Assembly: GCF_018449515.1 (NCBI RefSeq) | Contig: NZ_JAAVUQ010000007.1 | Location: 186,001 to 250,000, forward strand | Reading direction: 5' to 3' | DNA from: Caballeronia sp. dw_19 | Lineage (GTDB): Bacteria > Pseudomonadota > Gammaproteobacteria > Burkholderiales > Burkholderiaceae | DNA length: 64,000 nt | Notes under the pieces: model-generated | The model's input: only the letters and a program-made list of their open reading frames with translations | Databases searched by the model: none | Told to the model about the DNA's origin: nothing | In this document: one piece after another, positions 1-64,000 of the stretch | Layout of the letters: each line of letters starts with the position of its first letter | How positions within the stretch are numbered: position 1 is the stretch's first letter | Made by a program: the position numbers and the translations under genes

Positions 1-669
1 TATGGGGTACTTCTGCCGGGGCCGGATATCGGCCGCCGTGCGGTCGCCGAAATGCGCGCGGTTCATGAAGCGGGTTTCGAGTGTGGCATCCACACATGGG
101 ATCACGTGTACTGGCAGGACAATGTCCGTGCCGGCAATCGTGAGTGGACAGCCGGCCAGATGCAGCGCAGCCATGCACGTTTCGCCGAGATCTTCGGCAC
201 GCCACCCGTTACGCACGGCGCGGCGGGCTGGCAGATGAACGGCTACGCGTTCGAACAGATCGATGCCTGGGGCATGAAGTACGCGTCCGATGGGCGTGGC
301 CACACGCCCTACATTCCGGTGCTAGACGGCCGAACGCTGAATCACGTCCAGATGCCCACCACGCTGCCGACGCTGGATGAAATCCTCGGTGTGGATGGCG
401 TTGACGTGAACAACGTGGCCGCGCATTTGTTGGGGCTCACGTCAAAGCAGGCGCACGACCAGGTCTACACGCTGCACGCCGAGTTGGAAGGACAAAAGCT
501 GGCCACGGTATTCGAGCAATTGCTGGCCGGCTGGAGCGCGCAAGGTCATAGCTTCTGCACGATGGGCGACTATCACGCGACGCTGGACCGCGCGACACTG
601 CCCACGTACCCTGTCGCGTGGGGCGAGATTCCAGGTCGCGCAGGCGAGTTGATACTGCAGCCGGATTAA
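1..669 (+). CDS. arnD: ArnD-like deformylase (polysaccharide deacetylase family), 5' end missing
   Basis: The reading frame is open from base 1, so the N-terminus lies outside the window. The visible ~222 residues match the C-terminal two thirds of ArnD, the enzyme that deformylates undecaprenyl-phosphate 4-formamido-4-deoxy-L-arabinose in lipid A modification (polymyxin resistance). Matching segments are HTWDHVYWQ, a SDGRG block, TLPTLDEILG and VYTLHAELEG, which follow E. coli ArnD in the same order. The metal-binding aspartates near the N-terminus are not visible. The other arn genes should lie upstream. A different NodB-family deacetylase is possible but less likely given the number of matching blocks. 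Confidence 0.85.
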   Translation, partial: YGVLLPGPDIGRRAVAEMRAVHEAGFECGIHTWDHVYWQDNVRAGNREWTAGQMQRSHARFAEIFGTPPVTHGAAGWQMNGYAFEQIDAWGMKYASDGRGHTPYIPVLDGRTLNHVQMPTTLPTLDEILGVDGVDVNNVAAHLLGLTSKQAHDQVYTLHAELEGQKLATVFEQLLAGWSAQGHSFCTMGDYHATLDRATLPTYPVAWGEIPGRAGELILQPD

Positions 670-753
670 TACACGTCGGACGGATTGAAGCACGTGCACG
701 TCGGACGTGTGCTTGGGGCTCGGCCGAGCGAGCTATTTTGCAAACTCGGACGG

Positions 754-810
754 CCGGTTCGGCTGATCCGGCTCTGCCGAACCGGGCGAGCGGGTGCCAA
801 GCCGGATCAG
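754..810. repeat. Two overlapping perfect inverted repeats upstream of bcp
   Basis: CCGGTTCGGC (754-763) pairs perfectly with GCCGAACCGG (776-785). CTGATCCGGCT (763-773) pairs perfectly with AGCCGGATCAG (800-810). The left arm of the second stem sits in the loop of the first, so the two stems compete or form a pseudoknot. No U-tract follows. The role is unknown: arnD transcript end, leader structure of bcp, or a degenerate repeat element. Confidence 0.5.
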
Positions 811-939
811 ACCCAGCCAGACCGCGCCTTGCCCCGACGCATCAAGCTTTCCCCTGATCCGCACTACCGTTCCAACGTGTTCGTTCACCAGAAGCTGGCG
901 CGCGGGCACGTGTCTACCGATAAAAACTGGAGAAACTTC

Positions 940-1401
940 GTGCCGATCGCAGTCGATCAACCCGTTCCCGATTTCACCGCGCCCGCAACCGGCGGCGACT
1001 TTTCGCTGTCTAGTCTGCGAGGCAAGAAAGTCGTGCTGTTTTTTTATCCGAAAGACAATACGCCCGGCTGCACCACGGAAAGCCTGCAGTTCCGTGATCT
1101 TTATGCGAAATTCAAGAAGGCAGGCGCTGAAGTGATCGGTATCTCGCGTGACAGCGTGAAATCGCACGACAACTTCAAGGCGAAGCTGGAACTGCCGTAC
1201 ACGCTGGTGTCCGACTCCGACGAAGTCATCTGCTCGCTCTTCGGCGTCATCAAAATGAAGAAAATGTATGGCAAGGAAGTACGCGGAATCGAGCGTTCGA
1301 CCTTCCTGCTGGACGCGAACGGCGTGCTTCGCCGGGAGTTCCGTGGCGTAAAGGTTCCAGGCCACGTTGAGCAGATTGTGGAAGCTGTACAAGCGCTTTG
1401 A
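940..1401 (+). CDS. bcp: Thioredoxin-dependent thiol peroxidase (BCP/PrxQ peroxiredoxin)
   Basis: A 153-residue peroxiredoxin that reduces hydroperoxides in the cytoplasm using thioredoxin. The PrxQ signature is clear: FYPKDNTPGCTTES holds the peroxidatic Cys, followed by EVIGISRDS. The resolving Cys found five residues later in many PrxQ proteins is replaced (GCTTESLQF), as in 1-Cys-like BCP forms. The GTG start at 940 was chosen because GGAG lies 7 bases upstream and the protein then begins directly before the conserved VPDFTAPA. The same frame is open further upstream to 685, but that extension looks unlike the family. The gene lies between arnD and the PhoH gene, all on the same strand. 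Confidence 0.93.
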   Translation: MPIAVDQPVPDFTAPATGGDFSLSSLRGKKVVLFFYPKDNTPGCTTESLQFRDLYAKFKKAGAEVIGISRDSVKSHDNFKAKLELPYTLVSDSDEVICSLFGVIKMKKMYGKEVRGIERSTFLLDANGVLRREFRGVKVPGHVEQIVEAVQAL

Positions 1402-1439
1402 GGCACGTTATATTGATTCGCAATGAGCGCTTGCCCTTC

Positions 1440-1610
1440 CCTCCATTTCTCTTTGCGTAGCGTCCGGTGTTTCGCGGTTTTCCCCGCGACCGGCACGGGG
1501 TCCCGCTACACGCCACGCCTTGAATCCTGGGGCGTGGCGGAAGTTGAAAGGCGCTTTGAAGCTGGCGCTGTCGAGCCGCTGGTCCCATCGTCCGGGACGG
1601 CGGCTTTTTT
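1440..1610 (+). ncRNA. Candidate small RNA or structured leader between bcp and phoH
   Basis: The 475-bp gap 1402-1876 has no convincing gene but is highly structured. A perfect 9-bp stem (1511-1519 with 1531-1539) is followed by a terminator-type hairpin and six Ts (1575-1610). An intrinsic terminator 267 bp before the next ORF, and 174 bp after bcp, suggests a short independent transcript or an attenuated leader. The 5' end is a guess; no strong promoter was seen. I could not assign it to 6S, SRP or another named family. Confidence 0.35.
1575..1610 (+). terminator. Intrinsic terminator
   Basis: GCCGC-TG-GTCCC pairs with GGGAC-G-GCGGC around a 7-base loop and is followed by TTTTTT. It ends the bcp transcript or the candidate small RNA. 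Confidence 0.75.
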
Positions 1611-1876
1611 GTTCGCGGACGCTCCCTTACCCGCAGCGTGTGCGCCTTGGGCGTCCCGCGCCGTCCGTGCGTTTCATCCCCGTTTTCTTCAGGACGCAAC
1701 TTCCAAGGAGCCGATCGAAATCTAGGCGAACCGGCGTTTTCGAAACCGAAGCGCGTCTCCGGGCGCAAACTGCATCGACGTCCGGCCTTCTGGCTAAAAG
1801 CCTGAGGCCTGAAAGACCCACGCAGGATGCGACAGGCGACGCACGACATACGATCCGAATCCTATCGAGGAAAACC

Positions 1877-3751
1877 ATGCCTTTGCCTACCGCACCCGTC
1901 AAGCTCGGCAACCTCCTGCCGTCTGAAGAATACAAAGCCAAAGCCCGGCCTGCCCGATCATCGAAAAAGCAGGCAAGCGACGGCGATCTAGTTGAAACCG
2001 AAACCGATTTTGGCGCGAGCGTCGGCGCTTCGCGTCCTGCTGCCGCGAATACCGCCAACACGTTGCGCGCCATAGCAAGCGAGACGCTGGCGAACGCGGC
2101 CAAAGGCTCGGCGGTAGAAGCCTCCGATGCAGCGCCCGCCGCGCGCACGCGCCGCACGAAACAAACCGCGGCGTTGCTGCAACCCGCTGCTGCACCGGCC
2201 GAACAGATCGAAACCACGCAGCCCGCTGTCGCACGTACGCCGGTCGAAGCACGTGAACGCACGCCGGCGCGCTCCGAAGCACCGGTCGCGCCCGTGGCTG
2301 CGGCAGCTCAACCGCGTGGCCAGCAAAAGCGCCGCCAGCGTGGTCAGCCGGAAAACGAGATCGGCAAGCTGTTCGTGCTCGACACGAACGTGCTGATGCA
2401 CGATCCGTCATCGCTGTTCCGGTTCGAGGAACACGACGTCTATCTACCCATGATGACGCTCGAGGAACTCGATGATCACAAGAAGGGCATGTCGGAGGTC
2501 GCGCGCAATGCGCGTCAGGTGAGCCGCACGCTGGATGCATTGGTGGCGCACGTCGGCGAGATGTCGGCGGGGTTGCCGTTATCGGCGCTGGGCAATCGCG
2601 ATGCAACCGGCCGCCTGTATTTCCAGACCACGCTGACCGACATTGAGCCGGTCGAAGGCCTGCCGGTCGGCAAGGCCGACAACCAGATTCTCGGCGTGGT
2701 TCGCGCGCTGCAAAAGGAGCGCACCGATCGCCAGGTCGTGCTGGTGTCGAAAGACATCAACATGCGCATCAAGGCCCACGCGCTCGGCCTGCCCGCTGAA
2801 GATTATTTCAACGATCAGGTGCTGGAAGACAAGGATTTGCTCTATTCCGGTGTCCGCGCGTTGCCGTCCGACTTCTGGACGAAGCACGCGAAGGGCATGG
2901 AAAGCTGGCAGGACACCAAGACAGGCACAACGTATTACCGGGTGACCGGTCCGCAATGCGCGTCCATGCTGGTGAACGAGTTCGTTTATTTCGAACCGCA
3001 GAACGGCGAACCGTCGTTCTACGGCATCGTGCGCGAGTTGAACGGCAAGACAGCGCTGCTGCAAACGCTACGCGATTACAGCCACCACAAGAACAATGTG
3101 TGGGGCATTACGTCGCGCAATCGCGAGCAGAATTTCGCGTTGAACCTGTTGATGAACCCGGACGTGGATTTCGTCACGCTGCTGGGTCAGGCCGGTACCG
3201 GCAAGACCTTGATGGCGCTGGCCGCCGGCCTCGCGCAAGTGCTCGACGACAAGCGCTATAACGAGATCATCGTCACGCGTGCGACGGTTCCGGTTGGCGA
3301 AGACATCGGCTTCTTGCCGGGTACGGAAGAGGAAAAAATGCAGCCGTGGATGGGCGCATTCGACGACAACCTCGAAGTCCTGCAAAAGACCGACGACGCC
3401 GCCGGCGAATGGGGCCGCGCCGCCACGCAGGAACTGATCCGATCGCGCCTGAAGGTGAAGAGCATGAACTTCATGCGCGGCCGGACCTTCGTGGACAAAT
3501 ACGTGATCATCGACGAGGCGCAGAATTTAACGCCCAAGCAGATGAAAACGCTCGTCACGCGCGCCGGTCCGGGCACGAAGATCATTTGCCTGGGAAATAT
3601 CGCGCAAATCGACACGCCGTATCTGACGGAAGGCAGTTCGGGCCTGACGTACGTGGTCGACCGTTTCAAGGGCTGGACACATAGCGGCCACGTCACGCTC
3701 GCGCGCGGCGAACGCTCGCGTCTGGCGGATTACGCGTCCGAGATTCTCTAA
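1877..3751 (+). CDS. PhoH family protein with N-terminal PIN domain (YlaK type)
   Basis: A 624-residue cytoplasmic protein. The first ~160 residues are Ala/Arg/Lys-rich and low in complexity. A PIN nuclease domain follows (LFVLDTNVLMHDP near 168, acidic residues in LEELDDHKKG). The C-terminal PhoH P-loop ATPase has Walker A QAGTGKT near residue 438 and Walker B IIDEAQN near 545. PIN-PhoH proteins couple an NTPase or helicase module to an RNase-type domain; the cellular substrate is not settled. The ATG at 1877 follows GAGG with good spacing; the open frame back to 1520 runs through the terminator region and was rejected. A strong terminator follows, so the gene is probably monocistronic. Confidence 0.9.
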   Translation: MPLPTAPVKLGNLLPSEEYKAKARPARSSKKQASDGDLVETETDFGASVGASRPAAANTANTLRAIASETLANAAKGSAVEASDAAPAARTRRTKQTAALLQPAAAPAEQIETTQPAVARTPVEARERTPARSEAPVAPVAAAAQPRGQQKRRQRGQPENEIGKLFVLDTNVLMHDPSSLFRFEEHDVYLPMMTLEELDDHKKGMSEVARNARQVSRTLDALVAHVGEMSAGLPLSALGNRDATGRLYFQTTLTDIEPVEGLPVGKADNQILGVVRALQKERTDRQVVLVSKDINMRIKAHALGLPAEDYFNDQVLEDKDLLYSGVRALPSDFWTKHAKGMESWQDTKTGTTYYRVTGPQCASMLVNEFVYFEPQNGEPSFYGIVRELNGKTALLQTLRDYSHHKNNVWGITSRNREQNFALNLLMNPDVDFVTLLGQAGTGKTLMALAAGLAQVLDDKRYNEIIVTRATVPVGEDIGFLPGTEEEKMQPWMGAFDDNLEVLQKTDDAAGEWGRAATQELIRSRLKVKSMNFMRGRTFVDKYVIIDEAQNLTPKQMKTLVTRAGPGTKIICLGNIAQIDTPYLTEGSSGLTYVVDRFKGWTHSGHVTLARGERSRLADYASEIL

Positions 3752-3770
3752 ATTTTCAGCATGTTTTGAG

Positions 3771-3802
3771 AGCCCGGCAAGCGTCGCTTGCCGGGCTTTT
3801 TT
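3771..3802 (+). terminator. Strong intrinsic terminator after the PhoH gene
   Basis: A perfect 12-bp stem, AGCCCGGCAAGC with GCTTGCCGGGCT, encloses a 3-base loop and is followed by a T-run. Confidence 0.92.
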
Positions 3803-3974
3803 GCGTCTTTTCAACGCGTTTGGATCTAAAAACACGTTCCGTCGAAGCAACACTTACAGCGTAAACCTCAAGTGACTTATCAAGAAAACTTGCCCGTGCC
3901 CCGTCTGACGGGCTAGTATCGCGGGACTGTCATCATGGCGAGCGCTCGTATTCACCTCGGCTCGCCCTTGCCGA

Positions 3975-5177
3975 ATGCGTCGACTCTGGTCACTGCTGCT
4001 CCTCACCCTCCTCGTTGCCGCGTGCTCCAGTGCACCGACGCGGGTGTCGCGTGCACCGGCTGCATCGAACGCAACGGCTTCTAATCGCACCTTCGCTACA
4101 CCCTCCGGCTTCCCGAATTTCGTCGATCACAGCGTCGGACGCGAGGAAATTTCCATTCAGGCGATGGCGCTCGTGGGCGTGCCGTATCGATGGGGAGGCA
4201 ATACGCCGGAGGCCGGTTTCGATTGCAGCGGGCTCGTGCGCTATGTGGTGGATCGAGCGGCATCGGTGAATCTGCCGCGCACGACGGCGGATATGAGCGT
4301 ACGCGGTGAATCGATCGAACCCGACGAAGTTGCCCCGGGCGACTTGATTTTCTTCAACACGACGGGCCGGCCGCATTCGCACGTCGGCATCTATGTGGGT
4401 AAGCTGCGCTTCGTGAACGCGCCATCGACAGGCGGCACCGTGCGGCTCGATTACCTCACCAATCCGTATTGGGCCAAGCGTTTCGATGGCATCCGGCGCG
4501 TCGCGTCGCCGAAAGCCGTGCCGGCTCCGTTCGATGCGCCGACGTATCTGGCGTCGCCGGTCCCTGTTCCTGTCCCCGTCCCGGCGGATGGCACGTCAGG
4601 CCGTCCAGCGACGCAAGTCGCCGCTCAGGCCGGCGATCGGTATGAACCGCCGCGCGATCCGCCTATGACGGCCGCGGCAAGCTCCTACCGAAGTACCGCC
4701 TCCTCCGATCAGTTCGAACCACCGCCGCCCGCGTTGTCGGCCGCACAACGGCAGGCACAATCGGCGGGTGCGGTCTCACCGGCCATCACCACGGCCCGCT
4801 CCGGCGCCGATCCGTTCGAACCGCCGCCGTCCTCGCTGTCCGCCGCACAACGTCAATCGCAAGCAGCAAACGCGATCTCGCCGCCACGCGAGTCGCAAGC
4901 TGAATCAAATGCGGTCGCGGCTGCATCGAATGCGCCCGATCCCATCGCGGCCGCTGCCGACGCATTCGAACCGCCGCCGCCCACCGCCCGGCTGGCGGCG
5001 CAGCAGGTGCGCTCGATTCAAGAGCGACAACCAGAGCAACAACCCTCATCGGTTGGCCGGATTCCCGCGTCCGATCCCGCCGCCCACGTGATGCGTGCCT
5101 CCACGAATTCGCTCACGCCCACGCGCCCCGCTGCCACCGACGACCCCATCGCGAAGTTCGCCAACGGCAGCTACTGA
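3975..5177 (+). CDS. NlpC/P60 family lipoprotein, putative peptidoglycan endopeptidase
   Basis: A 400-residue envelope protein. A lipoprotein signal ends in LLVAAC, so Cys17 would be lipidated. The NlpC/P60 domain (about 55-180) has the nucleophile Cys84 in FDCSG and His136 in HSHVGIY. The third catalytic position, often His, is Asn148 in FVNAPS. Such enzymes cut peptide stems in the murein. The C-terminal half is low-complexity and carries imperfect repeats of the type FEPPPP..LSAAQRQ..., likely a periplasmic linker or wall-spanning tail that is unusually long for the family. The start follows a weak ribosome site; no better start fits the signal peptide. Confidence 0.88.
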   Translation: MRRLWSLLLLTLLVAACSSAPTRVSRAPAASNATASNRTFATPSGFPNFVDHSVGREEISIQAMALVGVPYRWGGNTPEAGFDCSGLVRYVVDRAASVNLPRTTADMSVRGESIEPDEVAPGDLIFFNTTGRPHSHVGIYVGKLRFVNAPSTGGTVRLDYLTNPYWAKRFDGIRRVASPKAVPAPFDAPTYLASPVPVPVPVPADGTSGRPATQVAAQAGDRYEPPRDPPMTAAASSYRSTASSDQFEPPPPALSAAQRQAQSAGAVSPAITTARSGADPFEPPPSSLSAAQRQSQAANAISPPRESQAESNAVAAASNAPDPIAAAADAFEPPPPTARLAAQQVRSIQERQPEQQPSSVGRIPASDPAAHVMRASTNSLTPTRPAATDDPIAKFANGSY

Positions 5178-5306
5178 GCCGTCACCCGGCCAGCGCGTTC
5201 AGCGCAATGGCCGACCTGCACGTAGTTCCCAGCGTCTGCTATCGTGTCTCGATAACGATTCCATGCGTCATCGAATCGATCATCAGCCTCGAAAGGAGTG
5301 AACCTC

Positions 5307-6113
5307 ATGGACTTGGGACTCGCCGGCAAGATCGTGCTCATCACGGGCGGCAGCAAGGGTATCGGCTTCGCGTGCGCGCGGGCGTTTGCAGCGGAAGGGG
5401 CGCGCGTCGCGATTGTTTCGCGCGATCCCGCGAACCTCGCCCGCGCTCGCGAAGAACTCGCGAAAGAGGGTTTTCACGTGCATCTCGCGCGTGCCGATCT
5501 TCACGAAGCGCACAGCGCACAAGACGTCGTGGAAGAAGCGACGGGCGCGCTCGGCCCGATCGATATTCTCGTGAATTGCGCGGGCGCCGCTAAACGCTAC
5601 GATCCCGATCTCCTCGACGCCGCCGGTTACAAAGCTGCGATGGACGCGAAATATTTCCCCTGCATCTACCCTCAGCAAGCCGTGCTGAAGCAAATGGCCG
5701 AACGGCTGAAAGCGAACCCCAAGGCCGAGCCGGGCGCGGTGGTGAACATCATCGGGATGGGTGGGAAGATCGCGAGCGATATCCACATCGCGGGCGGCGC
5801 GGCGAATGCGGCGCTGATGCTGGCAACCGTCGGTCTCGCGCATCATTACGCGAAGCTGGGCATCCGCATCAACGCGATCAATCCGGGCGCGACGTTGACG
5901 GAACGCGTGGAGGAAGCGCTGGCGCTCGAGGCGCAGAGACTGGGTGTCACGCGAGATGAAGCGCTGGCGCTAAGCCAGGCGAAAGTGCCGCTTGGGCGAT
6001 ACGCGAAACCCGAGGAGATCGCGGACGTTGCGCTGTTCCTGGCGAGCCGTCGGGCGAGTTACGTATCGGGCGCGATCATTCCGATGGACGGTGTCGGCGC
6101 GCCGCTGATCTGA
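5307..6113 (+). CDS. Short-chain dehydrogenase/reductase family protein with degenerate active site
   Basis: A 268-residue Rossmann protein. The cofactor motif TGGSKGIG (near residue 13) and NCAG are intact, and the C-terminal end has the usual INPGA and SGAIIPMDG blocks, so the fold and NAD(P) binding look preserved. The catalytic YxxxK is not visible: at the expected place the protein reads HIAGGAANAAL, putting Gly and Asn where Tyr and Lys should be, and the catalytic Ser is also not evident in NIIGMGGK. The name is therefore by family, not by reaction. The ATG at 5307 has AAGGAG at ideal distance; a GTG nine bases earlier overlaps that site. Confidence 0.85.
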   Translation: MDLGLAGKIVLITGGSKGIGFACARAFAAEGARVAIVSRDPANLARAREELAKEGFHVHLARADLHEAHSAQDVVEEATGALGPIDILVNCAGAAKRYDPDLLDAAGYKAAMDAKYFPCIYPQQAVLKQMAERLKANPKAEPGAVVNIIGMGGKIASDIHIAGGAANAALMLATVGLAHHYAKLGIRINAINPGATLTERVEEALALEAQRLGVTRDEALALSQAKVPLGRYAKPEEIADVALFLASRRASYVSGAIIPMDGVGAPLI

Positions 6114-6122
6114 CGCACGAAG

Positions 6123-6155
6123 CGCGGGTGACTTGAAAAAGGCAAGTCACCCGCG
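6123..6155. terminator. Hairpin between convergent genes
   Basis: A perfect 13-bp stem (6123-6135 with 6143-6155) with a 7-base loop sits between the converging SDR and phosphate transporter genes. There is no clear T-run on either side, so it may act as a bidirectional terminator or as a transcript-end stabiliser. Confidence 0.55.
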
Positions 6156-6165
6156 AGCTACTCGC

Positions 6166-7176
6166 TCAAAGAAAGCGATGTCCGAGCCACCAAGCGGCGG
6201 CGGCCATCACGGCAGACGCCGGAATGGTCAGGATCCAGGCCCAGACGATGTTCCCCGCCACGCCCCAGCGCACTGCGCTGAATTTCTGCGTCGCGCCAAC
6301 GCCAACAATCGCGCCGGTGATCGTATGCGTGGTCGACACGGGAATACCCAGAAACGACGCGACGAACAGCGTAATCGCCCCGCCCGACTCCGCGCAAAAC
6401 CCGCCGACGGGCTTGAGCTTCGTGATCTTCTGACCCATGGTGCGCACAATGCGCCAGCCGCCGAACAGCGTACCGAGCCCCATCGACAGATAACATCCGC
6501 CGATCACCCAGATCGGCGGCGCGTCGGCCGTTGCTGACGCATACCCTGCCGCAATCAGCAGCATCCAGATCACACCGATGGTCTTCTGCGCGTCGTTGCC
6601 GCCATGCCCGAGGCTATACAACCCTGCCGATACAAGCTGCCAGCGTCTGAATCGCCGGTCCACCTTGGAGGGCGGCGTGCGGAAATACATCCACGAAACG
6701 ATCAGCATGAACAGCGATCCGAGCACGAAACCCAGCAGCGGCGAAATAAAAATAAACGAGACGGTCTTGAGCAAGCCCTCCATATTCAGCGAGCCCCACC
6801 CTGACTTCGCCCACGCCGAGCCGACCAGGCCGCCGATCAGCGCATGCGACGAACTCGATGGAATGCCGTAGTGCCACGTGATGATGTTCCAGCCGATCGC
6901 CCCGATGAGCGCGCCGAAGATCACATATTGATCGACGATAGCCGGGTCGATCGTCCCTTTGCCAACGGTGGCGGCAACCTTCAAATGAAAGATGAAATAC
7001 GCAATGACGTTGAACGCAGCGGCGAACGCCACGGCTTGCTGAGGTTTCAGCACACCGGTGGACACAACGGTTGCGATGGAGTTGGCGGCGTCGTGGAAAC
7101 CGTTCATGAAGTCGAACACAAGTGCGACCACGACGAGCGTAATAACAGCCCAGAGGGCGAGTTGAATCGAATGCAT
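6166..7176 (-). CDS. pit: PiT family low-affinity inorganic phosphate transporter
   Basis: A 336-residue inner-membrane protein with about ten hydrophobic segments. The PiT signatures occur twice as an inverted pair: FDFMNGFHDAANSIAT at the N-terminus and a GHGGNDAQKTIG block in the second half. The family moves metal-phosphate with protons. The gene follows the DUF47 gene by 29 bp on the same strand, the standard PiT/PhoU-like pair, so the two are probably co-transcribed and the DUF47 protein probably modulates transport. Confidence 0.93.
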   Translation of the reverse strand: MHSIQLALWAVITLVVVALVFDFMNGFHDAANSIATVVSTGVLKPQQAVAFAAAFNVIAYFIFHLKVAATVGKGTIDPAIVDQYVIFGALIGAIGWNIITWHYGIPSSSSHALIGGLVGSAWAKSGWGSLNMEGLLKTVSFIFISPLLGFVLGSLFMLIVSWMYFRTPPSKVDRRFRRWQLVSAGLYSLGHGGNDAQKTIGVIWMLLIAAGYASATADAPPIWVIGGCYLSMGLGTLFGGWRIVRTMGQKITKLKPVGGFCAESGGAITLFVASFLGIPVSTTHTITGAIVGVGATQKFSAVRWGVAGNIVWAWILTIPASAVMAAAAWWLGHRFL

Positions 7177-7205
7177 CGTTTATCGAGTGAGTGGCGCGGC
7201 TGAAA

Positions 7206-7832
7206 TCAGGCGTTTTCCAGCACAATGCCTTCGATGATGTTCGCGACATCCTCGCATTTGTCGGTGATCGTCTCGAGCAACTCGTAGATTGCCTTGAGCT
7301 TGATCAGCGTCTTGACGTTGTCCTCTTCGCGAAAGAGTTTCGACATGGCCGAGCGCAGCACCCGGTCGGCGTCCGATTCCAGACGGTCGATTTCTTCGCA
7401 GATCTTGAGGATTTCGCTCGCGCGTTTCATGTCGGCGAGCAGCTTGACCGCTTGCTGCACACGCTCGGAGGTGGCCGTGCAGATATGGGCGAGCTGGCTC
7501 ATTTCCGCGGTCGATTCGCGCACGTCGTAAAGCGAAATGGCGGTGGCGACGTCTTCCATCAGGTCGAGGATGTCGTCCATCGTCGTGATGAGCTTGTGGA
7601 TTTCGTCGCGATCGAGCGGCGTGATGAAGGTCTTGTGCAGCAGATCGATGGTTTCGTGCGTGAGCTTGTCAGCACGTTTTTCGTTGGTCTGGACGTTCTG
7701 CTTATGGACCTCCATCTGGTCCATGTTGTCGATCAGCAGTTCGAGTTCGTGACTGGCGTCAACGATGCACTTTGCGTGCGCATTGAAGATTTCGAAAAAT
7801 TTGCCCTCGGTGGGCATGAATCGACCGAACAT
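7206..7832 (-). CDS. DUF47 family PhoU-like phosphate transport regulator
   Basis: A 208-residue, all-helical cytoplasmic protein beginning MFGRFMPTEGKFFEIFNAHA, typical of DUF47. It has acidic metal-binding-like motifs in a repeated helical layout (for example LITTMDDILDLMED). Members are encoded beside PiT transporters and are thought to regulate them, by analogy with PhoU. The start at 7832 gives the usual family length; the frame stays open further upstream but that extension is not family-like. The gene leads the pair with pit. Confidence 0.9.
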   Translation of the reverse strand: MFGRFMPTEGKFFEIFNAHAKCIVDASHELELLIDNMDQMEVHKQNVQTNEKRADKLTHETIDLLHKTFITPLDRDEIHKLITTMDDILDLMEDVATAISLYDVRESTAEMSQLAHICTATSERVQQAVKLLADMKRASEILKICEEIDRLESDADRVLRSAMSKLFREEDNVKTLIKLKAIYELLETITDKCEDVANIIEGIVLENA

Positions 7833-7951
7833 GAAAATCCCGGAAAGTGGCTCAAAATGGCGCTGACATAAAACTGCCACATTGTACCTTCGCGGGACCA
7901 TCGAAGCACCCTGACCGACGTCAAATCAAACGTGGACAGGCGATAAGTTCC

Positions 7952-9340
7952 CTAGTCGCCGTAGAAATTCTGCGCACCGGCAAAATTCTCGAACTTCGTG
8001 TATTGACCCTGGAACGTGAGTCGAATGGGACCGATCGGACCGTTACGCTGCTTACCTATGATGATCTCGGCCGTGCCTTTGTCCGGGCTATCCGGGTTGT
8101 AGACTTCGTCGCGATAAATGAACAAAATCACGTCCGCGTCCTGTTCGATAGCGCCGGACTCACGCAAATCGGACATGATCGGGCGTTTGTTTGGACGCTG
8201 CTCCAATCCGCGATTCAACTGCGAAAGCGCCATCACGGGAACGTCCAGTTCCTTGGCGAGACTTTTGAGTGAACGCGAGATTTCCGAGATTTCGGTCGCG
8301 CGGTTTTCACCGGCAGAACCGGAACCGGACATGAGCTGCAAATAATCCACGATAATCAGGCCCAGCTTGCCGCATTGCCGTGCCAGACGGCGCGAGCGCG
8401 AGCGTAACTCCATCGGGTTCAGACCACCCGTTTCATCGATAAAGATCTGCGCCTCGCTCATTTTCTGCACAGCATGCGTGAGCTTCGGCCAGTCTTCATC
8501 GGTGAGACGGCCGGTACGCATTCTGTGCTGATCCAAACGGCCCACCGAACCCAGCATACGCATGGTGAGCTGCGTGCCCGGCATTTCCATTGAGAACACG
8601 GCAACCGGAAGGCCATATTCAACGGCCACGTATTCACCGATATTCATCGAAAACGCAGTTTTACCCATCGACGGCCGGCCCGCCACGATGATCAGCTCAC
8701 CGCCGTGCATACCCGATGTCATGCGGTCCAGATCGACAAAACCCGTTGGCGTGCCAGTCACATCGCTAGGATTCGCAGTGTGATAAAGCGTGTCGATGCG
8801 CTCGACCACCTGCGTGAGCAACGGCCCGATCTCGAGAAAACCCTGCGTGCCGCGCGCGCCACTTTCTGCGATCGAGAACACCTTCGCCTCGGCCTCGTCC
8901 AGCAACTGGCGCACTTCCTTGCCTTGCGGATTAAAGGCGTCGGCGGAAATTTCATCTGCGACCGATACCAGACGGCGCAACACCGCCCGATCCCGGACGA
9001 TTTCCGCATAACGGCGAATGTTCGCGGCGCTCGGCGTGTTCTGCGCGAGCGCGTTCAGGTACGCCAGGCCGCCCACCTCTTCGGCCTTGCCGGTGTTCGT
9101 CAGCGCCTCGTAGACGGTGATCACGTCGGCCGGGCGCGTGGTCGCGATCAGCTTGCCGATCGCCTCGTAAATGATCCGATGGTCGTAGCGGTAGAAATCG
9201 CCATGCGACATCACGTCCGCAATACGGTCCCATGCGGCGTTATCCAGCAGCAAGCCGCCAATGACGGACTGCTCGGCTTCGATGGAATGCGGCGGGACCT
9301 TCAGCGCATCCAGTTGGGGATCTTTCGACGGTGCGTTCAT
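7952..9340 (-). CDS. dnaB: Replicative DNA helicase DnaB (chromosomal copy)
   Basis: A 462-residue protein of usual DnaB length. The N-terminal helical domain starts with PPHSIEAEQSVIGGLL. The RecA-like domain has Walker A GRPSMGKT at 221-228, a Walker B-type IIVDYLQLM and the C-terminal MSDLRESGAIEQDADV motif. It unwinds DNA ahead of the replisome as a hexamer on the lagging strand. It follows the rpsF-priB-rpsR-rplI operon in the same direction but is separated from rplI by a terminator. A second, divergent DnaB is encoded in the mobile element at 49253-50620. Confidence 0.96.
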   Translation of the reverse strand: MNAPSKDPQLDALKVPPHSIEAEQSVIGGLLLDNAAWDRIADVMSHGDFYRYDHRIIYEAIGKLIATTRPADVITVYEALTNTGKAEEVGGLAYLNALAQNTPSAANIRRYAEIVRDRAVLRRLVSVADEISADAFNPQGKEVRQLLDEAEAKVFSIAESGARGTQGFLEIGPLLTQVVERIDTLYHTANPSDVTGTPTGFVDLDRMTSGMHGGELIIVAGRPSMGKTAFSMNIGEYVAVEYGLPVAVFSMEMPGTQLTMRMLGSVGRLDQHRMRTGRLTDEDWPKLTHAVQKMSEAQIFIDETGGLNPMELRSRSRRLARQCGKLGLIIVDYLQLMSGSGSAGENRATEISEISRSLKSLAKELDVPVMALSQLNRGLEQRPNKRPIMSDLRESGAIEQDADVILFIYRDEVYNPDSPDKGTAEIIIGKQRNGPIGPIRLTFQGQYTKFENFAGAQNFYGD

Positions 9341-9388
9341 GGGGAGGAATTATCGGCGAAATGACGGAGCGAAGGGAGATGGAAAAAC

Positions 9389-9420
9389 AAAAAAGGCGGG
9401 AACCGTTGAGGGTTCCCGCC
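9389..9420 (-). terminator. Intrinsic terminator of the rpsF-rplI operon
   Basis: Read on the minus strand, GGCGGGAACC pairs with GGTTCCCGCC around a 6-base loop and is followed by six Ts. It lies 60 bp past the rplI stop codon and before dnaB. Confidence 0.92.
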
Positions 9421-9480
9421 CTTCTTTTACCGCATTACTTTTGGCTTCGCGGCAGGGGCTAAGCCCGGCCAGCGAGACAC

Positions 9481-9936
9481 TTAAGCGTGTTCGCCCAGCA
9501 CCGACACCGTCACGTCGACAACTACGTCGGTGTGCAGTGCAACCTGGATGGCGTGATCGCCAACCAGCTTCAGCGGGCCGTCGGCCAGACGCACTTGCGA
9601 CTTTTCGACTTCGGCCAGGCCTTGCTTCTTCAGCGCTTCGGCGATGTCCGCGTTCGTCACCGAACCGAACAAACGACCGTCGACGCCAGCCTTTTGCGAG
9701 ATCTGAACGGTCGCGCCGCTCAGCTTTTCGCCCAGGGCCGTAGCGGCTGCCAGCTTTTCAGCGGCAACTTTTTCCAGATCGGCGCGGCGCACTTCGAATT
9801 CCGCGATTGCGTCTTTCGTTGCACGGCGGGCCTTCTTGCCCGGGATCAGGAAGTTACGTGCGTAACCGTCCTTGACACGAACGATGTCGCCCAGGTTGCC
9901 CAGGTTGACGACTTTTTCCAAAAGAATGATTTGCAT
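9481..9936 (-). CDS. rplI: 50S ribosomal protein L9
   Basis: A 151-residue protein beginning [19 protein letters not shown] with the L9 signature [13 protein letters not shown], a long connecting helix and a C-terminal rRNA-binding domain. It binds 23S rRNA at the base of the L1 stalk. Last gene of the rpsF-priB-rpsR-rplI operon, 28 bp after rpsR. Confidence 0.98.
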
Positions 9937-9964
9937 TTGGCTTTTTCCTTATTGCGTCGTCTGA

Positions 9965-10240
9965 TTAGGCCTTGTGCAGGTCGGTGTACGGCAGCAGCGC
10001 GAGAAAACGAGCGCGCTTGATAGCCGTATCGAGCTGACGTTGGTAGTGAGCCTTCGTTCCTGTCAGACGAGCCGGCGTGATCTTGCCGTTCTCACCAACG
10101 AAGTCCTTCAGCGTTTCCGTGTCCTTGTAGTCGATGGTCTCGACATTGGCCGCGGTGAAACGGCAGAACTTCTTGCGCTTGAAGAGCGGGTTTTGTTGCT
10201 GACGACGTTTGTCGAATTTCTTACCAGTCGGGCGGGGCAT
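9965..10240 (-). CDS. rpsR: 30S ribosomal protein S18
   Basis: A 91-residue basic protein with the S18 core ([46 protein letters not shown]). It binds the 30S platform with S6. The ATG at 10240 ([16 protein letters not shown]) gives the known betaproteobacterial length; the longer open frame upstream overlaps priB and is not S18. It starts 2 bp after the priB stop, so the two are probably translationally coupled. Confidence 0.98.
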
Positions 10241-10242
10241 GT

Positions 10243-10542
10243 TCAGTCCTTTCCAATATCCTGCAATTCTGTGATGTGAAACACCAGGGTTCGCGCGTTG
10301 CGGCTTTTCTTCGCCATGAAGCCCGTGAAGAGCGTTTCTACGCCCATCGTGAGGCCTTCCAGCTTGCCGCTCGCAGCACCGGCCGCGACCGCCGGAAGAG
10401 TCAGTTCGATTTGCCGGGCAATGCCCGCTTCGACGACTTCCGTACGGTGATGCAACGTGCAACTCGCTATGGGGACGCCGGCGGGGGTGTACCGCACCGG
10501 TTCTCGCTCCACAACGCTTGCTGTCAGTTGCAGCCGGTTCAC
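10243..10542 (-). CDS. priB: Primosomal replication protein N (PriB)
   Basis: A 99-residue single OB-fold protein related to SSB ([22 protein letters not shown]...). PriB joins PriA in reloading DnaB at stalled forks. The position between rpsF and rpsR is the classic PriB location and confirms the call. It is followed almost directly by rpsR. Confidence 0.95.
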
Positions 10543-10585
10543 TTGATTCCTGGTGACGCGACGACCTTAAAAGTCGCCTTCTTGA

Positions 10586-10987
10586 TTAGTTTGCCTGCGA
10601 GCTTGCGGCCGGAGCTGCATGAGCTTCAGTCGACGGCTGGCTGGCCGCCTTCTTGGCTTCTTCGCGGTGAACTTCCTTCATCATCGGCGACGGGCCGGTT
10701 TCGGCCTTCTTCAGCTTGACGATGAGGTGACGCAGCACAGCGTCGTTGAACTTGAACGCGTGTTCCAGTTCTTCGAGCGTTTCCTGGCTGCATTCAATGT
10801 TCATGCACACGTAGTGAGCCTTCGCAAGCTTCTCGATCATGTAAGCCAGCTGACGGCGGCCCCAGTCTTCGATGCGATGGATCGAACCACCGTGTGTTGT
10901 GATCGTGGTTTTGTACCGTTCGATCATGGCGGGCACTTGCTCGCTTTGATCCGGATGCACGATAAATACGATTTCGTAATGACGCAT
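10586..10987 (-). CDS. rpsF: 30S ribosomal protein S6
   Basis: A 133-residue protein with the S6 start [18 protein letters not shown] and the block [14 protein letters not shown]. The C-terminal tail is Ala/Ser/Glu-rich, as in other Burkholderiaceae. The ATG at 10987 has AAGGAG 6 bases upstream; the frame continues upstream but without a fitting start. First gene of the operon with priB, rpsR and rplI. Confidence 0.98.
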
Positions 10988-11161
10988 TGTTACTCCTTGA
11001 GGATATAAAGCCACCCGGGCGTCGGACCGGTGCGGCAAGAGAGAAGCCAGCGATTATAGCGAGATACGGCCGGTCACACAACTGATTTACGCATTTCGCG
11101 TATTACTTCCGCTGTGTTTTCAATGGCTTAGCACTCATGCATGCCTGAGCGGCCCGGAAAC

Positions 11162-12073
11162 TCACCTTTCGCGGCTCCAGTAATCCGGCTGGGCGTAGAT
11201 TTTCTTCAAATAATCAATGAAGTAGCGCACTTTCGCCGGCACGTAGCGCTGCTGCGGATAGACCGCGAGGATGTCGTAATCGGGCAGCGCGAACTCGTCA
11301 AGAACGGTTTCCAGCTCGCCATTTGCCAGTTGACGCTGGATTTCCCACGTCGAGCGCCAGCCAAGCCCATGCCCTTCCGATACCCAGCGGTGGAGCAATT
11401 CGCCGTCGTTGCAATCCAGATTGCCCGAGACACGCACCGTCGCAAGTTTACCGTTGCGGCGGAAATACCAGCCGCGATTTTGCCCACCCTGCAAATTGAA
11501 CGCGAGACAGTTGTGACGCGGCAGGTCATCGAGCGATTTCGGCTTGCCGTGCTTCTTGAAATACGCGGGCGTGCCGCAGACCACGCGGCGGTTATCGGCG
11601 AGCTTCACGGCAACGAAGTTCTGATCGACCGCCCCGCCTATGCGGATCGACAGGTCGTAACCCTCGCGGATCAGGTCGGCGACGCGGTCGTTCAGGTTGA
11701 ACGACATCTGTAACGCGGGTTTGTCGACGAGAAAACCTGGCGCGTGAGGCGCCACGTGCATTCGTCCGAAGGCCGCCGGGGCGGAGACGATCAGGTGGCC
11801 ATCGACGGTGCGCTGGCCGTCGGCGAGCTCGTCTTCGGCCTGATTCCAGTCCGCCAGCAGTCCACGGCAGCGTTCAAGGAACGCCGCGCCCTCCTCGCTT
11901 ACCACCAGACGGCGCGTGGAGCGGTACATCAGCTTGACGCCCAGACGCTTCTCCAACGCATCAATACGCCGCCCCAAAATGACTGGCGACACCCCCTCCT
12001 CCAGCGCCGCAGCAGCCAGACTGCCGGCCTCGGCGACCTTCACGAACGTCTCAATCTGCCTGAAGCGGTCCAT
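11162..12073 (-). CDS. LysR family transcriptional regulator, divergent from gcl
   Basis: A 303-residue LTTR. The N-terminal winged HTH (RFRQIETFVKVAEAGSLAAA) is followed by a periplasmic-binding-like effector domain. The ATG at 12073 is chosen because GGAGG lies just upstream; an in-frame ATG at 12088 lacks such a site. It is divergent from the gcl-hyi-glxR operon with about 150 bp between start codons, so it probably controls glyoxylate/allantoin-type metabolism; the effector is not known from sequence. Short distance to rpsF is incidental (174 bp). Confidence 0.88.
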   Translation of the reverse strand: MDRFRQIETFVKVAEAGSLAAAALEEGVSPVILGRRIDALEKRLGVKLMYRSTRRLVVSEEGAAFLERCRGLLADWNQAEDELADGQRTVDGHLIVSAPAAFGRMHVAPHAPGFLVDKPALQMSFNLNDRVADLIREGYDLSIRIGGAVDQNFVAVKLADNRRVVCGTPAYFKKHGKPKSLDDLPRHNCLAFNLQGGQNRGWYFRRNGKLATVRVSGNLDCNDGELLHRWVSEGHGLGWRSTWEIQRQLANGELETVLDEFALPDYDILAVYPQQRYVPAKVRYFIDYLKKIYAQPDYWSRER

Positions 12074-12102
12074 TTTCTTGGCCTCCATTGCTCATTCATT
12101 CC

Positions 12103-12115
12103 ATACTTTTTGTAT
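12103..12115. promoter_or_regulatory. Candidate LysR operator
   Basis: ATAC-TTTTT-GTAT is a short palindrome of the T-N11-A type bound by LysR regulators. It lies between the LysR gene and gcl, 30 bp upstream of the regulator start. Confidence 0.45.
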
Positions 12116-12227
12116 CGGATCAAACGACTCTGGCTGATCTTATCAACACTCCCGCATACGCATAAAGTCCCCTTAACGACATTGCGCAACGGCGCGATGC
12201 AGCAGAACACAATGGAAGGAGACACTC

Positions 12228-14003
12228 ATGACAAAAATGCGAGCAGTCGACGCAGCCGTTCTCGTGCTGGAAAAAGAAGGGATCGAAATGGCGTTCGGCG
12301 TTCCGGGCGCGGCGATCAACCCGTTCTACTCCGCCCTGCAACGGGCCGGCAGCATCGGCCACGTGCTGGCGCGCCACGTGGAAGGTGCGTCGCATATGGC
12401 CGAAGGTTATACGCGGGCGGCACCGGGAAATATCGGCGTGTGTATTGGCACGTCGGGACCGGCTGGAACGGACATGATCACCGGGCTGTATTCCGCCCAG
12501 GCCGATTCCATCCCGATCCTCGCGATCACAGGCCAGGCGCCGCGTGCGCGTCTGTATAAAGAAGACTTCCAGGCCGTCGATATTGAATCGATCGCCAAGC
12601 CGGTGACCAAGTGGGCGGTGACCGTGCGCGAACCGGCGCTCGTGCCGCGCGTGTTCCAACAAGCATTCCACCTGATGCGCTCAGGCCGTCCGGGTCCGGT
12701 GCTGGTCGATTTGCCGATCGACGTGCAACTCGCGGAAATCGAATTCGATATCGACACGTACGAACCCCTGCCCGTCTACAAGCCCAAAGCAACGCGCGCT
12801 CAGATCGAGAAAGCGCTGGCGATGCTGACAGCCTCCGAGCGGCCGTTGATCGTGTCCGGCGGCGGCGTGCTGAACGCGGCGGCCGAGGATCTGCTGGTCG
12901 AGTTCGCTGAAATCATGAACGTGCCGGTGATCCCCACGCTGATGAGCTGGGGCGCAATCCCCGACGACCATCCGCTGATGGCCGGCATGTGCGGTTTGCA
13001 AACGGCGCATCGCTACGGGAACGCTTCGATGCTCGCATCCGATTTCGTGCTGGGCATCGGCAATCGCTGGGCGAACCGTCACACGGGCAGCGTCGAGGTT
13101 TATACGAAGGGCCGTACGTTTGTGCACGTGGACATTGAACCGACGCAGATCGGCCGCGTGTTCGGTCCGGATCTGGGCATTGTCTCCGACGCTAAATTCG
13201 CGCTCGAATTGTTCGTTGAAGTGGCGCGTGAATGGAAGGCCGCGGGCAAGCTGAAGGATCGCGGCACGTGGGTCGGCGAGTGCCAGGAACGCAAGCGCAC
13301 CATGCATCGCAAGACGCACTTCGACAACGTGCCGATGAAACCGCAACGCGTCTACGAAGAAATGAACAAGGTCTTCGGCCGCGATACCTGCTACGTCTCG
13401 ACGATCGGTCTGTCGCAGATCGCCGGCGCGCAGTTCCTGCATGTGTACAAGGCGCGCAACTGGATCAATTGCGGTCAGGCCGGTCCGCTCGGCTGGACCA
13501 TTCCGGCGGCGCTCGGTGTTCGTGCAGCGGACCCGCAACGGCCGATCGTCGCGCTCTCGGGCGATTACGACTTCCAGTTCATGATCGAAGAACTTGCGGT
13601 TGGTGCGCAATTCCGGCTGCCGTACATCCATGTGGTGGTGAACAACTCGTACCTCGGCCTGATCCGTCAGGCGCAACGCGGCTTCGATATGGACTACTGC
13701 GTCCAGCTTGCCTTCGAGAACATCAATGCACCCGATCTGAACGGTTATGGCGTCGATCACGTCGCCGTGGCCGAAGGACTTGGCTGCAAGGCAGTGCGCG
13801 TGTTCAATCCGGAAGACCTCGCTCCCGCCCTTCGCAAGGCCCAGGGAATGCTCGCGGAATTCGGCGTGCCGATCATTGTTGAAGTGATCCTCGAGCGCGT
13901 GACGAACATCGCGATGGGCACGGAGATCGATGCGATCAACGAATTCGAACCGCTCGCCGAAAGCGAGCAGGACGCACCGACGGCCATTGCGCATAACGCC
14001 TGA
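12228..14003 (+). CDS. gcl: Glyoxylate carboligase (tartronate-semialdehyde synthase)
   Basis: A 591-residue ThDP enzyme, close to the 593 of E. coli Gcl. It condenses two glyoxylates to tartronate semialdehyde and CO2 in the glycerate pathway. The diagnostic feature is visible: residue 51 in RHVEGA is Val rather than the Glu conserved in other ThDP enzymes, as known for Gcl. The ThDP-binding [14 protein letters not shown]...NNSYLGLIR block lies in the C-terminal domain. AAGGAG precedes the ATG. First gene of the gcl-hyi-glxR operon (gaps of 15 and 18 bp). Confidence 0.96.
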
Positions 14004-14018
14004 GAGAGAACAAAAACC

Positions 14019-14822
14019 ATGCCGAAATTTGCTGCAAACCTGACCATGCTGTTCAACGAAGTGCCGTTCCTTGACCGCTTTGCGGCGGCGTCGGAGGCGG
14101 GCTTCGAGGCGGTTGAATTTCTGTTCCCGTATCCGTATGCAGCGGCCGATCTGCGTCAACGACTGGACGCCAACAATCTTCAGCTCGTGCTGCATAACTT
14201 GCCGGCCGGGAATTGGGAAGGCGGCGAGCGTGGCATCGCGTGCCTGCCCGATCGTCGAGAGGAATTTCGTGAGGGCGTAACGCGGGCGATCGAATACGCC
14301 AAGGCACTGAACGTGCCGCAACTGAATTGTCTCGTCGGCATTCCAACGGCTTCGGTGAGCCGTGAGGAAGCGCGGGCGACGATCGTTGAAAATTTGAAGT
14401 TCGCCGCCGCCGCATTGAAGAAAGAAGGCATCAAGCTGCTGGTCGAGCCGTGCAATCACTTCGATATCCCCGGCTTCGCGCTGAACCGGTCGCAGGAAGG
14501 ACTCGACGTGATTCGCGACGTAGGGTCGGACAACCTGTTCCTGCAATACGACATCTATCACATGCAGCGCATGGAAGGCGAATTGGCTGCCACGATCAAG
14601 CGCAACCTGCCATCGATTGCGCATATTCAGCTGGCCGATAACCCCGGCCGCAATGAACCGGGTACGGGCGAGATCAACTATCCGTTCCTGTTCTCGTGGC
14701 TCGATTCGCTTGGCTACGACGGCTGGATTGGTTGCGAGTACAAACCGCGCGGCACGACTGCGGCCGGCCTTGGCTGGCTTCAGGAAATCGCTGGCCTGAA
14801 GACTGCACGCGCAGTGGCATAA
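14019..14822 (+). CDS. hyi: Hydroxypyruvate isomerase
   Basis: A 267-residue TIM-barrel protein of the AP-endonuclease 2/xylose isomerase-like superfamily (MPKFAANLTMLFNEVPFLDRF; LVEPCNHFDIPGF; LQYDIYHMQRMEG; HIQLADNPGRNEPGTGEI). It interconverts hydroxypyruvate and tartronate semialdehyde, linking to the product of gcl. Glu and His residues in the listed motifs match the metal/catalytic positions of the family. It lies between gcl and glxR. Confidence 0.94.
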   Translation: MPKFAANLTMLFNEVPFLDRFAAASEAGFEAVEFLFPYPYAAADLRQRLDANNLQLVLHNLPAGNWEGGERGIACLPDRREEFREGVTRAIEYAKALNVPQLNCLVGIPTASVSREEARATIVENLKFAAAALKKEGIKLLVEPCNHFDIPGFALNRSQEGLDVIRDVGSDNLFLQYDIYHMQRMEGELAATIKRNLPSIAHIQLADNPGRNEPGTGEINYPFLFSWLDSLGYDGWIGCEYKPRGTTAAGLGWLQEIAGLKTARAVA

Positions 14823-14840
14823 CTGGAGGAGACACGCATA

Positions 14841-15722
14841 ATGGCAACAATCGGATTTATCGGCCTTGGCATCATGGGCGCGCACATGGCGCGCAATTTG
14901 AAGAAAGCTGGCCATTCGCTAGTGCTGAACGGCGCGTACCCTGTGCCGGACGACCTGCGCTCGCTAGGCAAAGTAGCTGCCAGCTCGACCGACGTTGCGC
15001 GGGCAAGCGAAATCATCATCATCATGGTGCCGGACACGCCCGATGTCGCTAACGTCCTCTTTGCAGAAGACGGCGTGGCGAAGGGACTCGAGAAAGGCCA
15101 GCTCGTGATCGACATGAGCTCCATCTCGCCGCTCGAAACGCAAGCGTTCGCCAAGAAAATCAACGCGCTAGGCTGCGATTATCTCGATGCACCCGTGTCA
15201 GGCGGCGAAGTCGGCGCACGTGAAGCTTCATTGACGATTATGGTCGGTGGCCCGGAAGCGGCGTTCGAGCGCGCAAAGCCACTCTTTGATGTCATGGGCA
15301 AGAACGTGACGCTCATCGGCGATAACGGCGCGGGACAAACGTGCAAGGTCGCGAACCAGATTATCGTGGCGTTGAACATTGAAGCAGTCGCCGAAGCGTT
15401 GCTGTTCGCTTCAAAGTCCGGTGCGGATCCGGAGCGCGTGCGGCGTGCGTTGATGGGCGGTTTTGCGGCATCGCGGATCCTGGAAGTTCATGGCGAGCGC
15501 ATGACCAAGCGTACGTTCAATCCGGGCTTTCGGATCGAATTGCATCAGAAGGATCTGAACCTCGCGCTGGAAAGTGCGAAGAAACTCGGTCTTGCTTTGC
15601 CGCACACGGCCAGCGCGCAGCAGTTGTTCAGCGTGTGCGTGGCAAACGGCGGACGCGAGTGGGATCACTCGGGAATGGTGAAGGCACTGGAACTGATGTC
15701 GAATCATCAGGTTACCGAATGA
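14841..15722 (+). CDS. glxR: 2-hydroxy-3-oxopropionate reductase (tartronate semialdehyde reductase)
   Basis: A 293-residue beta-hydroxyacid dehydrogenase. The N-terminal Rossmann motif is GFIGLGIMGAHMARNL, followed by the substrate-binding DAPVSGGEVGA and the catalytic Lys in GAGQTCKVANQ. It reduces tartronate semialdehyde to D-glycerate with NAD(P)H, completing the gcl pathway. GGAG precedes the ATG. Confidence 0.94.
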   Translation: MATIGFIGLGIMGAHMARNLKKAGHSLVLNGAYPVPDDLRSLGKVAASSTDVARASEIIIIMVPDTPDVANVLFAEDGVAKGLEKGQLVIDMSSISPLETQAFAKKINALGCDYLDAPVSGGEVGAREASLTIMVGGPEAAFERAKPLFDVMGKNVTLIGDNGAGQTCKVANQIIVALNIEAVAEALLFASKSGADPERVRRALMGGFAASRILEVHGERMTKRTFNPGFRIELHQKDLNLALESAKKLGLALPHTASAQQLFSVCVANGGREWDHSGMVKALELMSNHQVTE

Positions 15723-15812
15723 ACTGCTTGAAGACCGGCTGACGCGTACGTGGCGGTTACTTGACGCATAAGCATAGCCGGTTGCAGAAAGTGCAATAAA
15801 GCGGGGTCCGTC

Positions 15813-15892
15813 AAGCGGCGCCCGGTGATGACGTGGAAGCCTTGGTCGGTCAGACGTCATTGCCGGGTGTCCGCCTTGCCGGATCTTTTTTT
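15813..15892 (+). terminator. Long-stem terminator after glxR
   Basis: A long imperfect stem pairs about 15813-15834 with 15854-15876; the core CCCGG..ATGACGT pairs with ACGTCAT..CCGGG. A run of seven Ts follows shortly after (15885 on). Confidence 0.65.
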
Positions 15893-16030
15893 GTTTACGT
15901 CCTCAAAAAATGCCCATCCACACAGTTTGACAATTCCATCGGTGAAATCCGAGAACTATCGATTAGTTCTGGAGACTAAATGGCTCGGCTTTATCAGGTC
16001 GATCTACCCGGTTATTACAGGAGTTGCAAC

Positions 16031-16516
16031 ATGGGCATTTTCAGTTTCATCAAGGACGCGGGCGAAAAATTGTTCGGCGCTGTTTCAACCACGGCTCAGG
16101 CTGCGCCGACCGTTGATGTCGCCGCGCTCAACAAGACGGCAGGTGACGCAATCGCCGCCTACATCCGCACGCAAGGCTTGAGCGCCGACAACCTGCAAGT
16201 CAGCTTCGATGGCGCGTCGCATACGGTCACAGTCAGCGGCCAGGCTGCCGATCAGGCGACGAAGGAAAAGATCCTAGTGGCAGCGGGTAACGTGCAGCAT
16301 GTGGACAAGGTCGACGATCAACTGACCGTACCAACCCCCACGCCCGTTTCGCAATTTCATACGGTGGCTTCCGGCGACAATCTGTGGAAGATCGCCGACA
16401 AGTACTACGGCAACGGCGCGAAGAACGACGTGATCTTCGAAGCCAACAAACCGATGCTCAAGAGCCCGGACAAGATTTACCCGGGACAGGTTCTGCGGAT
16501 TCCCGCGCTGGCTTGA
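16031..16516 (+). CDS. BON-LysM protein, Kbp/YgaU-like
   Basis: A 161-residue protein with a BON domain (about 28-100) and a C-terminal LysM domain (about 110-158: HTVASGDNLWKIADKYYG ... IYPGQVLRIP). It matches the E. coli potassium-binding protein Kbp (YgaU) in length, domain order and the start MGIFSFIKDAGEKLF. No signal peptide is evident, as in Kbp. The ATG at 16031 follows AGGAG; an upstream in-frame start at 15980 lacks support. The gene has its own terminator. Confidence 0.9.
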   Translation: MGIFSFIKDAGEKLFGAVSTTAQAAPTVDVAALNKTAGDAIAAYIRTQGLSADNLQVSFDGASHTVTVSGQAADQATKEKILVAAGNVQHVDKVDDQLTVPTPTPVSQFHTVASGDNLWKIADKYYGNGAKNDVIFEANKPMLKSPDKIYPGQVLRIPALA

Positions 16517-16537
16517 TGACGGGTTGAATGGTTGAGT

Positions 16538-16566
16538 AAAAACGCGACCCTCGGGTCGCGTTTTTT
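16538..16566. terminator. Bidirectional intrinsic terminator
   Basis: AAAAACGCGACCC-TC-GGGTCGCGTTTTTT has A- and T-tracts on both sides and serves the Kbp-like gene on plus and the convergent gene at 16622 on minus. Confidence 0.9.
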
Positions 16567-16621
16567 GGTTCCGGGTCAACCGGTTCTATTACGGACGACA
16601 GACCGGGGCCGGCCGTGGGCG

Positions 16622-17245
16622 CTATCGAATTATCCTTTGCCAGAGCGTTGCATTCCGGACCGTACGCCTGATCGACAGTATCTGGAAAAACCCGTGTATG
16701 CCGGCCCTCAGTTCGTCCGGGTGTTCGAACTCCAGGTAAGTCACCTCACATAAATCATCGAGTTCGCGAATGAGCGTCGTTTTGATCGGAGCATGCTTCC
16801 AGACAAGAAACAGGATCGGGGAGCATCGCCCCTTGAAGATGTGATAGCTCAGCTCAAAGGCACTGCTCTCGCTCATACCAACCCTGATATTGATCAGGAC
16901 ATCGGCCTGGTCCAACAGTTTTAGCCGATAGTCACGAAAATTCTTCGGCGTGAAGGGCAAGTGACGGTCACGCTCAAACGATTCTCTGAAAGTATCGGCA
17001 CTTTCAGCGCCGGTGCCAGTGAGATAGTTGAAAGGGCAGCGCGAGTCGTTGGCGGTGTCGATTATTTGCAATATCTGTTCGACCAATCGCTGCTGCGTCT
17101 CACCCGATTCGGTGAACGGTTGCCTGATAAATAGCCTGAGTGGAGTGCCGTCCACAGAAGAGTCGGGACCGTCGGTGAGCAGCATTGGTTGCGCAAGCGA
17201 CCGATGTAGGTCCTGCAAGGAATACACAGCCATGGGATGTTTCAT
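16622..17245 (-). CDS. Unrecognised protein, possible nucleoside 2-deoxyribosyltransferase/TIR-like fold
   Basis: A 207-residue cytoplasmic protein that I do not recognise. It has alternating strands and helices. The segment LLDQADVLINIRVGMSESSAFELSYHIFKG resembles the stretch in nucleoside 2-deoxyribosyltransferase-like and TIR-like folds where a Glu follows a small-residue loop; here Glu would be in SAFELSY. A second strand, CSPILFLVWKH, follows. This is a fold impression only. The first Met or the Met at residue 5 could be the start. The gene converges with the Kbp-like gene and is followed upstream by an AT-richer gap without genes, suggesting accessory DNA. Confidence 0.5.
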   Translation of the reverse strand: MKHPMAVYSLQDLHRSLAQPMLLTDGPDSSVDGTPLRLFIRQPFTESGETQQRLVEQILQIIDTANDSRCPFNYLTGTGAESADTFRESFERDRHLPFTPKNFRDYRLKLLDQADVLINIRVGMSESSAFELSYHIFKGRCSPILFLVWKHAPIKTTLIRELDDLCEVTYLEFEHPDELRAGIHGFFQILSIRRTVRNATLWQRIIR

Positions 17246-17813
17246 TACTTATGCCGCCCATCCGGGTTGCGAACTGGCAGCCCCTATTTTTCGGGTGTTT
17301 GAAAATAAGATATTAAATAGTATTCCGAACATAATTTCAAAACCTGACGAACCATGATCTATATGTCCGCACCACACGGCTCGCTGTTCCGAGCGATCGC
17401 AAGGACTATCACTCCCGAAAACTCTTGCTCAAGTCTAGTGCATGGACCCGCACTCTCCAAGGGAATTTAACGACCATTTCGGTGCATCCAGACGCCATCG
17501 AGGCAGGGTTTCGCCCATTGAATTTTGATGTTTCATATTTTGTTCGCATTTCTAACTAATAGATCTTGCTTTCCGATCATGGTTGGATTTTCTGAAGCAA
17601 ACGTCGGTTCTGATGCGAAATACCGCCATGGCATCAACATCTGGAACGCGCGAACCCATCGTTACCTTCGCTGTTTATTTCACTCTACGGACGCTTTCGG
17701 CACGTGGCACCTGGAAAACAAGCGCTGCTGGATCTTTTTGCTTTTGCTGAAGCGCCCTATGATCTCCCACGCTATTTCGCACTGTTCCAATTACCTTCGG
17801 GAAAACCGCGCCC
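17246..17813. other. 568-bp intergenic region, AT-richer than its surroundings
   Basis: No convincing gene. A 103-codon open frame on plus (17525-17836) has no family look, Cys/Trp/His-rich composition and overlaps the next gene start, so it is not called. The region should contain promoters for both divergent flanking genes. Its composition differs from the chromosome on either side. Confidence 0.5.
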
Positions 17814-18272
17814 ATGACACCAAGACCCCCTGTTGAGATCAGATCGGTGGCTGTTGCCGACTTCGATGCGTGGTTGGCGTTATGGCGCGGTTACCAGGCG
17901 TTCTACAAGACCGATATCCCGATGGACACAACTCAACGCACGTGGGCGCGCATGCTCGATCCCACGGAGCCGGTATTCGGCGCGGTGGCAGTAATCGATG
18001 GTCGTATAGTCGGGATGGTGCACTGGATCATGCATCGGTCGTGCTGGACGACCGGTGACTATTGCTATCTGCAGGATTTATACGTAGAACCGGATATTCG
18101 CGGAGGCGGGATTGGGCGCAAACTCATCGAGCATGTCTATGCCAAGGCCGCGGAAGCACAGTGCTCGCGAGTCTGGTGGTTGACTCATGAAACCAATACC
18201 GACGCGATGCAGTTGTATGACCGCATCGCGGACCGGTCGGGGTTCGTGCAGTATCGGAAGGTGCTGGGGTGA
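17814..18272 (+). CDS. GNAT family N-acetyltransferase
   Basis: A 152-residue acetyl-CoA-dependent acyltransferase. The acetyl-CoA loop is seen in LYVEPDIRGGGIGRKLIEHV, with the last helix and strand in DAMQLYDRIADRSGFVQYRK. The N-terminus (VAVADFDAWLALWRGYQAFY) is typical of small-molecule GNATs. The substrate is unknown. It converges with the asparaginase gene, 27 bp away. Confidence 0.88.
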   Translation: MTPRPPVEIRSVAVADFDAWLALWRGYQAFYKTDIPMDTTQRTWARMLDPTEPVFGAVAVIDGRIVGMVHWIMHRSCWTTGDYCYLQDLYVEPDIRGGGIGRKLIEHVYAKAAEAQCSRVWWLTHETNTDAMQLYDRIADRSGFVQYRKVLG

Positions 18273-18299
18273 TAGAAAGCTAACGCAGCAGATCTTGCG

Positions 18300-19304
18300 T
18301 CAGTACGTATCGAACACACGCTGCAAGTCTGCCGCCGCTGTGCCCGCCGCCAACGCCAACATCAGCAGCACGCGCGCCTTGTACGGGTTCAAAGCGCCTG
18401 CCGTGATCGAGCCAAGTGCATCGTCGGGCGCAGCGCCGTTGCGCATCACGTGGCCCGCTCCCACCCGTGACGAACGTACCACCGCCACGCCGTGTTTGAC
18501 GGCATCGGCAAGAGCCTGTTGCAGCGTCGAATGAATCGAGCCGTTGCCCGTCCCTGCAATCACGAGTCCTTTGACACCCGAGGCAACGAATGCATCGATA
18601 GCCGCTCGCGACGCCCCTGCGTAACTCGTCACGATCTCGACCGCGGGCAGTTCAGCGGGCATCTGGAACGGGCAATGCAGCGTATGCGGCCTGACCACTG
18701 AACGCTGGAATTCCACCTGCCCGTCCTGCACCCAGCCGAGCGCACCGCCTTCGGGCGAACGGAAGGCATCGACGGCATAGGTACTTGTCTTGGTCACGTC
18801 GCGGGCGCAGTGAATCTGGTTGTTGAACGCGACCAACACGCCCTGCTTCCACGATGCCCGGCTCGCCGCCACCGTCACCGCGTTGAGAAGATTCAGCGGG
18901 CCGTCGGCGGATAAGGCCGTCGCCGGCCGCATGGCCGCCGTGAGCACGACCGGTTTCTCGCTTTTGACGGTGAGATGCAACAGGTAGGCGGTTTCCTCGA
19001 GCGTATCGGTGCCGTGCGTGACGACGATGCCATCGATATCGTCCTGCGCCAGCAACGCATTCACCCGCGCGCAGAGGGTAATCCACAGTGCGGGCGTCAT
19101 GTCCTTGCTGTCGATGCTCGCTACCTGCTCGGCCTGGATCTGCGCGACTTGCGAGAGCGAAGGCACGGCGCCGAGCAGTTTATCGACACCGACCACGCCG
19201 GCCTTGTAACCCGAGGTTTTGGCGGCATCGCCAGCCTCGCCCGCGATGGTTCCGCCGGTGGCCAGCACCACGATCCGCGGCAATGAAGTGTGTGATGAGT
19301 TCAT
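18300..19304 (-). CDS. L-asparaginase (type II-like, no signal peptide)
   Basis: A 334-residue asparaginase that hydrolyses asparagine to aspartate and ammonia. Both catalytic motifs are present: VLATGGTIAG (nucleophile Thr19) and VTHGTDTLEETA, plus the DVTKTSTY segment with the catalytic Lys and SADGPLNLLNAV. The sequence follows E. coli AnsB along its length, but no signal peptide precedes the first motif, so it is probably cytoplasmic here. It lies 60 bp downstream of the CysB-type regulator on the same strand. Confidence 0.92.
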   Translation of the reverse strand: MNSSHTSLPRIVVLATGGTIAGEAGDAAKTSGYKAGVVGVDKLLGAVPSLSQVAQIQAEQVASIDSKDMTPALWITLCARVNALLAQDDIDGIVVTHGTDTLEETAYLLHLTVKSEKPVVLTAAMRPATALSADGPLNLLNAVTVAASRASWKQGVLVAFNNQIHCARDVTKTSTYAVDAFRSPEGGALGWVQDGQVEFQRSVVRPHTLHCPFQMPAELPAVEIVTSYAGASRAAIDAFVASGVKGLVIAGTGNGSIHSTLQQALADAVKHGVAVVRSSRVGAGHVMRNGAAPDDALGSITAGALNPYKARVLLMLALAAGTAAADLQRVFDTY

Positions 19305-19364
19305 GGCCGTAATTGTAGCGGAGCCGCGGCTGGCTGATTTCCAGGCTCTTAAACTTTCAAAGGG

Positions 19365-20291
19365 TTAGGCCGCTTCCCGCAATTGAGCCGCGATCTGCGC
19401 TTCGTCGAGTTGAGGTGCGAACATCTCGATCAGCCTGTACGCATATGCCCGCAGGAAAGCACCCTTCCTCAAGCCCACGCGCGTGGTGCTGGCTTCGAAC
19501 AGATGCTGCGTGTCGAGCGCGACGAGTTCGGTATCGCGTTTTTCGTCGAAGGCCATCGCCGCCACGATGCCGATGCCCATGCCCAGTTCCACATACGTCT
19601 TGATCACATCGGCATCGATAGCGGTCAGCACCACGTCCGGCAGCGCGCCCGCTTTCGCAAACGCCTGATCGACATGCGAACGGCCGGTGAAATCGTGGTC
19701 ATACGTGACGATCGGATATTCGGCGATCTCGTCGAGCGTGATGTTCTCGCGGCCGACCAGCGGATGCCCCTTTGGCACGACCACCGTGTGGTGCCACGAA
19801 TAGCACGGGAACGTGACGATATCCGGGTACCTGTCGAGCGCTTCCGTCGAAATGCCGATGTCCGCCTCGCCGTTGATGATCATCTGCGCGATCTGCTGCG
19901 GACTGCCCTGGCGCAGCGCGAGATGGACCTTCGGGAACACTTCGGTGAACTGGCGGATAACCTTGGGCAGCGCATAACGCGCCTGCGTGTGGGTGGTCGC
20001 CACGACCAGATGGCCGTTGTCCTGATCGGCGAACTGGCGGGCGACGCGGCGAAGGTTCTCGGCATCGAGCAGCATGCGCTCGATCACCTGATGCACTTCC
20101 TTGCCCGGCTCGGTCAGGCCTGTCAAACGCTTGCCGCGTCGAATAAAGATATCGACGCCGAGTTCGTCCTCGAGATCCTTGATCTGCTTCGACACACCCG
20201 ATTGCGACGTATAAAGCACGTTCGCGACCTCGGTCAGATTCATGTTCTGCCGGACGGCTTCACGTACGAAACGCAGTTGCTGGAAGTTCAT
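19365..20291 (-). CDS. cysB: CysB-family LysR-type regulator of sulfur assimilation
   Basis: A 308-residue LTTR of the CysB/Cbl subgroup: MNFQQLRFVREAVRQNMNLTEVA, TSQSGVSKQIKDLEDELG, and effector-domain signatures TTHTQARYALP and DADVIKTYVELGMGIGI. CysB-type proteins activate sulfate uptake and reduction genes and sense O-acetylserine/N-acetylserine or sulfate. It directly follows cysA, which supports a role in this cluster. Burkholderiaceae carry more than one such regulator (CysB, SsuR), so the exact paralogue is uncertain. Confidence 0.88.
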   Translation of the reverse strand: MNFQQLRFVREAVRQNMNLTEVANVLYTSQSGVSKQIKDLEDELGVDIFIRRGKRLTGLTEPGKEVHQVIERMLLDAENLRRVARQFADQDNGHLVVATTHTQARYALPKVIRQFTEVFPKVHLALRQGSPQQIAQMIINGEADIGISTEALDRYPDIVTFPCYSWHHTVVVPKGHPLVGRENITLDEIAEYPIVTYDHDFTGRSHVDQAFAKAGALPDVVLTAIDADVIKTYVELGMGIGIVAAMAFDEKRDTELVALDTQHLFEASTTRVGLRKGAFLRAYAYRLIEMFAPQLDEAQIAAQLREAA

Positions 20292-20327
20292 GTCAGCCTC
20301 TCTCTTCAGTATGCTTATTCAATAAGC

Positions 20328-21386
20328 TCAATGCGCCGGGAACACACGCAGAACACGCGGCACGGCGGTCACGCCGTCGCCGATATTCAGATTTAATCCA
20401 CGCCAGGTTTCGCGATCCAGTTCCGCTTCCAGCACGTTGCCCTCAGCGCCTTCCAGATCCACGCGCACCGAACCGCCCAGCGTCACGACACGGCGGACAT
20501 CGACCACGATGCCATCGCGATGACCCGACGCCGTCGGGAACAGCGTCAGGTCGTGCGGCCGGACGTAAGCCACCGCCGGACCCGCGAAATTCGCAACGGT
20601 CGGAATCGGCTGCGCAGCGCCTTGCGCCACAAAACCGTTCGCATCCACGCTGCCCCTGAGCCGGTTTGCCGCGCCGAGAAACTCGTACACAAACGATGTC
20701 TGCGGATGATCATAGACGTCTTGCGGACTGCCGACCTGCTCCACATGCCCACGATTGAGCACCACGATCCGATCCGCGACTTCAAGCGCCTCTTCCTGGT
20801 CGTGCGTGACGAAAATAGTCGAGATATGCAGGTCGTCGTGCAGACGCCGCAGCCAGCTACGCAGCTCCTTGCGGACCTTGGCATCGAGTGCGCCGAACGG
20901 TTCGTCGAGCAGCAGCACCTTCGGTTCGACGGCAAGCGCCCGGGCCAGCGCGATCCGCTGCCGCTGCCCACCGGAAAGCTCAGACGGAAACCGTTGCGCC
21001 AGCCAGTCAAGCTGCACGAGCTTCAGCAATTCATGCACTTTCTCGCGGATCACCGCCTCGGACGGCCGTTCCTTGCGCGGTTTCACGCGCAGGCCGAACG
21101 CCACGTTCTCGAACACGGTCATGTGACGGAACAGCGCGTAATGCTGGAACACGAAACCGACCTGCCGTTCCCGCGCACCCACGGCCGCCACGTCCTCGCC
21201 GTTCAGCACGACCGAACCGGCGTCCGCGTATTCCAGCCCCGCGATCACGCGCAGCAGCGTGGTCTTGCCACAGCCCGACGGTCCGAGCAGCGCGACGAGT
21301 TCGCCCGACGGGAAGTCGAGCGAGACGTTGTCCAGCGCGACGAAATCGCCGAAGCGTTTCTGCAAATTGCGAACAATGATGCTCAT
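20328..21386 (-). CDS. cysA: Sulfate/thiosulfate ABC transporter ATP-binding protein
   Basis: A 352-residue importer ATPase: Walker [12 protein letters not shown], signature [15 protein letters not shown], Walker [13 protein letters not shown], and the H-loop in [10 protein letters not shown]. The C-terminal ~110 residues form the regulatory TOBE-like domain of CysA. It energises sulfate import with CysT, CysW and Sbp, encoded just upstream (15 bp from cysW). Confidence 0.96.
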
Positions 21387-21401
21387 GGTGATTTTCGCCT
21401 T

Positions 21402-22331
21402 CTAGTTCTGGAGTGACGCGACCGGCAACTCAGCGGGTTGCGCCTGCACTGCTTCAATCGATTGCGACATGCGGCGCTCGGCAAGCAGCTTCAGGCCGAG
21501 CGTGACGAGCGCGAGCAGCGCAAGCAGCGACGCCACGGCGAACGCCGCCGAAAAGTTGTATTCGTTGTAGAGAATTTCTACATGCAGCGGCATGGTGTCG
21601 GTTTGTCCGCGAATATGGCCCGATACCACCGATACCGCGCCGAACTCGCCCATCGCACGTGCATTGCAGAGAATCACGCCATACAGCAAACCCCATTTCA
21701 CGTTCGGCAGCGTCACGCGGCGGAAGATCTGCCAGCCCGACGCGCCGAGTACATGCGCGGCTTCTTCTTCGTCGTTGCCTTGCGCCTGCATCAGCGGGAT
21801 CAGCTCGCGTGCGACAAAGGGGAACGTGACGAAGATAGTGGCGAGCACAATGCCGGGCACCGCGAAGATGATCTGCACGTCGTGGTCGATGAGCCAGGGA
21901 CCGAACCAGCCTTGCGCGCCGAACATCAGCACGTAGATCAGGCCCGAGACGACCGGTGACACCGAAAACGGCAAGTCGATCAGCGTCGTGAGGAAGGCTT
22001 TGCCGCGGAATTCGAACTTCGCGATAGACCAGGACGCCGTCAACCCGAACACCACGTTCAGGGGCACCGCAATCGCGGCGACGATCAGCGTGAGCTTGAT
22101 GGCGGACCACGCGTCGGGGTCTTTCAGCGAATCGAAGTAATAGTCCACGCCCTTCGCGAACGCTTGTGCAAACACGGCGACAAGCGGCACGACAAGAAAC
22201 AGCGCCAGGAAAATCAGCGCGATGGCCGTCAGGATCCAGCGCACGGCGCGCGGTTCGGTAACCGGATCAAGCTTGTGCTCAGTCACGCGGGCCGTGGTCA
22301 CATCCACAGTTTTCTGGTTGACGGCGCTCAT
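21402..22331 (-). CDS. cysW: Sulfate ABC transporter permease CysW
   Basis: A 309-residue inner-membrane permease with six hydrophobic segments and the EAA-type cytoplasmic loop ([24 protein letters not shown]), the docking site for CysA. N-terminal ~35 residues are polar. Its start codon overlaps the cysT stop by 4 bp (ATGA), so translation is coupled. Confidence 0.95.
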
Positions 22332-23224
22332 GCTTTCGCCCCGTCAATATGCAATGCACCGGCCGAAGCAGGCGCAGGACCTGCGCCACCACGGCTCGTG
22401 CGCCGTTGCAGGAACCATTGCAGCGTGTTGATCAGCAGCAGCATCAGGAACGATACACACAGCATCACCACGGCGATCGCGGTCGCCCCGGCGTAGTCGT
22501 ATTGTTCGAGCTTCGTGATAATCAGCAGCGACGTGATTTCGGACTTCATCGGCACATTGCCTGCAATGAAAATAACCGACCCGTATTCGCCCAAGGCACG
22601 CGCAAACGCGAGCGCGAAGCCGGTCAGGATCGCGGGAAACAGCGACGGCAGCACCACGCGGCGAAACGTCAGCCAGCGCGTGGCGCCAAGGCACGCGGCC
22701 GCTTCTTCCTGCTCGCGTTCGAAATCTTCCAGCACGGGTTGTACGGTGCGCACGACAAACGGCAAGCCGATAAACGTCAGCGCCACGAGCACGCCCAAAG
22801 GCGTGAACGCCACCTTGATCCCAAGCGGCGCGAGAAACTGGCCGATCCAGCCATTTGGCGCATAGACCGCGGCGAGCGCGATGCCGGCCACGGAAGTCGG
22901 CAATGCAAACGGCAGATCGACGACAGCATCCACCACGCGCTTGAACGGGAACGTGTAGCGCACGAGCACCCACGCCACTAGGAAGCCGAACACGGCGTTG
23001 ATCAGCGCGCCACCGAGGGCAGCGGTAAACGTCAGCCGATACGACGCCAGCACGCGCGGCGACGTGACCGCGCGCACGAACGTCGCCCAGTCGAGCGTGG
23101 CTGTCTTGGCGAAAGTCGCGGCGAGCGGAATCAGCACCACGAGGCTCAAATATGCCACCGTGATGCCGAGCGTCAGGCCGAAGCCCGGCAGTGCGCTGGG
23201 CTTGCGGAAAGTGAAAGTCGTCAT
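22328..23224 (-). CDS. cysT: Sulfate ABC transporter permease CysT (CysU)
   Basis: A 298-residue permease with six membrane segments and the EAA loop ([25 protein letters not shown]). It pairs with CysW. The ATG at 23224 ([20 protein letters not shown]) puts the first membrane helix at the normal distance; the frame continues upstream into a basic, non-family stretch. The 168-bp gap to sbp contains a perfect 7-bp hairpin (ATGGCCG with CGGCCAT, 23292-23311) that may lower expression of the permeases relative to the binding protein. Confidence 0.94.
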
Positions 23225-23392
23225 GCGTGAATCATCCAGTTCCGCCGCGCCGCGGGGACGGCGCTTCGGGGTCGAGCTTCGGGTTGGTTTCATGGCCGTC
23301 TATGCGGCCATCGTGTTATTTCAGGCTTCTTTTACGACTACAGCACCGCGAGCGCATAAGCGCCGGCAGTGCTGCCCTTCATGCCGCCGTGC

Positions 23393-24442
23393 TTACTGCG
23401 GCTGATAGATCGAATCGAACACGCCGCCATCGGCGAAATGCGTCTTTTGTGCGTTGGTCCAGCCACCGAACGAGTCGTCGATGGTGTAGAGCTTGATCTT
23501 CGGGAACTGCTTCGTCAGCGCAGCGGGAACAGCGGTGGAGCGCGGCCGATAGAAGTTGCGTGCCGCGATTTCCTGGCCTTCCTCGCTATACAAATATTTG
23601 AGGTACGCCTCGGCCAGCTTGCGGTCGCCATGACGATCCACGACCTTGTCGACGACGGCCACCGGCGGCTCAGCCAGGATGCTCACCGACGGCACGACGA
23701 TCTCGAATTTGTCCGAGCCAAATTCCTTCAGCGACAGGAACGCCTCGTTTTCCCACGCGATCAGCACGTCGCCCTGCCCGCGCTGCACGAAGCTGGTGGT
23801 CGCGCCCCGCGCGCCCGAATCCAGCACGCCGGCGTTCTTATAGAGCTTGGTTACGAAGTCCTTGGCGGTCGTCGCGTTGCCGCCCGGCAGATGTTCTGCA
23901 TAGGCCCACGCTGCGAGGTAATTCCAGCGCGCGCCGCCGGATGTCTTCGGATTCGGCGTCACGATGGACACGCCCGGCTTGAGCAGGTCCGGCCAGTCCT
24001 TGATCTGCTTCGGGTTGCCTTTGCGCACGAGAAACACGATGGTCGATGTATACGGCGACGCGTTGTCCGGCAAGCGCTTCTGCCAGTCCTGGCTAACCAG
24101 CCCCTTGGCTGCGAGCGCATCAATGTCATAGGCCAGCGCCAGCGTCACCACATCTGCCTGCAAACCGTCGAGAACCGAGCGCGCCTGACCACCCGAGCCG
24201 CCGTGCGATTGCTTGAACGTGACGGTCTCTCCGGTTTCAGCCTTCCATTTCTTGCCGAAAGCCTGATTGAACTCCTGGTACAACTCACGCGTCGGGTCAT
24301 ACGACACGTTCAGGAACGACGTGTCGGCGTGCGCTTGCGCGATCATGCCCGCGGTCATCCCGGTCACCGACGCTGCCCCGATCACCGCCGTGGCAAACAG
24401 CTTCCGTGCGCGTGCGCCCCACCTCGAATTCTGACTCAGCAT
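23393..24442 (-). CDS. sbp: Periplasmic sulfate-binding protein
   Basis: A 349-residue exported protein. A signal peptide of about 40 residues ends near AQAHA. The mature protein has the Sbp signatures [54 protein letters not shown] and AWENEAFL, which bind sulfate by hydrogen bonds. It opens the sbp-cysT-cysW-cysA cluster on the minus strand. The 286-bp space to lexA, AT-rich near 24480-24540, should hold the CysB-controlled promoter. Confidence 0.95.
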
Positions 24443-24660
24443 TACCCCGTTCCCCGTCTTATGTGGTTTGAGCAGCCGAGTCTATCGACGAGCTTTCATT
24501 ATTAAAAATAATTGTTATTCATTTTTTTAGATCAAAAAGTGCTAATGACGGCTGGAAGCGGCGTTGCGGCCATCAAACAGCCGTTGGAGCACCCTGTTTA
24601 CAGGCTCTGTGTGGTTCTGACGACGTCGAACTTAAAGTAAAGCTTGAAAAGCGCTGAATA

Positions 24661-24676
24661 CTGTATAAAACTACAG
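24661..24676. promoter_or_regulatory. LexA box 1
   Basis: CTGTATAAAACTACAG matches the CTGT-N8-ACAG consensus of LexA operators. It lies 53 bp upstream of the lexA start and fits autoregulation. Confidence 0.88.
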
Positions 24677-24680
24677 GCAT

Positions 24681-24696
24681 CTGTTCATCCATACAG
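24681..24696. promoter_or_regulatory. LexA box 2
   Basis: CTGTTCATCCATACAG is a second perfect CTGT-N8-ACAG half-site pair, 20 bp after the first. The tandem arrangement is like that of E. coli lexA. Confidence 0.85.
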
Positions 24697-24728
24697 TGGA
24701 CGACCAGCCATACAAGGGGCAAAAGCAC

Positions 24729-25394
24729 GTGACCAAAATGAGCAAACTGACTGCGCGGCAGCAAGAGGTTTTCGAACTGATCCAGCGCGCGATCGAACGC
24801 ACGGGGTTTCCGCCCACGCGCGCCGAGATCGCAGCCGAACTTGGTTTTAGCTCCGCTAATTCCGCCGAAGAGCATCTTCGGGCGCTGGCGCGTAAAGGGG
24901 TGATCGAACTGGCGGCGGGTTCATCGCGCGGCATTCGTTTGCTGACCAATGGCGGCCTCGACGAAGGGCCTCATCAGTTCACGTTGCCCCATGCCAGCAT
25001 CATGCAATTGTCCTTGCCGCTGGTCGGGCGCGTGGCGGCCGGCAGTCCGATCCTCGCGCAGGAACACATCTCCAAGCATTACGCCTGCGACCCGGCGCTG
25101 TTCTCCAGCAAACCGGACTATCTGTTGAAGGTGCGCGGTCTTTCCATGCGCGACGCAGGGATCTTCGACGGTGATCTGCTCGCTGTGCAGAAGAAAAACG
25201 AGGCAAAGGACGGGCAGATCGTCGTGGCGCGGCTTGGCGACGACGTCACGGTCAAACGCTGGAAACGTCGTCCAGATGGCGTTGAGCTGATCGCTGAAAA
25301 TCCTGATTACGAGAACATCTTCGTAGCGTCAGGCAGCGACGACTTTGCGCTGGAAGGTATTGCGGTCGGGTTGATTCGTTCCGGCGAGCTTTGA
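24729..25394 (+). CDS. lexA: LexA repressor of the SOS response
   Basis: A 221-residue repressor-protease. The N-terminal wHTH ([13 protein letters not shown] ... [13 protein letters not shown]) binds SOS boxes. The self-cleavage site is Ala104-Gly105 in RVAAGSP, with catalytic Ser139 (GLSMRDAG) and Lys176 (DDVTVKRW). RecA filaments trigger the cleavage. The GTG at 24729 was chosen because AAGGGG lies 9 bases upstream; an ATG at 24738 (MSKLTARQ) is the alternative. The frame reaches back to 24696, but that lies inside LexA box 2. Two operators upstream indicate autoregulation. Confidence 0.96.
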
Positions 25395-25461
25395 TTTCTG
25401 CAAGGTTTTCAGTTTCTGCTTTGATGTCTGTTTGTTGATTTCTGATTTGCAGGGCGGCGGC

Positions 25462-25497
25462 GGGTGTTTCGAGTATTCCGAGTATTCCGGGTGTTCC
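25462..25497. repeat. Four 9-bp tandem repeats downstream of lexA
   Basis: Four adjacent copies of the degenerate unit GRGTRTTYC: gggtgtttc, gagtattcc, gagtattcc, gggtgttcc. The region lies between lexA and the next small gene, 110 bp before its start. Possible slipped-strand variable spacer; function unknown. Confidence 0.6.
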
Positions 25498-25606
25498 CGC
25501 CCCTAGCCGCACTGCACTTGAATTCCGGCCCTATAAAGCGTGACGGACATCGCACTCGCGATGAACCGGTGCGCGTCCTATTGTCATCGGTCATCGGAGA
25601 AACATC

Positions 25607-25993
25607 ATGGAACGATTCGCCCGGTTGTTTTCTGCTTCTTTTTTATCCGCATCGTTCGCGCCGACAGCACGCGCCCCCTTGTCGTTTCGACAATTCCGCG
25701 AGTTCGGCCGTTTGCGGCATCTGCGCTCGCTGATCTCCTGCAAGACACCGAAGCCCGCCGCTACCCCCGATCTCTTCGACGAACTGCCCGTCCTGCCCTC
25801 GCGGCAGCCGGCGTTCGCCCGGGTATCGCTGAGTGCATCGGTGCATACACAGGCCGAGCAACGTGCGCCGGTGCGCGTGTATCGCGGTGAATCGCGGGTC
25901 ATCATGGTCGGCAATATTGAAGCGGTGTCGCGCATGATCGACCGTTGTATCGACGAGGAGCGGGCCGGCGTTGAAGGCGGATTGCTCGCCTGA
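25607..25993 (+). CDS. Unknown protein downstream of lexA
   Basis: A 128-residue protein I do not recognise. GGAG lies upstream of the ATG. The N-terminal half is basic and aromatic-rich (repeated Phe-Arg pairs; REFGRLRHLRSLISC), the middle is Pro-rich, and the C-terminal part (VRVYRGESRVIMVGNIEAVSRMIDRCIDEER) looks folded. No clean signal peptide or membrane helix. Its codon use resembles neighbouring genes, so it is probably real and lineage-specific. No LexA box was seen before it. Confidence 0.6.
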   Translation: MERFARLFSASFLSASFAPTARAPLSFRQFREFGRLRHLRSLISCKTPKPAATPDLFDELPVLPSRQPAFARVSLSASVHTQAEQRAPVRVYRGESRVIMVGNIEAVSRMIDRCIDEERAGVEGGLLA

Positions 25994-26125
25994 TTTTCCG
26001 AAGCAATGAGATTCGCGGGGATAATTCTGGCGCTGTTGCGGTCCATCCAGGGGTTGAGGCTTCTTTGGCCTCTGCTCTTGCAATCGAGCTGCATCCACCT
26101 CATCAGCCCAAAGGCGCCTTAGCGT

Positions 26126-26761
26126 ATGTCCCTGTCCCGTACCAGCAAGTCCGTTGTTATTACGTTGTTGGTTGTTGTCGTCGTGGCAGTGCTCGGTGTG
26201 ATCTATGCGTCGCCGTACATCGCGCTCGACCGGTTGAAACGCGCCGCCGACGCCCGTGACGCTCAAACTGTGAATCAGTACGTCGACTTTCCGCTGCTGC
26301 GTGAAAGCCTGAAGGACCAGGTCGGTCAGTTGCTGACCCGAAAAATCGACATACAGAAGAGCGGCAATCCGTTAGCGATGATCGGCGCTATGATTGGCGC
26401 GGCGCTAATCGGCCCGCTGGTCGATTCGTATGCAACGCCAGACGGCGTGGCGGCTATTCTCAATGGCATACCGCCACGGGGCGATCCGGGCGAGAAACCG
26501 CCGGTTCCGTCCGAGGCGAGCGGCGCTGTTGTCGTTGCTCCGGAAGCCGCGCAAGCGTCCCAACCCCAACCAGCCGCGCCCGTCGTAGCTTCACCGTCCG
26601 CACCGAAACCGCCGCCGCAAACCACGGCGGGGTATCGAAGTTTCGATACTTTCGCGGTGAATTACCAGCATGGAACCGGCGACGCACGCTATTCGGCCAT
26701 TCTCCGGCGCTACGGGTTGTTCTCGTGGAAGCTGGTCGCAGTGGAGTTGAACGACGGCTAG
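26126..26761 (+). CDS. DUF2939-like membrane-anchored protein
   Basis: A 211-residue protein with one N-terminal membrane helix (about 10-29, TLLVVVVVAVLGVIYASP), then the DUF2939-like start YIALDRLKRAADARDAQTVNQYVDFPLLRESLKDQV. A Pro/Ala-rich linker (about 110-165) leads to a C-terminal beta-rich tail (SFDTFAVNY ... FSWKLVAVEL). Probably anchored in the inner membrane and facing the periplasm. Function unknown. Confidence 0.75.
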   Translation: MSLSRTSKSVVITLLVVVVVAVLGVIYASPYIALDRLKRAADARDAQTVNQYVDFPLLRESLKDQVGQLLTRKIDIQKSGNPLAMIGAMIGAALIGPLVDSYATPDGVAAILNGIPPRGDPGEKPPVPSEASGAVVVAPEAAQASQPQPAAPVVASPSAPKPPPQTTAGYRSFDTFAVNYQHGTGDARYSAILRRYGLFSWKLVAVELNDG

Positions 26762-26847
26762 GCTATCAGCGTTCCCGCAGCAATCGGACTGTCCGCCTAG
26801 TTGCTACTTGCTAGCTGGCCTGCTGCTTGTGGTTGGCGACTTGCTGA

Positions 26848-26878
26848 TTGAAAGCGGCACCAGCTTAACCGCTTTCAA
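26848..26878. terminator. Hairpin between convergent genes
   Basis: TTGAAAGCGG pairs perfectly with CCGCTTTCAA around an 11-base loop. It lies between the DUF2939-like gene and uspA, which converge. There is no long T-run, so terminator function is inferred from position. Confidence 0.5.
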
Positions 26879-26900
26879 CCTCAGCAAACCCGCCGCAGCG

Positions 26901-27407
26901 TCAAACGCTGGCCTCGGCTTTCGCGGGCATCGCCGCATGCGCGGCGTCTTCCTGCTCAGCTGATGTACCCGTCGGCGACACCGCCACCAAAATGCTGCAG
27001 GACACCCGATCCATCAACGGCGTGTTACCCGCGCCCATCCACCAGCGCGCAAGACCCGTGCGGCACCGATGTCCCACCACCACCAGATCCACCTGCAGGC
27101 TCTGCGCGAGTCCGGCAATTTCATCGATAGGATGGCCGAACGCAAAGTGGCCCTGCGCCGGCACGCCCCGCTCGGTCAGCCAATCCACGCCTTCGCGCAA
27201 GATGTCCCGGGCAGCATCTTCGAAACGGCCGCATGCCATATCGGTGAGGAGACCGGCACTTTGGGCAATGCTGGAGCGCATATCGACAACGGCGAGCACA
27301 TGCGTTTCGGCTTTCAGGTCGAGCGCGAGGTTCGCGCCGTCACGTAATGCCTTACGCCCTTCGCGAGAGCCGTCGTAACACAACAGGATTTTTCGATAGC
27401 TCGCCAT
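26901..27407 (-). CDS. Universal stress protein (UspA family)
   Basis: A 168-residue cytoplasmic protein: N-terminal strand YRKILLCYDGSREGRKAL, then the ATP-binding-type loop VVVGHRCRTGLARWWMGAGN, a variant of GxxGxxG(S/N). The C-terminal ~20 residues are an Ala/Glu-rich tail. Members help survival under stress; the ligand is not predictable. The only gene on minus in this stretch, with 401 bp upstream before the divergent ABC gene. Confidence 0.88.
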   Translation of the reverse strand: MASYRKILLCYDGSREGRKALRDGANLALDLKAETHVLAVVDMRSSIAQSAGLLTDMACGRFEDAARDILREGVDWLTERGVPAQGHFAFGHPIDEIAGLAQSLQVDLVVVGHRCRTGLARWWMGAGNTPLMDRVSCSILVAVSPTGTSAEQEDAAHAAMPAKAEASV

Positions 27408-27808
27408 GGTGGTTCTCCGCGCTGCACAACGGCAGCAAAGGGCATCAAAAAAACGGTCGTCAAGTGTTGCAGATTCTGCCCCGTGGGCCGGGCGGGCGAC
27501 AAAACCCGGGCCGCGTTGCTTTCATCATGGTGCGTCGCTGAAACGGTGGCAACGATGGAAAACGCTAATGCGGGCCGGTTGCTCGCGAAACGCCAAGCGG
27601 ACACCGTGCCAGGAACGTCAATCCCTTGATGGGCGGACTTTCTAGCGCTTAATCCAGGCGTCGCGAAAGCGTCCGGCGACCGCAAATCAGCTCGCGTGCG
27701 CGCCCGCAGTGCAGGTCGCGAGGGTGGGACGCGCCTCGTTGGTGCAATCGATTAAACTAGTTAGCTTGTCTTGAGACCGAACTTCCGACCCAACACCCGA
27801 GTTTGCGC
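27408..27808. other. 401-bp intergenic region between divergent uspA and the ABC exporter gene
   Basis: No supported gene on either strand; the open frames here are out of family and overlap each other. The region should contain promoters for both flanking genes. No clear operator was identified. Confidence 0.5.
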
Positions 27809-28774
27809 ATGTCAGATGCAGCAGTGTTACCCAGCGACGCAATCCGCACGACCGCCGCACAGCCAAATCCGGCGATCGAATTTATCGACGTCGAAAAACA
27901 CTACGGTGACAAGACGGTCGTGAACGGCCTGTCGTTCCACGTCCAGCCCGGCGAGTGTTTCGGCCTGCTTGGTCCCAACGGCGCGGGTAAGACGACCACG
28001 CTCAAGATGCTGCTCGGCCTGACCGCACCCGATGCGGGCACGATCCGTCTCGTCGACGAACCGATCCCCTCACGCGCCCGCTACGCGCGGCGCCGTGTAG
28101 GCGTGGTGCCGCAATTCGACAACCTCGATCCGGACTTCACCGTCCGCGAAAACCTGCTCGTGTTCGGCCGGTATTTCGGCATGAACGGCAGCGAGATTGA
28201 GGCCGTGGTTCCATCGCTGCTCGAATTCGCTCGGCTGGAAAGCAAGGCAAACGCGCGGGTCGGCGAGTTATCGGGCGGAATGAAGCGGCGGCTGACGCTG
28301 GCGCGCGCACTGGTCAACGATCCCGACGTGCTGGTCATGGACGAACCGACCACCGGACTCGATCCGCAAGCGCGGCACCTGATTTGGGAACGGTTGCGCT
28401 CACTACTTGCACGCGGCAAGACAATCCTGCTTACCACGCATTTCATGGAGGAAGCCGAGCGGCTTTGCGACCGGCTGTGCGTAATCGAAGAAGGCCGCAA
28501 GGTAGCCGAAGGCAAACCCGACGACCTGATCCAGCGGGTCATCGGCTGCGACGTGATCGAGATCTATGGTCCCGATCCTCAAGCTCTTCGCGACGAGCTT
28601 TTGCCGTTCGTCGGTCGCATGGAAATTAGCGGTGAGACGCTGTTTTGTTACGTCGATGACCCCGCGCCCGTGCATCAGCGGGTAAAGGGACGGCCCGGCG
28701 TGCGTTATCTGCACCGGCCGGCCAATCTTGAAGATGTGTTTTTGCGCCTGACCGGGCGCGAGATGGTGGACTGA
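27809..28774 (+). CDS. ABC exporter ATP-binding protein, NodI-like
   Basis: A 321-residue ATPase with Walker [17 protein letters not shown], signature [18 protein letters not shown], Walker [14 protein letters not shown] and H-loop [12 protein letters not shown]. The length, the [19 protein letters not shown] block and the partner permease put it in the NodI/DrrA exporter subfamily. Such pairs export lipo-oligosaccharides in rhizobia; most Burkholderiaceae homologues have no known substrate, so nodulation is not implied. The ATG at 27809 was chosen over a TTG at 27803. Followed after 3 bp by the permease gene. Confidence 0.9.
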
Positions 28775-28777
28775 TCC

Positions 28778-29647
28778 ATGTCGAGCGAACCGAATGTGAA
28801 CGCCGCTGAGTCCCCTGCGCATACGGCCCGCCCGGAGGGCAAGCCGCAACGCAAGTCTCATCGTGAGCCGTTCCTGAGCGCGATGCCCGCGAACGCATCG
28901 AACTGGATGTCGGTCTGGCGGCGAAATTATCTCGTCTGGAAAAAGCTCGCGATTGCGTCCATGTTCGGCAATCTTGCCGATCCGATGATCTATCTGTTCG
29001 GCCTGGGCCTCGGGCTCGGCCTGATGGTCGGCCACGTGGACGGCGTCTCGTACATCGCGTTTCTCGCCGCGGGTACGGTAGCGTCAAGCGTGATGATGTC
29101 GGCGAGTTTCGAGGCTATGTACTCCGGCTTCTCGCGCATGCATGTGCAGCGCACGTGGGAGGCGATCATGCATACGCCGCTCACGCTGGGCGATATCGTG
29201 CTCGCGGAAATTGTGTGGGCAGCAAGCAAGTCGGTGCTCTCGGGCGTCGCGATCATGCTGGTTGCCGGCGTGCTCGGCTACGCGAGTTTTCCGACGATGC
29301 TGTATGCGTTGCCCGTAATTATCCTGACTGGTTTGGCATTTTCCAGCACGGCGATGATCGTGACGGCGGTGGCGCCGAGTTACGACTTTTTCATGTTCTA
29401 CCAGACGCTCGCGCTCACGCCCATGTTGCTGCTCTCCGGCGTGTTTTTCCCGCTCACGCAGTTGCCGGCGGTGGCGCAAAACGTCTCGCTGTTGTTGCCG
29501 TTGTCGCACGCGGTCGCGCTGATCCGGCCCGCGATGCTCGACCGGCCGGCAGAACATGTCGTGCTGCATGTGGCGGTGCTCGCGGCGTATGCGATCGTGC
29601 CATTTTTTATCTGCGCGGTGCTGTTCCGTCGACGGATGATGCGTTAG
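28778..29647 (+). CDS. ABC-2 type permease, NodJ-like
   Basis: A 289-residue membrane protein. A polar N-terminal stretch (about 1-55) is followed by six hydrophobic segments, beginning with [19 protein letters not shown]. The ABC-2/NodJ signature [15 protein letters not shown]...[11 protein letters not shown] is present. It forms the channel for the ATPase encoded 3 bp upstream; a good terminator follows, so the pair is a two-gene operon. Confidence 0.9.
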
Positions 29648-29696
29648 CTGAAGTGATTGAGATACAGACCGCTCCAAGCCGTTGTACTCAAAAAAA

Positions 29697-29728
29697 GCCC
29701 GTTCCAACGTGAGTTGAAACGGGCTTTT
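29697..29728. terminator. Intrinsic terminator between convergent genes
   Basis: GCCCGTT-C-CAAC-GTGA-GTTG-A-AACGGGC with flanking A and T tracts forms a long stem that can work on both strands, between the NodJ-like gene and gnd. Confidence 0.85.
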
Positions 29729-29794
29729 AAATGTCCTTCAATCCGCGTACTTCGATCCGCTTGCCGCTGCGGAAAAAGCAGCGGAAAAATCAGC

Positions 29795-30781
29795 TCACTT
29801 CAGTCCTGGACTGAACTCCTTGTGGCCGCCAAACCCGAACCGCATTGCCGATAGCATCCGGTCGGCGAACGAATTCTCCTCGCGCGACCGGAACCGCGCA
29901 TACAGCGCCGCCGATAACACTTGCGCCGGCACCGCCTCCTCGAGCGCCGCCTCGATAGTCCAGCGCCCTTCGCCGCTATCAGCCACTTCGGCGGAGTATT
30001 TATCGAGCGAGCTATTCCCGGCCAGCGCACCCGCGGTCAGATCGAGCAGCCACGACGACACCACGCTGCCGCGCCGCCACACCTCGGCGACGTCGGCTAT
30101 ATCCAGATCGTAGCGCTGCGCCTCAGGCAGATCCGTCGACGACTTGTGCTTTAGGATGTCGAACCCTTCCGCGTACGCCTGCATCAAACCGTACTCGATC
30201 CCGTTATGCACCATCTTCACGAAATGACCCGCCCCCACCGGCCCGACGTGCATATAGCCATTTTCCACGCGTACATCGCGACCTTCGCGGTTCGGCGTGG
30301 CGGGAATATCGCCGCGTCCGGGTGCGAGTACCGAAAGAATCGGATCATGCCGCTGCACCACGTCCTTGTCGCCGCCGATCATCATGCAATATCCGCGCTC
30401 CAATCCCCACACGCCGCCGGATGTGCCTACATCGACGAAATGGATGCCCTTCTCTTTCAGCTTCGCTGCGTGGACGATGTCGTCCTTGTAGAAGCTGTTG
30501 CCGCCGTCGATGATCGTGTCGCCCGCTTCCAGGATTTCGTAGAGATCGTTCAGCGAGTCTTCGGTGATCTTGCCCGCCGGCAACATCAGCCAGACCGAGC
30601 GCGGCGCAGCAAGTTTCTTGACGAGATCGCCCAGGTCGGCGGCACCGGTCGCGCCGTCGGCTACGACCGCCTGCGTCGCTTCGGGCGCATGGTCGTACAC
30701 CACGCACGTCTGCCCGCCGCGCATCAACCGGCGTGCAATGTTCGCGCCCATACGGCCTAGTCCCACGATTCCGATCTGCAT
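29795..30781 (-). CDS. gnd: 6-phosphogluconate dehydrogenase (short, GntZ/YqeC-type), decarboxylating
   Basis: A 328-residue enzyme, shorter than the ~470 of E. coli Gnd and typical of the short NAD-preferring class. Rossmann motif [16 protein letters not shown], substrate loop [33 protein letters not shown], and catalytic Lys in [14 protein letters not shown]. It converts 6-phosphogluconate to ribulose-5-phosphate. It follows tkt by 6 bp on the same strand; both act in the pentose phosphate pathway. Confidence 0.93.
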
Positions 30782-30787
30782 GATGGC

Positions 30788-32884
30788 TTACTCCTTATGG
30801 CTGGTTTTGACGCGTTCGATCTGCTTTTTAGCTTCGTCGTAGACGTGTTCCGGCGTGAAGCCGAATTTCTTCTTCAGGTCGGAAAGCGGAGCCGATGCCC
30901 CGAACGTATGCATCACGATCTGCGAACCAAGACGGCCGACATAGCGGTCCCAGCCGAGCGTGCCCGCCTGCTCCACGCATACACGCGCGTCGACGTCCGG
31001 CGGAAACACGGAATCCTTGTAGGCGTTGTCCTGCCGCTCGAATAGATCCCATGACGGCATGGAGACGACCCGCGCCGCGATCCCTTCGCTCTTGAGCTTC
31101 TCGTAGGTATCGACGCATACCGACACTTCGGTGCCCGTCCCCATCAGGATGACTTCCGGCTTCTTGCCGCCTTCGGCGTCGGCGAGGACATACGCGCCCT
31201 TGTGAACGCCCTTCGCCGATGCATATTTCGACCGGTCGAAAGTCGGCATTGGCTGGCGCGACACCACGATGCACGCCGGACGTTGCGGCTCGGCCAGCGC
31301 GGCGCGCCACGATTCGGAAACTTCGTTCGCATCGCCCGGACGATAGGTGCTCAAGCCCGGCACGCCACGCAACGAGGCCAGTTGTTCGATCGGCTGATGC
31401 GTAGGACCGTCTTCGCCCACGCCAATTGAATCGTGCGTAAAGACGTAGATCACCGGCACTTCCATGATGGCCGAAAGCCGGATTGGCGGCTTCATGTAGT
31501 CGCTGAAAATCAGGAACGTGGAGCCGTAGGGCCGCAAGTTCGACAACGCGAGGCCGTTGCAAATGGCGCCCATTACGTGCTCGCGAATGCCGAAGTGGAG
31601 GTTGCGGCCGGCGTAGTTGTCGAACTCGAAACTGCCCGCGCCTTCGAACTTCATATCGGTTTTCGTCGATGGCGACAAATCCGCCGAACCGCCGATCATC
31701 CACGGGAAACGCTGCGCAATCGCGTTCAACACCTTGCCCGACGATTCCCGCGACGCCATGCCCTTCGCATCGGCGTCGAACCTGGGAATGTCTGCGTCCC
31801 AGCCCTCCGGCAACTCGTGCGCTTCAATCTGCGCAAACTCTTTCGCCAGGTCCGGATACTTCTTCGCGTAGTCATCGAAACTCTTTTGCCACGCAACGCG
31901 TGCTGCCTTGCCGCGCGCGCCGATACCCTCGTTGAAGTGCTCATACACGCCGTCCGGCACGAGGAAACTCGCGTCTTCCGGCCAGCCGTAGAACTTCTTC
32001 GCGAGCTTGATTTCGTCTACGCCCAGCGGCTCGCCATGCGCTGCGGAGGTGTCCTGCTTATGCGGCGCACCCCAGCCGATAATGCTCTTCACCACGATCA
32101 GCGTAGGTCCGTTGGTATTGGCCTTCGCTTGGTTCAGTGCAGCTTCGAGCGCCGCGCCGTCGTTGGCGTCGTCAACATGCAGCGTGTTCCAGTGGTAGCC
32201 CTTGAAGCGCGTTTCCACGTCGTCGCTGTACGCGAGATCCGTGTGGCCTTCAATGGTCACGCGGTTGCTGTCGTAGATCCAGGTCAGATTCGACAACTTC
32301 AGATGCCCCGCCATGGACGCAGCTTCATGCGAGATGCCTTCCATCATGTCGCCGTCGCCGCACAGCGCATACACGTGATAGTCAAAAATCTGCGCATCCG
32401 GCTTGTTGAAGTGCGACTCGTACCAGCGCCCGGCCATTGCCATGCCGACGCTATTTCCAAGCCCCTGCCCGAGCGGACCCGTCGTGGTTTCAACGCCCGT
32501 TGTCATGCGATATTCCGGATGACCCGGCGTCTTGCTGTCGAGCTGCCGAAAATGCTTGATGTCATCCAGCGACACCGCCGGACCACCCGTTGGCTGACCG
32601 GCGTGATCGACGGCTTTGACCCCGGTCAGGTGCAATAGCGAATACAGCAGCATCGACGCATGCCCGACCGATAGCACGAAGCGGTCGCGATTCGGCCACA
32701 GCGGCTCGGCCGGGTCGTAGCGAAGGTGGTTTTGCCACAGATGAAAACCAACCGGTGCGAGCGCCATCGGCGTACCCGGGTGACCGGAATTGGCTTTTTG
32801 CACGGCGTCCATGGACAACGTGCGGATGGTGTTGATGGCGAGGGTGTCGAGATCGGAAGAGGACTTCGAGGGGGTTTGCGGCAT
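30788..32884 (-). CDS. tkt: Transketolase
   Basis: A 698-residue ThDP enzyme that transfers two-carbon units between sugar phosphates. Seen are MDAVQKANSGHPGTPM at the N-terminus, the ThDP motif CGDGDMMEGISHEAASMAGHL ending in NLTWIYDSN, the Glu-containing FGIREHVMGAICNG and THDSIGVGEDGPTHQP in the pyrimidine domain. The ATG at 32884 (MPQTPSKSSS) follows AAAGGAG; the extra upstream codons are rejected. Forms an operon with gnd. Confidence 0.96.
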   Translation of the reverse strand: MPQTPSKSSSDLDTLAINTIRTLSMDAVQKANSGHPGTPMALAPVGFHLWQNHLRYDPAEPLWPNRDRFVLSVGHASMLLYSLLHLTGVKAVDHAGQPTGGPAVSLDDIKHFRQLDSKTPGHPEYRMTTGVETTTGPLGQGLGNSVGMAMAGRWYESHFNKPDAQIFDYHVYALCGDGDMMEGISHEAASMAGHLKLSNLTWIYDSNRVTIEGHTDLAYSDDVETRFKGYHWNTLHVDDANDGAALEAALNQAKANTNGPTLIVVKSIIGWGAPHKQDTSAAHGEPLGVDEIKLAKKFYGWPEDASFLVPDGVYEHFNEGIGARGKAARVAWQKSFDDYAKKYPDLAKEFAQIEAHELPEGWDADIPRFDADAKGMASRESSGKVLNAIAQRFPWMIGGSADLSPSTKTDMKFEGAGSFEFDNYAGRNLHFGIREHVMGAICNGLALSNLRPYGSTFLIFSDYMKPPIRLSAIMEVPVIYVFTHDSIGVGEDGPTHQPIEQLASLRGVPGLSTYRPGDANEVSESWRAALAEPQRPACIVVSRQPMPTFDRSKYASAKGVHKGAYVLADAEGGKKPEVILMGTGTEVSVCVDTYEKLKSEGIAARVVSMPSWDLFERQDNAYKDSVFPPDVDARVCVEQAGTLGWDRYVGRLGSQIVMHTFGASAPLSDLKKKFGFTPEHVYDEAKKQIERVKTSHKE

Positions 32885-33167
32885 GAGCGACGACTCCTTT
32901 GCGTAGGGCGCGCTGAGGCACGAGAGGCACCACAGCGGCAACCGGGACCTTCGAGCAAGTGTAGTGCCATGACAACTGGCGCGTCACCAAAGAGCAGCGA
33001 AGCGCGCGCCAATCAAGCGCGGCGCGGCTTATGACAGACGATTACGACATCGACCGAGACAACAACTTTACGCTTGAAACCATGCAAAAAACGAATGCAA
33101 TGGGTAAAAAATCGTGGCCGTTTTCAGTCAGCGTAACGATACCGTATGACACTTTTCAGCGAAACGA

Positions 33168-34220
33168 TCAGGGCGCGGGATTTGGCTGGGCTTCGTGAAG
33201 CGCATCGATTTCGGCCAGGATCTCATCGGACAATTTCACGTCCAGGCTGCCGATGTTTTCGTGCAATTGCGCGAGCGATGTTGCACCGATCAGCGTGCTG
33301 GTCGTGAACGGCCGGCTGTTCACGAACGCGAGCGCGAGTTGCGCCGGGCTCAGGCCGTGACGCCGCGCCAGCTCCACGTAGCCGCTGACGGCCTTGATTG
33401 TGTGCGGCTTGCTGTAGCGTGCAAATCGCTCGAACAGCGTGATGCGGGCGCCTGCCGGACGCGCACCCGCCTCGTACTTGCCGGATAGCCAGCCGAACGC
33501 CAACGGCGAATACGCCAGCAGGCCGACGTCTTCCTTGTGCGTGAATTCCGAAAGCCCTGCCTCGAATGTGCGGTTCACCAGGCTGTACGGATTCTGAATG
33601 CTTACGATCCGCGGCAGGCCGAGTTTATCGGCGGCCTGGAGGAACTGGGCGACACCCCAGGGCGTCTCGTTCGATACCCCGACGTAGCGGATCTTGCCTG
33701 CTTTCACGAGATCGCCGAGCACCGTCAGCGTCTCTTCAATAGGCACCGTGTATTCGTCCTTGATCCACGGATAGTTCGCGCGTCCGAACGTCATCGTGCT
33801 GCGGTCGGGCCAGTGCAACTGGTACAAGTCGACGTAATCTGTCTGTAGCCGTGCGAGGCTGGTATCGATAGCTTCCGTCAGGTTCTTCCGGTCGAACTGA
33901 TTGCCCGCGCCGCGAATGTGCCGCGGGTTATGCGGCTGGCGCGCGGGTCCCGCGATCTTGGTGGCGAGCACGACCTTGGCGCGTGCGCCCGGATTCGCTG
34001 CCAGCCACGTGCCGATGTACGCCTCCGTACGCCCTTGCGTCTCGGGGCGCGGCGGCACCGGGTACATCTCGGCGGCGTCGATCAGGTTGATGCCGGCATC
34101 GAGCGCGGCGTTGAGTTGCGCGTGCGCATCGGCTTCCGTGTTCTGCTCGCCCCAGGTCATCGTGCCCAGTCCGATCAGGCTGACATTGACATCCGTTCCA
34201 CCGAGTTTCCGATACTCCAT
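33168..34220 (-). CDS. Aldo/keto reductase, Tas-like
   Basis: A 350-residue NADP-dependent (alpha/beta)8 barrel. It starts MEYRKLGGTDVNVSLIGLGTMTWGEQN and holds the catalytic Asp/Tyr in NLIDAAEMYPVPP, the Lys in VVLATKIAG and the His in YVDLYQLHWPDR. Length and these blocks match Tas. The physiological substrate is unknown. The start at 34220 has GGGGAAG upstream; an ATG at 34235 is possible. Divergent from the MFS gene. Confidence 0.9.
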   Translation of the reverse strand: MEYRKLGGTDVNVSLIGLGTMTWGEQNTEADAHAQLNAALDAGINLIDAAEMYPVPPRPETQGRTEAYIGTWLAANPGARAKVVLATKIAGPARQPHNPRHIRGAGNQFDRKNLTEAIDTSLARLQTDYVDLYQLHWPDRSTMTFGRANYPWIKDEYTVPIEETLTVLGDLVKAGKIRYVGVSNETPWGVAQFLQAADKLGLPRIVSIQNPYSLVNRTFEAGLSEFTHKEDVGLLAYSPLAFGWLSGKYEAGARPAGARITLFERFARYSKPHTIKAVSGYVELARRHGLSPAQLALAFVNSRPFTTSTLIGATSLAQLHENIGSLDVKLSDEILAEIDALHEAQPNPAP

Positions 34221-34435
34221 CGTTTGCTTCCCCATGTTCGTGTTCAGGTTTTGAAGGCTTTTAAAGGCTCTAGCCGAACGCCGAAGCTACCATAGCGCGG
34301 GCCTTGCTGCATCGATGCCCATCGCCACGGCGCTGCTCCAGTCCGATAAGCTGTCGGCATGCGGCGAATCTGCCTTTCATTCGCTTTTCACTATCACCGC
34401 GTTCATTCAAGATCCATTCAAGAGAGAAGCATTCG

Positions 34436-35875
34436 ATGCAGGCCCCCGACCTTACCCGCACCACGTCCGGCGCGGCGAACCCACGCGGTTCCTCCGTCAT
34501 CGTGATGCTGGTCGCGGCGACCTTCTTCATGGAGAACCTCGACGGTACGATCATCGCCACGGCCCTGCCGCAGATGGCGCGCTCGTTTTCTCTTCACCCC
34601 GTCGATCTGAGCCTCGGCATTACGTCGTATCTGCTGACGCTTGCCGTATTCATCCCTATTAGCGGCTGGGCCGCGGATCGCTTCGGCCTGCGCACCGTGT
34701 TCGCCAGCGCGATCGCCCTGTTCACGGTTGCGTCCGTGCTGTGCGGCATGACGTCGACGCTGCCCACGTTCACGGCGGCGCGTGTGTTGCAGGGTATCGG
34801 CGGCGCGATGATGGTGCCCGTCGGACGGCTCGCCGTATTGCGCGCGACGCCCAAAGAAGGCTTGATGCGCGCCATTTCGATCATCACCTGGCCGGGTCTT
34901 GTCGCGCCCGTGATCGGGCCGCCGCTGGGCGGATTCATCACCACGTATTCATCGTGGCGCTGGATTTTTTATCTGAATTTGCCGCTCGGGGTGATCGGCC
35001 TGGTGGTGGCGCTCCGTTACCTCGATAACACCCGGGAGCACGCCAGCCGCCGCTTCGATTTTCTGGGTTTCGTGCTGTGCGGCCTCGCCTGCACGACCCT
35101 GCTCTACGCGATGGAACTCGTCGGCCGCAACGACACGCCGTGGGTCTTCGCAAGCGGGTTGATCGCGGTCGGCGTGCTGGCGGGCGTGGGCGCGTGGTGG
35201 CATGTGCGGCGCGCGGCCGAGCCGGTGCTCGATCTCAACGCGCTGCGGATCAAGACCTTCAGAGTGGCGGTGGGCGGCGGCTCGCTGTTTCGCATCGCCA
35301 TCAGCGCGGTGCCGTTCCTGCTGCCGCTGATGTTCCAGGTCGGCTTCGGGCTGAACGCGTTCGAATCCGGGCTGCTGACGTTGTCGGTCTTCGCCGGCAA
35401 TTTATCGATGAAACTCGTCACCACGCCTGTCATGCGGCGCTTCGGCTTTCGTCCGGTGCTGATCGTAAACGGGATCGTGGCGGCTGCGTCGCTGGCGGTG
35501 ATGAGTTTGATATCGCCGACGACGCCGACCTGGATCATCGTCGCCGTGTTGTTTGCGAGCGGGCTGTCGCGCTCGCTGCAATTCACGGCGCTGAACACGC
35601 TCAGTTTCGCCGATGTCCCGAAGGCGCAGATGAGCGGCGCGTCGGCGTTGTCGAGCACGCTGTTCCAGTTGACGATGGGGATCGGCGTCGCGCTGGGAGC
35701 GATCGCTTTGAGGCTGGCCGAATGGATGCATGGTCACGATGCGCAGACCGTCGTGCCGGCCGATTTCAGTATCGCGTTTTTGATCGTGGGGGCGGTGGGA
35801 TTGCTGGGGGTGGCGGATCTGTTCAGCCTGCATCACGATGCGGGGGCGCAGGTGAGTGGGCATGGAAGGAAATAA
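34436..35875 (+). CDS. MFS drug transporter, DHA2 (EmrB/QacA) family
   Basis: A 479-residue inner-membrane protein with about 14 hydrophobic segments, as in DHA2 exporters. Motif D1-like MENLDGTIIATALPQMA lies in the first helix, motif A GWAADRFGLRTVF in loop 2-3, and motif C-like GPPLGGFITTYSSWRWIFYLNLP in helix 5. The ATG at 34436 (MQAPDLTRTTSG) has AGAGAAG before it; the upstream frame is not family-like. Substrate unknown. Confidence 0.9.
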   Translation: MQAPDLTRTTSGAANPRGSSVIVMLVAATFFMENLDGTIIATALPQMARSFSLHPVDLSLGITSYLLTLAVFIPISGWAADRFGLRTVFASAIALFTVASVLCGMTSTLPTFTAARVLQGIGGAMMVPVGRLAVLRATPKEGLMRAISIITWPGLVAPVIGPPLGGFITTYSSWRWIFYLNLPLGVIGLVVALRYLDNTREHASRRFDFLGFVLCGLACTTLLYAMELVGRNDTPWVFASGLIAVGVLAGVGAWWHVRRAAEPVLDLNALRIKTFRVAVGGGSLFRIAISAVPFLLPLMFQVGFGLNAFESGLLTLSVFAGNLSMKLVTTPVMRRFGFRPVLIVNGIVAAASLAVMSLISPTTPTWIIVAVLFASGLSRSLQFTALNTLSFADVPKAQMSGASALSSTLFQLTMGIGVALGAIALRLAEWMHGHDAQTVVPADFSIAFLIVGAVGLLGVADLFSLHHDAGAQVSGHGRK

Positions 35876-36018
35876 ACAAAGGACGGCACTTCGCAGCGGT
35901 ACGTTCCGCTGGCGCTGTTGCCTTCGCGCGGCCGGCCGATCGGTTTTTTGGACATTACGGTAAAATTGGGGATTCCGCGCCCGAAAAGGCGCCCCAGGTC
36001 CCAAATTAGCAGTTCCCC

Positions 36019-37020
36019 ATGTCGACAGCTTTAAAACCCAGCCCGCGCCGCGTCAGCGTTGCCCCGATGATGGATTGGACCGACCGTCATTGTCGGTCGT
36101 TTCATCGGATCTTGACGAAGCACACGTGGCTCTATACCGAGATGGTCACGACCGGCGCGCTGCTGCACGGCGACGTCGCGCGGCATCTCGCATTCACGCC
36201 TGGCGAAGCGCCCGTTGCGTTGCAGTTGGGCGGCAGCGAACCGGCCGATCTTGCCCGCAGTGCGAAGCTCGGCGAACAATGGGGTTATGACGAAATAAAC
36301 CTGAATTGCGGCTGCCCGTCCGAGCGCGTGCAACGCGGCGCGTTTGGCGCGTGCCTGATGAACGAGCCGCAACTGGTCGCGGATTGCGTGAAAGCCATGC
36401 GCGATGCGGTATCGATTCCGGTCACGGTCAAGCATCGGATCGGTGTGGACGCGGTCGAGGACTACGCGTTCGTGCGCGACTTCGTCGGCACGGTCGCCGA
36501 TGCCGGCTGTGACGTGTTTATCGTCCACGCACGCAATGCGATCCTGAAAGGCTTGAGCCCGAAGGAAAATCGCGAGATTCCTCCGCTCAAGTACGAATAT
36601 GCGTATCAGTTGAAGCGCGACTTTCCGCATCTGGAGATATCGATCAACGGTGGCATCAAGACGCTCGACGAAGTGGAAGAGCATTTGAAACACGTCGATG
36701 GCGTGATGCTCGGCCGCGAGGCTTATCACAACCCCTACGTGCTCGCGGGCGTCGATTCACGGTTTTACGGCGCGGACACGGCCGTGTTGTCGCGCGAGGA
36801 GGCTGAGGCCAGCTTGATCGAGTACGCCCGTCAGGAAGTGGCGCGCGGGACGTTCCTCGGCGGCATTACACGGCATGCGCTGGGTTTGTACCGAGGCGTG
36901 GCGGGTGCGCGTGGCTGGCGTCGCGTGCTCTCGGACAGCCGCCGCCTCGCCACCGGCGATCTGACCATTTTCGATGAAGCACGCACTCATCTGCGTGAAG
37001 CGGTCGAATTCATCGAATAA
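36019..37020 (+). CDS. dusA: tRNA-dihydrouridine(20/20a) synthase DusA
   Basis: A 333-residue flavoenzyme that reduces U20/U20a in tRNA D-loops. TIM-barrel with FMN-binding VAPMMDWTDRHCRSFHR, QLGGSEP, the catalytic Cys in NLNCGCPSERVQRGAFGA, TVKHRIGVD, VHARNA and the phosphate-binding GVMLGREAYHNP. These sequences identify the DusA subgroup. Located directly upstream of tRNA-His, which has its own promoter. Confidence 0.95.
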   Translation: MSTALKPSPRRVSVAPMMDWTDRHCRSFHRILTKHTWLYTEMVTTGALLHGDVARHLAFTPGEAPVALQLGGSEPADLARSAKLGEQWGYDEINLNCGCPSERVQRGAFGACLMNEPQLVADCVKAMRDAVSIPVTVKHRIGVDAVEDYAFVRDFVGTVADAGCDVFIVHARNAILKGLSPKENREIPPLKYEYAYQLKRDFPHLEISINGGIKTLDEVEEHLKHVDGVMLGREAYHNPYVLAGVDSRFYGADTAVLSREEAEASLIEYARQEVARGTFLGGITRHALGLYRGVAGARGWRRVLSDSRRLATGDLTIFDEARTHLREAVEFIE

Positions 37021-37025
37021 GGGGC

Positions 37026-37054
37026 TAGGCAAAGCGAATCTTTGTTCGTATAAT
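37026..37054 (+). promoter_or_regulatory. Promoter of tRNA-His
   Basis: A perfect -10 TATAAT at 37049-37054 with a TAGGCA -35-like hexamer 17 bp upstream, placed about 60 bp before the tRNA. Confidence 0.6.
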
Positions 37055-37119
37055 CTCGTTTCTCGATTCGGCAAGCCGGTTCCTGGTGAGCTAGAGAGGC
37101 AATAAGAAGTAAGACAGTG

Positions 37120-37195
37120 GTGGCTGTAGCTCAGTTGGTAGAGTCCAGGATTGTGATTCCTGTTGTCGTGGGTTCGAGCCCCATCAGCCACCCCA
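37120..37195 (+). tRNA. tRNA-His (anticodon GTG), CCA encoded
   Basis: Complete cloverleaf: acceptor GTGGCTG with CAGCCAC, D-arm AGCTCAGTTGGTAGAGT, anticodon loop ATTGTGATT, T-arm GTGGGTTCGAGCCCCAT, discriminator C and encoded CCA. The extra G typical of tRNA-His precedes it at 37119. Its 3' 50 bases form the left attachment site of the mobile element, and the integration leaves the tRNA intact. Confidence 0.98.
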
Positions 37196-37205
37196 AAAGA
37201 TTCAA
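37146..37205. repeat. attL, 60-bp left attachment repeat
   Basis: Identical over 60 bases to 55234-55293. It starts at the anticodon stem of tRNA-His (CAGGATTGTGATTCCTG, itself an inverted repeat) and extends 10 bases past the CCA. The copy here belongs to the functional tRNA. Confidence 0.95.
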
Positions 37206-37211
37206 GCACTT

Positions 37212-37238
37212 AGCCCGACTTCCAAGGTCGGGCTTTTT
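37212..37238 (+). terminator. Terminator just inside the left end of the element
   Basis: AGCCCGAC pairs with GTCGGGCT around a 7-base loop, followed by TTTT. It lies 17 bp after the tRNA and 7 bp past attL, so the element supplies a terminator for tRNA-His in place of the host one displaced to 55367. Confidence 0.85.
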
Positions 37239-37622
37239 GCTTTTAGAATCCATGTAAGTCTGATGTAACAGAAAATGAAGAACGAACCACCCTCACTATG
37301 GCGTGTTGGTTCCCGACCTTCACGGCTGTCATTTGTAGAATGACAGATGAGAGGCAACATGAGGCGGAGCAAGAGAACTCCGCTCGCCTCGTGTTCAAGA
37401 AGGTGCAGCAACGTTTCCGCAAACGCAAAGCGAGTGAGGTAGGTGAATGCAGGCATGTGCTCGCACTAAAGCAACATGGTCTCTTTTCCGCTTGTTTGAA
37501 TATATTAACTAACCAATCTCATCTGCCTCCCTGACGCAAAACGACGAAAGGGAGGCCTTTGAGGTGAGACAGGGTGCGGCATCTGCTCGCCTCAGGTTAA
37601 TTCATCCGTATCGGAAGGTCTG
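37239..37622. other. 384-bp gene-free left end of the element
   Basis: No convincing gene. It holds two perfect inverted repeats: CTGTCATT-N5-AATGACAG (37326-37346) and GCCTCCCT-N16-AGGGAGGC (37525-37556). The latter lies 67 bp past the stop of the minus-strand RRM fusion gene and may end its transcript. The other could be a recombination or regulatory site. Confidence 0.5.
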
Positions 37623-39491
37623 TCAATGTGATTTCCGACGTGTCTTAGCGGTGGAGGAGTCTGCCAACCGAATGCTCACCTTGCGGCCACTGATGACTAT
37701 GCCCTCCAGGTCAATAAGAAGCTGCGCGCTCGTCCTGGTGCCAGCGTCAACGGTGGCAAAGCAAAACCCTTTGTTCCTACTCCCCAATTGTCGCCCCTCT
37801 GGCATATGCAAACTGAGCACACTGCATTTTTTTCCAAGTTCGGCTACGACGGAATCTTTCTCACTTGCATAGCTAAGATTACCAATGAACAGCGTTAGCT
37901 CATTTCGAGCAAATTCGTCGGCGTCGCTAGCAATAATTTCTGCCTTTTCAAACTTGATATTCGCCGCTGGCTTTGAAACAACCTTATAAATAGGCACGGA
38001 GCGCTTCGCCAATTTTTTATCATTGGCGAGTTTATAAGCTTGTGCGTGATTTTTTGTACGAACAACTAGTCCAAGTTGGCGAAGGGGCGTTAGAATTTCC
38101 CGCACCTGGTCTGTATCAACAATACCAAGGCGATCAATAATATCTTGCGTTGAAAACTGGCGATCCTCGTGTCCCAACGCCAAAACAGCGGTCTGACTCT
38201 CGCTCAATTTATACTCGTCAAAGAGTGAGAGCCAAAATTTAACTTTCGGATCGTAAAGCGAGCGATGGAAAAGTGAGACGACAAAATTGTCGCTTACACT
38301 TTGAATGTCAGGCTCTGCTAGTGCATTGCTTCGCATTACATCAAAGATTCGCCGGATTCCTTCGCCCATTTCACGAACGTAGCCGACCTCGCGTAAAACT
38401 CGGGCCACAAGAGGATTTCGGGACTCATGCGCACCCTTTAAAGTCCGAATATCGTCTAGCGATATTGTTGAGAGGAGGCGCCCGGGGCTTTGAATCTCCA
38501 ATCGATCGCTGAATATACTTATCTCGATCCCGCGCCCTTGGATTGCATAGTTTCGATGAACGATCGCGTTAATCAAGGCTTCTCTGCAAGCTATCTGTGG
38601 ATACAAATAACTTTGCTTAAATTTCGCCTTATCCGTTAAAGAGGTATGCATTGTTAGCGCGTAACTAAGGCGCTCCCATGCAGTTTCAACCAAACGAAGA
38701 ACGTTGTCGGCGACAATATCATCCTTAATAACGTTAAAAGCCTCTCCAGAGCGCCGTTCTTTTCCATCGATTGTGAAAATCCGAACAAAACAACCCGGAT
38801 GAAATTTACGCACGTCTTTAGCAAACAGCAACAACGCGGCGACTTTCAGTTTCATTCCAGACGGAGCGAACTCTGCCACACCCAAATGTTGAAGGCATTT
38901 TTCCGGTGTCACGCCATAGGCAATCTGATTTGAAACCTGCTGCAGCAAATCAAAATCGACGTCATCTAATGTGGCGGAATGCTCAATTGCCCGATCCCAC
39001 GTACGGGACTCCATCTCAAGCCGCTCAGAGCGAATGTTCTCTGAGCTTACCGGAATAGACTCAAGGTCCATCCTTTTGAGACACTTGCCGTCTGCCGTCA
39101 AATATGCGTACTCGTTCCCCTTCGAGATCGAAAAATACAGCACCTTGAGGTTGCTGTCCAAATTTACAAGGCTGACCTGTGGTTTGGGAAGGGGAGTATC
39201 GCGATGCACGTGCGTGACATACGCGTTTTTGAGCTGTGTGATTTCCTCGGCGGTGTGCAATAAACCGGTGATAGTTCCGTCGTCCTCGATCCCGATGAAA
39301 AGCTCGCCGCCGTCCGCATTGGCGAAAGCAACCAAAGTCTTGGCAATATCGGCACAAATGTCCTTGACTGAGCGCTTGACCTTCGCGTCAGGAGGACCTT
39401 GGCATGCACTTTTGAATTCCCTATAGTGGCTCTCACCTATTCGCGTTGCAAGTTGCACGCGCTCCGTCAAGACCAAAATCTGTCCGTCCAT
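37623..39491 (-). CDS. AlbA_2 (Schlafen-type) / GHKL-like ATPase / winged helix / C-terminal RRM fusion protein
   Basis: A 622-residue protein. Residues ~15-145 form an AlbA_2/Schlafen domain (GESHYREFKS, then AFANADGGELFIGIEDDG at 54-71). Residues ~285-400 match a HATPase_c_4 module (ACREALINAIVHRNY at 301-315; SDRLEIQSPG at 328-337; MGEGIRRI at 375-382). A winged helix follows (~445-480). Residues 532-611 form an RRM: RNP2 LFIGNL at 534-539 and RNP1 KGFCFATV at 574-581, with a basic tail. AlbA_2-ATPase proteins are common beside type I R-M operons; the RRM is the unusual part and suggests RNA binding. It lies 143 bp downstream of hsdS on the same strand and is lower in GC than its neighbours. 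Role in defence is inferred from place and domains. Confidence 0.85.
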   Translation of the reverse strand: MDGQILVLTERVQLATRIGESHYREFKSACQGPPDAKVKRSVKDICADIAKTLVAFANADGGELFIGIEDDGTITGLLHTAEEITQLKNAYVTHVHRDTPLPKPQVSLVNLDSNLKVLYFSISKGNEYAYLTADGKCLKRMDLESIPVSSENIRSERLEMESRTWDRAIEHSATLDDVDFDLLQQVSNQIAYGVTPEKCLQHLGVAEFAPSGMKLKVAALLLFAKDVRKFHPGCFVRIFTIDGKERRSGEAFNVIKDDIVADNVLRLVETAWERLSYALTMHTSLTDKAKFKQSYLYPQIACREALINAIVHRNYAIQGRGIEISIFSDRLEIQSPGRLLSTISLDDIRTLKGAHESRNPLVARVLREVGYVREMGEGIRRIFDVMRSNALAEPDIQSVSDNFVVSLFHRSLYDPKVKFWLSLFDEYKLSESQTAVLALGHEDRQFSTQDIIDRLGIVDTDQVREILTPLRQLGLVVRTKNHAQAYKLANDKKLAKRSVPIYKVVSKPAANIKFEKAEIIASDADEFARNELTLFIGNLSYASEKDSVVAELGKKCSVLSLHMPEGRQLGSRNKGFCFATVDAGTRTSAQLLIDLEGIVISGRKVSIRLADSSTAKTRRKSH

Positions 39492-39634
39492 CGCATCCCC
39501 CGCTTATTTTTCTACCTGTTCGCTAAACTGCAGCCGCGATCTTATATGAACCGTCACTTGCAATGCGAGCAATAAATCTTGCTCACTGAAAGACCCCTGA
39601 GGACCACCGCACGTTCACCCTGTGGTCCGCTTCA

Positions 39635-41035
39635 CTATTCGATGAACGAATTCTCGGCGTCACTCGGCGTGAATTGACGTGCTCCCTTACTACCTTTGCG
39701 CTTCGTGCCAGCTCTTGATTCCGATTGCTGCCCTGCCAAGCGCTTCAAGAGTTCCGCTGCTGACTCGTCGTTCGGGTCCTGCGGTACGAGCTCGCCACGA
39801 AACGCCTTGGCGAGCAATGCGGGCGTCAACCGTTCCACTGATTTTACTGCGGCGACAAGACGCTTCTCGATTTCATCCGCGAGAGAAAACAACTCACCTA
39901 CCTTTCGAACAATCTTGTTTTGCTCATCAATCGACGGAACAGGAAATAAGAAGTCTCTGCATTGCGATAGCGAGATATTAACTTGCCCTGCCGAACCCCT
40001 CGTTTCGTTAACGATATCTCTGATATTCTCGCCATGGCACAGAAGAATATACAGCCACCCAGTCGTGATTTTTTCGCTCGGTCGAAAGAGGGTGATTGCT
40101 TGGTTTATGTTCCATTCGTCGTACTCGTATGGAACTACCGCCACTTTGCCTAGAGGCGGTCCGACGATGTTCATCAACACGTCACCTGGCAACGCCACAG
40201 ACTTGGCTAGCGGTCCGCGATTCACTTCCGCAGTCACAAATTGTGGGCGGCAATCAAAAGCCACTTGCTGGTCCACGATGTTGTAGACCTTCAGAAAGGG
40301 AATTCCGGACTCGCTAACAAAGCCGCTTTTCGGCGTGCCTCCGCTCTGTACCTTCGCACACACGTCTGCGGCTCGTGCCTTCTTCCAAGTATGTTTGCCG
40401 TCTCCACCACAACTTGTGCAAAGTTGCCCCGACACGGCTGCACTCAAAACGGACTTGCGAAAAAGTCTGAGCTTATCGGAGGCCCGGTCAAGCCGCCCTT
40501 GGCAAGCATCGACGCACGCGAGCATGGTGTCGAGCTTGTCGGCGATGCGCTTTTGCTCGGCTAGGGGTGGCAACGGCACGGTCAACCCAAGCAAGACTGA
40601 TTGATTCAGGTTGACCATCGTTGACCCCACCGAATCGCCAATTAGCTTAGCGACAGTTGCCGGTGACGACAGAAAGCGTTGAAGATAAGTCGAGTCTACG
40701 GACATAGATGGCCTCACGATGACGGAACCTGTGCCGCATACCCATCCAGCAGAAGCATCGGGAACAACAGCACAGCGTCCCATTTCTCCTCGGCGTCCCA
40801 TTACCACGTCGCCAGCAGCGAGCCAGTACTCGCGCAACTTTGAAGCGGTAACCGGCGTTATCGTAACGCTGGGCGCTGGCGACAACTTGCCGTCGCGTAT
40901 GTGAGTGGGATTGATTAACGGGATCTCGCCTGATACGTAGTCTTCCTTGTGAAGTGCTGAGCCAAAAGGTCCAGTCTTTAATGTGGCGACCTCTCCCAAT
41001 GGGGCCATTGTCCAATTCGCTTTGCCGCCACTCAT
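39635..41035 (-). CDS. hsdS: Type I restriction-modification specificity subunit HsdS
   Basis: A 466-residue subunit with two target recognition domains (about 8-155 and 215-370), each followed by a conserved helix: LPPLAEQKRIADKLDTML and VPSIDEQNKIVRKVGELF. The two TRDs differ and would read the two halves of a bipartite target. A Lys/Arg-rich tail ends the protein. Its ATG overlaps the hsdM stop by 4 bp. Confidence 0.95.
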   Translation of the reverse strand: MSGGKANWTMAPLGEVATLKTGPFGSALHKEDYVSGEIPLINPTHIRDGKLSPAPSVTITPVTASKLREYWLAAGDVVMGRRGEMGRCAVVPDASAGWVCGTGSVIVRPSMSVDSTYLQRFLSSPATVAKLIGDSVGSTMVNLNQSVLLGLTVPLPPLAEQKRIADKLDTMLACVDACQGRLDRASDKLRLFRKSVLSAAVSGQLCTSCGGDGKHTWKKARAADVCAKVQSGGTPKSGFVSESGIPFLKVYNIVDQQVAFDCRPQFVTAEVNRGPLAKSVALPGDVLMNIVGPPLGKVAVVPYEYDEWNINQAITLFRPSEKITTGWLYILLCHGENIRDIVNETRGSAGQVNISLSQCRDFLFPVPSIDEQNKIVRKVGELFSLADEIEKRLVAAVKSVERLTPALLAKAFRGELVPQDPNDESAAELLKRLAGQQSESRAGTKRKGSKGARQFTPSDAENSFIE

Positions 41036-42489
41036 TCGAAATCCCCCTGCTCAAGAGACAACAGGACGGCGGTCATTTCGCCCAACGCACCATTTAACTC
41101 GTCCATCACCTCGCGAGCCAACACATCTGGCTCAGGTAGGTCAGTCGCATCTTCAGCGCTTTCATCTTTCAGCCACGAGATATCAAGGCTATCGCCTCGG
41201 GCCTTGACCCACTTACGGCTGAATGTACGGAATCGGCCAATCTCACCCTGATCGACTCGTTTACTAGTTCCTTCTGCTGCTTCACCGTAGGCCGTCTCGA
41301 ATTCGGCGAAGTATTCGCGCAACAGCGGCGTGCGTTTACCAAACTTCGGCGCGTTGGCGCGCAGGTCATACACCCATACCTGCTTCGTGCTATCGGTCGC
41401 AGCTTGGCTTACCTTCGTGAAGAACAGAACGTTCGTTTTAACGCCTTGCGCGTAGAAGATGCCCGTAGGAAGACGCAAGATTGTGTGCAGGTTGCATTTG
41501 TTCATTAGGTCGCGGCGAATGTCCGCGCCGACGCCTGCTTCAAACAGCACGTTGTCAGGCAACACTACAGCGGCACGCCCGCCATCCTTCAAATGTCGAA
41601 CGATGTGCTGCACGAAAGCGAGCTGCTTGTTGCTGGTCGCATACGTTAGGTCGTCACGAGTCGGACCACCACCGCCCTTCGCCGTACCGAACGGCGGATT
41701 GCTGAGAATGATGTTTGCTCTAGGCAAGGCCGCGCCAGCATTGCCCAGCGTATTGCCGATATGCACAACTCCTTCATCATCACCTTCCATGCCGTGCAAC
41801 ATGCAATTCATCAACGCGAGCCGCCTTGTGCTCGACACCAACTCCATGCCGAGAAACGCCTTGTTCCGCTGGAAGGTTTGCTGTTTGGCGTTGAGATTGT
41901 AGAGGTTGTCTGTGTGCGACTTGATATAAGCATCCGCTGCGATTAGGAAGCCCGCCGTACCTGCTGCCGGGTCCTGAATCGTCTCGCCATGTTGCGGCTT
42001 GATGAGGTGAATGATGCTATCGATCAAGGGGCGCGGCGTGAAGTATTGCCCGGCACCTGACTTCGTTTCGCTGGCGTTCTTTTGCAACAAACCTTCGTAT
42101 AAGTCGCCTAGCCCATCCCTCTTCGCCGAGAACCAGTCGATACCATCGAGGTTCTTTACAAGTTGCTCAAGGTGGCGCGGCTCTTTTAGGCTTGTTTGGG
42201 CGTCAGCATAGATCGCAGCGATTAGGGGATCGGTGCTTTGGCTCAGCGACAATAACGTTGCCCGATAATGGTTCAACAGATTTAAGCCGCTCTTATCAGT
42301 CAGGTCCGTCCAGCGCGAGCCTTCAGGCAACTTGTGCTTACTGAGCACACCACTTTGGGCGTTTTCGTGCTCCATCTTGATGAACAGTAGCAAGACCAGC
42401 TCGGCCACATACTCCGAGTAGTTGATGCCATCGTCGCGCAGCACGTCGCAAAGGTTCCACAGCTTCTGGACGATTTCGTTATTGCTCAT
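41032..42489 (-). CDS. hsdM: Type I restriction-modification DNA methyltransferase HsdM
   Basis: A 485-residue adenine-N6 methyltransferase. The N-terminal helical domain (1-~125) is followed by GAGQYFTPRPLI (145-156), the SAM-binding DPAAGTAGF (173-181) and the catalytic NPPF (264-267). It modifies host DNA and is also needed with HsdS for cutting by HsdR. It follows hsdR by 76 bp and overlaps hsdS. Confidence 0.96.
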   Translation of the reverse strand: MSNNEIVQKLWNLCDVLRDDGINYSEYVAELVLLLFIKMEHENAQSGVLSKHKLPEGSRWTDLTDKSGLNLLNHYRATLLSLSQSTDPLIAAIYADAQTSLKEPRHLEQLVKNLDGIDWFSAKRDGLGDLYEGLLQKNASETKSGAGQYFTPRPLIDSIIHLIKPQHGETIQDPAAGTAGFLIAADAYIKSHTDNLYNLNAKQQTFQRNKAFLGMELVSSTRRLALMNCMLHGMEGDDEGVVHIGNTLGNAGAALPRANIILSNPPFGTAKGGGGPTRDDLTYATSNKQLAFVQHIVRHLKDGGRAAVVLPDNVLFEAGVGADIRRDLMNKCNLHTILRLPTGIFYAQGVKTNVLFFTKVSQAATDSTKQVWVYDLRANAPKFGKRTPLLREYFAEFETAYGEAAEGTSKRVDQGEIGRFRTFSRKWVKARGDSLDISWLKDESAEDATDLPEPDVLAREVMDELNGALGEMTAVLLSLEQGDFE

Positions 42490-42565
42490 GGGGCCTGATT
42501 CTGAATGGGTTGGCAGGCCGTAAATCGGGGAAATCCGTGACGGCCTGCGAAGATTTTGGACTAAA

Positions 42566-45500
42566 TTATGCCACCTGCGGCCACAATGTCCCCGCGAGTT
42601 CTTGAAGCACCGTATCCAGCTTGCCGCCTAGCATCTTGTTGAGCTGCTTCGCGCCGCCATCATTAGCGAATGTGCTGTTTACGAACTGCTGATCGACGAC
42701 AACCTCGTGAGCGAGTTGCTTGGCTAACCGGCCCAGCCATGTACGCTGCACCTGTGTCCAGTTCGTAAGCTTATAGATGCCATCCATGGCATGAGCAACA
42801 CGCTGATCGAATGAAATGAGAGCCTCGCCAAGCGCTGCCTGCCGGATATAGCCTACGATGCTCGCGGCGATCTCTTGGTTGGTCTGCTGCCGCCAAGCGC
42901 TCTTGATTCGCGCCTCCGTAAAGCCATGCTGATCGAGCAGCATGCGGACTTCTTTCAGCTCTGCACGCGTCAAGTCCTTCGGGCGATTCACGACAACCGA
43001 CAACGCAGCCGACTGGTTGATTTGCTCGCGGATGAAGTGGTTGAAGCCATCAAGGTAATCTTTCGGGCGTCCGTAATCGCCGTAACTCTGCTCACGAGAC
43101 AGCAGCTCGTCCGCGTGTTCGGAGATGATCGGCATGTTGCCCGTGCCCACCAGTTGCTTCACCTCGGCGAGCTGTTCCAAGAGATGCATGTGCTCGCGCA
43201 CGAAGTCTGCTGCGCCCGCTGGACCTAACGAATGCAGGTGCTCGTGGAGCTTGCTCGGCGGCACACCCCAGGTTTGCTCAAGTTGTGCAAGGCGTTCCGT
43301 TAGTGCTGGCTTTTTCAACGCTTCGTGTGTCGCCTTCCGGAGCACACGCATCAGGCCTTGACTCAGGGCATCAAGGACCTCGTGAGCGTGCGTGCGATCA
43401 GACGCGCTACCCGGCGCATCGAAGCTAGCGGGGTCAGTAAGCTCGCCGATCAACTGCTCCATCGTGACGTTCGGGTCCTTCACCAGCGGCTTCATGGTCG
43501 ATACGTCCTGAAGCGCGGCGTAGATGTCCACCGGGTCATAAATCTTGAAGACAGTCTTGCCAATCTCGTCGCATCGGCGGGTCGCACGCCCGATCATCTG
43601 CTCGTAGAGAATACGGGAGCGCACGCGGCGTAGGAACACGAGATGGGAGATGGTTGGCACATCGATACCAGTCGTGAGCAGGTCAACCGTGATGGCGATG
43701 CTGGGATACAGCTCGTTCTTGTAAAGGCGAATGAGCTGGTTGACTTTGTCCGACTGCCCCGTAATCTTCTTGACGGCAGCCTCGTTGTAGAGGTCGCCAT
43801 ATTCCTCTTTGAAGGCTTCGTTGAGAAGGCGCTTAACCATCTCAGCATGCATATCGGTCGCGCAGAAGATGAGGGTCTTCTCTTTGCCGAACGGGTCCAA
43901 CTCCTTCGCCAGTTGAGCGCAAATCACCTTATTGAACTGTTCGCTAATAACACTCTTGTTGAAGGCTTCGACGCTGAAATTAACCTCGTCCTCTAGCTCC
44001 GACAGTTCTATCTCGCCCGTCGATGTGTTGATCGCCGTAACCGTCTCGCCCTTCTGGAAGTGGATGCCGTTTTTCGAAAGAAGAGTTTCGTATCGAACCG
44101 GCGGCTCGTGGTCGATCAGCCAGTCGTCGGCGACGGCCTCACGGTATGAATACGTGTAGACGGGCTTGCCGAAAATCTCTGTCGTATGCTTCGCGGGCGT
44201 GGCAGTGAGCGCGACCTTTACCGCGTCGAAGTAATCGAGCACCCGTCGATAGCTGGAGAGGTACTGACCTTGATCCCGTACAACTAGCTCGCCTTCGGTC
44301 ATCTCTTGATCAAGCGTGTAGCCACGATGCGCTTCATCAATAATGATGCAATCGAACTCGTCAACGCCGGGTGGCGTATCGGACTGGAGGATGCGCCGCA
44401 CCATCGCCTGAACCGTTGCGACCTGAACGCGCGTCTCGGCCTCGGCGGACATATCCCCTAGCTTCGCGATGTTGTAAATCTTCGAAAGCGGCTGATTCTG
44501 CTCAAGCAATGCTTCGTCGAACGTGTCCGTTGCCTGTTGCCCCAGCGCGGTGCGATCCACGAGGAAGAGTATTCGGCGGAATCGCTCCGCCTTCAGCATC
44601 CGATACATGAGGCCAATGATCGTTCGGGTCTTGCCCGTCCCTGTCGCCATCGCAACGAGGGCCTCGCGCTGGCCGCCAGCGAGCGCCAGCTCTACGGCTT
44701 GAATGGCCTTCACTTGGTAGTCACGAAGCTTCAGATAGTCGAAGCCTTCCTCCGCGAGCTTTGCTTCGGCGTCTTCCTTGCTCCGTTTCAGCCGATCTAC
44801 TAGGCCATCCGGTTGATGGAAACCTGCTAGCGGATTGGAGAGATTCGAGGGTGCACGCACATCACGGAACCATGTGCCGCTTTGCTCCGCCAGTTGCTTG
44901 ATGTAGGGGCGGCTGTTGCACGAGTACACGAACGGGACTTTAAATGAGCCGTTTTGCCCATCCGACCATGGCCCCGACTGCCCTGCCACTTGCCACGGTG
45001 CGATCAGGTCCGGCGTGAGCTTGAATCCACGCGAGTAACGCTCCGCCTGTTGGATCGTGTCTGCCACGCCCTTGCTTTGCTTCTTCGCCTCAACAATGGC
45101 AATGGGCATCATGCCTGCGAATAGCATGTAGTCGGCAGTACCGTCTAGAGTCGGCCATTCGGAGATGGCTTTATTCTTTCCCGGCTCCGGGCGTACGCCC
45201 TTTGCATATTTCAGCTCCACCGTATCTGCATCCCATCCCGCTTCCATCAACTGCTTGTCGATGAGAATGCGCGTCAAGTCCTCGGACCACACGAGTTGCT
45301 TTGTAGCCTTCTGCGTGCTGACCTTAGCCTGAGTTACCTGCTTTGCGTCGAGCTGGTCCTGAAGCGCTTTCAGTTGGGTATCGAAAGCTTGCTGCGCTTT
45401 TTTCAGCGCTGCTTCCTGCTCGAATGCTAGATCCTTGTACGTCTTCGCTTCTACGTCCATCTGCAACGCGAGCGTCTCGTACTCCTCCTTCTCTTGCGCT

Positions 45501-46030
45501 ATGAGGTCGGCAAGTTGCTGGCTGCTTTCGAGCGTCTGCGAGGCGCTCTTTAGTTGCGCCTTGAGCACGTCAATCTCAACCTGGAGATCGCGCAGGGCTT
45601 TGCTGGGGTCTTCTGGTGGAACAAACGCACCGGGTTTGAACGCCGTACCCTGCTTGCCGAACGACTGCTCAAACCAAATCGCGAGGGCGCGGGCGACTTT
45701 CAGGCCGTCCATCGCCTCTTTGTGCTGCGTCTTAAACTCGTGGGTGGCCTTATTGCCTTCAACGCGAAGCGTATGGAACAGACCACGGATCGCTTTGTCG
45801 AGGCCAGCCTCCCGATCCAACCGGAAAAGCAGGTCCGCCTGCGTGGTTGTCTGGTCGAATTCGACGCCCAAGCGCGAGGCCAAGTCCTGCGCCATCGCCT
45901 CGCCAAACTGGCGAAGCTTGATGAGAGTCGTATTCGGGTCGCTGGCGAAGATTTTTTCGGCGGCAGTGCCGAGCTGTGCGAGAAGCGGCGAATGCTCGGC
46001 TAGAAAGCTGAAATTCCCAGTCTGGCTCAC
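42566..46030 (-). CDS. hsdR: Type I restriction endonuclease subunit HsdR
   Basis: A 1154-residue motor-nuclease. The N-terminal ~140 residues look like a DUF4145-type domain, then a coiled coil (~145-240). The PD-(D/E)xK nuclease shows Asp300 and Glu314-x-Lys316 (IVEAKKQ). The SF2 translocase has Walker A ATGTGKT (462-468), DEAH (565-568) and LTATP; a long helical C-terminus binds the methylase. It starts with GTG at 46030. It appears intact and full-length for an EcoKI-type HsdR. First gene of the R-M operon. Confidence 0.95.
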   Translation of the reverse strand: MSQTGNFSFLAEHSPLLAQLGTAAEKIFASDPNTTLIKLRQFGEAMAQDLASRLGVEFDQTTTQADLLFRLDREAGLDKAIRGLFHTLRVEGNKATHEFKTQHKEAMDGLKVARALAIWFEQSFGKQGTAFKPGAFVPPEDPSKALRDLQVEIDVLKAQLKSASQTLESSQQLADLIAQEKEEYETLALQMDVEAKTYKDLAFEQEAALKKAQQAFDTQLKALQDQLDAKQVTQAKVSTQKATKQLVWSEDLTRILIDKQLMEAGWDADTVELKYAKGVRPEPGKNKAISEWPTLDGTADYMLFAGMMPIAIVEAKKQSKGVADTIQQAERYSRGFKLTPDLIAPWQVAGQSGPWSDGQNGSFKVPFVYSCNSRPYIKQLAEQSGTWFRDVRAPSNLSNPLAGFHQPDGLVDRLKRSKEDAEAKLAEEGFDYLKLRDYQVKAIQAVELALAGGQREALVAMATGTGKTRTIIGLMYRMLKAERFRRILFLVDRTALGQQATDTFDEALLEQNQPLSKIYNIAKLGDMSAEAETRVQVATVQAMVRRILQSDTPPGVDEFDCIIIDEAHRGYTLDQEMTEGELVVRDQGQYLSSYRRVLDYFDAVKVALTATPAKHTTEIFGKPVYTYSYREAVADDWLIDHEPPVRYETLLSKNGIHFQKGETVTAINTSTGEIELSELEDEVNFSVEAFNKSVISEQFNKVICAQLAKELDPFGKEKTLIFCATDMHAEMVKRLLNEAFKEEYGDLYNEAAVKKITGQSDKVNQLIRLYKNELYPSIAITVDLLTTGIDVPTISHLVFLRRVRSRILYEQMIGRATRRCDEIGKTVFKIYDPVDIYAALQDVSTMKPLVKDPNVTMEQLIGELTDPASFDAPGSASDRTHAHEVLDALSQGLMRVLRKATHEALKKPALTERLAQLEQTWGVPPSKLHEHLHSLGPAGAADFVREHMHLLEQLAEVKQLVGTGNMPIISEHADELLSREQSYGDYGRPKDYLDGFNHFIREQINQSAALSVVVNRPKDLTRAELKEVRMLLDQHGFTEARIKSAWRQQTNQEIAASIVGYIRQAALGEALISFDQRVAHAMDGIYKLTNWTQVQRTWLGRLAKQLAHEVVVDQQFVNSTFANDGGAKQLNKMLGGKLDTVLQELAGTLWPQVA

Positions 46031-46038
46031 GGTCTATG

Positions 46039-46073
46039 GTCCGTCGTTATTGTCTGACGGACTTTACTGTAAA
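46039..46073 (-). promoter_or_regulatory. Candidate hsdR promoter with operator over the -10 box
   Basis: On the minus strand TTTACA (46073-46068) and AATAAC (46051-46046) are spaced by 16 bp. The -10 lies in the loop of a perfect inverted repeat GTCCGTC-N10-GACGGAC (46039-46062). A protein bound there would block the promoter. The XRE regulator encoded upstream is a plausible binder. Confidence 0.45.
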
Positions 46074-46281
46074 CGGGGCGCAGGCGGGAATTCGCCGAGC
46101 ATCCGATTGTGGTTCAGACGCCAAAGATGCCGCGCGCTACGATTGCATACGCCATCCCGTTACCGCGTAGCCGGATTACCTGCATCGCGAATCAGCAATG
46201 GCCTGCGACGTGAGCGCAACAAATTCGAGATTCCTCGGCAGTCTGTTCGTCTTTCTTACAGAACCGAAAGGCTGCGCCGCG

Positions 46282-47070
46282 TCAATCACCGTCCTCGCGT
46301 AATACCTCGCGGGCATGTGCTCGGGGTTTGTGCCGCTCATACATGGCGTCGATTTCGGGTAGGCGTCCGGCTTGCACTCCATCCACATAGTCGTTGAAGA
46401 CGGCGAAAGCCGCGCGCACACGGTGAAGGGGCGCGCTGACGCGAGTAAGGGCGGCAATCGCGGCGGCAACCGGCGCGCCGCCCGGCAGGTCATCGAATTG
46501 ACCGCGCTCGCACAGGTCACGGAACCGCCGCTCGATGGATTCGACCGCCGCTATCACATCTGCCGTCTCGTCGGGCGTGAGTTGCATACGACTAGCAACC
46601 TCCGCCGATATCCGGGCGAAGCCCGTCATGGTCGCTTCGAGCGCGCTTCGCGTCCCGCGCAGCAAAGCATGCCGCCGCAAAACTTCGGCGTCGCGGTCCA
46701 TGTCAGGCACAAGTCCGAGAAGCCAATCGACCGACACTGAGTACACCCGCGCGGCCTGCGCGACAAACTTGAAATCTTTTGGTATCGGGCGCTCGCCGGA
46801 CTCGATTAAGGAAAGTTGCGTGCTGTTGGCGTATCCGAACAATTGCGCGGCTTCGACCGCGAGCAGGCCATTGGCTACGCGGGCCTGAATGAGTCTGTAT
46901 CGCAAGTCTTCCAGTTCGGCGGGCGCAGTGAAGCTGCGCTTGAATCGCGTGAGCACCTTTTCAACGAGAGGGCCGCCCTCATCCACGGGTTCACGCTTCG
47001 CGGGCACGACACGCTCTTTGGTCAGGTCAACAACTTTAAAGCCAGCGCGCGGCACGTGGTAATCACTCAT
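46282..47070 (-). CDS. XRE-type helix-turn-helix regulator with long C-terminal domain
   Basis: A 262-residue protein. Residues ~50-115 contain a Cro/CI-like HTH (LRYRLIQARVANGLLAVEAAQLFGYANSTQLSLIESGERPIPKD ... YSVSVDWLLGL). The remaining ~145 residues are helical without a recognised family. Position at the end of the early-type gene block, directly before the R-M operon, suggests it controls element genes or hsdR. Its stop lies 251 bp before the hsdR start. Confidence 0.8.
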   Translation of the reverse strand: MSDYHVPRAGFKVVDLTKERVVPAKREPVDEGGPLVEKVLTRFKRSFTAPAELEDLRYRLIQARVANGLLAVEAAQLFGYANSTQLSLIESGERPIPKDFKFVAQAARVYSVSVDWLLGLVPDMDRDAEVLRRHALLRGTRSALEATMTGFARISAEVASRMQLTPDETADVIAAVESIERRFRDLCERGQFDDLPGGAPVAAAIAALTRVSAPLHRVRAAFAVFNDYVDGVQAGRLPEIDAMYERHKPRAHAREVLREDGD

Positions 47071-47315
47071 TTTTTTCTCCCAGCAAGCAATACGCGTGCG
47101 ACGTTTTCAAGGCGGGCAGCGACACGTTCAAGGCGCTCGGACTGCGTCGGTTTGGCGGCGGTGCGAGGTGTATCTCTCCAGCGTTCGACCGACGAGCGGT
47201 GATGAATCGCGCTCGGCGAAACACCGTAGCGTTTTGCAAGCTGCTTGGCGGTCGAGCCCGCGCGATACTCGGCTTCGATTTGAAACCACGCTTCGGGCGA
47301 TAGTCGGATTGCCAT
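47067..47315 (-). CDS. Small HTH protein, terminase small subunit-like N-terminus
   Basis: An 82-residue basic protein with a homeodomain-like HTH: EAWFQIEAEYRAGSTAKQLAKRYGVSPSAIHHRS. This resembles the DNA-binding head of some phage terminase small subunits and resolvase-type HTHs, but no terminase large subunit follows. Its stop overlaps the start of the XRE gene by 4 bp. Confidence 0.65.
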   Translation of the reverse strand: MAIRLSPEAWFQIEAEYRAGSTAKQLAKRYGVSPSAIHHRSSVERWRDTPRTAAKPTQSERLERVAARLENVARVLLAGRKK

Positions 47316-47333
47316 GCGGTTCCCCTGCGGTGG

Positions 47334-47951
47334 TCAGAGGCCGAACGACGACGAAATGTCGCCACCCAGTACCACTGGGTCGAAGAAGGGCGCGGTCCGT
47401 ACAAACGCGTTGATTCGCTCAAGGCGCGCTCGCTTGTCGTCAATCGCGGCCTGCCACTCTTCGAGGTCTGAACGCGTCGGAACCGGCTCGACGGCGTCGA
47501 TAGTTCGCTGGTCGAGTCCAGCGTCCGCGAGCTTTACGCGATAGTCATCGCGCGCCTTATCGAAACCGCGAACGTGTTTTTCGAGTTCGACAATCGTGCC
47601 CGGTAGCTCCAAGCGCTCGCTGAGAATTCTCGGCAACGCGTGGGCGACGGACGCCCGCGCAGCCTTCGCAGCCGCTTCAAGGGCTTCGTTGTCGGCGAAC
47701 GCTTCCTCGACCTGTTGCTGAAGCTCGACGGCGGTCTCGTTCAGCAGCGTGGCGGGCGATGCGCCATCGCACTGCGCGCGCACTACCGCGTCGAGAATCA
47801 GCCCGAGCCGCTCAACCCTCGCGAGCGTGGCGTGAGCGGTCTTCACGCGGACCACCGCAGCCCGAACGGCAGGGTCCGCGAGCGCGCGAAGGAAGTCGCC
47901 CTTGAGCGTCATGTCCGCATCGGCGGCAAGAGTGGCAGCAATCATGTTCAT
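47334..47951 (-). CDS. Unknown helical protein of the element
   Basis: A 205-residue, Ala/Arg/Glu-rich protein predicted by eye to be nearly all helix, probably coiled coil (for example LNETAVELQQQVEEAFADNEALEAAAKAARA). No family recognised. It precedes the HTH gene by 18 bp and belongs to the same minus-strand block. Confidence 0.65.
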   Translation of the reverse strand: MNMIAATLAADADMTLKGDFLRALADPAVRAAVVRVKTAHATLARVERLGLILDAVVRAQCDGASPATLLNETAVELQQQVEEAFADNEALEAAAKAARASVAHALPRILSERLELPGTIVELEKHVRGFDKARDDYRVKLADAGLDQRTIDAVEPVPTRSDLEEWQAAIDDKRARLERINAFVRTAPFFDPVVLGGDISSSFGL

Positions 47952-48376
47952 AGTGGAAAGCCTTCGATTGTGTTGGAGAAGGCTTCAATGCTCGCACCCG
48001 GCACGCGTGATACGGCGGGGCGTTTTCCAACGATTGCAAGCAAAACGGCAAACCGATGTTGTTGCGCCCGACGGGCCGAACGTGGCACGCGCACGCACGC
48101 GCTCCGTGTCGGAAAATTCGGCCCTTCGATTCGCACTGAATCGCCCAATAGCCTCACCGCACAAGGCTTTCGCGGGATTTTCATGAGCATTAAAAATGTG
48201 CTCGTATCAAGCCGTTCGCCGGATGAATTCGGGCAGCGTGCACGCGGATTGGCTGCGACCATTTGTATTTTGGGCGACAAGCTCGCGGGCGCTTCGTAGG
48301 CGTAGAATTAGTTATCCCCGCAGCCCGCCAACGAGCGGGCTTTTGCACATTCAGAATCCGAAACGCGAGGTGCGAT
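47952..48376. other. 425-bp intergenic region inside the element
   Basis: It lies between a minus-strand gene and the only plus-strand gene of the element, so it should hold divergent promoters. No gene is supported; the plus-strand open frame crossing it mostly mirrors the helical-protein gene. A terminator-type hairpin lies at 48322-48344. Confidence 0.45.
48322..48344 (+). terminator. Hairpin before the CxCxxC gene
   Basis: AGCCCGC pairs with GCGGGCT around a 6-base loop, followed by TTTT. Located 32 bp upstream of the plus-strand gene at 48377, so it could also be a leader hairpin or attenuator. Confidence 0.5.
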
Positions 48377-48592
48377 ATGGCAAGCAGAGCGAGGCGGCGC
48401 GCGGACCGGGCGCGACTCCGGCACAAGCGAGCGAAATGGTGGGGCCGGTATCTTGTCGATGCGACTGAGCGCGGCAAGGTCATCGACACGCCAACGCCGT
48501 GCAGTTGCCCGATGTGCGGCAACCCCCGGCAATACTCCGGTGAGCGCACGGTTGGCGAGCGACGCTGGTTTCAGCAAGTCGAAGACGAGTGA
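48377..48592 (+). CDS. Small Cys-rich protein (CSCPMCGNPR motif)
   Basis: A 71-residue basic protein. The N-terminus is Arg-rich (MASRARRRADRARLRHKRAKWWGR), followed by CSCPMCGNPRQYSGERTVGERRW. It resembles a family of small phage and mobile-element proteins with a half zinc knuckle and the CGNPR motif; function unknown. GAGG precedes the ATG. It is the only plus-strand gene in the element and overlaps the 3' end of the convergent gene by 22 bp. Confidence 0.65.
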   Translation: MASRARRRADRARLRHKRAKWWGRYLVDATERGKVIDTPTPCSCPMCGNPRQYSGERTVGERRWFQQVEDE

Positions 48593-48885
48593 GCGCACCA
48601 ACGCCGAACTGCGCGTGCCATTGCCCATTGCGCCACCCGGTGCCATCGGTCCACGAGCCGGGCCGTGAACTGCGGCGAGAGTTGCGCGACGATCACATAG
48701 CTATCGCGCTCGCCGAACCGTGCGCGCGCGGTGAGAATGGCGTCGTCGCGCTGCGCCGCGTGGGATTCGAAGATTTCTTGGGCACGTTCTTCGGAAAGCG
48801 GTTTCAACCCGAGCTTCTCGCAAATGGCGCGCATTTGGGCGACGCGCTTCGCGAACCTCGGCGTCATTTTGCGATGGTCAGTCAT
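48571..48885 (-). CDS. Unknown small protein of the element
   Basis: A 104-residue basic, helical protein (MTDHRKMTPRFAKRVAQMRAI...). No family recognised. The ATG at 48885 was chosen because it overlaps the stop of the preceding gene by 8 bases, a coupled arrangement; the longer frame upstream lies out of frame with that gene. Confidence 0.55.
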   Translation of the reverse strand: MTDHRKMTPRFAKRVAQMRAICEKLGLKPLSEERAQEIFESHAAQRDDAILTARARFGERDSYVIVAQLSPQFTARLVDRWHRVAQWAMARAVRRWCAHSSSTC

Positions 48886-49093
48886 GTGGCCCGCCGTCGA
48901 TGAGCTTCCGCGCGGCGGTGCGAACATCGTGATTGGCGGCAAGGCACTTTGCCACATCGGCAGGCTTGCCGGTCGGTGCGTCGCGGTGTGCCCGCGTGCG
49001 CTGCTCGACGGCATGCAAGACGGCCCGCGCATGCCGAAGGCGGCGTAGGTCTGCCGCCATTCCGGGCGGCGGTTTGCGGTTGTTCTCTTTCAT
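48878..49093 (-). CDS. Unknown small protein of the element
   Basis: A 71-residue basic, His/Arg-rich protein. AGGA lies 8 bases before the ATG, and the next gene starts inside its last codons, which supports both. No family recognised. It follows the element DnaB gene by about 160 bp. Confidence 0.5.
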   Translation of the reverse strand: MKENNRKPPPGMAADLRRLRHARAVLHAVEQRTRAHRDAPTGKPADVAKCLAANHDVRTAARKLIDGGPHD

Positions 49094-49252
49094 CGTTTTT
49101 CCTAATATAGTTAGTTATCCTAATTCAGTGAATCACCTAGCTGCGTTTAAACGGCCTGTACCGGCCTCGCCGCGACCCGGATGACGTTCGCGTATTGCCG
49201 GGGTGTCACAAAGCCAGCAGCGAGCCGATTTATGGCCTTGCCGCGCCGCCGT

Positions 49253-50620
49253 TCAATCAAATCCTCTGTGTCGGCGCTTCGGTTCCGGCTTCACACCAAA
49301 TGTCACCCCGTGCGCCAAATCCTCGAAGCGCTGCTGCTCGCCGATGAATGCGACGCCAACAGTTCCGGTTTCGCCTTGGCGCTGCTTGGCGATGATGACC
49401 TCGCACTTGCCACGGTCCATCGTGTCCGGGTTGTACACTTCGTCGCGGTACAGAAAAATAATTGTGTCGGCGTCGGCTTCGATGCTCCCGGAATCTTTCA
49501 GGTCGCTCATCATCGGGCGCTTGTTCGGGCGCTGCTCGACGCCACGGTTCAACTGTGAAAGCAGGACGATTGGTATGTCCAATTCCTTCGCCAAGATTTT
49601 CAGGCCCCGCGTGACGGTCGCAATCCTCAGGTCGTGCCGCTCCTCATCGCCGAGCCTCATCAAGCCGAGGTAATCGATGGTCAATAGCGACAGGCCGTGT
49701 TTGCGCTTGATTGCACGAGCCTTGCTGCGAATGTCGAGGAGCGACATGTCGGCCTGAAAGTCGATGAAAAGTCCCATCGCATTGATTTTCTGCGCGGCCA
49801 AAGTGACGCGGGCCCAGTCTTCGTTGCACATGCCGCCGACGTTGCGCAACGTGTTCATCGATATGCGCCCCTGAGCCGCAACGAGACGCTGCTGAAGTTG
49901 GACGTTCGGCATTTCCAGCGATAGAAAGAGGGCTTGCCCTTGTGATGCCGCATGGGCCGACACAGCGAGCGAGAAGGCGGTCTTGCCCATTGCCGGGCGC
50001 GCGGCGACTACAACGAGGTCACCGGGATTGAGGCCACCGCCGAGCTTGCGGTCAAGGTCAGCGAGCCCGGTCGGATGCGCCCAGACCAGCCCCGCTTCCT
50101 GCGCCTGCATGTGCTCCAGATAGTCAACGAGCAGTTGACCGACCTTGACCGGCTCCGACTTGACGGTCGCCGTCCCAAGCGCCTCCAGCTTCGATGCGGC
50201 ACGGTCTATCAGCGTCGATGCATCGTCGGGCGTTGAGCCAATGGAATCCTGTATCTCGGCGGCTACCGTCAGCAATCCGCGTTTCTGCGCCCGGTCCCGA
50301 ACGATTTCCGCATAGCGGCGGATATTGGCCGCGCTCGGCGTGTTTTGCGCCAGTGCGTTCAGGTATGCAAGCCCGCCGACTTGCTGCGCTTTGCCCCCAG
50401 CTTGCAAGCGCTCGAATACGGTCAAGACGTCCGCGCCGCCGCCAGCAATCATCGCCGTGACCTGTTCAAAAATCGTACGATGGTCGGCGCGGTAAAAGTG
50501 CTCGGCGCGCAGATCGCCGATGCGGTCAACGGCATCGTTATCGAGCAGCAGGCCACCGATAACGCTTTGCTCTGCCTCCACGGAGTACAGGGTAGAGCGC
50601 TTCGTGTCGTGTTCGCTCAT
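49253..50620 (-). CDS. Element-encoded DnaB-type replicative helicase
   Basis: A 455-residue DnaB homologue distinct from the chromosomal one. It begins LYSVEAEQSVIGGLLLD, has Walker A ARPAMGKT (207-214), LLTIDYLGLM and MSDLKDSGSIEADADTIIFLYRDEVY. Differences from the host protein are spread along the sequence, so it is not a recent duplicate. Phages and satellites use such helicases to start their own replication. The gene for a likely replication initiator lies just upstream. Confidence 0.93.
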   Translation of the reverse strand: MSEHDTKRSTLYSVEAEQSVIGGLLLDNDAVDRIGDLRAEHFYRADHRTIFEQVTAMIAGGGADVLTVFERLQAGGKAQQVGGLAYLNALAQNTPSAANIRRYAEIVRDRAQKRGLLTVAAEIQDSIGSTPDDASTLIDRAASKLEALGTATVKSEPVKVGQLLVDYLEHMQAQEAGLVWAHPTGLADLDRKLGGGLNPGDLVVVAARPAMGKTAFSLAVSAHAASQGQALFLSLEMPNVQLQQRLVAAQGRISMNTLRNVGGMCNEDWARVTLAAQKINAMGLFIDFQADMSLLDIRSKARAIKRKHGLSLLTIDYLGLMRLGDEERHDLRIATVTRGLKILAKELDIPIVLLSQLNRGVEQRPNKRPMMSDLKDSGSIEADADTIIFLYRDEVYNPDTMDRGKCEVIIAKQRQGETGTVGVAFIGEQQRFEDLAHGVTFGVKPEPKRRHRGFD

Positions 50621-50778
50621 GCCGCCTCCGCGTCGTGAAAGCGGCCTTCACGAATTTTTGCGAAATTTTCTGCCTTGCAAATCCAGTCCAGCCCCGGTGT
50701 AAACGGTTTGCGGTCTCCCGAAGTGGCCTTGCCGGTCAGAAACGGCGACGCGGAAATGTAGGTGAAAAACCGCCTCCA

Positions 50779-51525
50779 CTATTCGATGCTCTGGCGCTTC
50801 CCGTCTTCGTTCCAACGGGCGCGAAGGTGCGCCGCGCGAGCGGGCGTCCAGTCGCGAATAGCCGGGCTGGCAGGCAAAAGTTCGTGGTACACCGCGATGA
50901 TTTCCTGATGCGGGCAGTCCGGTTTCTTCGCTTTCGGTTTCTCCGTGGAATGGTCGTCGGCATCGCTGACGACAACCAACACGTCAGTGTTGGTTATAGG
51001 TTCTTCCTCTCCCTTCGACTCCCCTCGACTCCCTTCCGTAAGCGAACAGTCCCCGAACGCTCCGCTAACGTTCGCCGGTTGTTCGTCTAGTGCTCGGCGA
51101 ACATCTGACGAACACTCATCCAAAGTTGCTTCGATGGGCGGTGCCGGAATGTTGACCATACGGTTCGCGCGGCGCTTTGCGGCAGCAGCCGGAACAGACC
51201 CGTCAGGGCGCGGATGCTTGAACGTCGGTTGGTCGATTTTTTGGTGATGCCAGCCAGTCACCTGCCAATACGATTCGTTGTCGATGGCATATTCCGTCAG
51301 CAAACCGACGCGCTCCAGTTCGGCAATCAGTCCACGAACGTCTGAAACCGAAACGTCGTCAGCCGGGAAAACCTCAGCCTTCAGGCGCTTCTCGCTCGCC
51401 GGATGAATGCCAGCGTCATCGCAAAAATTCCACAGGCCGATGAACAGCAGTCGGGCCGGAATCGACAGGTCCATAACTTGCGCCGAGGTCCAAAACTCAG
51501 GTTTGATTGAGCGAATACGCGCCAT
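50779..51525 (-). CDS. Phage-type replication protein with winged helix
   Basis: A 248-residue protein. The N-terminus MARIRSIKPEFWTSAQVMDLSIPARLLFIGLWNFCDDAG is typical of phage proteins that precede DnaB or DnaC helicase genes and act in origin recognition or helicase loading. The middle is Ser/Glu/Asp-rich and disordered; the C-terminus contains a short Pro-Trp-Arg block (IRDWTPARAAHLRARWNEDG). The ATG at 51525 is preceded closely by the stop of the upstream gene; a longer open frame upstream duplicates that gene in another frame and was rejected. Confidence 0.8.
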   Translation of the reverse strand: MARIRSIKPEFWTSAQVMDLSIPARLLFIGLWNFCDDAGIHPASEKRLKAEVFPADDVSVSDVRGLIAELERVGLLTEYAIDNESYWQVTGWHHQKIDQPTFKHPRPDGSVPAAAAKRRANRMVNIPAPPIEATLDECSSDVRRALDEQPANVSGAFGDCSLTEGSRGESKGEEEPITNTDVLVVVSDADDHSTEKPKAKKPDCPHQEIIAVYHELLPASPAIRDWTPARAAHLRARWNEDGKRQSIE

Positions 51526-51526
51526 T

Positions 51527-51988
51527 TCAGACCTTCTGCAAAAGGCCAAGCAAGCCCGTGCACACCGCATGTGCAATGGCCCGCTTGGCATCCGGGCTAG
51601 GCGCGAAGTGAATCGAATTGGCAATTTCGTGCACAAGCGCGAAATCGACCGGCAGCGTGGCTTCGGGAGCCTTGCTGGGCTCATTGTGTGCGCACAGCGG
51701 GCAGTTGCGCACGGCAGTTTCGAGGCGGCGCAGCGCGTTGCGCTCGGCGGCGCGGGCCTTTTGAAGGGCGGCGTATGCCTTGCGCGTCGCGCGGTGAAAG
51801 GCGGGGTCGTCAATGTCGATGCGGTCAAGGAAGTGGCGCATCCGAAAGCGGGAGCAGCTAGCCTTGTATTTTTCACCGACAGCGAGGCGATCCGCTTTCA
51901 AGCGGAAAAACTCTTTGGCACGTTGCGCGACCAGTTCGACGGTCCACGCCGGGCGCGCGGCGGCATTCGGGATTTTTTTTGCGGCCAT
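51527..51988 (-). CDS. Unknown basic protein of the element
   Basis: A 153-residue Ala/Arg-rich, helical protein containing a single NCPLCAHNE motif (about residue 94), possibly half of a zinc site. No family recognised. Its start overlaps the stop of the HTH gene (TAATG) and its stop is one base from the next ATG, so it belongs to the replication operon. Confidence 0.65.
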   Translation of the reverse strand: MAAKKIPNAAARPAWTVELVAQRAKEFFRLKADRLAVGEKYKASCSRFRMRHFLDRIDIDDPAFHRATRKAYAALQKARAAERNALRRLETAVRNCPLCAHNEPSKAPEATLPVDFALVHEIANSIHFAPSPDAKRAIAHAVCTGLLGLLQKV

Positions 51989-52200
51989 TATTTCGCGCCC
52001 CCTTCAAGGAGAGCATGAAGGTCAGACACGCGCCATGCCAAGCGGCCATTGATACGGACAGGGCGGATGGGGCCGTTTTCGAGGCACGCCCATTTGCGCA
52101 GCGTTTGCGGCTTGCGATTGATTGCGGCGGCGGCTTCGTCCGTAGGCAGGACTTCGGGAAGGGAAGCGCGGTTCAGCAGGTTTTGAAGGTTCATTGTCAA
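51988..52200 (-). CDS. Small HTH DNA-binding protein (AlpA/excisionase-like)
   Basis: A 70-residue protein with a MerR/AlpA-like winged HTH: LPTDEAAAAINRKPQTLRKWACLENGPIRPVRINGRLAWRVSDLHALL. Proteins of this size act as excisionases or as activators of integrase and replication genes in prophages and P4-type elements. MTMNLQ or MNLQ may be the true start. First gene of a tight three-gene run with 51527 and 50779. Confidence 0.78.
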   Translation of the reverse strand: MTMNLQNLLNRASLPEVLPTDEAAAAINRKPQTLRKWACLENGPIRPVRINGRLAWRVSDLHALLEGGAK

Positions 52201-52258
52201 CGCTCAATTCCGCCTAGTCCGGCGAAGCTCAAAGCGCTGATAACGTGCCGATATTCGC

Positions 52259-52310
52259 TATCAACGCCTCGACGCTTCGCCGTGTTCGGCCTTGTGTCTC
52301 GGCGTTGATA
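52259..52310. promoter_or_regulatory. Inverted repeat upstream of the AlpA-like gene
   Basis: TATCAACGCC (52259-52268) and GGCGTTGATA (52301-52310) form a perfect 10-bp inverted repeat with a 32-bp spacer, 59 bp upstream of the HTH gene start. The size and spacing fit two operator half-sites or a replication/excision site. Confidence 0.45.
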
Positions 52311-52366
52311 CTTTGGAGTGGGGTGTTAGTGGGGACGCAAGAGTGGTGATGTAGGGTATTTTTCCC

Positions 52367-53158
52367 CTACTTGCCCGAGTATGCGTCATGGTCGGCCATG
52401 CGGATTCTGCCAGCGGCTACGGCATACTTCCACGCATCCAGAAACGGGTCGTCGCCAACCCCAAATAGGTCGGCGTAGTGCGCCTTGCACCTCACCTGAA
52501 TGGCCTTCTTCCCTCCCTTCGGGACGCGCAAGCGCGGATACTTCAATCCATTCGCCTCTGTCTCTATCGCTCGAATCTGCTTCTCACGCTTCGACAGACC
52601 GCCATCAGCAGGTGGCGCGTTGGCGACGGGCGGTGCGGGTTCATCGTCCGGTTCGCGTGCGGCGTCAACATCGGGCGGCGGCACGACGGTGCAAGACGCG
52701 GCATCGCGCGACTCACCTGTGGCTTTTGGCGCTGGTGGTGCGTCTCGGTTTTCCCACAAATCGAGCCAACAGGGCTTGATGTTTTTTACCATTGCCCACG
52801 CGACAAAATACTTCGGCGGATAGCAGAGTTCGGTATGGTTGCCGCGTGCCCAGTGCGCACGTATCAACCTCAGCCTCTTTCCGGCTCCAATCAAAAGTCG
52901 TTCGTAGCGGTCATGGAAGCGAACGTTACAGTCCCAATCCAAGAGCCCGCCTGCGACAACTACGGGCGATTCGACAATTCCATAGCGTGGCGACACCCGT
53001 TCCCCGTCAACTATTTCCGCCCCGTGCGGGAAAACGTTCGCGAGCAACAAATGCGCTTCGTGAGGCGACCAGTAGTCGTACTGGAACCATTCGCGCATAT
53101 GGTCGTGCCAATGTGGATGACACACGCTCGACTCGGCATTGCTTGGAATTGCATTCAT
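52367..53158 (-). CDS. Unknown protein of the element (aromatic-rich N-terminus)
   Basis: A 263-residue protein. The N-terminus carries HWHDHMREWFQYDYWSPHEAHLLLANVFP and later CYPPKYFVAWAMVKNIKPCWLDLW; these resemble conserved hypothetical proteins of Burkholderia prophages. A Pro/Ala linker (~145-185) leads to a basic C-terminal region. Function unknown. Upstream of the replication operon on the same strand. Confidence 0.7.
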   Translation of the reverse strand: MNAIPSNAESSVCHPHWHDHMREWFQYDYWSPHEAHLLLANVFPHGAEIVDGERVSPRYGIVESPVVVAGGLLDWDCNVRFHDRYERLLIGAGKRLRLIRAHWARGNHTELCYPPKYFVAWAMVKNIKPCWLDLWENRDAPPAPKATGESRDAASCTVVPPPDVDAAREPDDEPAPPVANAPPADGGLSKREKQIRAIETEANGLKYPRLRVPKGGKKAIQVRCKAHYADLFGVGDDPFLDAWKYAVAAGRIRMADHDAYSGK

Positions 53159-53250
53159 AGCGCCCCCGCGCTCCCTCGTAAAGGACCCGGGCCAGTGCGG
53201 CAGGGTTTCCGCACGTTTCGGGAGCTACCCTAGGCCCGGCAAACCGGCTA

Positions 53251-53604
53251 TCAGGTCGTGCCGCTGATGGTACACTCGGTCACAGCACGACGAAGCTCTG
53301 CCAAGCCAGCGTGCAGTTCGTTTTTGATGGTGCTGTCTTCCAGCGTTTGAACAATCGAATCGAAAATCCCGGCCGAGGTGGAGTCAAATGGGTCGCCCAT
53401 CTCATCGACGGCGCTAGCTCGGGACGAACCGCCGCGCGCGACAGAATCGGCGATGTGCATCTGCTGATCGATAAGTGCGAGTCGGCTATCGATCCAATCG
53501 AAAAGCTCTTCGATTGACGCCCCCCGAAGGCCGAGTCGTTCGGCCAAATCCGATAAGTGGTTGGTACGTCCGTGCAGCGTGGCGTTAGAATTTATTTCAG
53601 CCAT
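53251..53604 (-). CDS. Unknown acidic protein of the element
   Basis: A 117-residue, mostly helical protein (LSDLAERLGLRGASIEELFDWIDSRLALIDQQMHIADSVA). No family recognised. Isolated by about 90-100 bp from neighbours on both sides. Confidence 0.6.
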   Translation of the reverse strand: MAEINSNATLHGRTNHLSDLAERLGLRGASIEELFDWIDSRLALIDQQMHIADSVARGGSSRASAVDEMGDPFDSTSAGIFDSIVQTLEDSTIKNELHAGLAELRRAVTECTISGTT

Positions 53605-53708
53605 GTTTCCAGTTCCTTTAATAGCCTTGATTTGTGGTTAGGCGGCACGGGTGTTCGCGCACTCGCGCCGCCGCTTTTGCCTGATTCGTCAGGCGGCGTT
53701 TGCAACCC

Positions 53709-55061
53709 TTAAACCGGGTTTTCTTGGTCTGGCACGAACTCAACACCAGCCTGTTCGAGTACCCAACCTTCAATCTTGTCGTGCCACATACGCAATAAGT
53801 CAATCGGACGTATTTTGTAATGACGCTCGGCTGTTGCGGATGGCCGGTGACCCATGACTTGCGCGACCACGCCGGTAGGAACCTCCACCCATTCACTTAG
53901 CGATGAGAACGACCGGCGCAGGCCGTGCGGAGTCACAGGCGCGATTCCCGCCGCTTCGCAGACGCGATGCAAAGCACGATTTGGCGCGGCCAGCCTCCCT
54001 TCAGCAGCGCTGGAGCTTGAAAATACCCACTGAGACGGCTTCCACGTTTTTCCATCGCTTTCAAGCTTTCTGAGTTGCCGCACGCTGGGCGGCGTTTCGT
54101 TGAGCCGCTTCAATTCCAGCAACCTCGAATGCAGGTATGGGGTCAGGGGGATTACGCGGCCAGCCTCCTTTTCAACCTTGTCAGCAAGGTGCAGGGCGCG
54201 CCAACGAAAATCCACGTCATCCCATCGAAGCCCCGCCAGTTCTTCCCGACGTGCGCCAGTGAGCAGCAGGCCGATCAGGTATGTTTCCATGGTTGGATTG
54301 TCGAGTTGATTGACGGCGTTGAACCAGCCGCGCAATTGCTCGCGCTGAATCACGTCGGTCTTAGCGGCGCTTGTTGGGAGCGCGTCTTTGGAAATTCGGG
54401 TCGATATCGCCTGCGGATCAACTAACCCGCGATACTCGGGTTTGGATTCGAGCCATGACGCAAAGATGCGCAGTAGATTAAAGGCGAGGCGGGCACGGGC
54501 CGGGCGTTTCGCGGCTTCGCTTTCGAGCCAGTCGCTTATCAGATCCGCATTGAGGTCAGCCATCTTCAGCCGCATGAGCGCTGCAAGTGGCCCCGGCTCA
54601 GTCAGGCCCTTGCCGCGCCGCTTCGCCGCGCCGCCAAGGCTCGAAAGGTCTACGTGATCCCTGTAGTGGAGCACACTCCACTTTGGGCGGCGTGCTTCGA
54701 GATAGATGGCCCATGCTTCGCTGATAGTCGCAGTTTGACGGCGCGCTTCTAACTTACGGGCCTCATGGGCGGCGCGTTGCTCGGCCCTTTGTTCGCGCGG
54801 GTCAATTCCACCATTGACGAGGGTTTGCAGGCGACGCGCCTCATCCTGCGCCGCGTCAATACCCCAGCTTTTCACGTCGCCGATTGTCAGGCGCAGGGTC
54901 CTGTCATGAATCGTGCCTTGGAAAATATAAGACTTAGCTCCGCTTGCCGTCGCACGCAGGCCTAATCCGGGCGATTTTGCGTCCCAAAAGAACGCTTGTG
55001 ACTTGCCCGCCGGGCAGGCGAACTCTTCGACTCGGCGCGCAGTGAAATTAATTTTTGCCAC
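53709..55061 (-). CDS. int: Tyrosine recombinase (integrase) of the element
   Basis: A 450-residue phage-type integrase. N-terminal DUF4102-like arm-binding segment (INFTARRVEEFACPAGKSQAFFWDAKSPGLGLR), core-binding domain (~110-225), and catalytic domain with Arg271 (TGARREELAGLRW), His379-x-x-Arg382 (HGLRR), His405 (GHRP) and the nucleophile Tyr415 (RHYKI). All catalytic residues are present, so the element may still be mobile. The start lies 172 bp inside attR; integrases adjacent to the att site usually act on it. Confidence 0.95.
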   Translation of the reverse strand: MAKINFTARRVEEFACPAGKSQAFFWDAKSPGLGLRATASGAKSYIFQGTIHDRTLRLTIGDVKSWGIDAAQDEARRLQTLVNGGIDPREQRAEQRAAHEARKLEARRQTATISEAWAIYLEARRPKWSVLHYRDHVDLSSLGGAAKRRGKGLTEPGPLAALMRLKMADLNADLISDWLESEAAKRPARARLAFNLLRIFASWLESKPEYRGLVDPQAISTRISKDALPTSAAKTDVIQREQLRGWFNAVNQLDNPTMETYLIGLLLTGARREELAGLRWDDVDFRWRALHLADKVEKEAGRVIPLTPYLHSRLLELKRLNETPPSVRQLRKLESDGKTWKPSQWVFSSSSAAEGRLAAPNRALHRVCEAAGIAPVTPHGLRRSFSSLSEWVEVPTGVVAQVMGHRPSATAERHYKIRPIDLLRMWHDKIEGWVLEQAGVEFVPDQENPV

Positions 55062-55233
55062 CCCATCCTCCCAAAATGCCTATTTTCCATGTAACGGCCA
55101 TGTAAGAGAATTATGTGGCAATCGATAAACGTAGGTAAATTGTAATATTTAAATTGTGAGCGCATACTATTGATTTGCATAGGTTTTCATGGAATTTATG
55201 GATATACGTCAACACCGATAAATGCCGTCATGA

Positions 55234-55293
55234 CAGGATTGTGATTCCTGTTGTCGTGGGTTCGAGCCCCATCAGCCACCCCAAAAGATTCAA
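55234..55293. repeat. attR, 60-bp right attachment repeat
   Basis: Perfect copy of 37146-37205: the displaced 3' half of tRNA-His (from the anticodon stem) plus 10 bases beyond the CCA. There is no 5' tRNA half here, so it is not a tRNA gene. Confidence 0.95.
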
Positions 55294-55366
55294 TGACTTA
55301 GCGGGTTTTTCGGCTGCTCAGTTACAGGTTTTGGAAGATGAAGTTCCAATCTCTGGAAGGTGATTT

Positions 55367-55395
55367 AAAAAAGCCCACTTAGCGTGGGCTTTTTT
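55367..55395. terminator. Intrinsic terminator right of attR
   Basis: AAAAGCCCAC-TTAGC-GTGGGCTTTT with A and T runs on both sides. Before integration this would have been the terminator 75-80 bp after tRNA-His. Confidence 0.85.
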
Positions 55396-55418
55396 GCGTC
55401 TTTTAGAAAGGCTGTTTA

Positions 55419-56042
55419 ATGGCTCGTTTGCCGGCAATCTGTGATCGATGTGGCACGATCTTTCCTTCCGGGTATGGCTTGGGGAACGGCACATCAGGGG
55501 TGATGTTCGAAGGCAACAAGTCCGGCCCCTGCCCGGAATGCGGCGCAATGGGAACGGTGCCGGATGGTATTTAGGGCGTGATCGACGGGTTGATCAAGTT
55601 CGCGCGTGCTGGCGAACTCCCCGGTGATCGTCTCGCTATGTTGGGCGAGATGGCCATCACCGCGAAAGCCGAGGGATGGTCGTCTGATCAGTTCAGAGCG
55701 GAAGCGGAGAAGCGAGAACCGGGGTCCGCTGGGTTGCTGGCGTGTATGCCCTCGAACAAGGTCGAGTGGTTCACGTTCATCGGCCTGTTGATCATGGCGC
55801 TGCAGTTGATGTAGGCGAGTTCCGGCTACACGCTAAAGGACCTGCTCCAGCCGGCTCCGGAGCCGGTGCCCGGCCCGGTAGCTGCGGTGACTAGGCAGGT
55901 CACCGATAGCACGCCGAAGGTAGCGCCAAGCCGGATCGCGCCAAAACCCAAGGCGGCCGGTAGGCATAAGATTGGTCGGAACGATCCTTGCCATTGTGGC
56001 AATGGGATTAAATACAAGCGCTGCCACGGCGCCTTGAACTGA
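55419..56042 (+). pseudogene. Zinc-ribbon to SEC-C protein gene interrupted by two in-frame TAG codons
   Basis: One frame without any frameshift runs for 208 codons but contains TAG at 55572-55574 and 55812-55814. Part 1 (51 residues) is a zinc ribbon: ICDRCGTIFPSG ... GPCPECGAMGTVPDGI. Part 2 (residues after the first TAG) is a helical region ending in the hydrophobic FTFIGLLIMALQLM. Part 3 is a Pro-rich linker followed by a SEC-C metal-binding motif, [19 protein letters not shown]. The parts make sense as one protein, so it is probably a gene inactivated by nonsense mutations; each part could also be translated separately. It lies just past attR beside an integrase remnant. Confidence 0.7.
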
Positions 56043-56045
56043 CGG

Positions 56046-56485
56046 CTATCGCGTCGCGCGCACCTTCCGCTTGCGCCGTCGGTCATAAACCTTGTTGACC
56101 ATCCGTTTGTCCGCGTGTCCCGTTGCGTCGGTGATCTGCTCATCACCTTCTTCCTGGCGATCCGTTACCGCGGTCGGCCTCATGTCGGCCAGCGTGAACC
56201 GTTCGAAAGTGATCTTCCGCTCAGCCGCGACCTTCTCGCAAAACTCCATCAACTGGGTCCAACTCGTGTTCCACCCGCCGCGTGTGTAAACCTGACCGGC
56301 GGTGTTGCCGAATACATAGACACTCGGTCGCGCTGCGGCGACAGCGCTTCATCGATCATGGCTTCAAGTTCCAGCCACCTGAGAATGGACTTGAACCGCT
56401 GCGGCTGGCCGGCCTTGCGCTTACCGACCGGGATCTTGATCTCTTCAACAGCGATCGAATGACGCTTCAGCTCACGCATCTCCAT
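56046..56485 (-). pseudogene. Remnant of a second integrase (C-terminal part, frameshifted)
   Basis: Two minus-strand frames join into one integrase C-terminus. The first (from 56485) reads VEEIKIPVGKRKAGQPQRFK ... EAMIDEALSPQRDRVS, then a frameshift near 56320-56330 leads to YVFGNTAGQVYTRGGWNTSW, ITFERFTLADMRP and GHADKRMVNKVYDRR in the other frame. The box II Arg, the GHA(D) box and the terminal Tyr are visible; the N-terminal half is missing. It is unlike the element's own integrase and marks an older insertion at the same tRNA-His. Confidence 0.75.
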
Positions 56486-56800
56486 GGGCCAGACTGACTG
56501 TCAGGTATGCAGCCGGTACGCACAGTGCCAGATAAGCCGCGACGGAATTACCTTCGCGCGCCGACTGTCCCGACAGAAAGCGAGACGCCCCCTTGACAGC
56601 CGGCTTCGGCAGAATCGTATGATCCGGTCTTCAGGCGTGATGTATCTGCGCCCGCACCATCTGATCTCGATTACCTACCCTATGGAGCCTCAATAGTCCA
56701 GCGCATCGTGCTCGCCTTATCAGCACCTGCGAGCACGGCCACCCTTTTCCAAGCCTATAGTCAGCTTGATAAAACCTATAAATAACCTATAATAATTGTT
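56486..56800. other. 315-bp gap with a consensus-like promoter for the toxin-antitoxin pair
   Basis: No gene is supported. At its right end TTGATA (56766-56771), a 16-bp spacer and TATAAT (56788-56793) form a strong promoter. ACCTATAA occurs twice within it (56774 and 56785 regions) and may be the autoregulatory operator. Confidence 0.6.
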
Positions 56801-57055
56801 TTGAACGCTATCAATTGGACTCTGAAAGCCGCCAAGCGACTTCGAAAACTGGATCGGCAACATCAGGTGGCGATACGTGATGGGGTAAATACATTGGAAA
56901 CCATGCCTGACTGCCAGAACGTAAAGTCACTCATGAACCACGAACACGGCTACAGGTTGCGGGTGGGCAACTACCGAATCCTGTTCAATTGGGACGGCGC
57001 TATCAGGATCGTCGATATAGAAGACATAAGGAAGCGCGATGAACGCACGTACTAA
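56801..57055 (+). CDS. RelE/HigB-type toxin
   Basis: An 84-residue toxin of the RelE/ParE superfamily: INWTLKAAKRLRKLDRQHQ at the start, then YRLRVGNYRILFNWDGAIRIVDIEDIRKR, with the basic residues usual for ribosome-dependent mRNA interferases. The family-like N-terminus needs the TTG at 56801; no ATG fits. The -10 box ends 7 bp before it, so the mRNA may be leaderless. The gene overlaps its antitoxin by 17 bp. Confidence 0.87.
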   Translation: MNAINWTLKAAKRLRKLDRQHQVAIRDGVNTLETMPDCQNVKSLMNHEHGYRLRVGNYRILFNWDGAIRIVDIEDIRKRDERTY

Positions 57056-57368
57056 CATCCAAGTCATCAATGGGCCGGACGGAAAACCGGCTTTTGTGGT
57101 TATCCCATACGCCGAGTATGTCCAGAAGCACCGTGAGGAGACCGGCCTGATTCCCCACGATGTAGTAAGCCGCACTGTTGATGGGGCATCGCCCGTGCGT
57201 GCGTGGCGCGAACATTTAAACCTGACACAAGCAGACATGGCAATCCGGCTCGGTATCAGCCAGCCTGCGTATTCAGAACAGGAGAGCGGTCAATTGCGCT
57301 TGCGCAAGGCCACGAAGGAAAAAATTGCGGCCTCCCTCGGAATCACGCTCGAACAGTTGGATTTCTAA
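57039..57368 (+). CDS. Antitoxin with XRE helix-turn-helix
   Basis: A 109-residue antitoxin. The first ~35 residues (VINGPDGKPAFVVIPYAEYVQKH) resemble a Phd/RelB-like toxin-neutralising segment; the rest is a Cro/CI HTH (LTQADMAIRLGISQPAYSEQESG ... AASLGITLEQLDF). Toxin-first order with an XRE antitoxin is HigBA-like. AAGGAAG precedes the ATG inside the toxin gene, so the two are coupled and should autoregulate the promoter at 56766. Confidence 0.87.
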   Translation: MNARTNIQVINGPDGKPAFVVIPYAEYVQKHREETGLIPHDVVSRTVDGASPVRAWREHLNLTQADMAIRLGISQPAYSEQESGQLRLRKATKEKIAASLGITLEQLDF

Positions 57369-57495
57369 GCGGAGGTCCCAACCATTCTTTTGCGAAGGAC
57401 CCGCAAAAAACGAATCTTCCGCACGCTCCGGTGTCACAAAACCAAACGGCCGCGCTACCCGTTTCCATGAATACGTCGCCGCCGCGGAGAAACCC

Positions 57496-57777
57496 ATGAA
57501 ATCCTGTGCGATTAAAACGCTCCCCGGCACCATCGTCGCCCTCGTCTTCGTGACGGCCGTGCTCGGCATCGGATTGGAAACAAACGCGGAGGCCCAGACC
57601 GCGGCGCCGGCCGATTCTGCTTCAATGGTTAAACCGCCAGTTACGCCCAGCGCTCCGAATGCGACAATCCCGCGTGCGGCTAATCCAGACAACATGCCAA
57701 CGAAGCGCCCCGCTCTGCCGCCCAACAGCAATCGCATGCTGCGCAACAACCCAGCCAGCGACGCGATCGCGAAATAG
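57496..57777 (+). CDS. Small secreted protein of unknown function
   Basis: A 93-residue protein with a signal peptide (MKSCAIKTLPGTIVALVFVTAVLG..., cleavage probably near AEA-QT) and a Pro/Ala/Asn-rich, likely unstructured mature part. GGAG lies 6 bases before the ATG. No family recognised. Possibly periplasmic. Confidence 0.6.
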   Translation: MKSCAIKTLPGTIVALVFVTAVLGIGLETNAEAQTAAPADSASMVKPPVTPSAPNATIPRAANPDNMPTKRPALPPNSNRMLRNNPASDAIAK

Positions 57778-58190
57778 CATAGGCGGGCGCAGCATATTCG
57801 CGGAATCCGGATAACAACCGTCGCGGCAAATCATGCCGCGACGGCGCGCACCAGCCGCGAAATCCGCTCGCGCCATTTATTCACCGCCCATTCGCCCTCG
57901 CCTTCCAAGCGCTCACGACACGTCACACTGCAGATCTGACGCAAGGAACGCATCCACGCCATAGGGCATTAGCTCCCCGCACAAATTAACTACTCAACAA
58001 CTCCAGCAAAGCCAAACCCAAGCAACATCGCGCCGAAACCGCAACCCGATCAGCGCATTAGCCGGTACCCCGTTGCATCGACCGCAAAGCCCCGCCCGAT
58101 TGCACCATAACGCGGCATGTCCGACCCTATAATGACGCCACTTCAAAATATCGACGCAGCTGCGGCTCGCGTCACAAGCGGTGGTTTTCC
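57778..58190. other. 413-bp intergenic region
   Basis: No gene supported. A perfect 10-bp inverted repeat CGTCGCGGCA-N5-TGCCGCGACG (57819-57843) lies 42 bp after the preceding stop and may end that transcript, though it lacks a T-run. Confidence 0.5.
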
Positions 58191-58616
58191 ATGCAAAAAG
58201 TCATTTTGCCGTTCGTCGCGGGTTTTCTGGCCGCGCTGTTTTTCCGTGAAGCCACTATCGCGTTGTTGCATGCAGCCGGCGTGGTCGATCCAGCTGGTTA
58301 TTCCACCGCGCCATTCCTGCCGCTGGGGATCCCCGAGTTCATCGTCAACGCGCTATGGAGCGCAGTTTTCGGCATCCTGATGGCGTGGCTGCTGCGTGTC
58401 GCACCCGACCGCACTGCGCCGTGGATCGGCGCGCTGGTGTTCGGCGGCGTCGTGCTGACGGCCGCGAGCGTGTTCGTGGTCGATCCGTTGCGCGGCATCT
58501 GGCCGAGCGGCAACATGCTGCCCCGCCTCGCGCTCGGTTTTGCATCGAATGCCATGTGGGGCTGGGGCGCGCTCGTCTTCATGCGCGCCTTCACGGCGGG
58601 CAGCGACGCGGACTAA
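58191..58616 (+). CDS. Unknown four-helix membrane protein
   Basis: A 141-residue protein with four hydrophobic segments (about 5-29, 52-69, 78-96, 112-135). No family recognised; it is annotated as hypothetical in relatives by its look. Its last 4 bases overlap the end of the convergent CoA-hydrolase gene. Confidence 0.75.
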   Translation: MQKVILPFVAGFLAALFFREATIALLHAAGVVDPAGYSTAPFLPLGIPEFIVNALWSAVFGILMAWLLRVAPDRTAPWIGALVFGGVVLTAASVFVVDPLRGIWPSGNMLPRLALGFASNAMWGWGALVFMRAFTAGSDAD

Positions 58617-59743
58617 TCTGCCAGCGCGGCCAGCGGATGGTCGCGCTCAGCCCACGGACTGTCGTACATCTGCAAGACCGCATCGCGCGTCACATCTTCC
58701 ATACGCGCCACTTTCCACACCGGCTGGTTGTCCTTGTCGACAATGCGTGCCCGGATGCCTTCCATCACATCGCCATGATCGAACGTCGCGCGCGTGAGCC
58801 CGAGGTCGCGCCTCAACGTCTCGGCCATGCTCGACGTTTTGGCCCGGTCAATCAATTCCAGCGATACATCGACAGATAACGGCGAACGCTCACGCAACTC
58901 AGCCGCCGTGCGCGCAGCCCAATCGCGTTCCTCACCGGCCGTCTCACTGCCCGCCTCACCGCCCGTTAAGCTTTCCAGCGACTTCAGGCAGGCCGCGCCG
59001 TTGCCCGTAGCAAAATGCTTATCGATAAAACCACGCTCCGCCGCAAGCGCGCTCGCCTTCCCCGCATTCGGGCTTGCCTGCGTTTCGATAAACCGCACCA
59101 CCTCCGCGCCGCTAGCGAACGGTTTCTCCTTCAGCGTATCGATAAGCGCGGGCAGCGCATCGTCTTCCATGTAAGCGTCGGCGAGGCCGGCGTAGAGCGC
59201 ATCGGCGGCATCGATTGTCGCGCCCGTCGCCGCGAGATAACGCCCGATCGCACCCGGCGTGCGCGCGAGGAACCAGCTCACGCCCACGTCCGGAAACAAG
59301 CCGATACGCGTTTCGGGCATCGCCATCTTCGTCGAGCCGGTGACCACCCGCACGCCGCCCGTATACCGCGCACCTTGCGAAATGCCCATTCCGCCGCCCA
59401 TTACCACGCCGTTCAACAACGCGATATACGGCTTCGGATAGGTGAAAATCGCGTGATTCAGGCGGTATTCATCGGTGAAAAATTCTTCGATGACCGCATG
59501 TTCGCCCGCCTTCGCCGATTGATATAAAAACCGGATATCGCCGCCCGCACAGAACGCGCGCGGATGCGGGCTGTAGATAACCACTGCGTGCACCAGAGGG
59601 TCGTCGCGCCAGGCGTTCAGCGCGCGATGAATGGCGTGCAGCATGGGCGTGGACAGCGCGTTCAACGCCTTCGGACGATTCAGCGCAATGAAGCCAATAC
59701 CCTGCGCGCGTTCGATACGAATTTCATCGATGGATTCAGTCAT
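58613..59743 (-). CDS. Enoyl-CoA hydratase/isomerase family, 3-hydroxyisobutyryl-CoA hydrolase-like
   Basis: A 376-residue crotonase-fold protein, longer than ordinary hydratases and of HIBCH length. Oxyanion-hole motifs are CAGGDIRFLYQSAK and NGVVMGGGMGISQGARY; MPETRIGLFPDVGVSWFLAR carries the catalytic Glu/Asp region of HIBCH. It would release free 3-hydroxyisobutyrate in valine breakdown. The ATG at 59743 is preferred over a TTG two codons earlier. A TetR gene lies 63 bp upstream on the same strand. Confidence 0.9.
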   Translation of the reverse strand: MTESIDEIRIERAQGIGFIALNRPKALNALSTPMLHAIHRALNAWRDDPLVHAVVIYSPHPRAFCAGGDIRFLYQSAKAGEHAVIEEFFTDEYRLNHAIFTYPKPYIALLNGVVMGGGMGISQGARYTGGVRVVTGSTKMAMPETRIGLFPDVGVSWFLARTPGAIGRYLAATGATIDAADALYAGLADAYMEDDALPALIDTLKEKPFASGAEVVRFIETQASPNAGKASALAAERGFIDKHFATGNGAACLKSLESLTGGEAGSETAGEERDWAARTAAELRERSPLSVDVSLELIDRAKTSSMAETLRRDLGLTRATFDHGDVMEGIRARIVDKDNQPVWKVARMEDVTRDAVLQMYDSPWAERDHPLAALAD

Positions 59744-59806
59744 ATGCAATGCAGGTTTCTATTCGTGTGAGTGGAAATGGCGCTGAAATTGGAGCTGGAA
59801 AGCATG

Positions 59807-60433
59807 TCAGCCGGCGCTTGCGGATGGCCGTCGACGAGCAGGTTTCTTCTTGATGACAGTGGGCAAATACAGGTCCAACATTTCATCGATAAGCGTATCC
59901 GGCGGCGCGGTGAAAACTGTCTGTGCCGTCAGGCTCAACGACACGATACCGTGCAACGCCGCCCACAACGTCTCGGCCCGGACCGCAGGGTCATGAACCA
60001 GCGCCAGCGTCCGAGTCAGCATAGAAAGCACCGTCTCGCCGGCCGATGCCACATCGTTAAAAGCGGCGGCGGTATAAGCGGGATTTTGCATGAAAATCAG
60101 CCGATACACCTCGGGATGCGTCAGCCCGAACGTGACGTACGCATGCGCCATGGCTTTCAGCCGTTCAACCGGCTCCGCCACGTCATCATGCGCGTGCATG
60201 GACTCGAGCAACTGCACGTGACCCTCGACGCAAAGCGCGTGGGCAATGGCATCGCGGCCGGCAAAGTGGAGATAAAGCGAGGCAGGCGAATATCCGACAA
60301 CCCCTGCGATCTTGCGCATCGACAACGCGTCAAAACCTTCACGCACGACGATCACGCGCGCCGCATCCAGGATCTGGATGCGCAGTAAGGGCTGATTTGA
60401 AAGATGTTGTTTTGAGCCTGCCATCCCGCGCAT
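59807..60433 (-). CDS. TetR family transcriptional regulator
   Basis: A 208-residue regulator. The HTH is RIQILDAARVIVVREGFDALSMRKIAGVVGYSPASLYLHFAGRDAI. The C-terminal domain carries the TetR_C_33/WHG-like pattern (AYVTFGLTHPEVYRLIFM). Start uncertain: ATG at 60433 or 60424. Co-directional with the HIBCH-like gene it precedes, which it may control. Confidence 0.88.
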   Translation of the reverse strand: MRGMAGSKQHLSNQPLLRIQILDAARVIVVREGFDALSMRKIAGVVGYSPASLYLHFAGRDAIAHALCVEGHVQLLESMHAHDDVAEPVERLKAMAHAYVTFGLTHPEVYRLIFMQNPAYTAAAFNDVASAGETVLSMLTRTLALVHDPAVRAETLWAALHGIVSLSLTAQTVFTAPPDTLIDEMLDLYLPTVIKKKPARRRPSASAG

Positions 60434-60508
60434 TTTCCGGATGACACCGGCCAAGTCAATGCAAAACTGAACAGCATTGAATGTAACCGCCTCGTTAAAT
60501 GCCCGCTA

Positions 60509-60790
60509 TCAGCTCCCCATTCCCGGCGGAAAATGACCACTCTTCAATAACACGGGCCCACCATTATTGATGTGCAGATGCTCCCTCGCAACCGCTTCAA
60601 TCCTCGGGCGCGCAGCATCGAATGCGCGTATCCAGCCGGTGCTGTCGCAGCTCTCCACGCCAAAATGATCCTCCAGCGCCTCGACCGAGATCGCACACGG
60701 CACGCGCTCGCCATCGACCAGCGCGGCAAATACCACGGTCAGATTCGCGTCGCGGTACGCCGGCGCATCGGCGGGAAAAAGGATGTTCAT
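60509..60790 (-). CDS. DUF1488 family protein
   Basis: A 93-residue cytoplasmic protein: ILFPADAPAYRDANLTVVFAALVDGERVPCAISVEALEDHFG. The pattern is that of DUF1488. GAGG lies 6 bases before the ATG at 60790; the longer open frame upstream is not part of the family. Function unknown. Co-directional with the next two small genes. Confidence 0.82.
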   Translation of the reverse strand: MNILFPADAPAYRDANLTVVFAALVDGERVPCAISVEALEDHFGVESCDSTGWIRAFDAARPRIEAVAREHLHINNGGPVLLKSGHFPPGMGS

Positions 60791-60855
60791 GGCGGCCTCG
60801 AATGGCAAGGAAATGGGGGTAACGCACGATCCTACCCGCGGCGCCTCGATCCGGT

Positions 60856-61227
60856 CTACCCGGCTTCTTCCATGCTGAGCCGGACCAGCTCGGCGGGTAC
60901 ATCGACAATCAGCAGCGACACCGCGCCCGGGTCGGCGTAATCGAACTTCAGGTGCCGGCTCATGTCCCTCACCCGTTCGCAAAATTGCTGCTGTACCGGC
61001 TCGGTGACCAGATCGAAAAGGCTCAATGCTTCCGTCTCGAAGCGGTAATGCACGCCCCACGCAATATTGCCCGGATGACTTGCCATGCCGCTCGTACGCC
61101 AGCTCACGAACAGGCACGGTTTCTGATCAGTGCCGATCTCGCTGATATCCGCGCCGCTCGGGAACAAATCGAGCAGCGCCTCGGCAACGCAGCGCATCGC
61201 CGGGTGACGGATATTGAGCGTGCGCAT
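60856..61227 (-). CDS. Unknown protein
   Basis: A 123-residue protein, mixed alpha/beta, with a central CLFVSWRTSGM and RFETEALSLFDLV. No family recognised with confidence. Its start codon shares a base with the stop of the upstream gene (TGATG), so the two are coupled. Confidence 0.65.
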   Translation of the reverse strand: MRTLNIRHPAMRCVAEALLDLFPSGADISEIGTDQKPCLFVSWRTSGMASHPGNIAWGVHYRFETEALSLFDLVTEPVQQQFCERVRDMSRHLKFDYADPGAVSLLIVDVPAELVRLSMEEAG

Positions 61228-61499
61228 CAGGTATTTTGCAGCAATCTGTCAATATAGGCGCGCGCCGCCTGCTCCACATTGGCGAGCGCTTCGTCCTCGC
61301 TGGCAAAGCGCTGCTCTGCGCCGACCTCGACCAGTGCCTCGAAGCGGCGGACGTTGTCCGGACCGCCCTGGGCAACGTTGACCGTACCCACGTAGATGGG
61401 CGCGCTCGGTTCTCCGCCTGCCTGATCGCGCGTTTGGGTAAGCCGCGCCGCCGCACTGATGTAATACCCGCGATACGGGCCGCTAACGCGTTCTGCCAT
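61227..61499 (-). CDS. Unknown small protein
   Basis: A 90-residue protein (MAERVSGPYRGYYISAAARL...), beta strands at the N-terminus and a C-terminal helix. AGAGGG precedes the ATG at 61499. Probably an operon with the gene at 60856 and perhaps DUF1488. Confidence 0.65.
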   Translation of the reverse strand: MAERVSGPYRGYYISAAARLTQTRDQAGGEPSAPIYVGTVNVAQGGPDNVRRFEALVEVGAEQRFASEDEALANVEQAARAYIDRLLQNT

Positions 61500-61878
61500 G
61501 TTTTCCCTCTCAAATGTTTTATAAGTGCCGCGTGTTGCCCGCGTCTCTGTAAGGTTTGAATGTCGGCAATTAGTTCTCGGCCGTTGCAACCTGTTGCATT
61601 TTCTTCCGGCACTTCGGGCAACCCGGTGCGTCCGACGGTGGTTAGCTTGAAAAGCGTAATGCAACGCGCGCGCCAGCGGCCTGGCTGGAGGGAGCATTTA
61701 TCGAAGTGATTTGATTTAGGTCAAAAAGCCTGCTTTTTCCTACGCTCACCAGCGTATGGGAAAATACAGGCACGAACATGTTTGGAAACACGTTGGAGAG
61801 GCGGGTCGGAGAGCACGGTCCGTGCGTTCCGCTCTATCTTCTACGGCGTTATCCGGCGTTTGCCACTCGAGGAACACA
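61500..61878. other. 379-bp divergent intergenic region
   Basis: No gene supported. It should hold promoters for the minus-strand unknown-protein pair and the plus-strand lipoprotein gene. No strong hairpin or operator was identified. Confidence 0.5.
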
Positions 61879-62241
61879 ATGAAGCAATTTGCACGGCGCT
61901 TGCCGATCCCTTCCCCGTTTCGCATGGCGCGGGTTCTACAGGCCACCGGCCTAACCATCGCGGCCTCGGCTGTTTTAAGCCTGGGCGGATGTGCATCGTC
62001 GACCGACGCATCGCTGATCCATCTCCCCGACGGCCAGAGCGGTTACGCCATCAACTGCAGCGGCGCCGATGCGAGCACGACATGGGCGAGTTGTTACGTC
62101 CTGGCCGGCGATAAATGCGGCGCGACCGGCTACACGATCGTATCGAAGGACAACGAGGAAGGCGGACCGTCGGGCGGCAGCATCACCAACGTGGTATCGG
62201 CGAATGTCAAGAACCGCTCGATGGTCATACGGTGTAACTAG
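61879..62241 (+). CDS. Small lipoprotein of unknown function
   Basis: A 120-residue protein with a lipoprotein signal (VLQATGLTIAASAVLSLGGC, lipidated Cys38) and a mature domain of ~80 residues with four Cys in addition (INCSG, ASCYV, DKCGA, IRCN), which could form two disulfides. GAGG precedes the ATG. The mature part resembles small Burkholderiaceae outer-membrane lipoproteins; no function is known. Confidence 0.78.
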   Translation: MKQFARRLPIPSPFRMARVLQATGLTIAASAVLSLGGCASSTDASLIHLPDGQSGYAINCSGADASTTWASCYVLAGDKCGATGYTIVSKDNEEGGPSGGSITNVVSANVKNRSMVIRCN

Positions 62242-62265
62242 AGCCCACCTGCCCTCCTGCAAACA

Positions 62266-62604
62266 CTAGTGCGGGCTGACCTTCGAAAACACGTTCAGTA
62301 CAATCACGCCCGACACGATCAGGCCCATGCCGAGCACAGCGGGCAGATCAGGGATCTGCTTGAATAACAGCGCCGCGACCAGTGTGATCAGCACGATGCC
62401 GGCGCCTGACCACACGGCATAAACAATGCCGACCGGTAGCGACTTCAGCGTGAGCGAGAGCAGGTAAAACGAGATGCCGTAGCCGATCACCACGATGACC
62501 GCCGGCACCAAACGCGAGAATCCTTCCGATGCCCGCAAGGCCGATGTCGCCACGACTTCAGCAACAATAGCGACCGCGAGCAACGCATAAGCGGAAGAGC
62601 GCAT
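62266..62604 (-). CDS. Small multidrug resistance (SMR) transporter, EmrE-like
   Basis: A 112-residue protein with four membrane helices. The essential proton/drug Glu is Glu16 in [13 protein letters not shown], and [15 protein letters not shown] is the helix-3 signature. Works as a dimer exchanging protons for cationic compounds. Shares strand and 3-bp spacing with the UPF0303 gene upstream. Confidence 0.92.
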
Positions 62605-62607
62605 GGG

Positions 62608-63111
62608 TTACGCCTTGTCCGATGCAAACGCGAGCGCGCCTGCGTCATGCCCGAGCACCGCGCACAGCGCTTCCACCACGAACTCATGATCCTGGCGTTG
62701 CGGCAGGCCCGACACGGTCACCACGCCAATCACACCCGCGCCTTTGACCGTCAACGGAAAAGCGCCGCCGTGCGAGGCGAATTCGGCGGCGGGGAGACTG
62801 TATTTATCGGCGAGTGTTGCCGATGCCTGCTGGAGGCTCAAGCCGATCGCATACGAGCTGCGGCGAAAGTGCTCGACCGTGCGCGCCTTGCGCTGTACCC
62901 AGCGGGTGTTATCGGGCGTGGCGCCATCGACAGAGACAAAAAACAGCGGCTGGCCGAAGGTGCGTACTTCTATGGCTATGGGCGCGCCGCGCGCCACCGC
63001 CATCTCGCGGAGTTGCGAACCGATTTGCCACGCGCGGTCCGGGTCGAAGTGCGGGAAGACCAGCGTGTGCTCCTGATGCGCGATGGTCTGGAGGTCCTGA
63101 ATGATGTTCAT
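62608..63111 (-). CDS. UPF0303 / HbpS-like (DUF336-type) protein
   Basis: A 167-residue protein. The core [41 protein letters not shown] is the HbpS/GlcG-like signature; members of the related family bind haem or cobalamin, but the ligand here is unknown. AGGAAG precedes the ATG at 63111 ([13 protein letters not shown]); the upstream frame is rejected. Two-gene operon with the SMR gene. Confidence 0.85.
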
Positions 63112-63559
63112 AAGCAATGGCTTCCTGGCGAGTGAAAAGTCGAGCGACACGATCATCGGGTCGTTCAATGCCCGACACGAATTTCACAAATTGTGACATG
63201 CCTCGGGGAGAGGGCTTGTATAAGCGCGTCATTTAACTGTTCTGTGACGACTGAAATGTTTCGTCATCCGTTCGTGCGCAATTAGTCCATCGACTTATAA
63301 AGTCTTAATTCGGCTTAATTCCCGCGCCATCTCAATTTAATCGGGTCGCTAATATGTTGTTTAAATTACATCAGTAAGCTAATTAGGAGCATTCTCATTA
63401 GGGCATTCCATCTCGATAAGTAAAGTTCGAACCCTGTCCACGCAGCCATCAACGAGTCCCTCTGGATTCGGCACTGCGCTGACCCGGCATGCAGATCACC
63501 TCTGTTCAATCTGCACGTATGCGTCACGGATTCGAGTCAACTCTACGCAGGAATGCAAA
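63112..63559. other. 448-bp AT-richer intergenic region
   Basis: No gene supported. It is markedly AT-richer near 63280-63400 than the surrounding chromosome, as is often seen upstream of silenced or tightly controlled surface-protein genes. It should hold the promoter of the autotransporter gene. Confidence 0.5.
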
Positions 63560-64000
63560 ATGAATAAGGTTTATAAGTCGGTCTGGAATGAATCAATTGG
63601 TGCATGGGTGGCGGTTTCGGAGAATAGTCCGGCGCGGGGCAAATCTTCGTCAAAGAAAATAGTCGCTGCCGCGGTGCTGGTCGCCAGTGCTGGAGCGTCA
63701 TTGGATGCTATGGCAAGCGGTAACGGGACGCAGATCGGTGGTTGTGCGAACACCGATAACGCTGGTGCTACCCCCAGCTCCTCTATCGCAATCGACGGGG
63801 CAGCCCCCGGGTTTTGCGCGAATGCTACCGGAGTTAGTTCGGTCGCGATCGGATCCTCTTCTACAGCAGGCGGTGCCGGCACTGGTACAGATATAAACGG
63901 TCTTGGAGCAGGAGATTGGGATCAGACGGCATTTGGCGTGCGGACCAGCGCAACTGCACGTTCGGCCACGGCTGTGGGCAGCGACGCGGCGGCAAGCGGA
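63560..64000 (+). CDS. Trimeric autotransporter adhesin (YadA-like), 3' part outside the window
   Basis: 147 codons are visible without a stop, to the last base. The N-terminus MNKVYKSVWNESIGAWVAVSE is an extended signal peptide region (ESPR) of type V secretion, followed by a hydrophobic signal core (VAAAVLVASAG). The mature part is Gly/Ala/Ser/Thr-rich with head-type repeats such as SVAIGSSS, TAFGVRTSATA and TAVGSDAAASG. Such proteins form trimeric surface adhesins with a C-terminal YadA anchor that must lie past the window. AGGA lies before the ATG. Confidence 0.9.
   Translation, partial: MNKVYKSVWNESIGAWVAVSENSPARGKSSSKKIVAAAVLVASAGASLDAMASGNGTQIGGCANTDNAGATPSSSIAIDGAAPGFCANATGVSSVAIGSSSTAGGAGTGTDINGLGAGDWDQTAFGVRTSATARSATAVGSDAAASG

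What the first reader, a model, noticed from the sequence alone, without database searches (positions are those of the whole stretch)
37623..39491. Schlafen-type AlbA_2 ATPase fused to a C-terminal RNA recognition motif, in a type I R-M locus
Seen: AlbA_2 and HATPase-like motifs, a winged helix, then RNP2 (534-539) and RNP1 (574-581) at the correct 40-residue spacing of an RRM. Known: AlbA_2-ATPase proteins often accompany type I R-M operons, and bacterial RRMs are mostly free-standing ~90-residue proteins. Inference: the RRM lets this defence-associated protein sense or hold RNA (phage transcript, cleaved tRNA), giving a second layer behind HsdRMS. I do not know of a described system with this architecture.
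Basis: partly seen in the sequence, partly recalled or inferred. Interest (0 to 1): 0.88.

Follow-up and report, generated by a model that had tools for sequence, protein, structure and literature searches.

The report
Mobile bacterial Schlafen protein with RRM
A bacterial relative of the antiviral Schlafen RNA-cutting enzymes, carried on mobile DNA, has a second RNA-binding module joined to its tail, and the same joined form turns up across several groups of bacteria, which suggests an RNA-reading immune enzyme whose function has yet to be tested.

Summary
The 622-aa ORF (37623-39491, minus strand) is a Schlafen AlbA_2 domain, a GHKL (HATPase_c_4) ATPase, a winged helix, a disordered linker and a C-terminal RRM, with RNP2 at 534-539 and RNP1 at 574-581 as reported. 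The window's RRM alone is weak for Pfam (15 bits, cut-off 20.7). It is confirmed by homologues (RRM_1 in 11 of 13, best E 2e-21), by a profile without the window or L001 (31.9 bits; [quoted passage not shown] Twelve of 14 members of a supported clade keep the RRM; two lack it.

All 13 aligned members keep three acidic residues that correspond to the Schlafen13 RNase site (one by alignment, two by spacing only). The RRM diverges fast (30% mean identity against 58%) but keeps its RNP aromatics.

The type I R-M link is not conserved. The gene is cargo of an integrase-bearing, phage-satellite-like island at tRNA-His; some relatives sit beside other defence genes, on prophages or on a conjugative transposon. 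Best reading: a mobile anti-phage Schlafen RNase whose RRM selects the trigger or target RNA (function inferred). It is a new variant of the known Schlafen-GHKL-wHTH architecture.

The parts
37623..39491 (-). slfn-rrm gene, 622 aa: AlbA_2 / GHKL / wHTH / linker / RRM
39051..39434 (-). SLFN_AlbA_2 domain (residues 20-147); candidate RNase acidic residues E20, E25, D70
   Evidence: Pfam E 3e-17; E20, E25 and D70 invariant in 13 of 13; profile match to SLFN12/11/13/14/5 chains over residues 38-101
38271..38537 (-). HATPase_c_4 / GHKL ATPase domain (residues 319-407)
   Evidence: Pfam E 5.5e-24; E304, N308, D329, G337, G376, G378 invariant in 13 of 13; Foldseek also hits pyruvate dehydrogenase kinases with ADP
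38058..38249 (-). winged-helix region (about residues 415-478)
   Evidence: weak HTH_27, below its cut-off; helices and short strands in the model
37905..37970 (-). flexible linker (residues 508-529, pLDDT about 30)
   Evidence: 23% mean identity with 21% gaps over 486-530
37656..37901 (-). RRM domain (residues 531-612)
37875..37892 (-). RNP2 (534-539, LFIGNL)
37749..37772 (-). RNP1 (574-581, KGFCFATV)
39635..41035 (-). hsdS, 143 bp upstream of the slfn-rrm start
41032..42489 (-). hsdM
42566..46030 (-). hsdR
37120..37195 (+). tRNA-His, presumed integration target
37146..37214 (+). left 69-nt direct repeat (3' part of tRNA-His)
55234..55302 (+). right 69-nt direct repeat (97% identical)
53709..55061 (-). 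tyrosine integrase of the island
   Evidence: Pfam, PHROGs
53173..53240 (-). int-alpA RNA (RF02996)
   Evidence: Rfam above gathering score
49253..50620 (-). phage-type DnaB replicative helicase of the island
50779..51876 (-). phage-type replication initiation protein of the island (true start probably further in)
   Evidence: PHROGs E 4.9e-35 from residue 118

Best explanation
A Schlafen-family anti-phage effector carried as cargo of mobile elements. Shown: an AlbA_2 domain with candidate Schlafen acidic residues kept, a GHKL ATPase and winged helix, and an RRM on a disordered tether, conserved as a fusion in a clade that spans Pseudomonadota, Bacteroidota and Acidobacteriota and that moves horizontally. 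Inferred: the AlbA_2 domain is an endoribonuclease that is kept off by the GHKL/wHTH module; on infection the RRM captures an RNA (phage transcript, or tRNA/rRNA as substrate), the ATPase changes conformation, and the Schlafen site cuts RNA needed for translation, stopping phage growth. The RRM is the fast-changing specificity part. The neighbouring hsdRMS is a separate defence system on the same island, not an obligate partner.
For: Domains. Nuclease: E20 is E in 19, E25 is E in 16 and D in 3, and D70 is D in 19 of 19 aligned proteins, RRM-less outgroups included. D70 falls on the second D of the SLFN13 chain's DDE in the profile alignment; since residue 249 of SLFN13 is a glutamate in the paper's mutant list, I take that D as D248 of the published E205/E210/D248 active site (PMC5862951, passages). 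RRM competence: F/Y/W at RNP2-2 in 12 of 13 tails, RNP1-3 in 13 of 13, RNP1-5 in 12 of 13, K/R at RNP1-1 in 12 of 13, while overall RRM identity is 30% against 58% in AlbA_2. Mobility: integrase, 69-nt direct repeats, int-alpA RNA and phage-type replication genes in the window island; low GC3 of the gene, 0.51 against 0.74 for dus; a hit in 2 of 58 genus genomes, own included; two genomes that share the groEL site, with flanking proteins 86-97% identical, carry SLFN-RRMs only 51% alike. Defence neighbours in at least 5 of 13 loci: type I R-M (window; L033), DUF4297-HerA (L003), AbiJ/Abi_C (L002), HNH restriction-type nuclease (L022). Literature: Schlafen RNase + minimal histidine kinase + wHTH as BREX-linked effectors, said to act by tRNA cleavage (PMC12839542, passages).
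Against: No activity, RNA binding or phage phenotype is shown for any member. PMC6299218 (passages) calls bacterial AlbA_2 a DNA-binding domain. The profile alignment to SLFN13 begins at residue 38, so E20/E25 are matched by spacing only (5 apart in both; 45 against 38 residues from the second E to the D). Two of 14 clade members lack the RRM (L007, L034), so it is not indispensable. L008 has a degenerate RNP1, and two tail columns outside the RNP motifs are about as aromatic (12 and 11 of 13), so the aromatic count alone does not prove RNA binding. The full-model match to 3LMM has TM-scores of only 0.35-0.45, so domain packing is uncertain. Eight of 13 loci showed no defence gene in what I examined; ORFs were read by eye and only selected ones scanned.
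Confidence: 0.5

Rival explanations
1. Regulator: the AlbA_2 and wHTH domains bind DNA and the RRM binds RNA, so the protein controls transcription or translation of the mobile element (or represses itself) rather than cutting RNA.
For: AlbA_2 is described as DNA-binding in pAgo work (PMC6299218 passages); wHTH-like region present; the RRM protein RbpB is a post-transcriptional regulator in Bacteroides (PMC11697453 passages).
Against: Schlafen-type acidic residues kept in 19 of 19; the gene occurs with unrelated elements and, in L006 and L032, at one chromosomal site, which does not suit an element-specific regulator.
Confidence: 0.22
2. Guard of the restriction system: it works with HsdRMS and fires when a phage blocks the type I enzyme (as PrrC is said to do with EcoprrI; recalled).
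For: Same strand, 143 bp downstream of hsdS; another type I R-M lies near L033.
Against: No hit of the window's hsd proteins at E<=0.01 in 14 other fetched loci; a hairpin-like repeat lies between hsdS and the gene (by eye); codon GC3 differs (0.51 against 0.58-0.70).
Confidence: 0.08
3. The RRM is a protein-protein or ribosome-docking module, or a decaying remnant, and does not select RNA.
For: RRM absent in 2 of 14; low identity (30%); L008 RNP1 degenerate; window RRM sub-threshold for Pfam; RRMs that bind proteins are known (recalled; several PDB hits are RRMs in protein complexes).
Against: RNP aromatics and the basic residue kept in 12-13 of 13 tails; fold retained in the model.
Confidence: 0.2

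Closest known systems
Bacterial Schlafen RNase + minimal histidine kinase + wHTH effectors (BREX/BR-associated; PMC12839542, passages)
   Same: Same AlbA_2-GHKL-wHTH core order; carried near defence loci
   Different: No RRM mentioned in the Schlafen passages read; that paper's RRM-fold tails are on DUF499 ATPases, a different protein
DIP2311 of Corynebacterium diphtheriae (PDB 3LMM)
   Same: Best structural match, about 470 alignment columns, E 3e-22
   Different: Sequence match covers residues 296-472 only; TM 0.35-0.45 and rmsd about 17 A, so domain packing differs or is mispredicted; function not given there
Vertebrate SLFN11/12/13/14 N-terminal RNase domain
   Same: AlbA_2 fold and acidic site
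   Different: No GHKL-wHTH-RRM tail (recalled for the vertebrate proteins)
Free-standing bacterial RRM proteins (RbpB of Bacteroides; NCBIfam Rbp_regulator)
   Same: RRM with RNP1/RNP2; Rbp_regulator is the best NCBIfam match of the tail, far below its cut-off
   Different: There the RRM protein is small and separate (recalled); here it is the tail of a Schlafen-ATPase

Membership tests
Schlafen/AlbA_2 (PF04326) | Pfam match above gathering score | tested here: met
   63.7 bits against 25.3; 13 of 13 members match at E<=0.01
Schlafen RNase | Three-carboxylate active site (SLFN13 E205, E210, D248) | tested here: inconclusive
   D70 by alignment, E20/E25 by spacing; invariant in 13 of 13
Schlafen RNase | Endoribonuclease activity | not testable with these tools
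   needs an assay
GHKL / HATPase_c_4 ATPase | Pfam match and conserved ATP-site residues | tested here: met
   84.4 bits against 26; E304, N308, D329, G337, G376, G378 invariant in 13 of 13; assignment of these to the N, G1 and G2 boxes is recalled
RRM (PF00076) | Pfam gathering score in the window protein itself | tested here: not met
   15.0 bits against 20.7
[quoted passage not shown]
RRM | RNA binding | not testable with these tools
   only residue conservation
Type I R-M component or fixed accessory | Conserved linkage to hsdRMS | tested here: not met
   0 of 14 other loci by tblastn with window hsd proteins at E<=0.01; L033 has other hsd genes
Known anti-phage system in PADLOC-DB 2.0.0 | Full-length match to a listed defence protein | tested here: not met
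   only partial matches: residues 21-410 to a pAgo model (28-437 of 1121) and shorter stretches to two Aga models
Bacterial Schlafen anti-phage defence | Phage protection | not testable with these tools
   preprint cited in PMC12839542, not held

The most novel reading that the evidence does not exclude
A separate class of RNA-sensing Schlafen immune enzymes: a tethered, fast-evolving RRM reads phage or damaged host RNA and, through the GHKL switch, licenses the Schlafen nuclease, so that bacteria have an RNA-recognition-gated Schlafen immune sensor that spreads on satellites, prophages and conjugative elements.
Probability: 0.35. Interest if true: 0.82.

Novelty: new variant of a known kind. 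Interest (0 to 1): 0.62.

Why it matters
If the RRM chooses the trigger or target RNA, this is a handle on an open question about bacterial Schlafens: what switches them on and what they cut. A swap, deletion or RNP change of one small tethered domain would test it directly, and CLIP on the RRM would name the RNA. RRM-fold tails have been proposed as recognisers on DUF499 ATPases of BREX-related systems (PMC12839542, passages); this would be a second, unrelated use of an RRM in bacterial defence, on a candidate RNase.

Tried and rejected
Rejected: chance RRM-like motif (shuffle and homologue tests). Rejected: conserved R-M accessory. Rejected: frameshift or false fusion; it is one ORF and the fusion recurs. 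Tested and negative: plasmid records with P0001 at E<=1e-40 gave no match, and with L006 at E<=1e-30 gave 3 partial matches that cover 56-73%. Phage records with P0001 gave 12 partial matches within residues 39-397, and with L022 none. The first viral-contig scan found no relative; the second, with an alignment, gave 7 loci, two of them of this clade. No shared DNA element in 500 bp upstream (12 loci) or downstream (10 loci; L021 and L022 end there) apart from the L006/L032 common site and one 37-nt match. Rfam on the window island found a tRNA and int-alpA only. Empty site not shown: right of the right repeat, 16 of the 19 other genus genomes with a match match only within the first 60 bases, the repeat itself.

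Limits: the genome-contig scan used exact peptide patterns and found 8 relatives, so prevalence is not measured. Genomes with a hit, centre included: 1 of 274, 1 of 300 and 3 of 395 (two without RRM) at E<=1e-60; 3 of 296 and 2 of 295 at 1e-80; 2 of 58 at 1e-30; 2 of 151 (one without RRM) and 1 of 150 at 1e-60 with the alignment. L021 and L022 came from a viral collection, so their mobile context is by selection. L022 and L035/L046 encode the same protein and are counted once. L031 (interrupted gene) is not in the tree or in the counts of 13 and 14, but its tail is one of the 13 tails. Neighbours of L034 were not read.

Full report
1. What is there. The ORF 37623-39491 (minus strand, 622 aa) is intact. 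Pfam finds SLFN_AlbA_2 at 20-147 and HATPase_c_4 at 319-407, both well above threshold, and a weak winged helix. The C-terminal tail carries RNP2 at 534-539 and RNP1 at 574-581. On its own the tail is a weak RRM (15.0 bits, cut-off 20.7). Relatives settle the matter: a scan of 13 full-length members finds AlbA_2 and HATPase_c_4 in 13 of 13 and RRM_1 in 11 of 13, best E 2.3e-21. The two without a match are the window protein and, since it has no tail, L007 (its ORF ends after the linker). A profile of the other tails without window and L001 scores the window tail 31.9 bits against at most 7.9 for 2000 shuffles. The linker at 508-529 is predicted disordered.

2. Who else has it. A pattern scan of the collection of 84,980 species genomes gave 8 relatives. 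Seven carry the RRM: L001 Rhodocyclaceae, L002 Pedobacter, L003 Bacteroidia bin, L004 Bacteroides, L005 Cytophagales, L006 Chryseobacterium, L008 Acidobacteria. L007 (Saprospiraceae) does not. Viral contigs added L021 and L022, both with RRM. Genome samples added L032 and L033 with RRM, L031 (interrupted by a stop, RRM in its downstream piece) and L034 without RRM. A tree of 19 core sequences puts the window with L001 (100/100). It unites 14 members (12 with RRM, 2 without) at 98/97 apart from RRM-less outgroups; one gain and two losses would explain the three changes, but rooting is by midpoint and some long branches meet. The RRM is thus a mostly kept part of this clade, not an accident of one genome.

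3. What the domains say. Mean pairwise identity among the 12 RRM members is 58% in AlbA_2, 58% in the ATPase, 41% in the wHTH, 23% in the linker and 30% in the RRM. In the RRM the RNP aromatics are kept: F/Y/W in 12 of 13 tails at RNP2-2, 13 of 13 at RNP1-3, 12 of 13 at RNP1-5; these are three of the four most aromatic of 85 columns, but two other columns reach 12 and 11. That pattern suits a domain that still binds RNA but changes what it binds. E20, E25 (D in three outgroups) and D70 are conserved in 19 of 19 proteins. In the profile alignment to the SLFN13 chain D70 falls on the aspartate directly before a glutamate; the paper's mutant list has E249, so I take D70 as D248. The two glutamates match by spacing only. 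RNase activity is therefore an inference.

4. Where it lives. In the window the gene closes an island that starts at tRNA-His: a 69-nt direct repeat (37146-37214 and 55234-55302, 97%), a tyrosine integrase, an int-alpA RNA, an excisionase-like protein, a phage replication initiator, DnaB helicase and a repressor-like protein. Among ten island proteins scanned with PHROGs none is a capsid or tail protein, apart from a small protein with a terminase-small-subunit-like match. It looks like a phage-satellite-like element with hsdRMS and slfn-rrm as cargo (inference). The gene is the least host-like of those measured (GC3 0.51; hsdS 0.58, hsdR 0.70, dus 0.74). In the genus, 2 of 58 genomes have a hit, own included; the other is a different SLFN-RRM at 47% identity beside prophage genes. 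The left flank (dus and tRNA-His) is present in 21 of 21 sampled, own included.

5. Neighbourhoods elsewhere. DUF4297-HerA directly upstream of L003 and an integrase further on; Abi_C/AbiJ downstream of L002; type I hsdM/hsdS, a PADLOC candidate (PDC-S05) and two integrases near L033; an HNH restriction-type nuclease, D12 methylase, lysozyme-type hydrolase and baseplate hub near L022; a CTnDOT-type conjugative transposon with ArdA and integrase around L004; an inovirus-type gene (Zot family) beside L021. So at least 5 of 13 loci have a defence neighbour and at least 6 of 13 an integrase, prophage or conjugation gene. L006 and L032 share one site downstream of groEL, with flanking proteins 86-97% identical, yet their SLFN-RRMs are 51% identical, whereas L006 is 77% identical to L003 and 73% to L004: replacement by horizontal transfer. 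Near L001, L005, L006, L007, L008 and L032 I noticed no defence gene in ORFs read by eye; L001 has a transposase-like ORF at 4676-5542 and L006 one at 10380-11225 (by eye; the latter has no Pfam match). Only selected neighbours were scanned with profiles.

6. Mechanism. Best supported: Schlafen RNase effector, GHKL/wHTH switch, RRM as RNA selector on a tether. Domains, conservation and mobility are shown; nuclease activity, RNA binding, activation and phage defence are inferred. The closest printed system, Schlafen RNase + minimal histidine kinase + wHTH beside BREX and related systems (PMC12839542, passages), has the same core and is said to cleave tRNAs; one of the three references given there is a preprint that I could not read. 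The RRM-bearing version did not appear in the listings of eight paper searches, which cover only open PMC papers and would miss preprints and supplements.

7. Verdict. Observation confirmed, interpretation partly supported, R-M link not conserved. New variant of a known kind; interest 0.62.

Noticed in passing
window 37196-55302: About 18-kb integrative element at tRNA-His with integrase, int-alpA RNA, excisionase-like, replication initiator, DnaB helicase and repressor-like genes: phage-satellite-like, with hsdRMS and slfn-rrm as cargo.
   Followed up: partly
window 55303-57200: The DNA right of the right repeat is also poorly conserved in the genus sample, so a second island or a composite site may follow.
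   Followed up: no
L006 8001-9860 and L032 8319-10124: The same chromosomal site downstream of groEL holds SLFN-RRM genes only 51% identical in two related genomes: a replacement hotspot.
   Followed up: partly
L022 7992-10043: This member has a longer linker (136 against 37-74 residues) with an extra segment between wHTH and RRM that matched no Pfam family at E<=0.01.
   Followed up: no
L046 5950-8229: A 759-aa protein that reads by eye like a GHKL-type ATPase with a nuclease-like C-terminus lies on the other strand beside the L022-type gene; no PADLOC match at E<=1e-4.
   Followed up: partly
L048 577-2850: RRM-less relative whose tail looks by eye like a repeated winged-helix-type segment with proline-rich repeats: other C-terminal modules may occur on the same core.
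   Followed up: no
window protein residues 21-410: Matches a PADLOC pAgo model (E 9.6e-25), in line with Schlafen domains fused to some long pAgos (PMC6299218 passages).
   Followed up: partly
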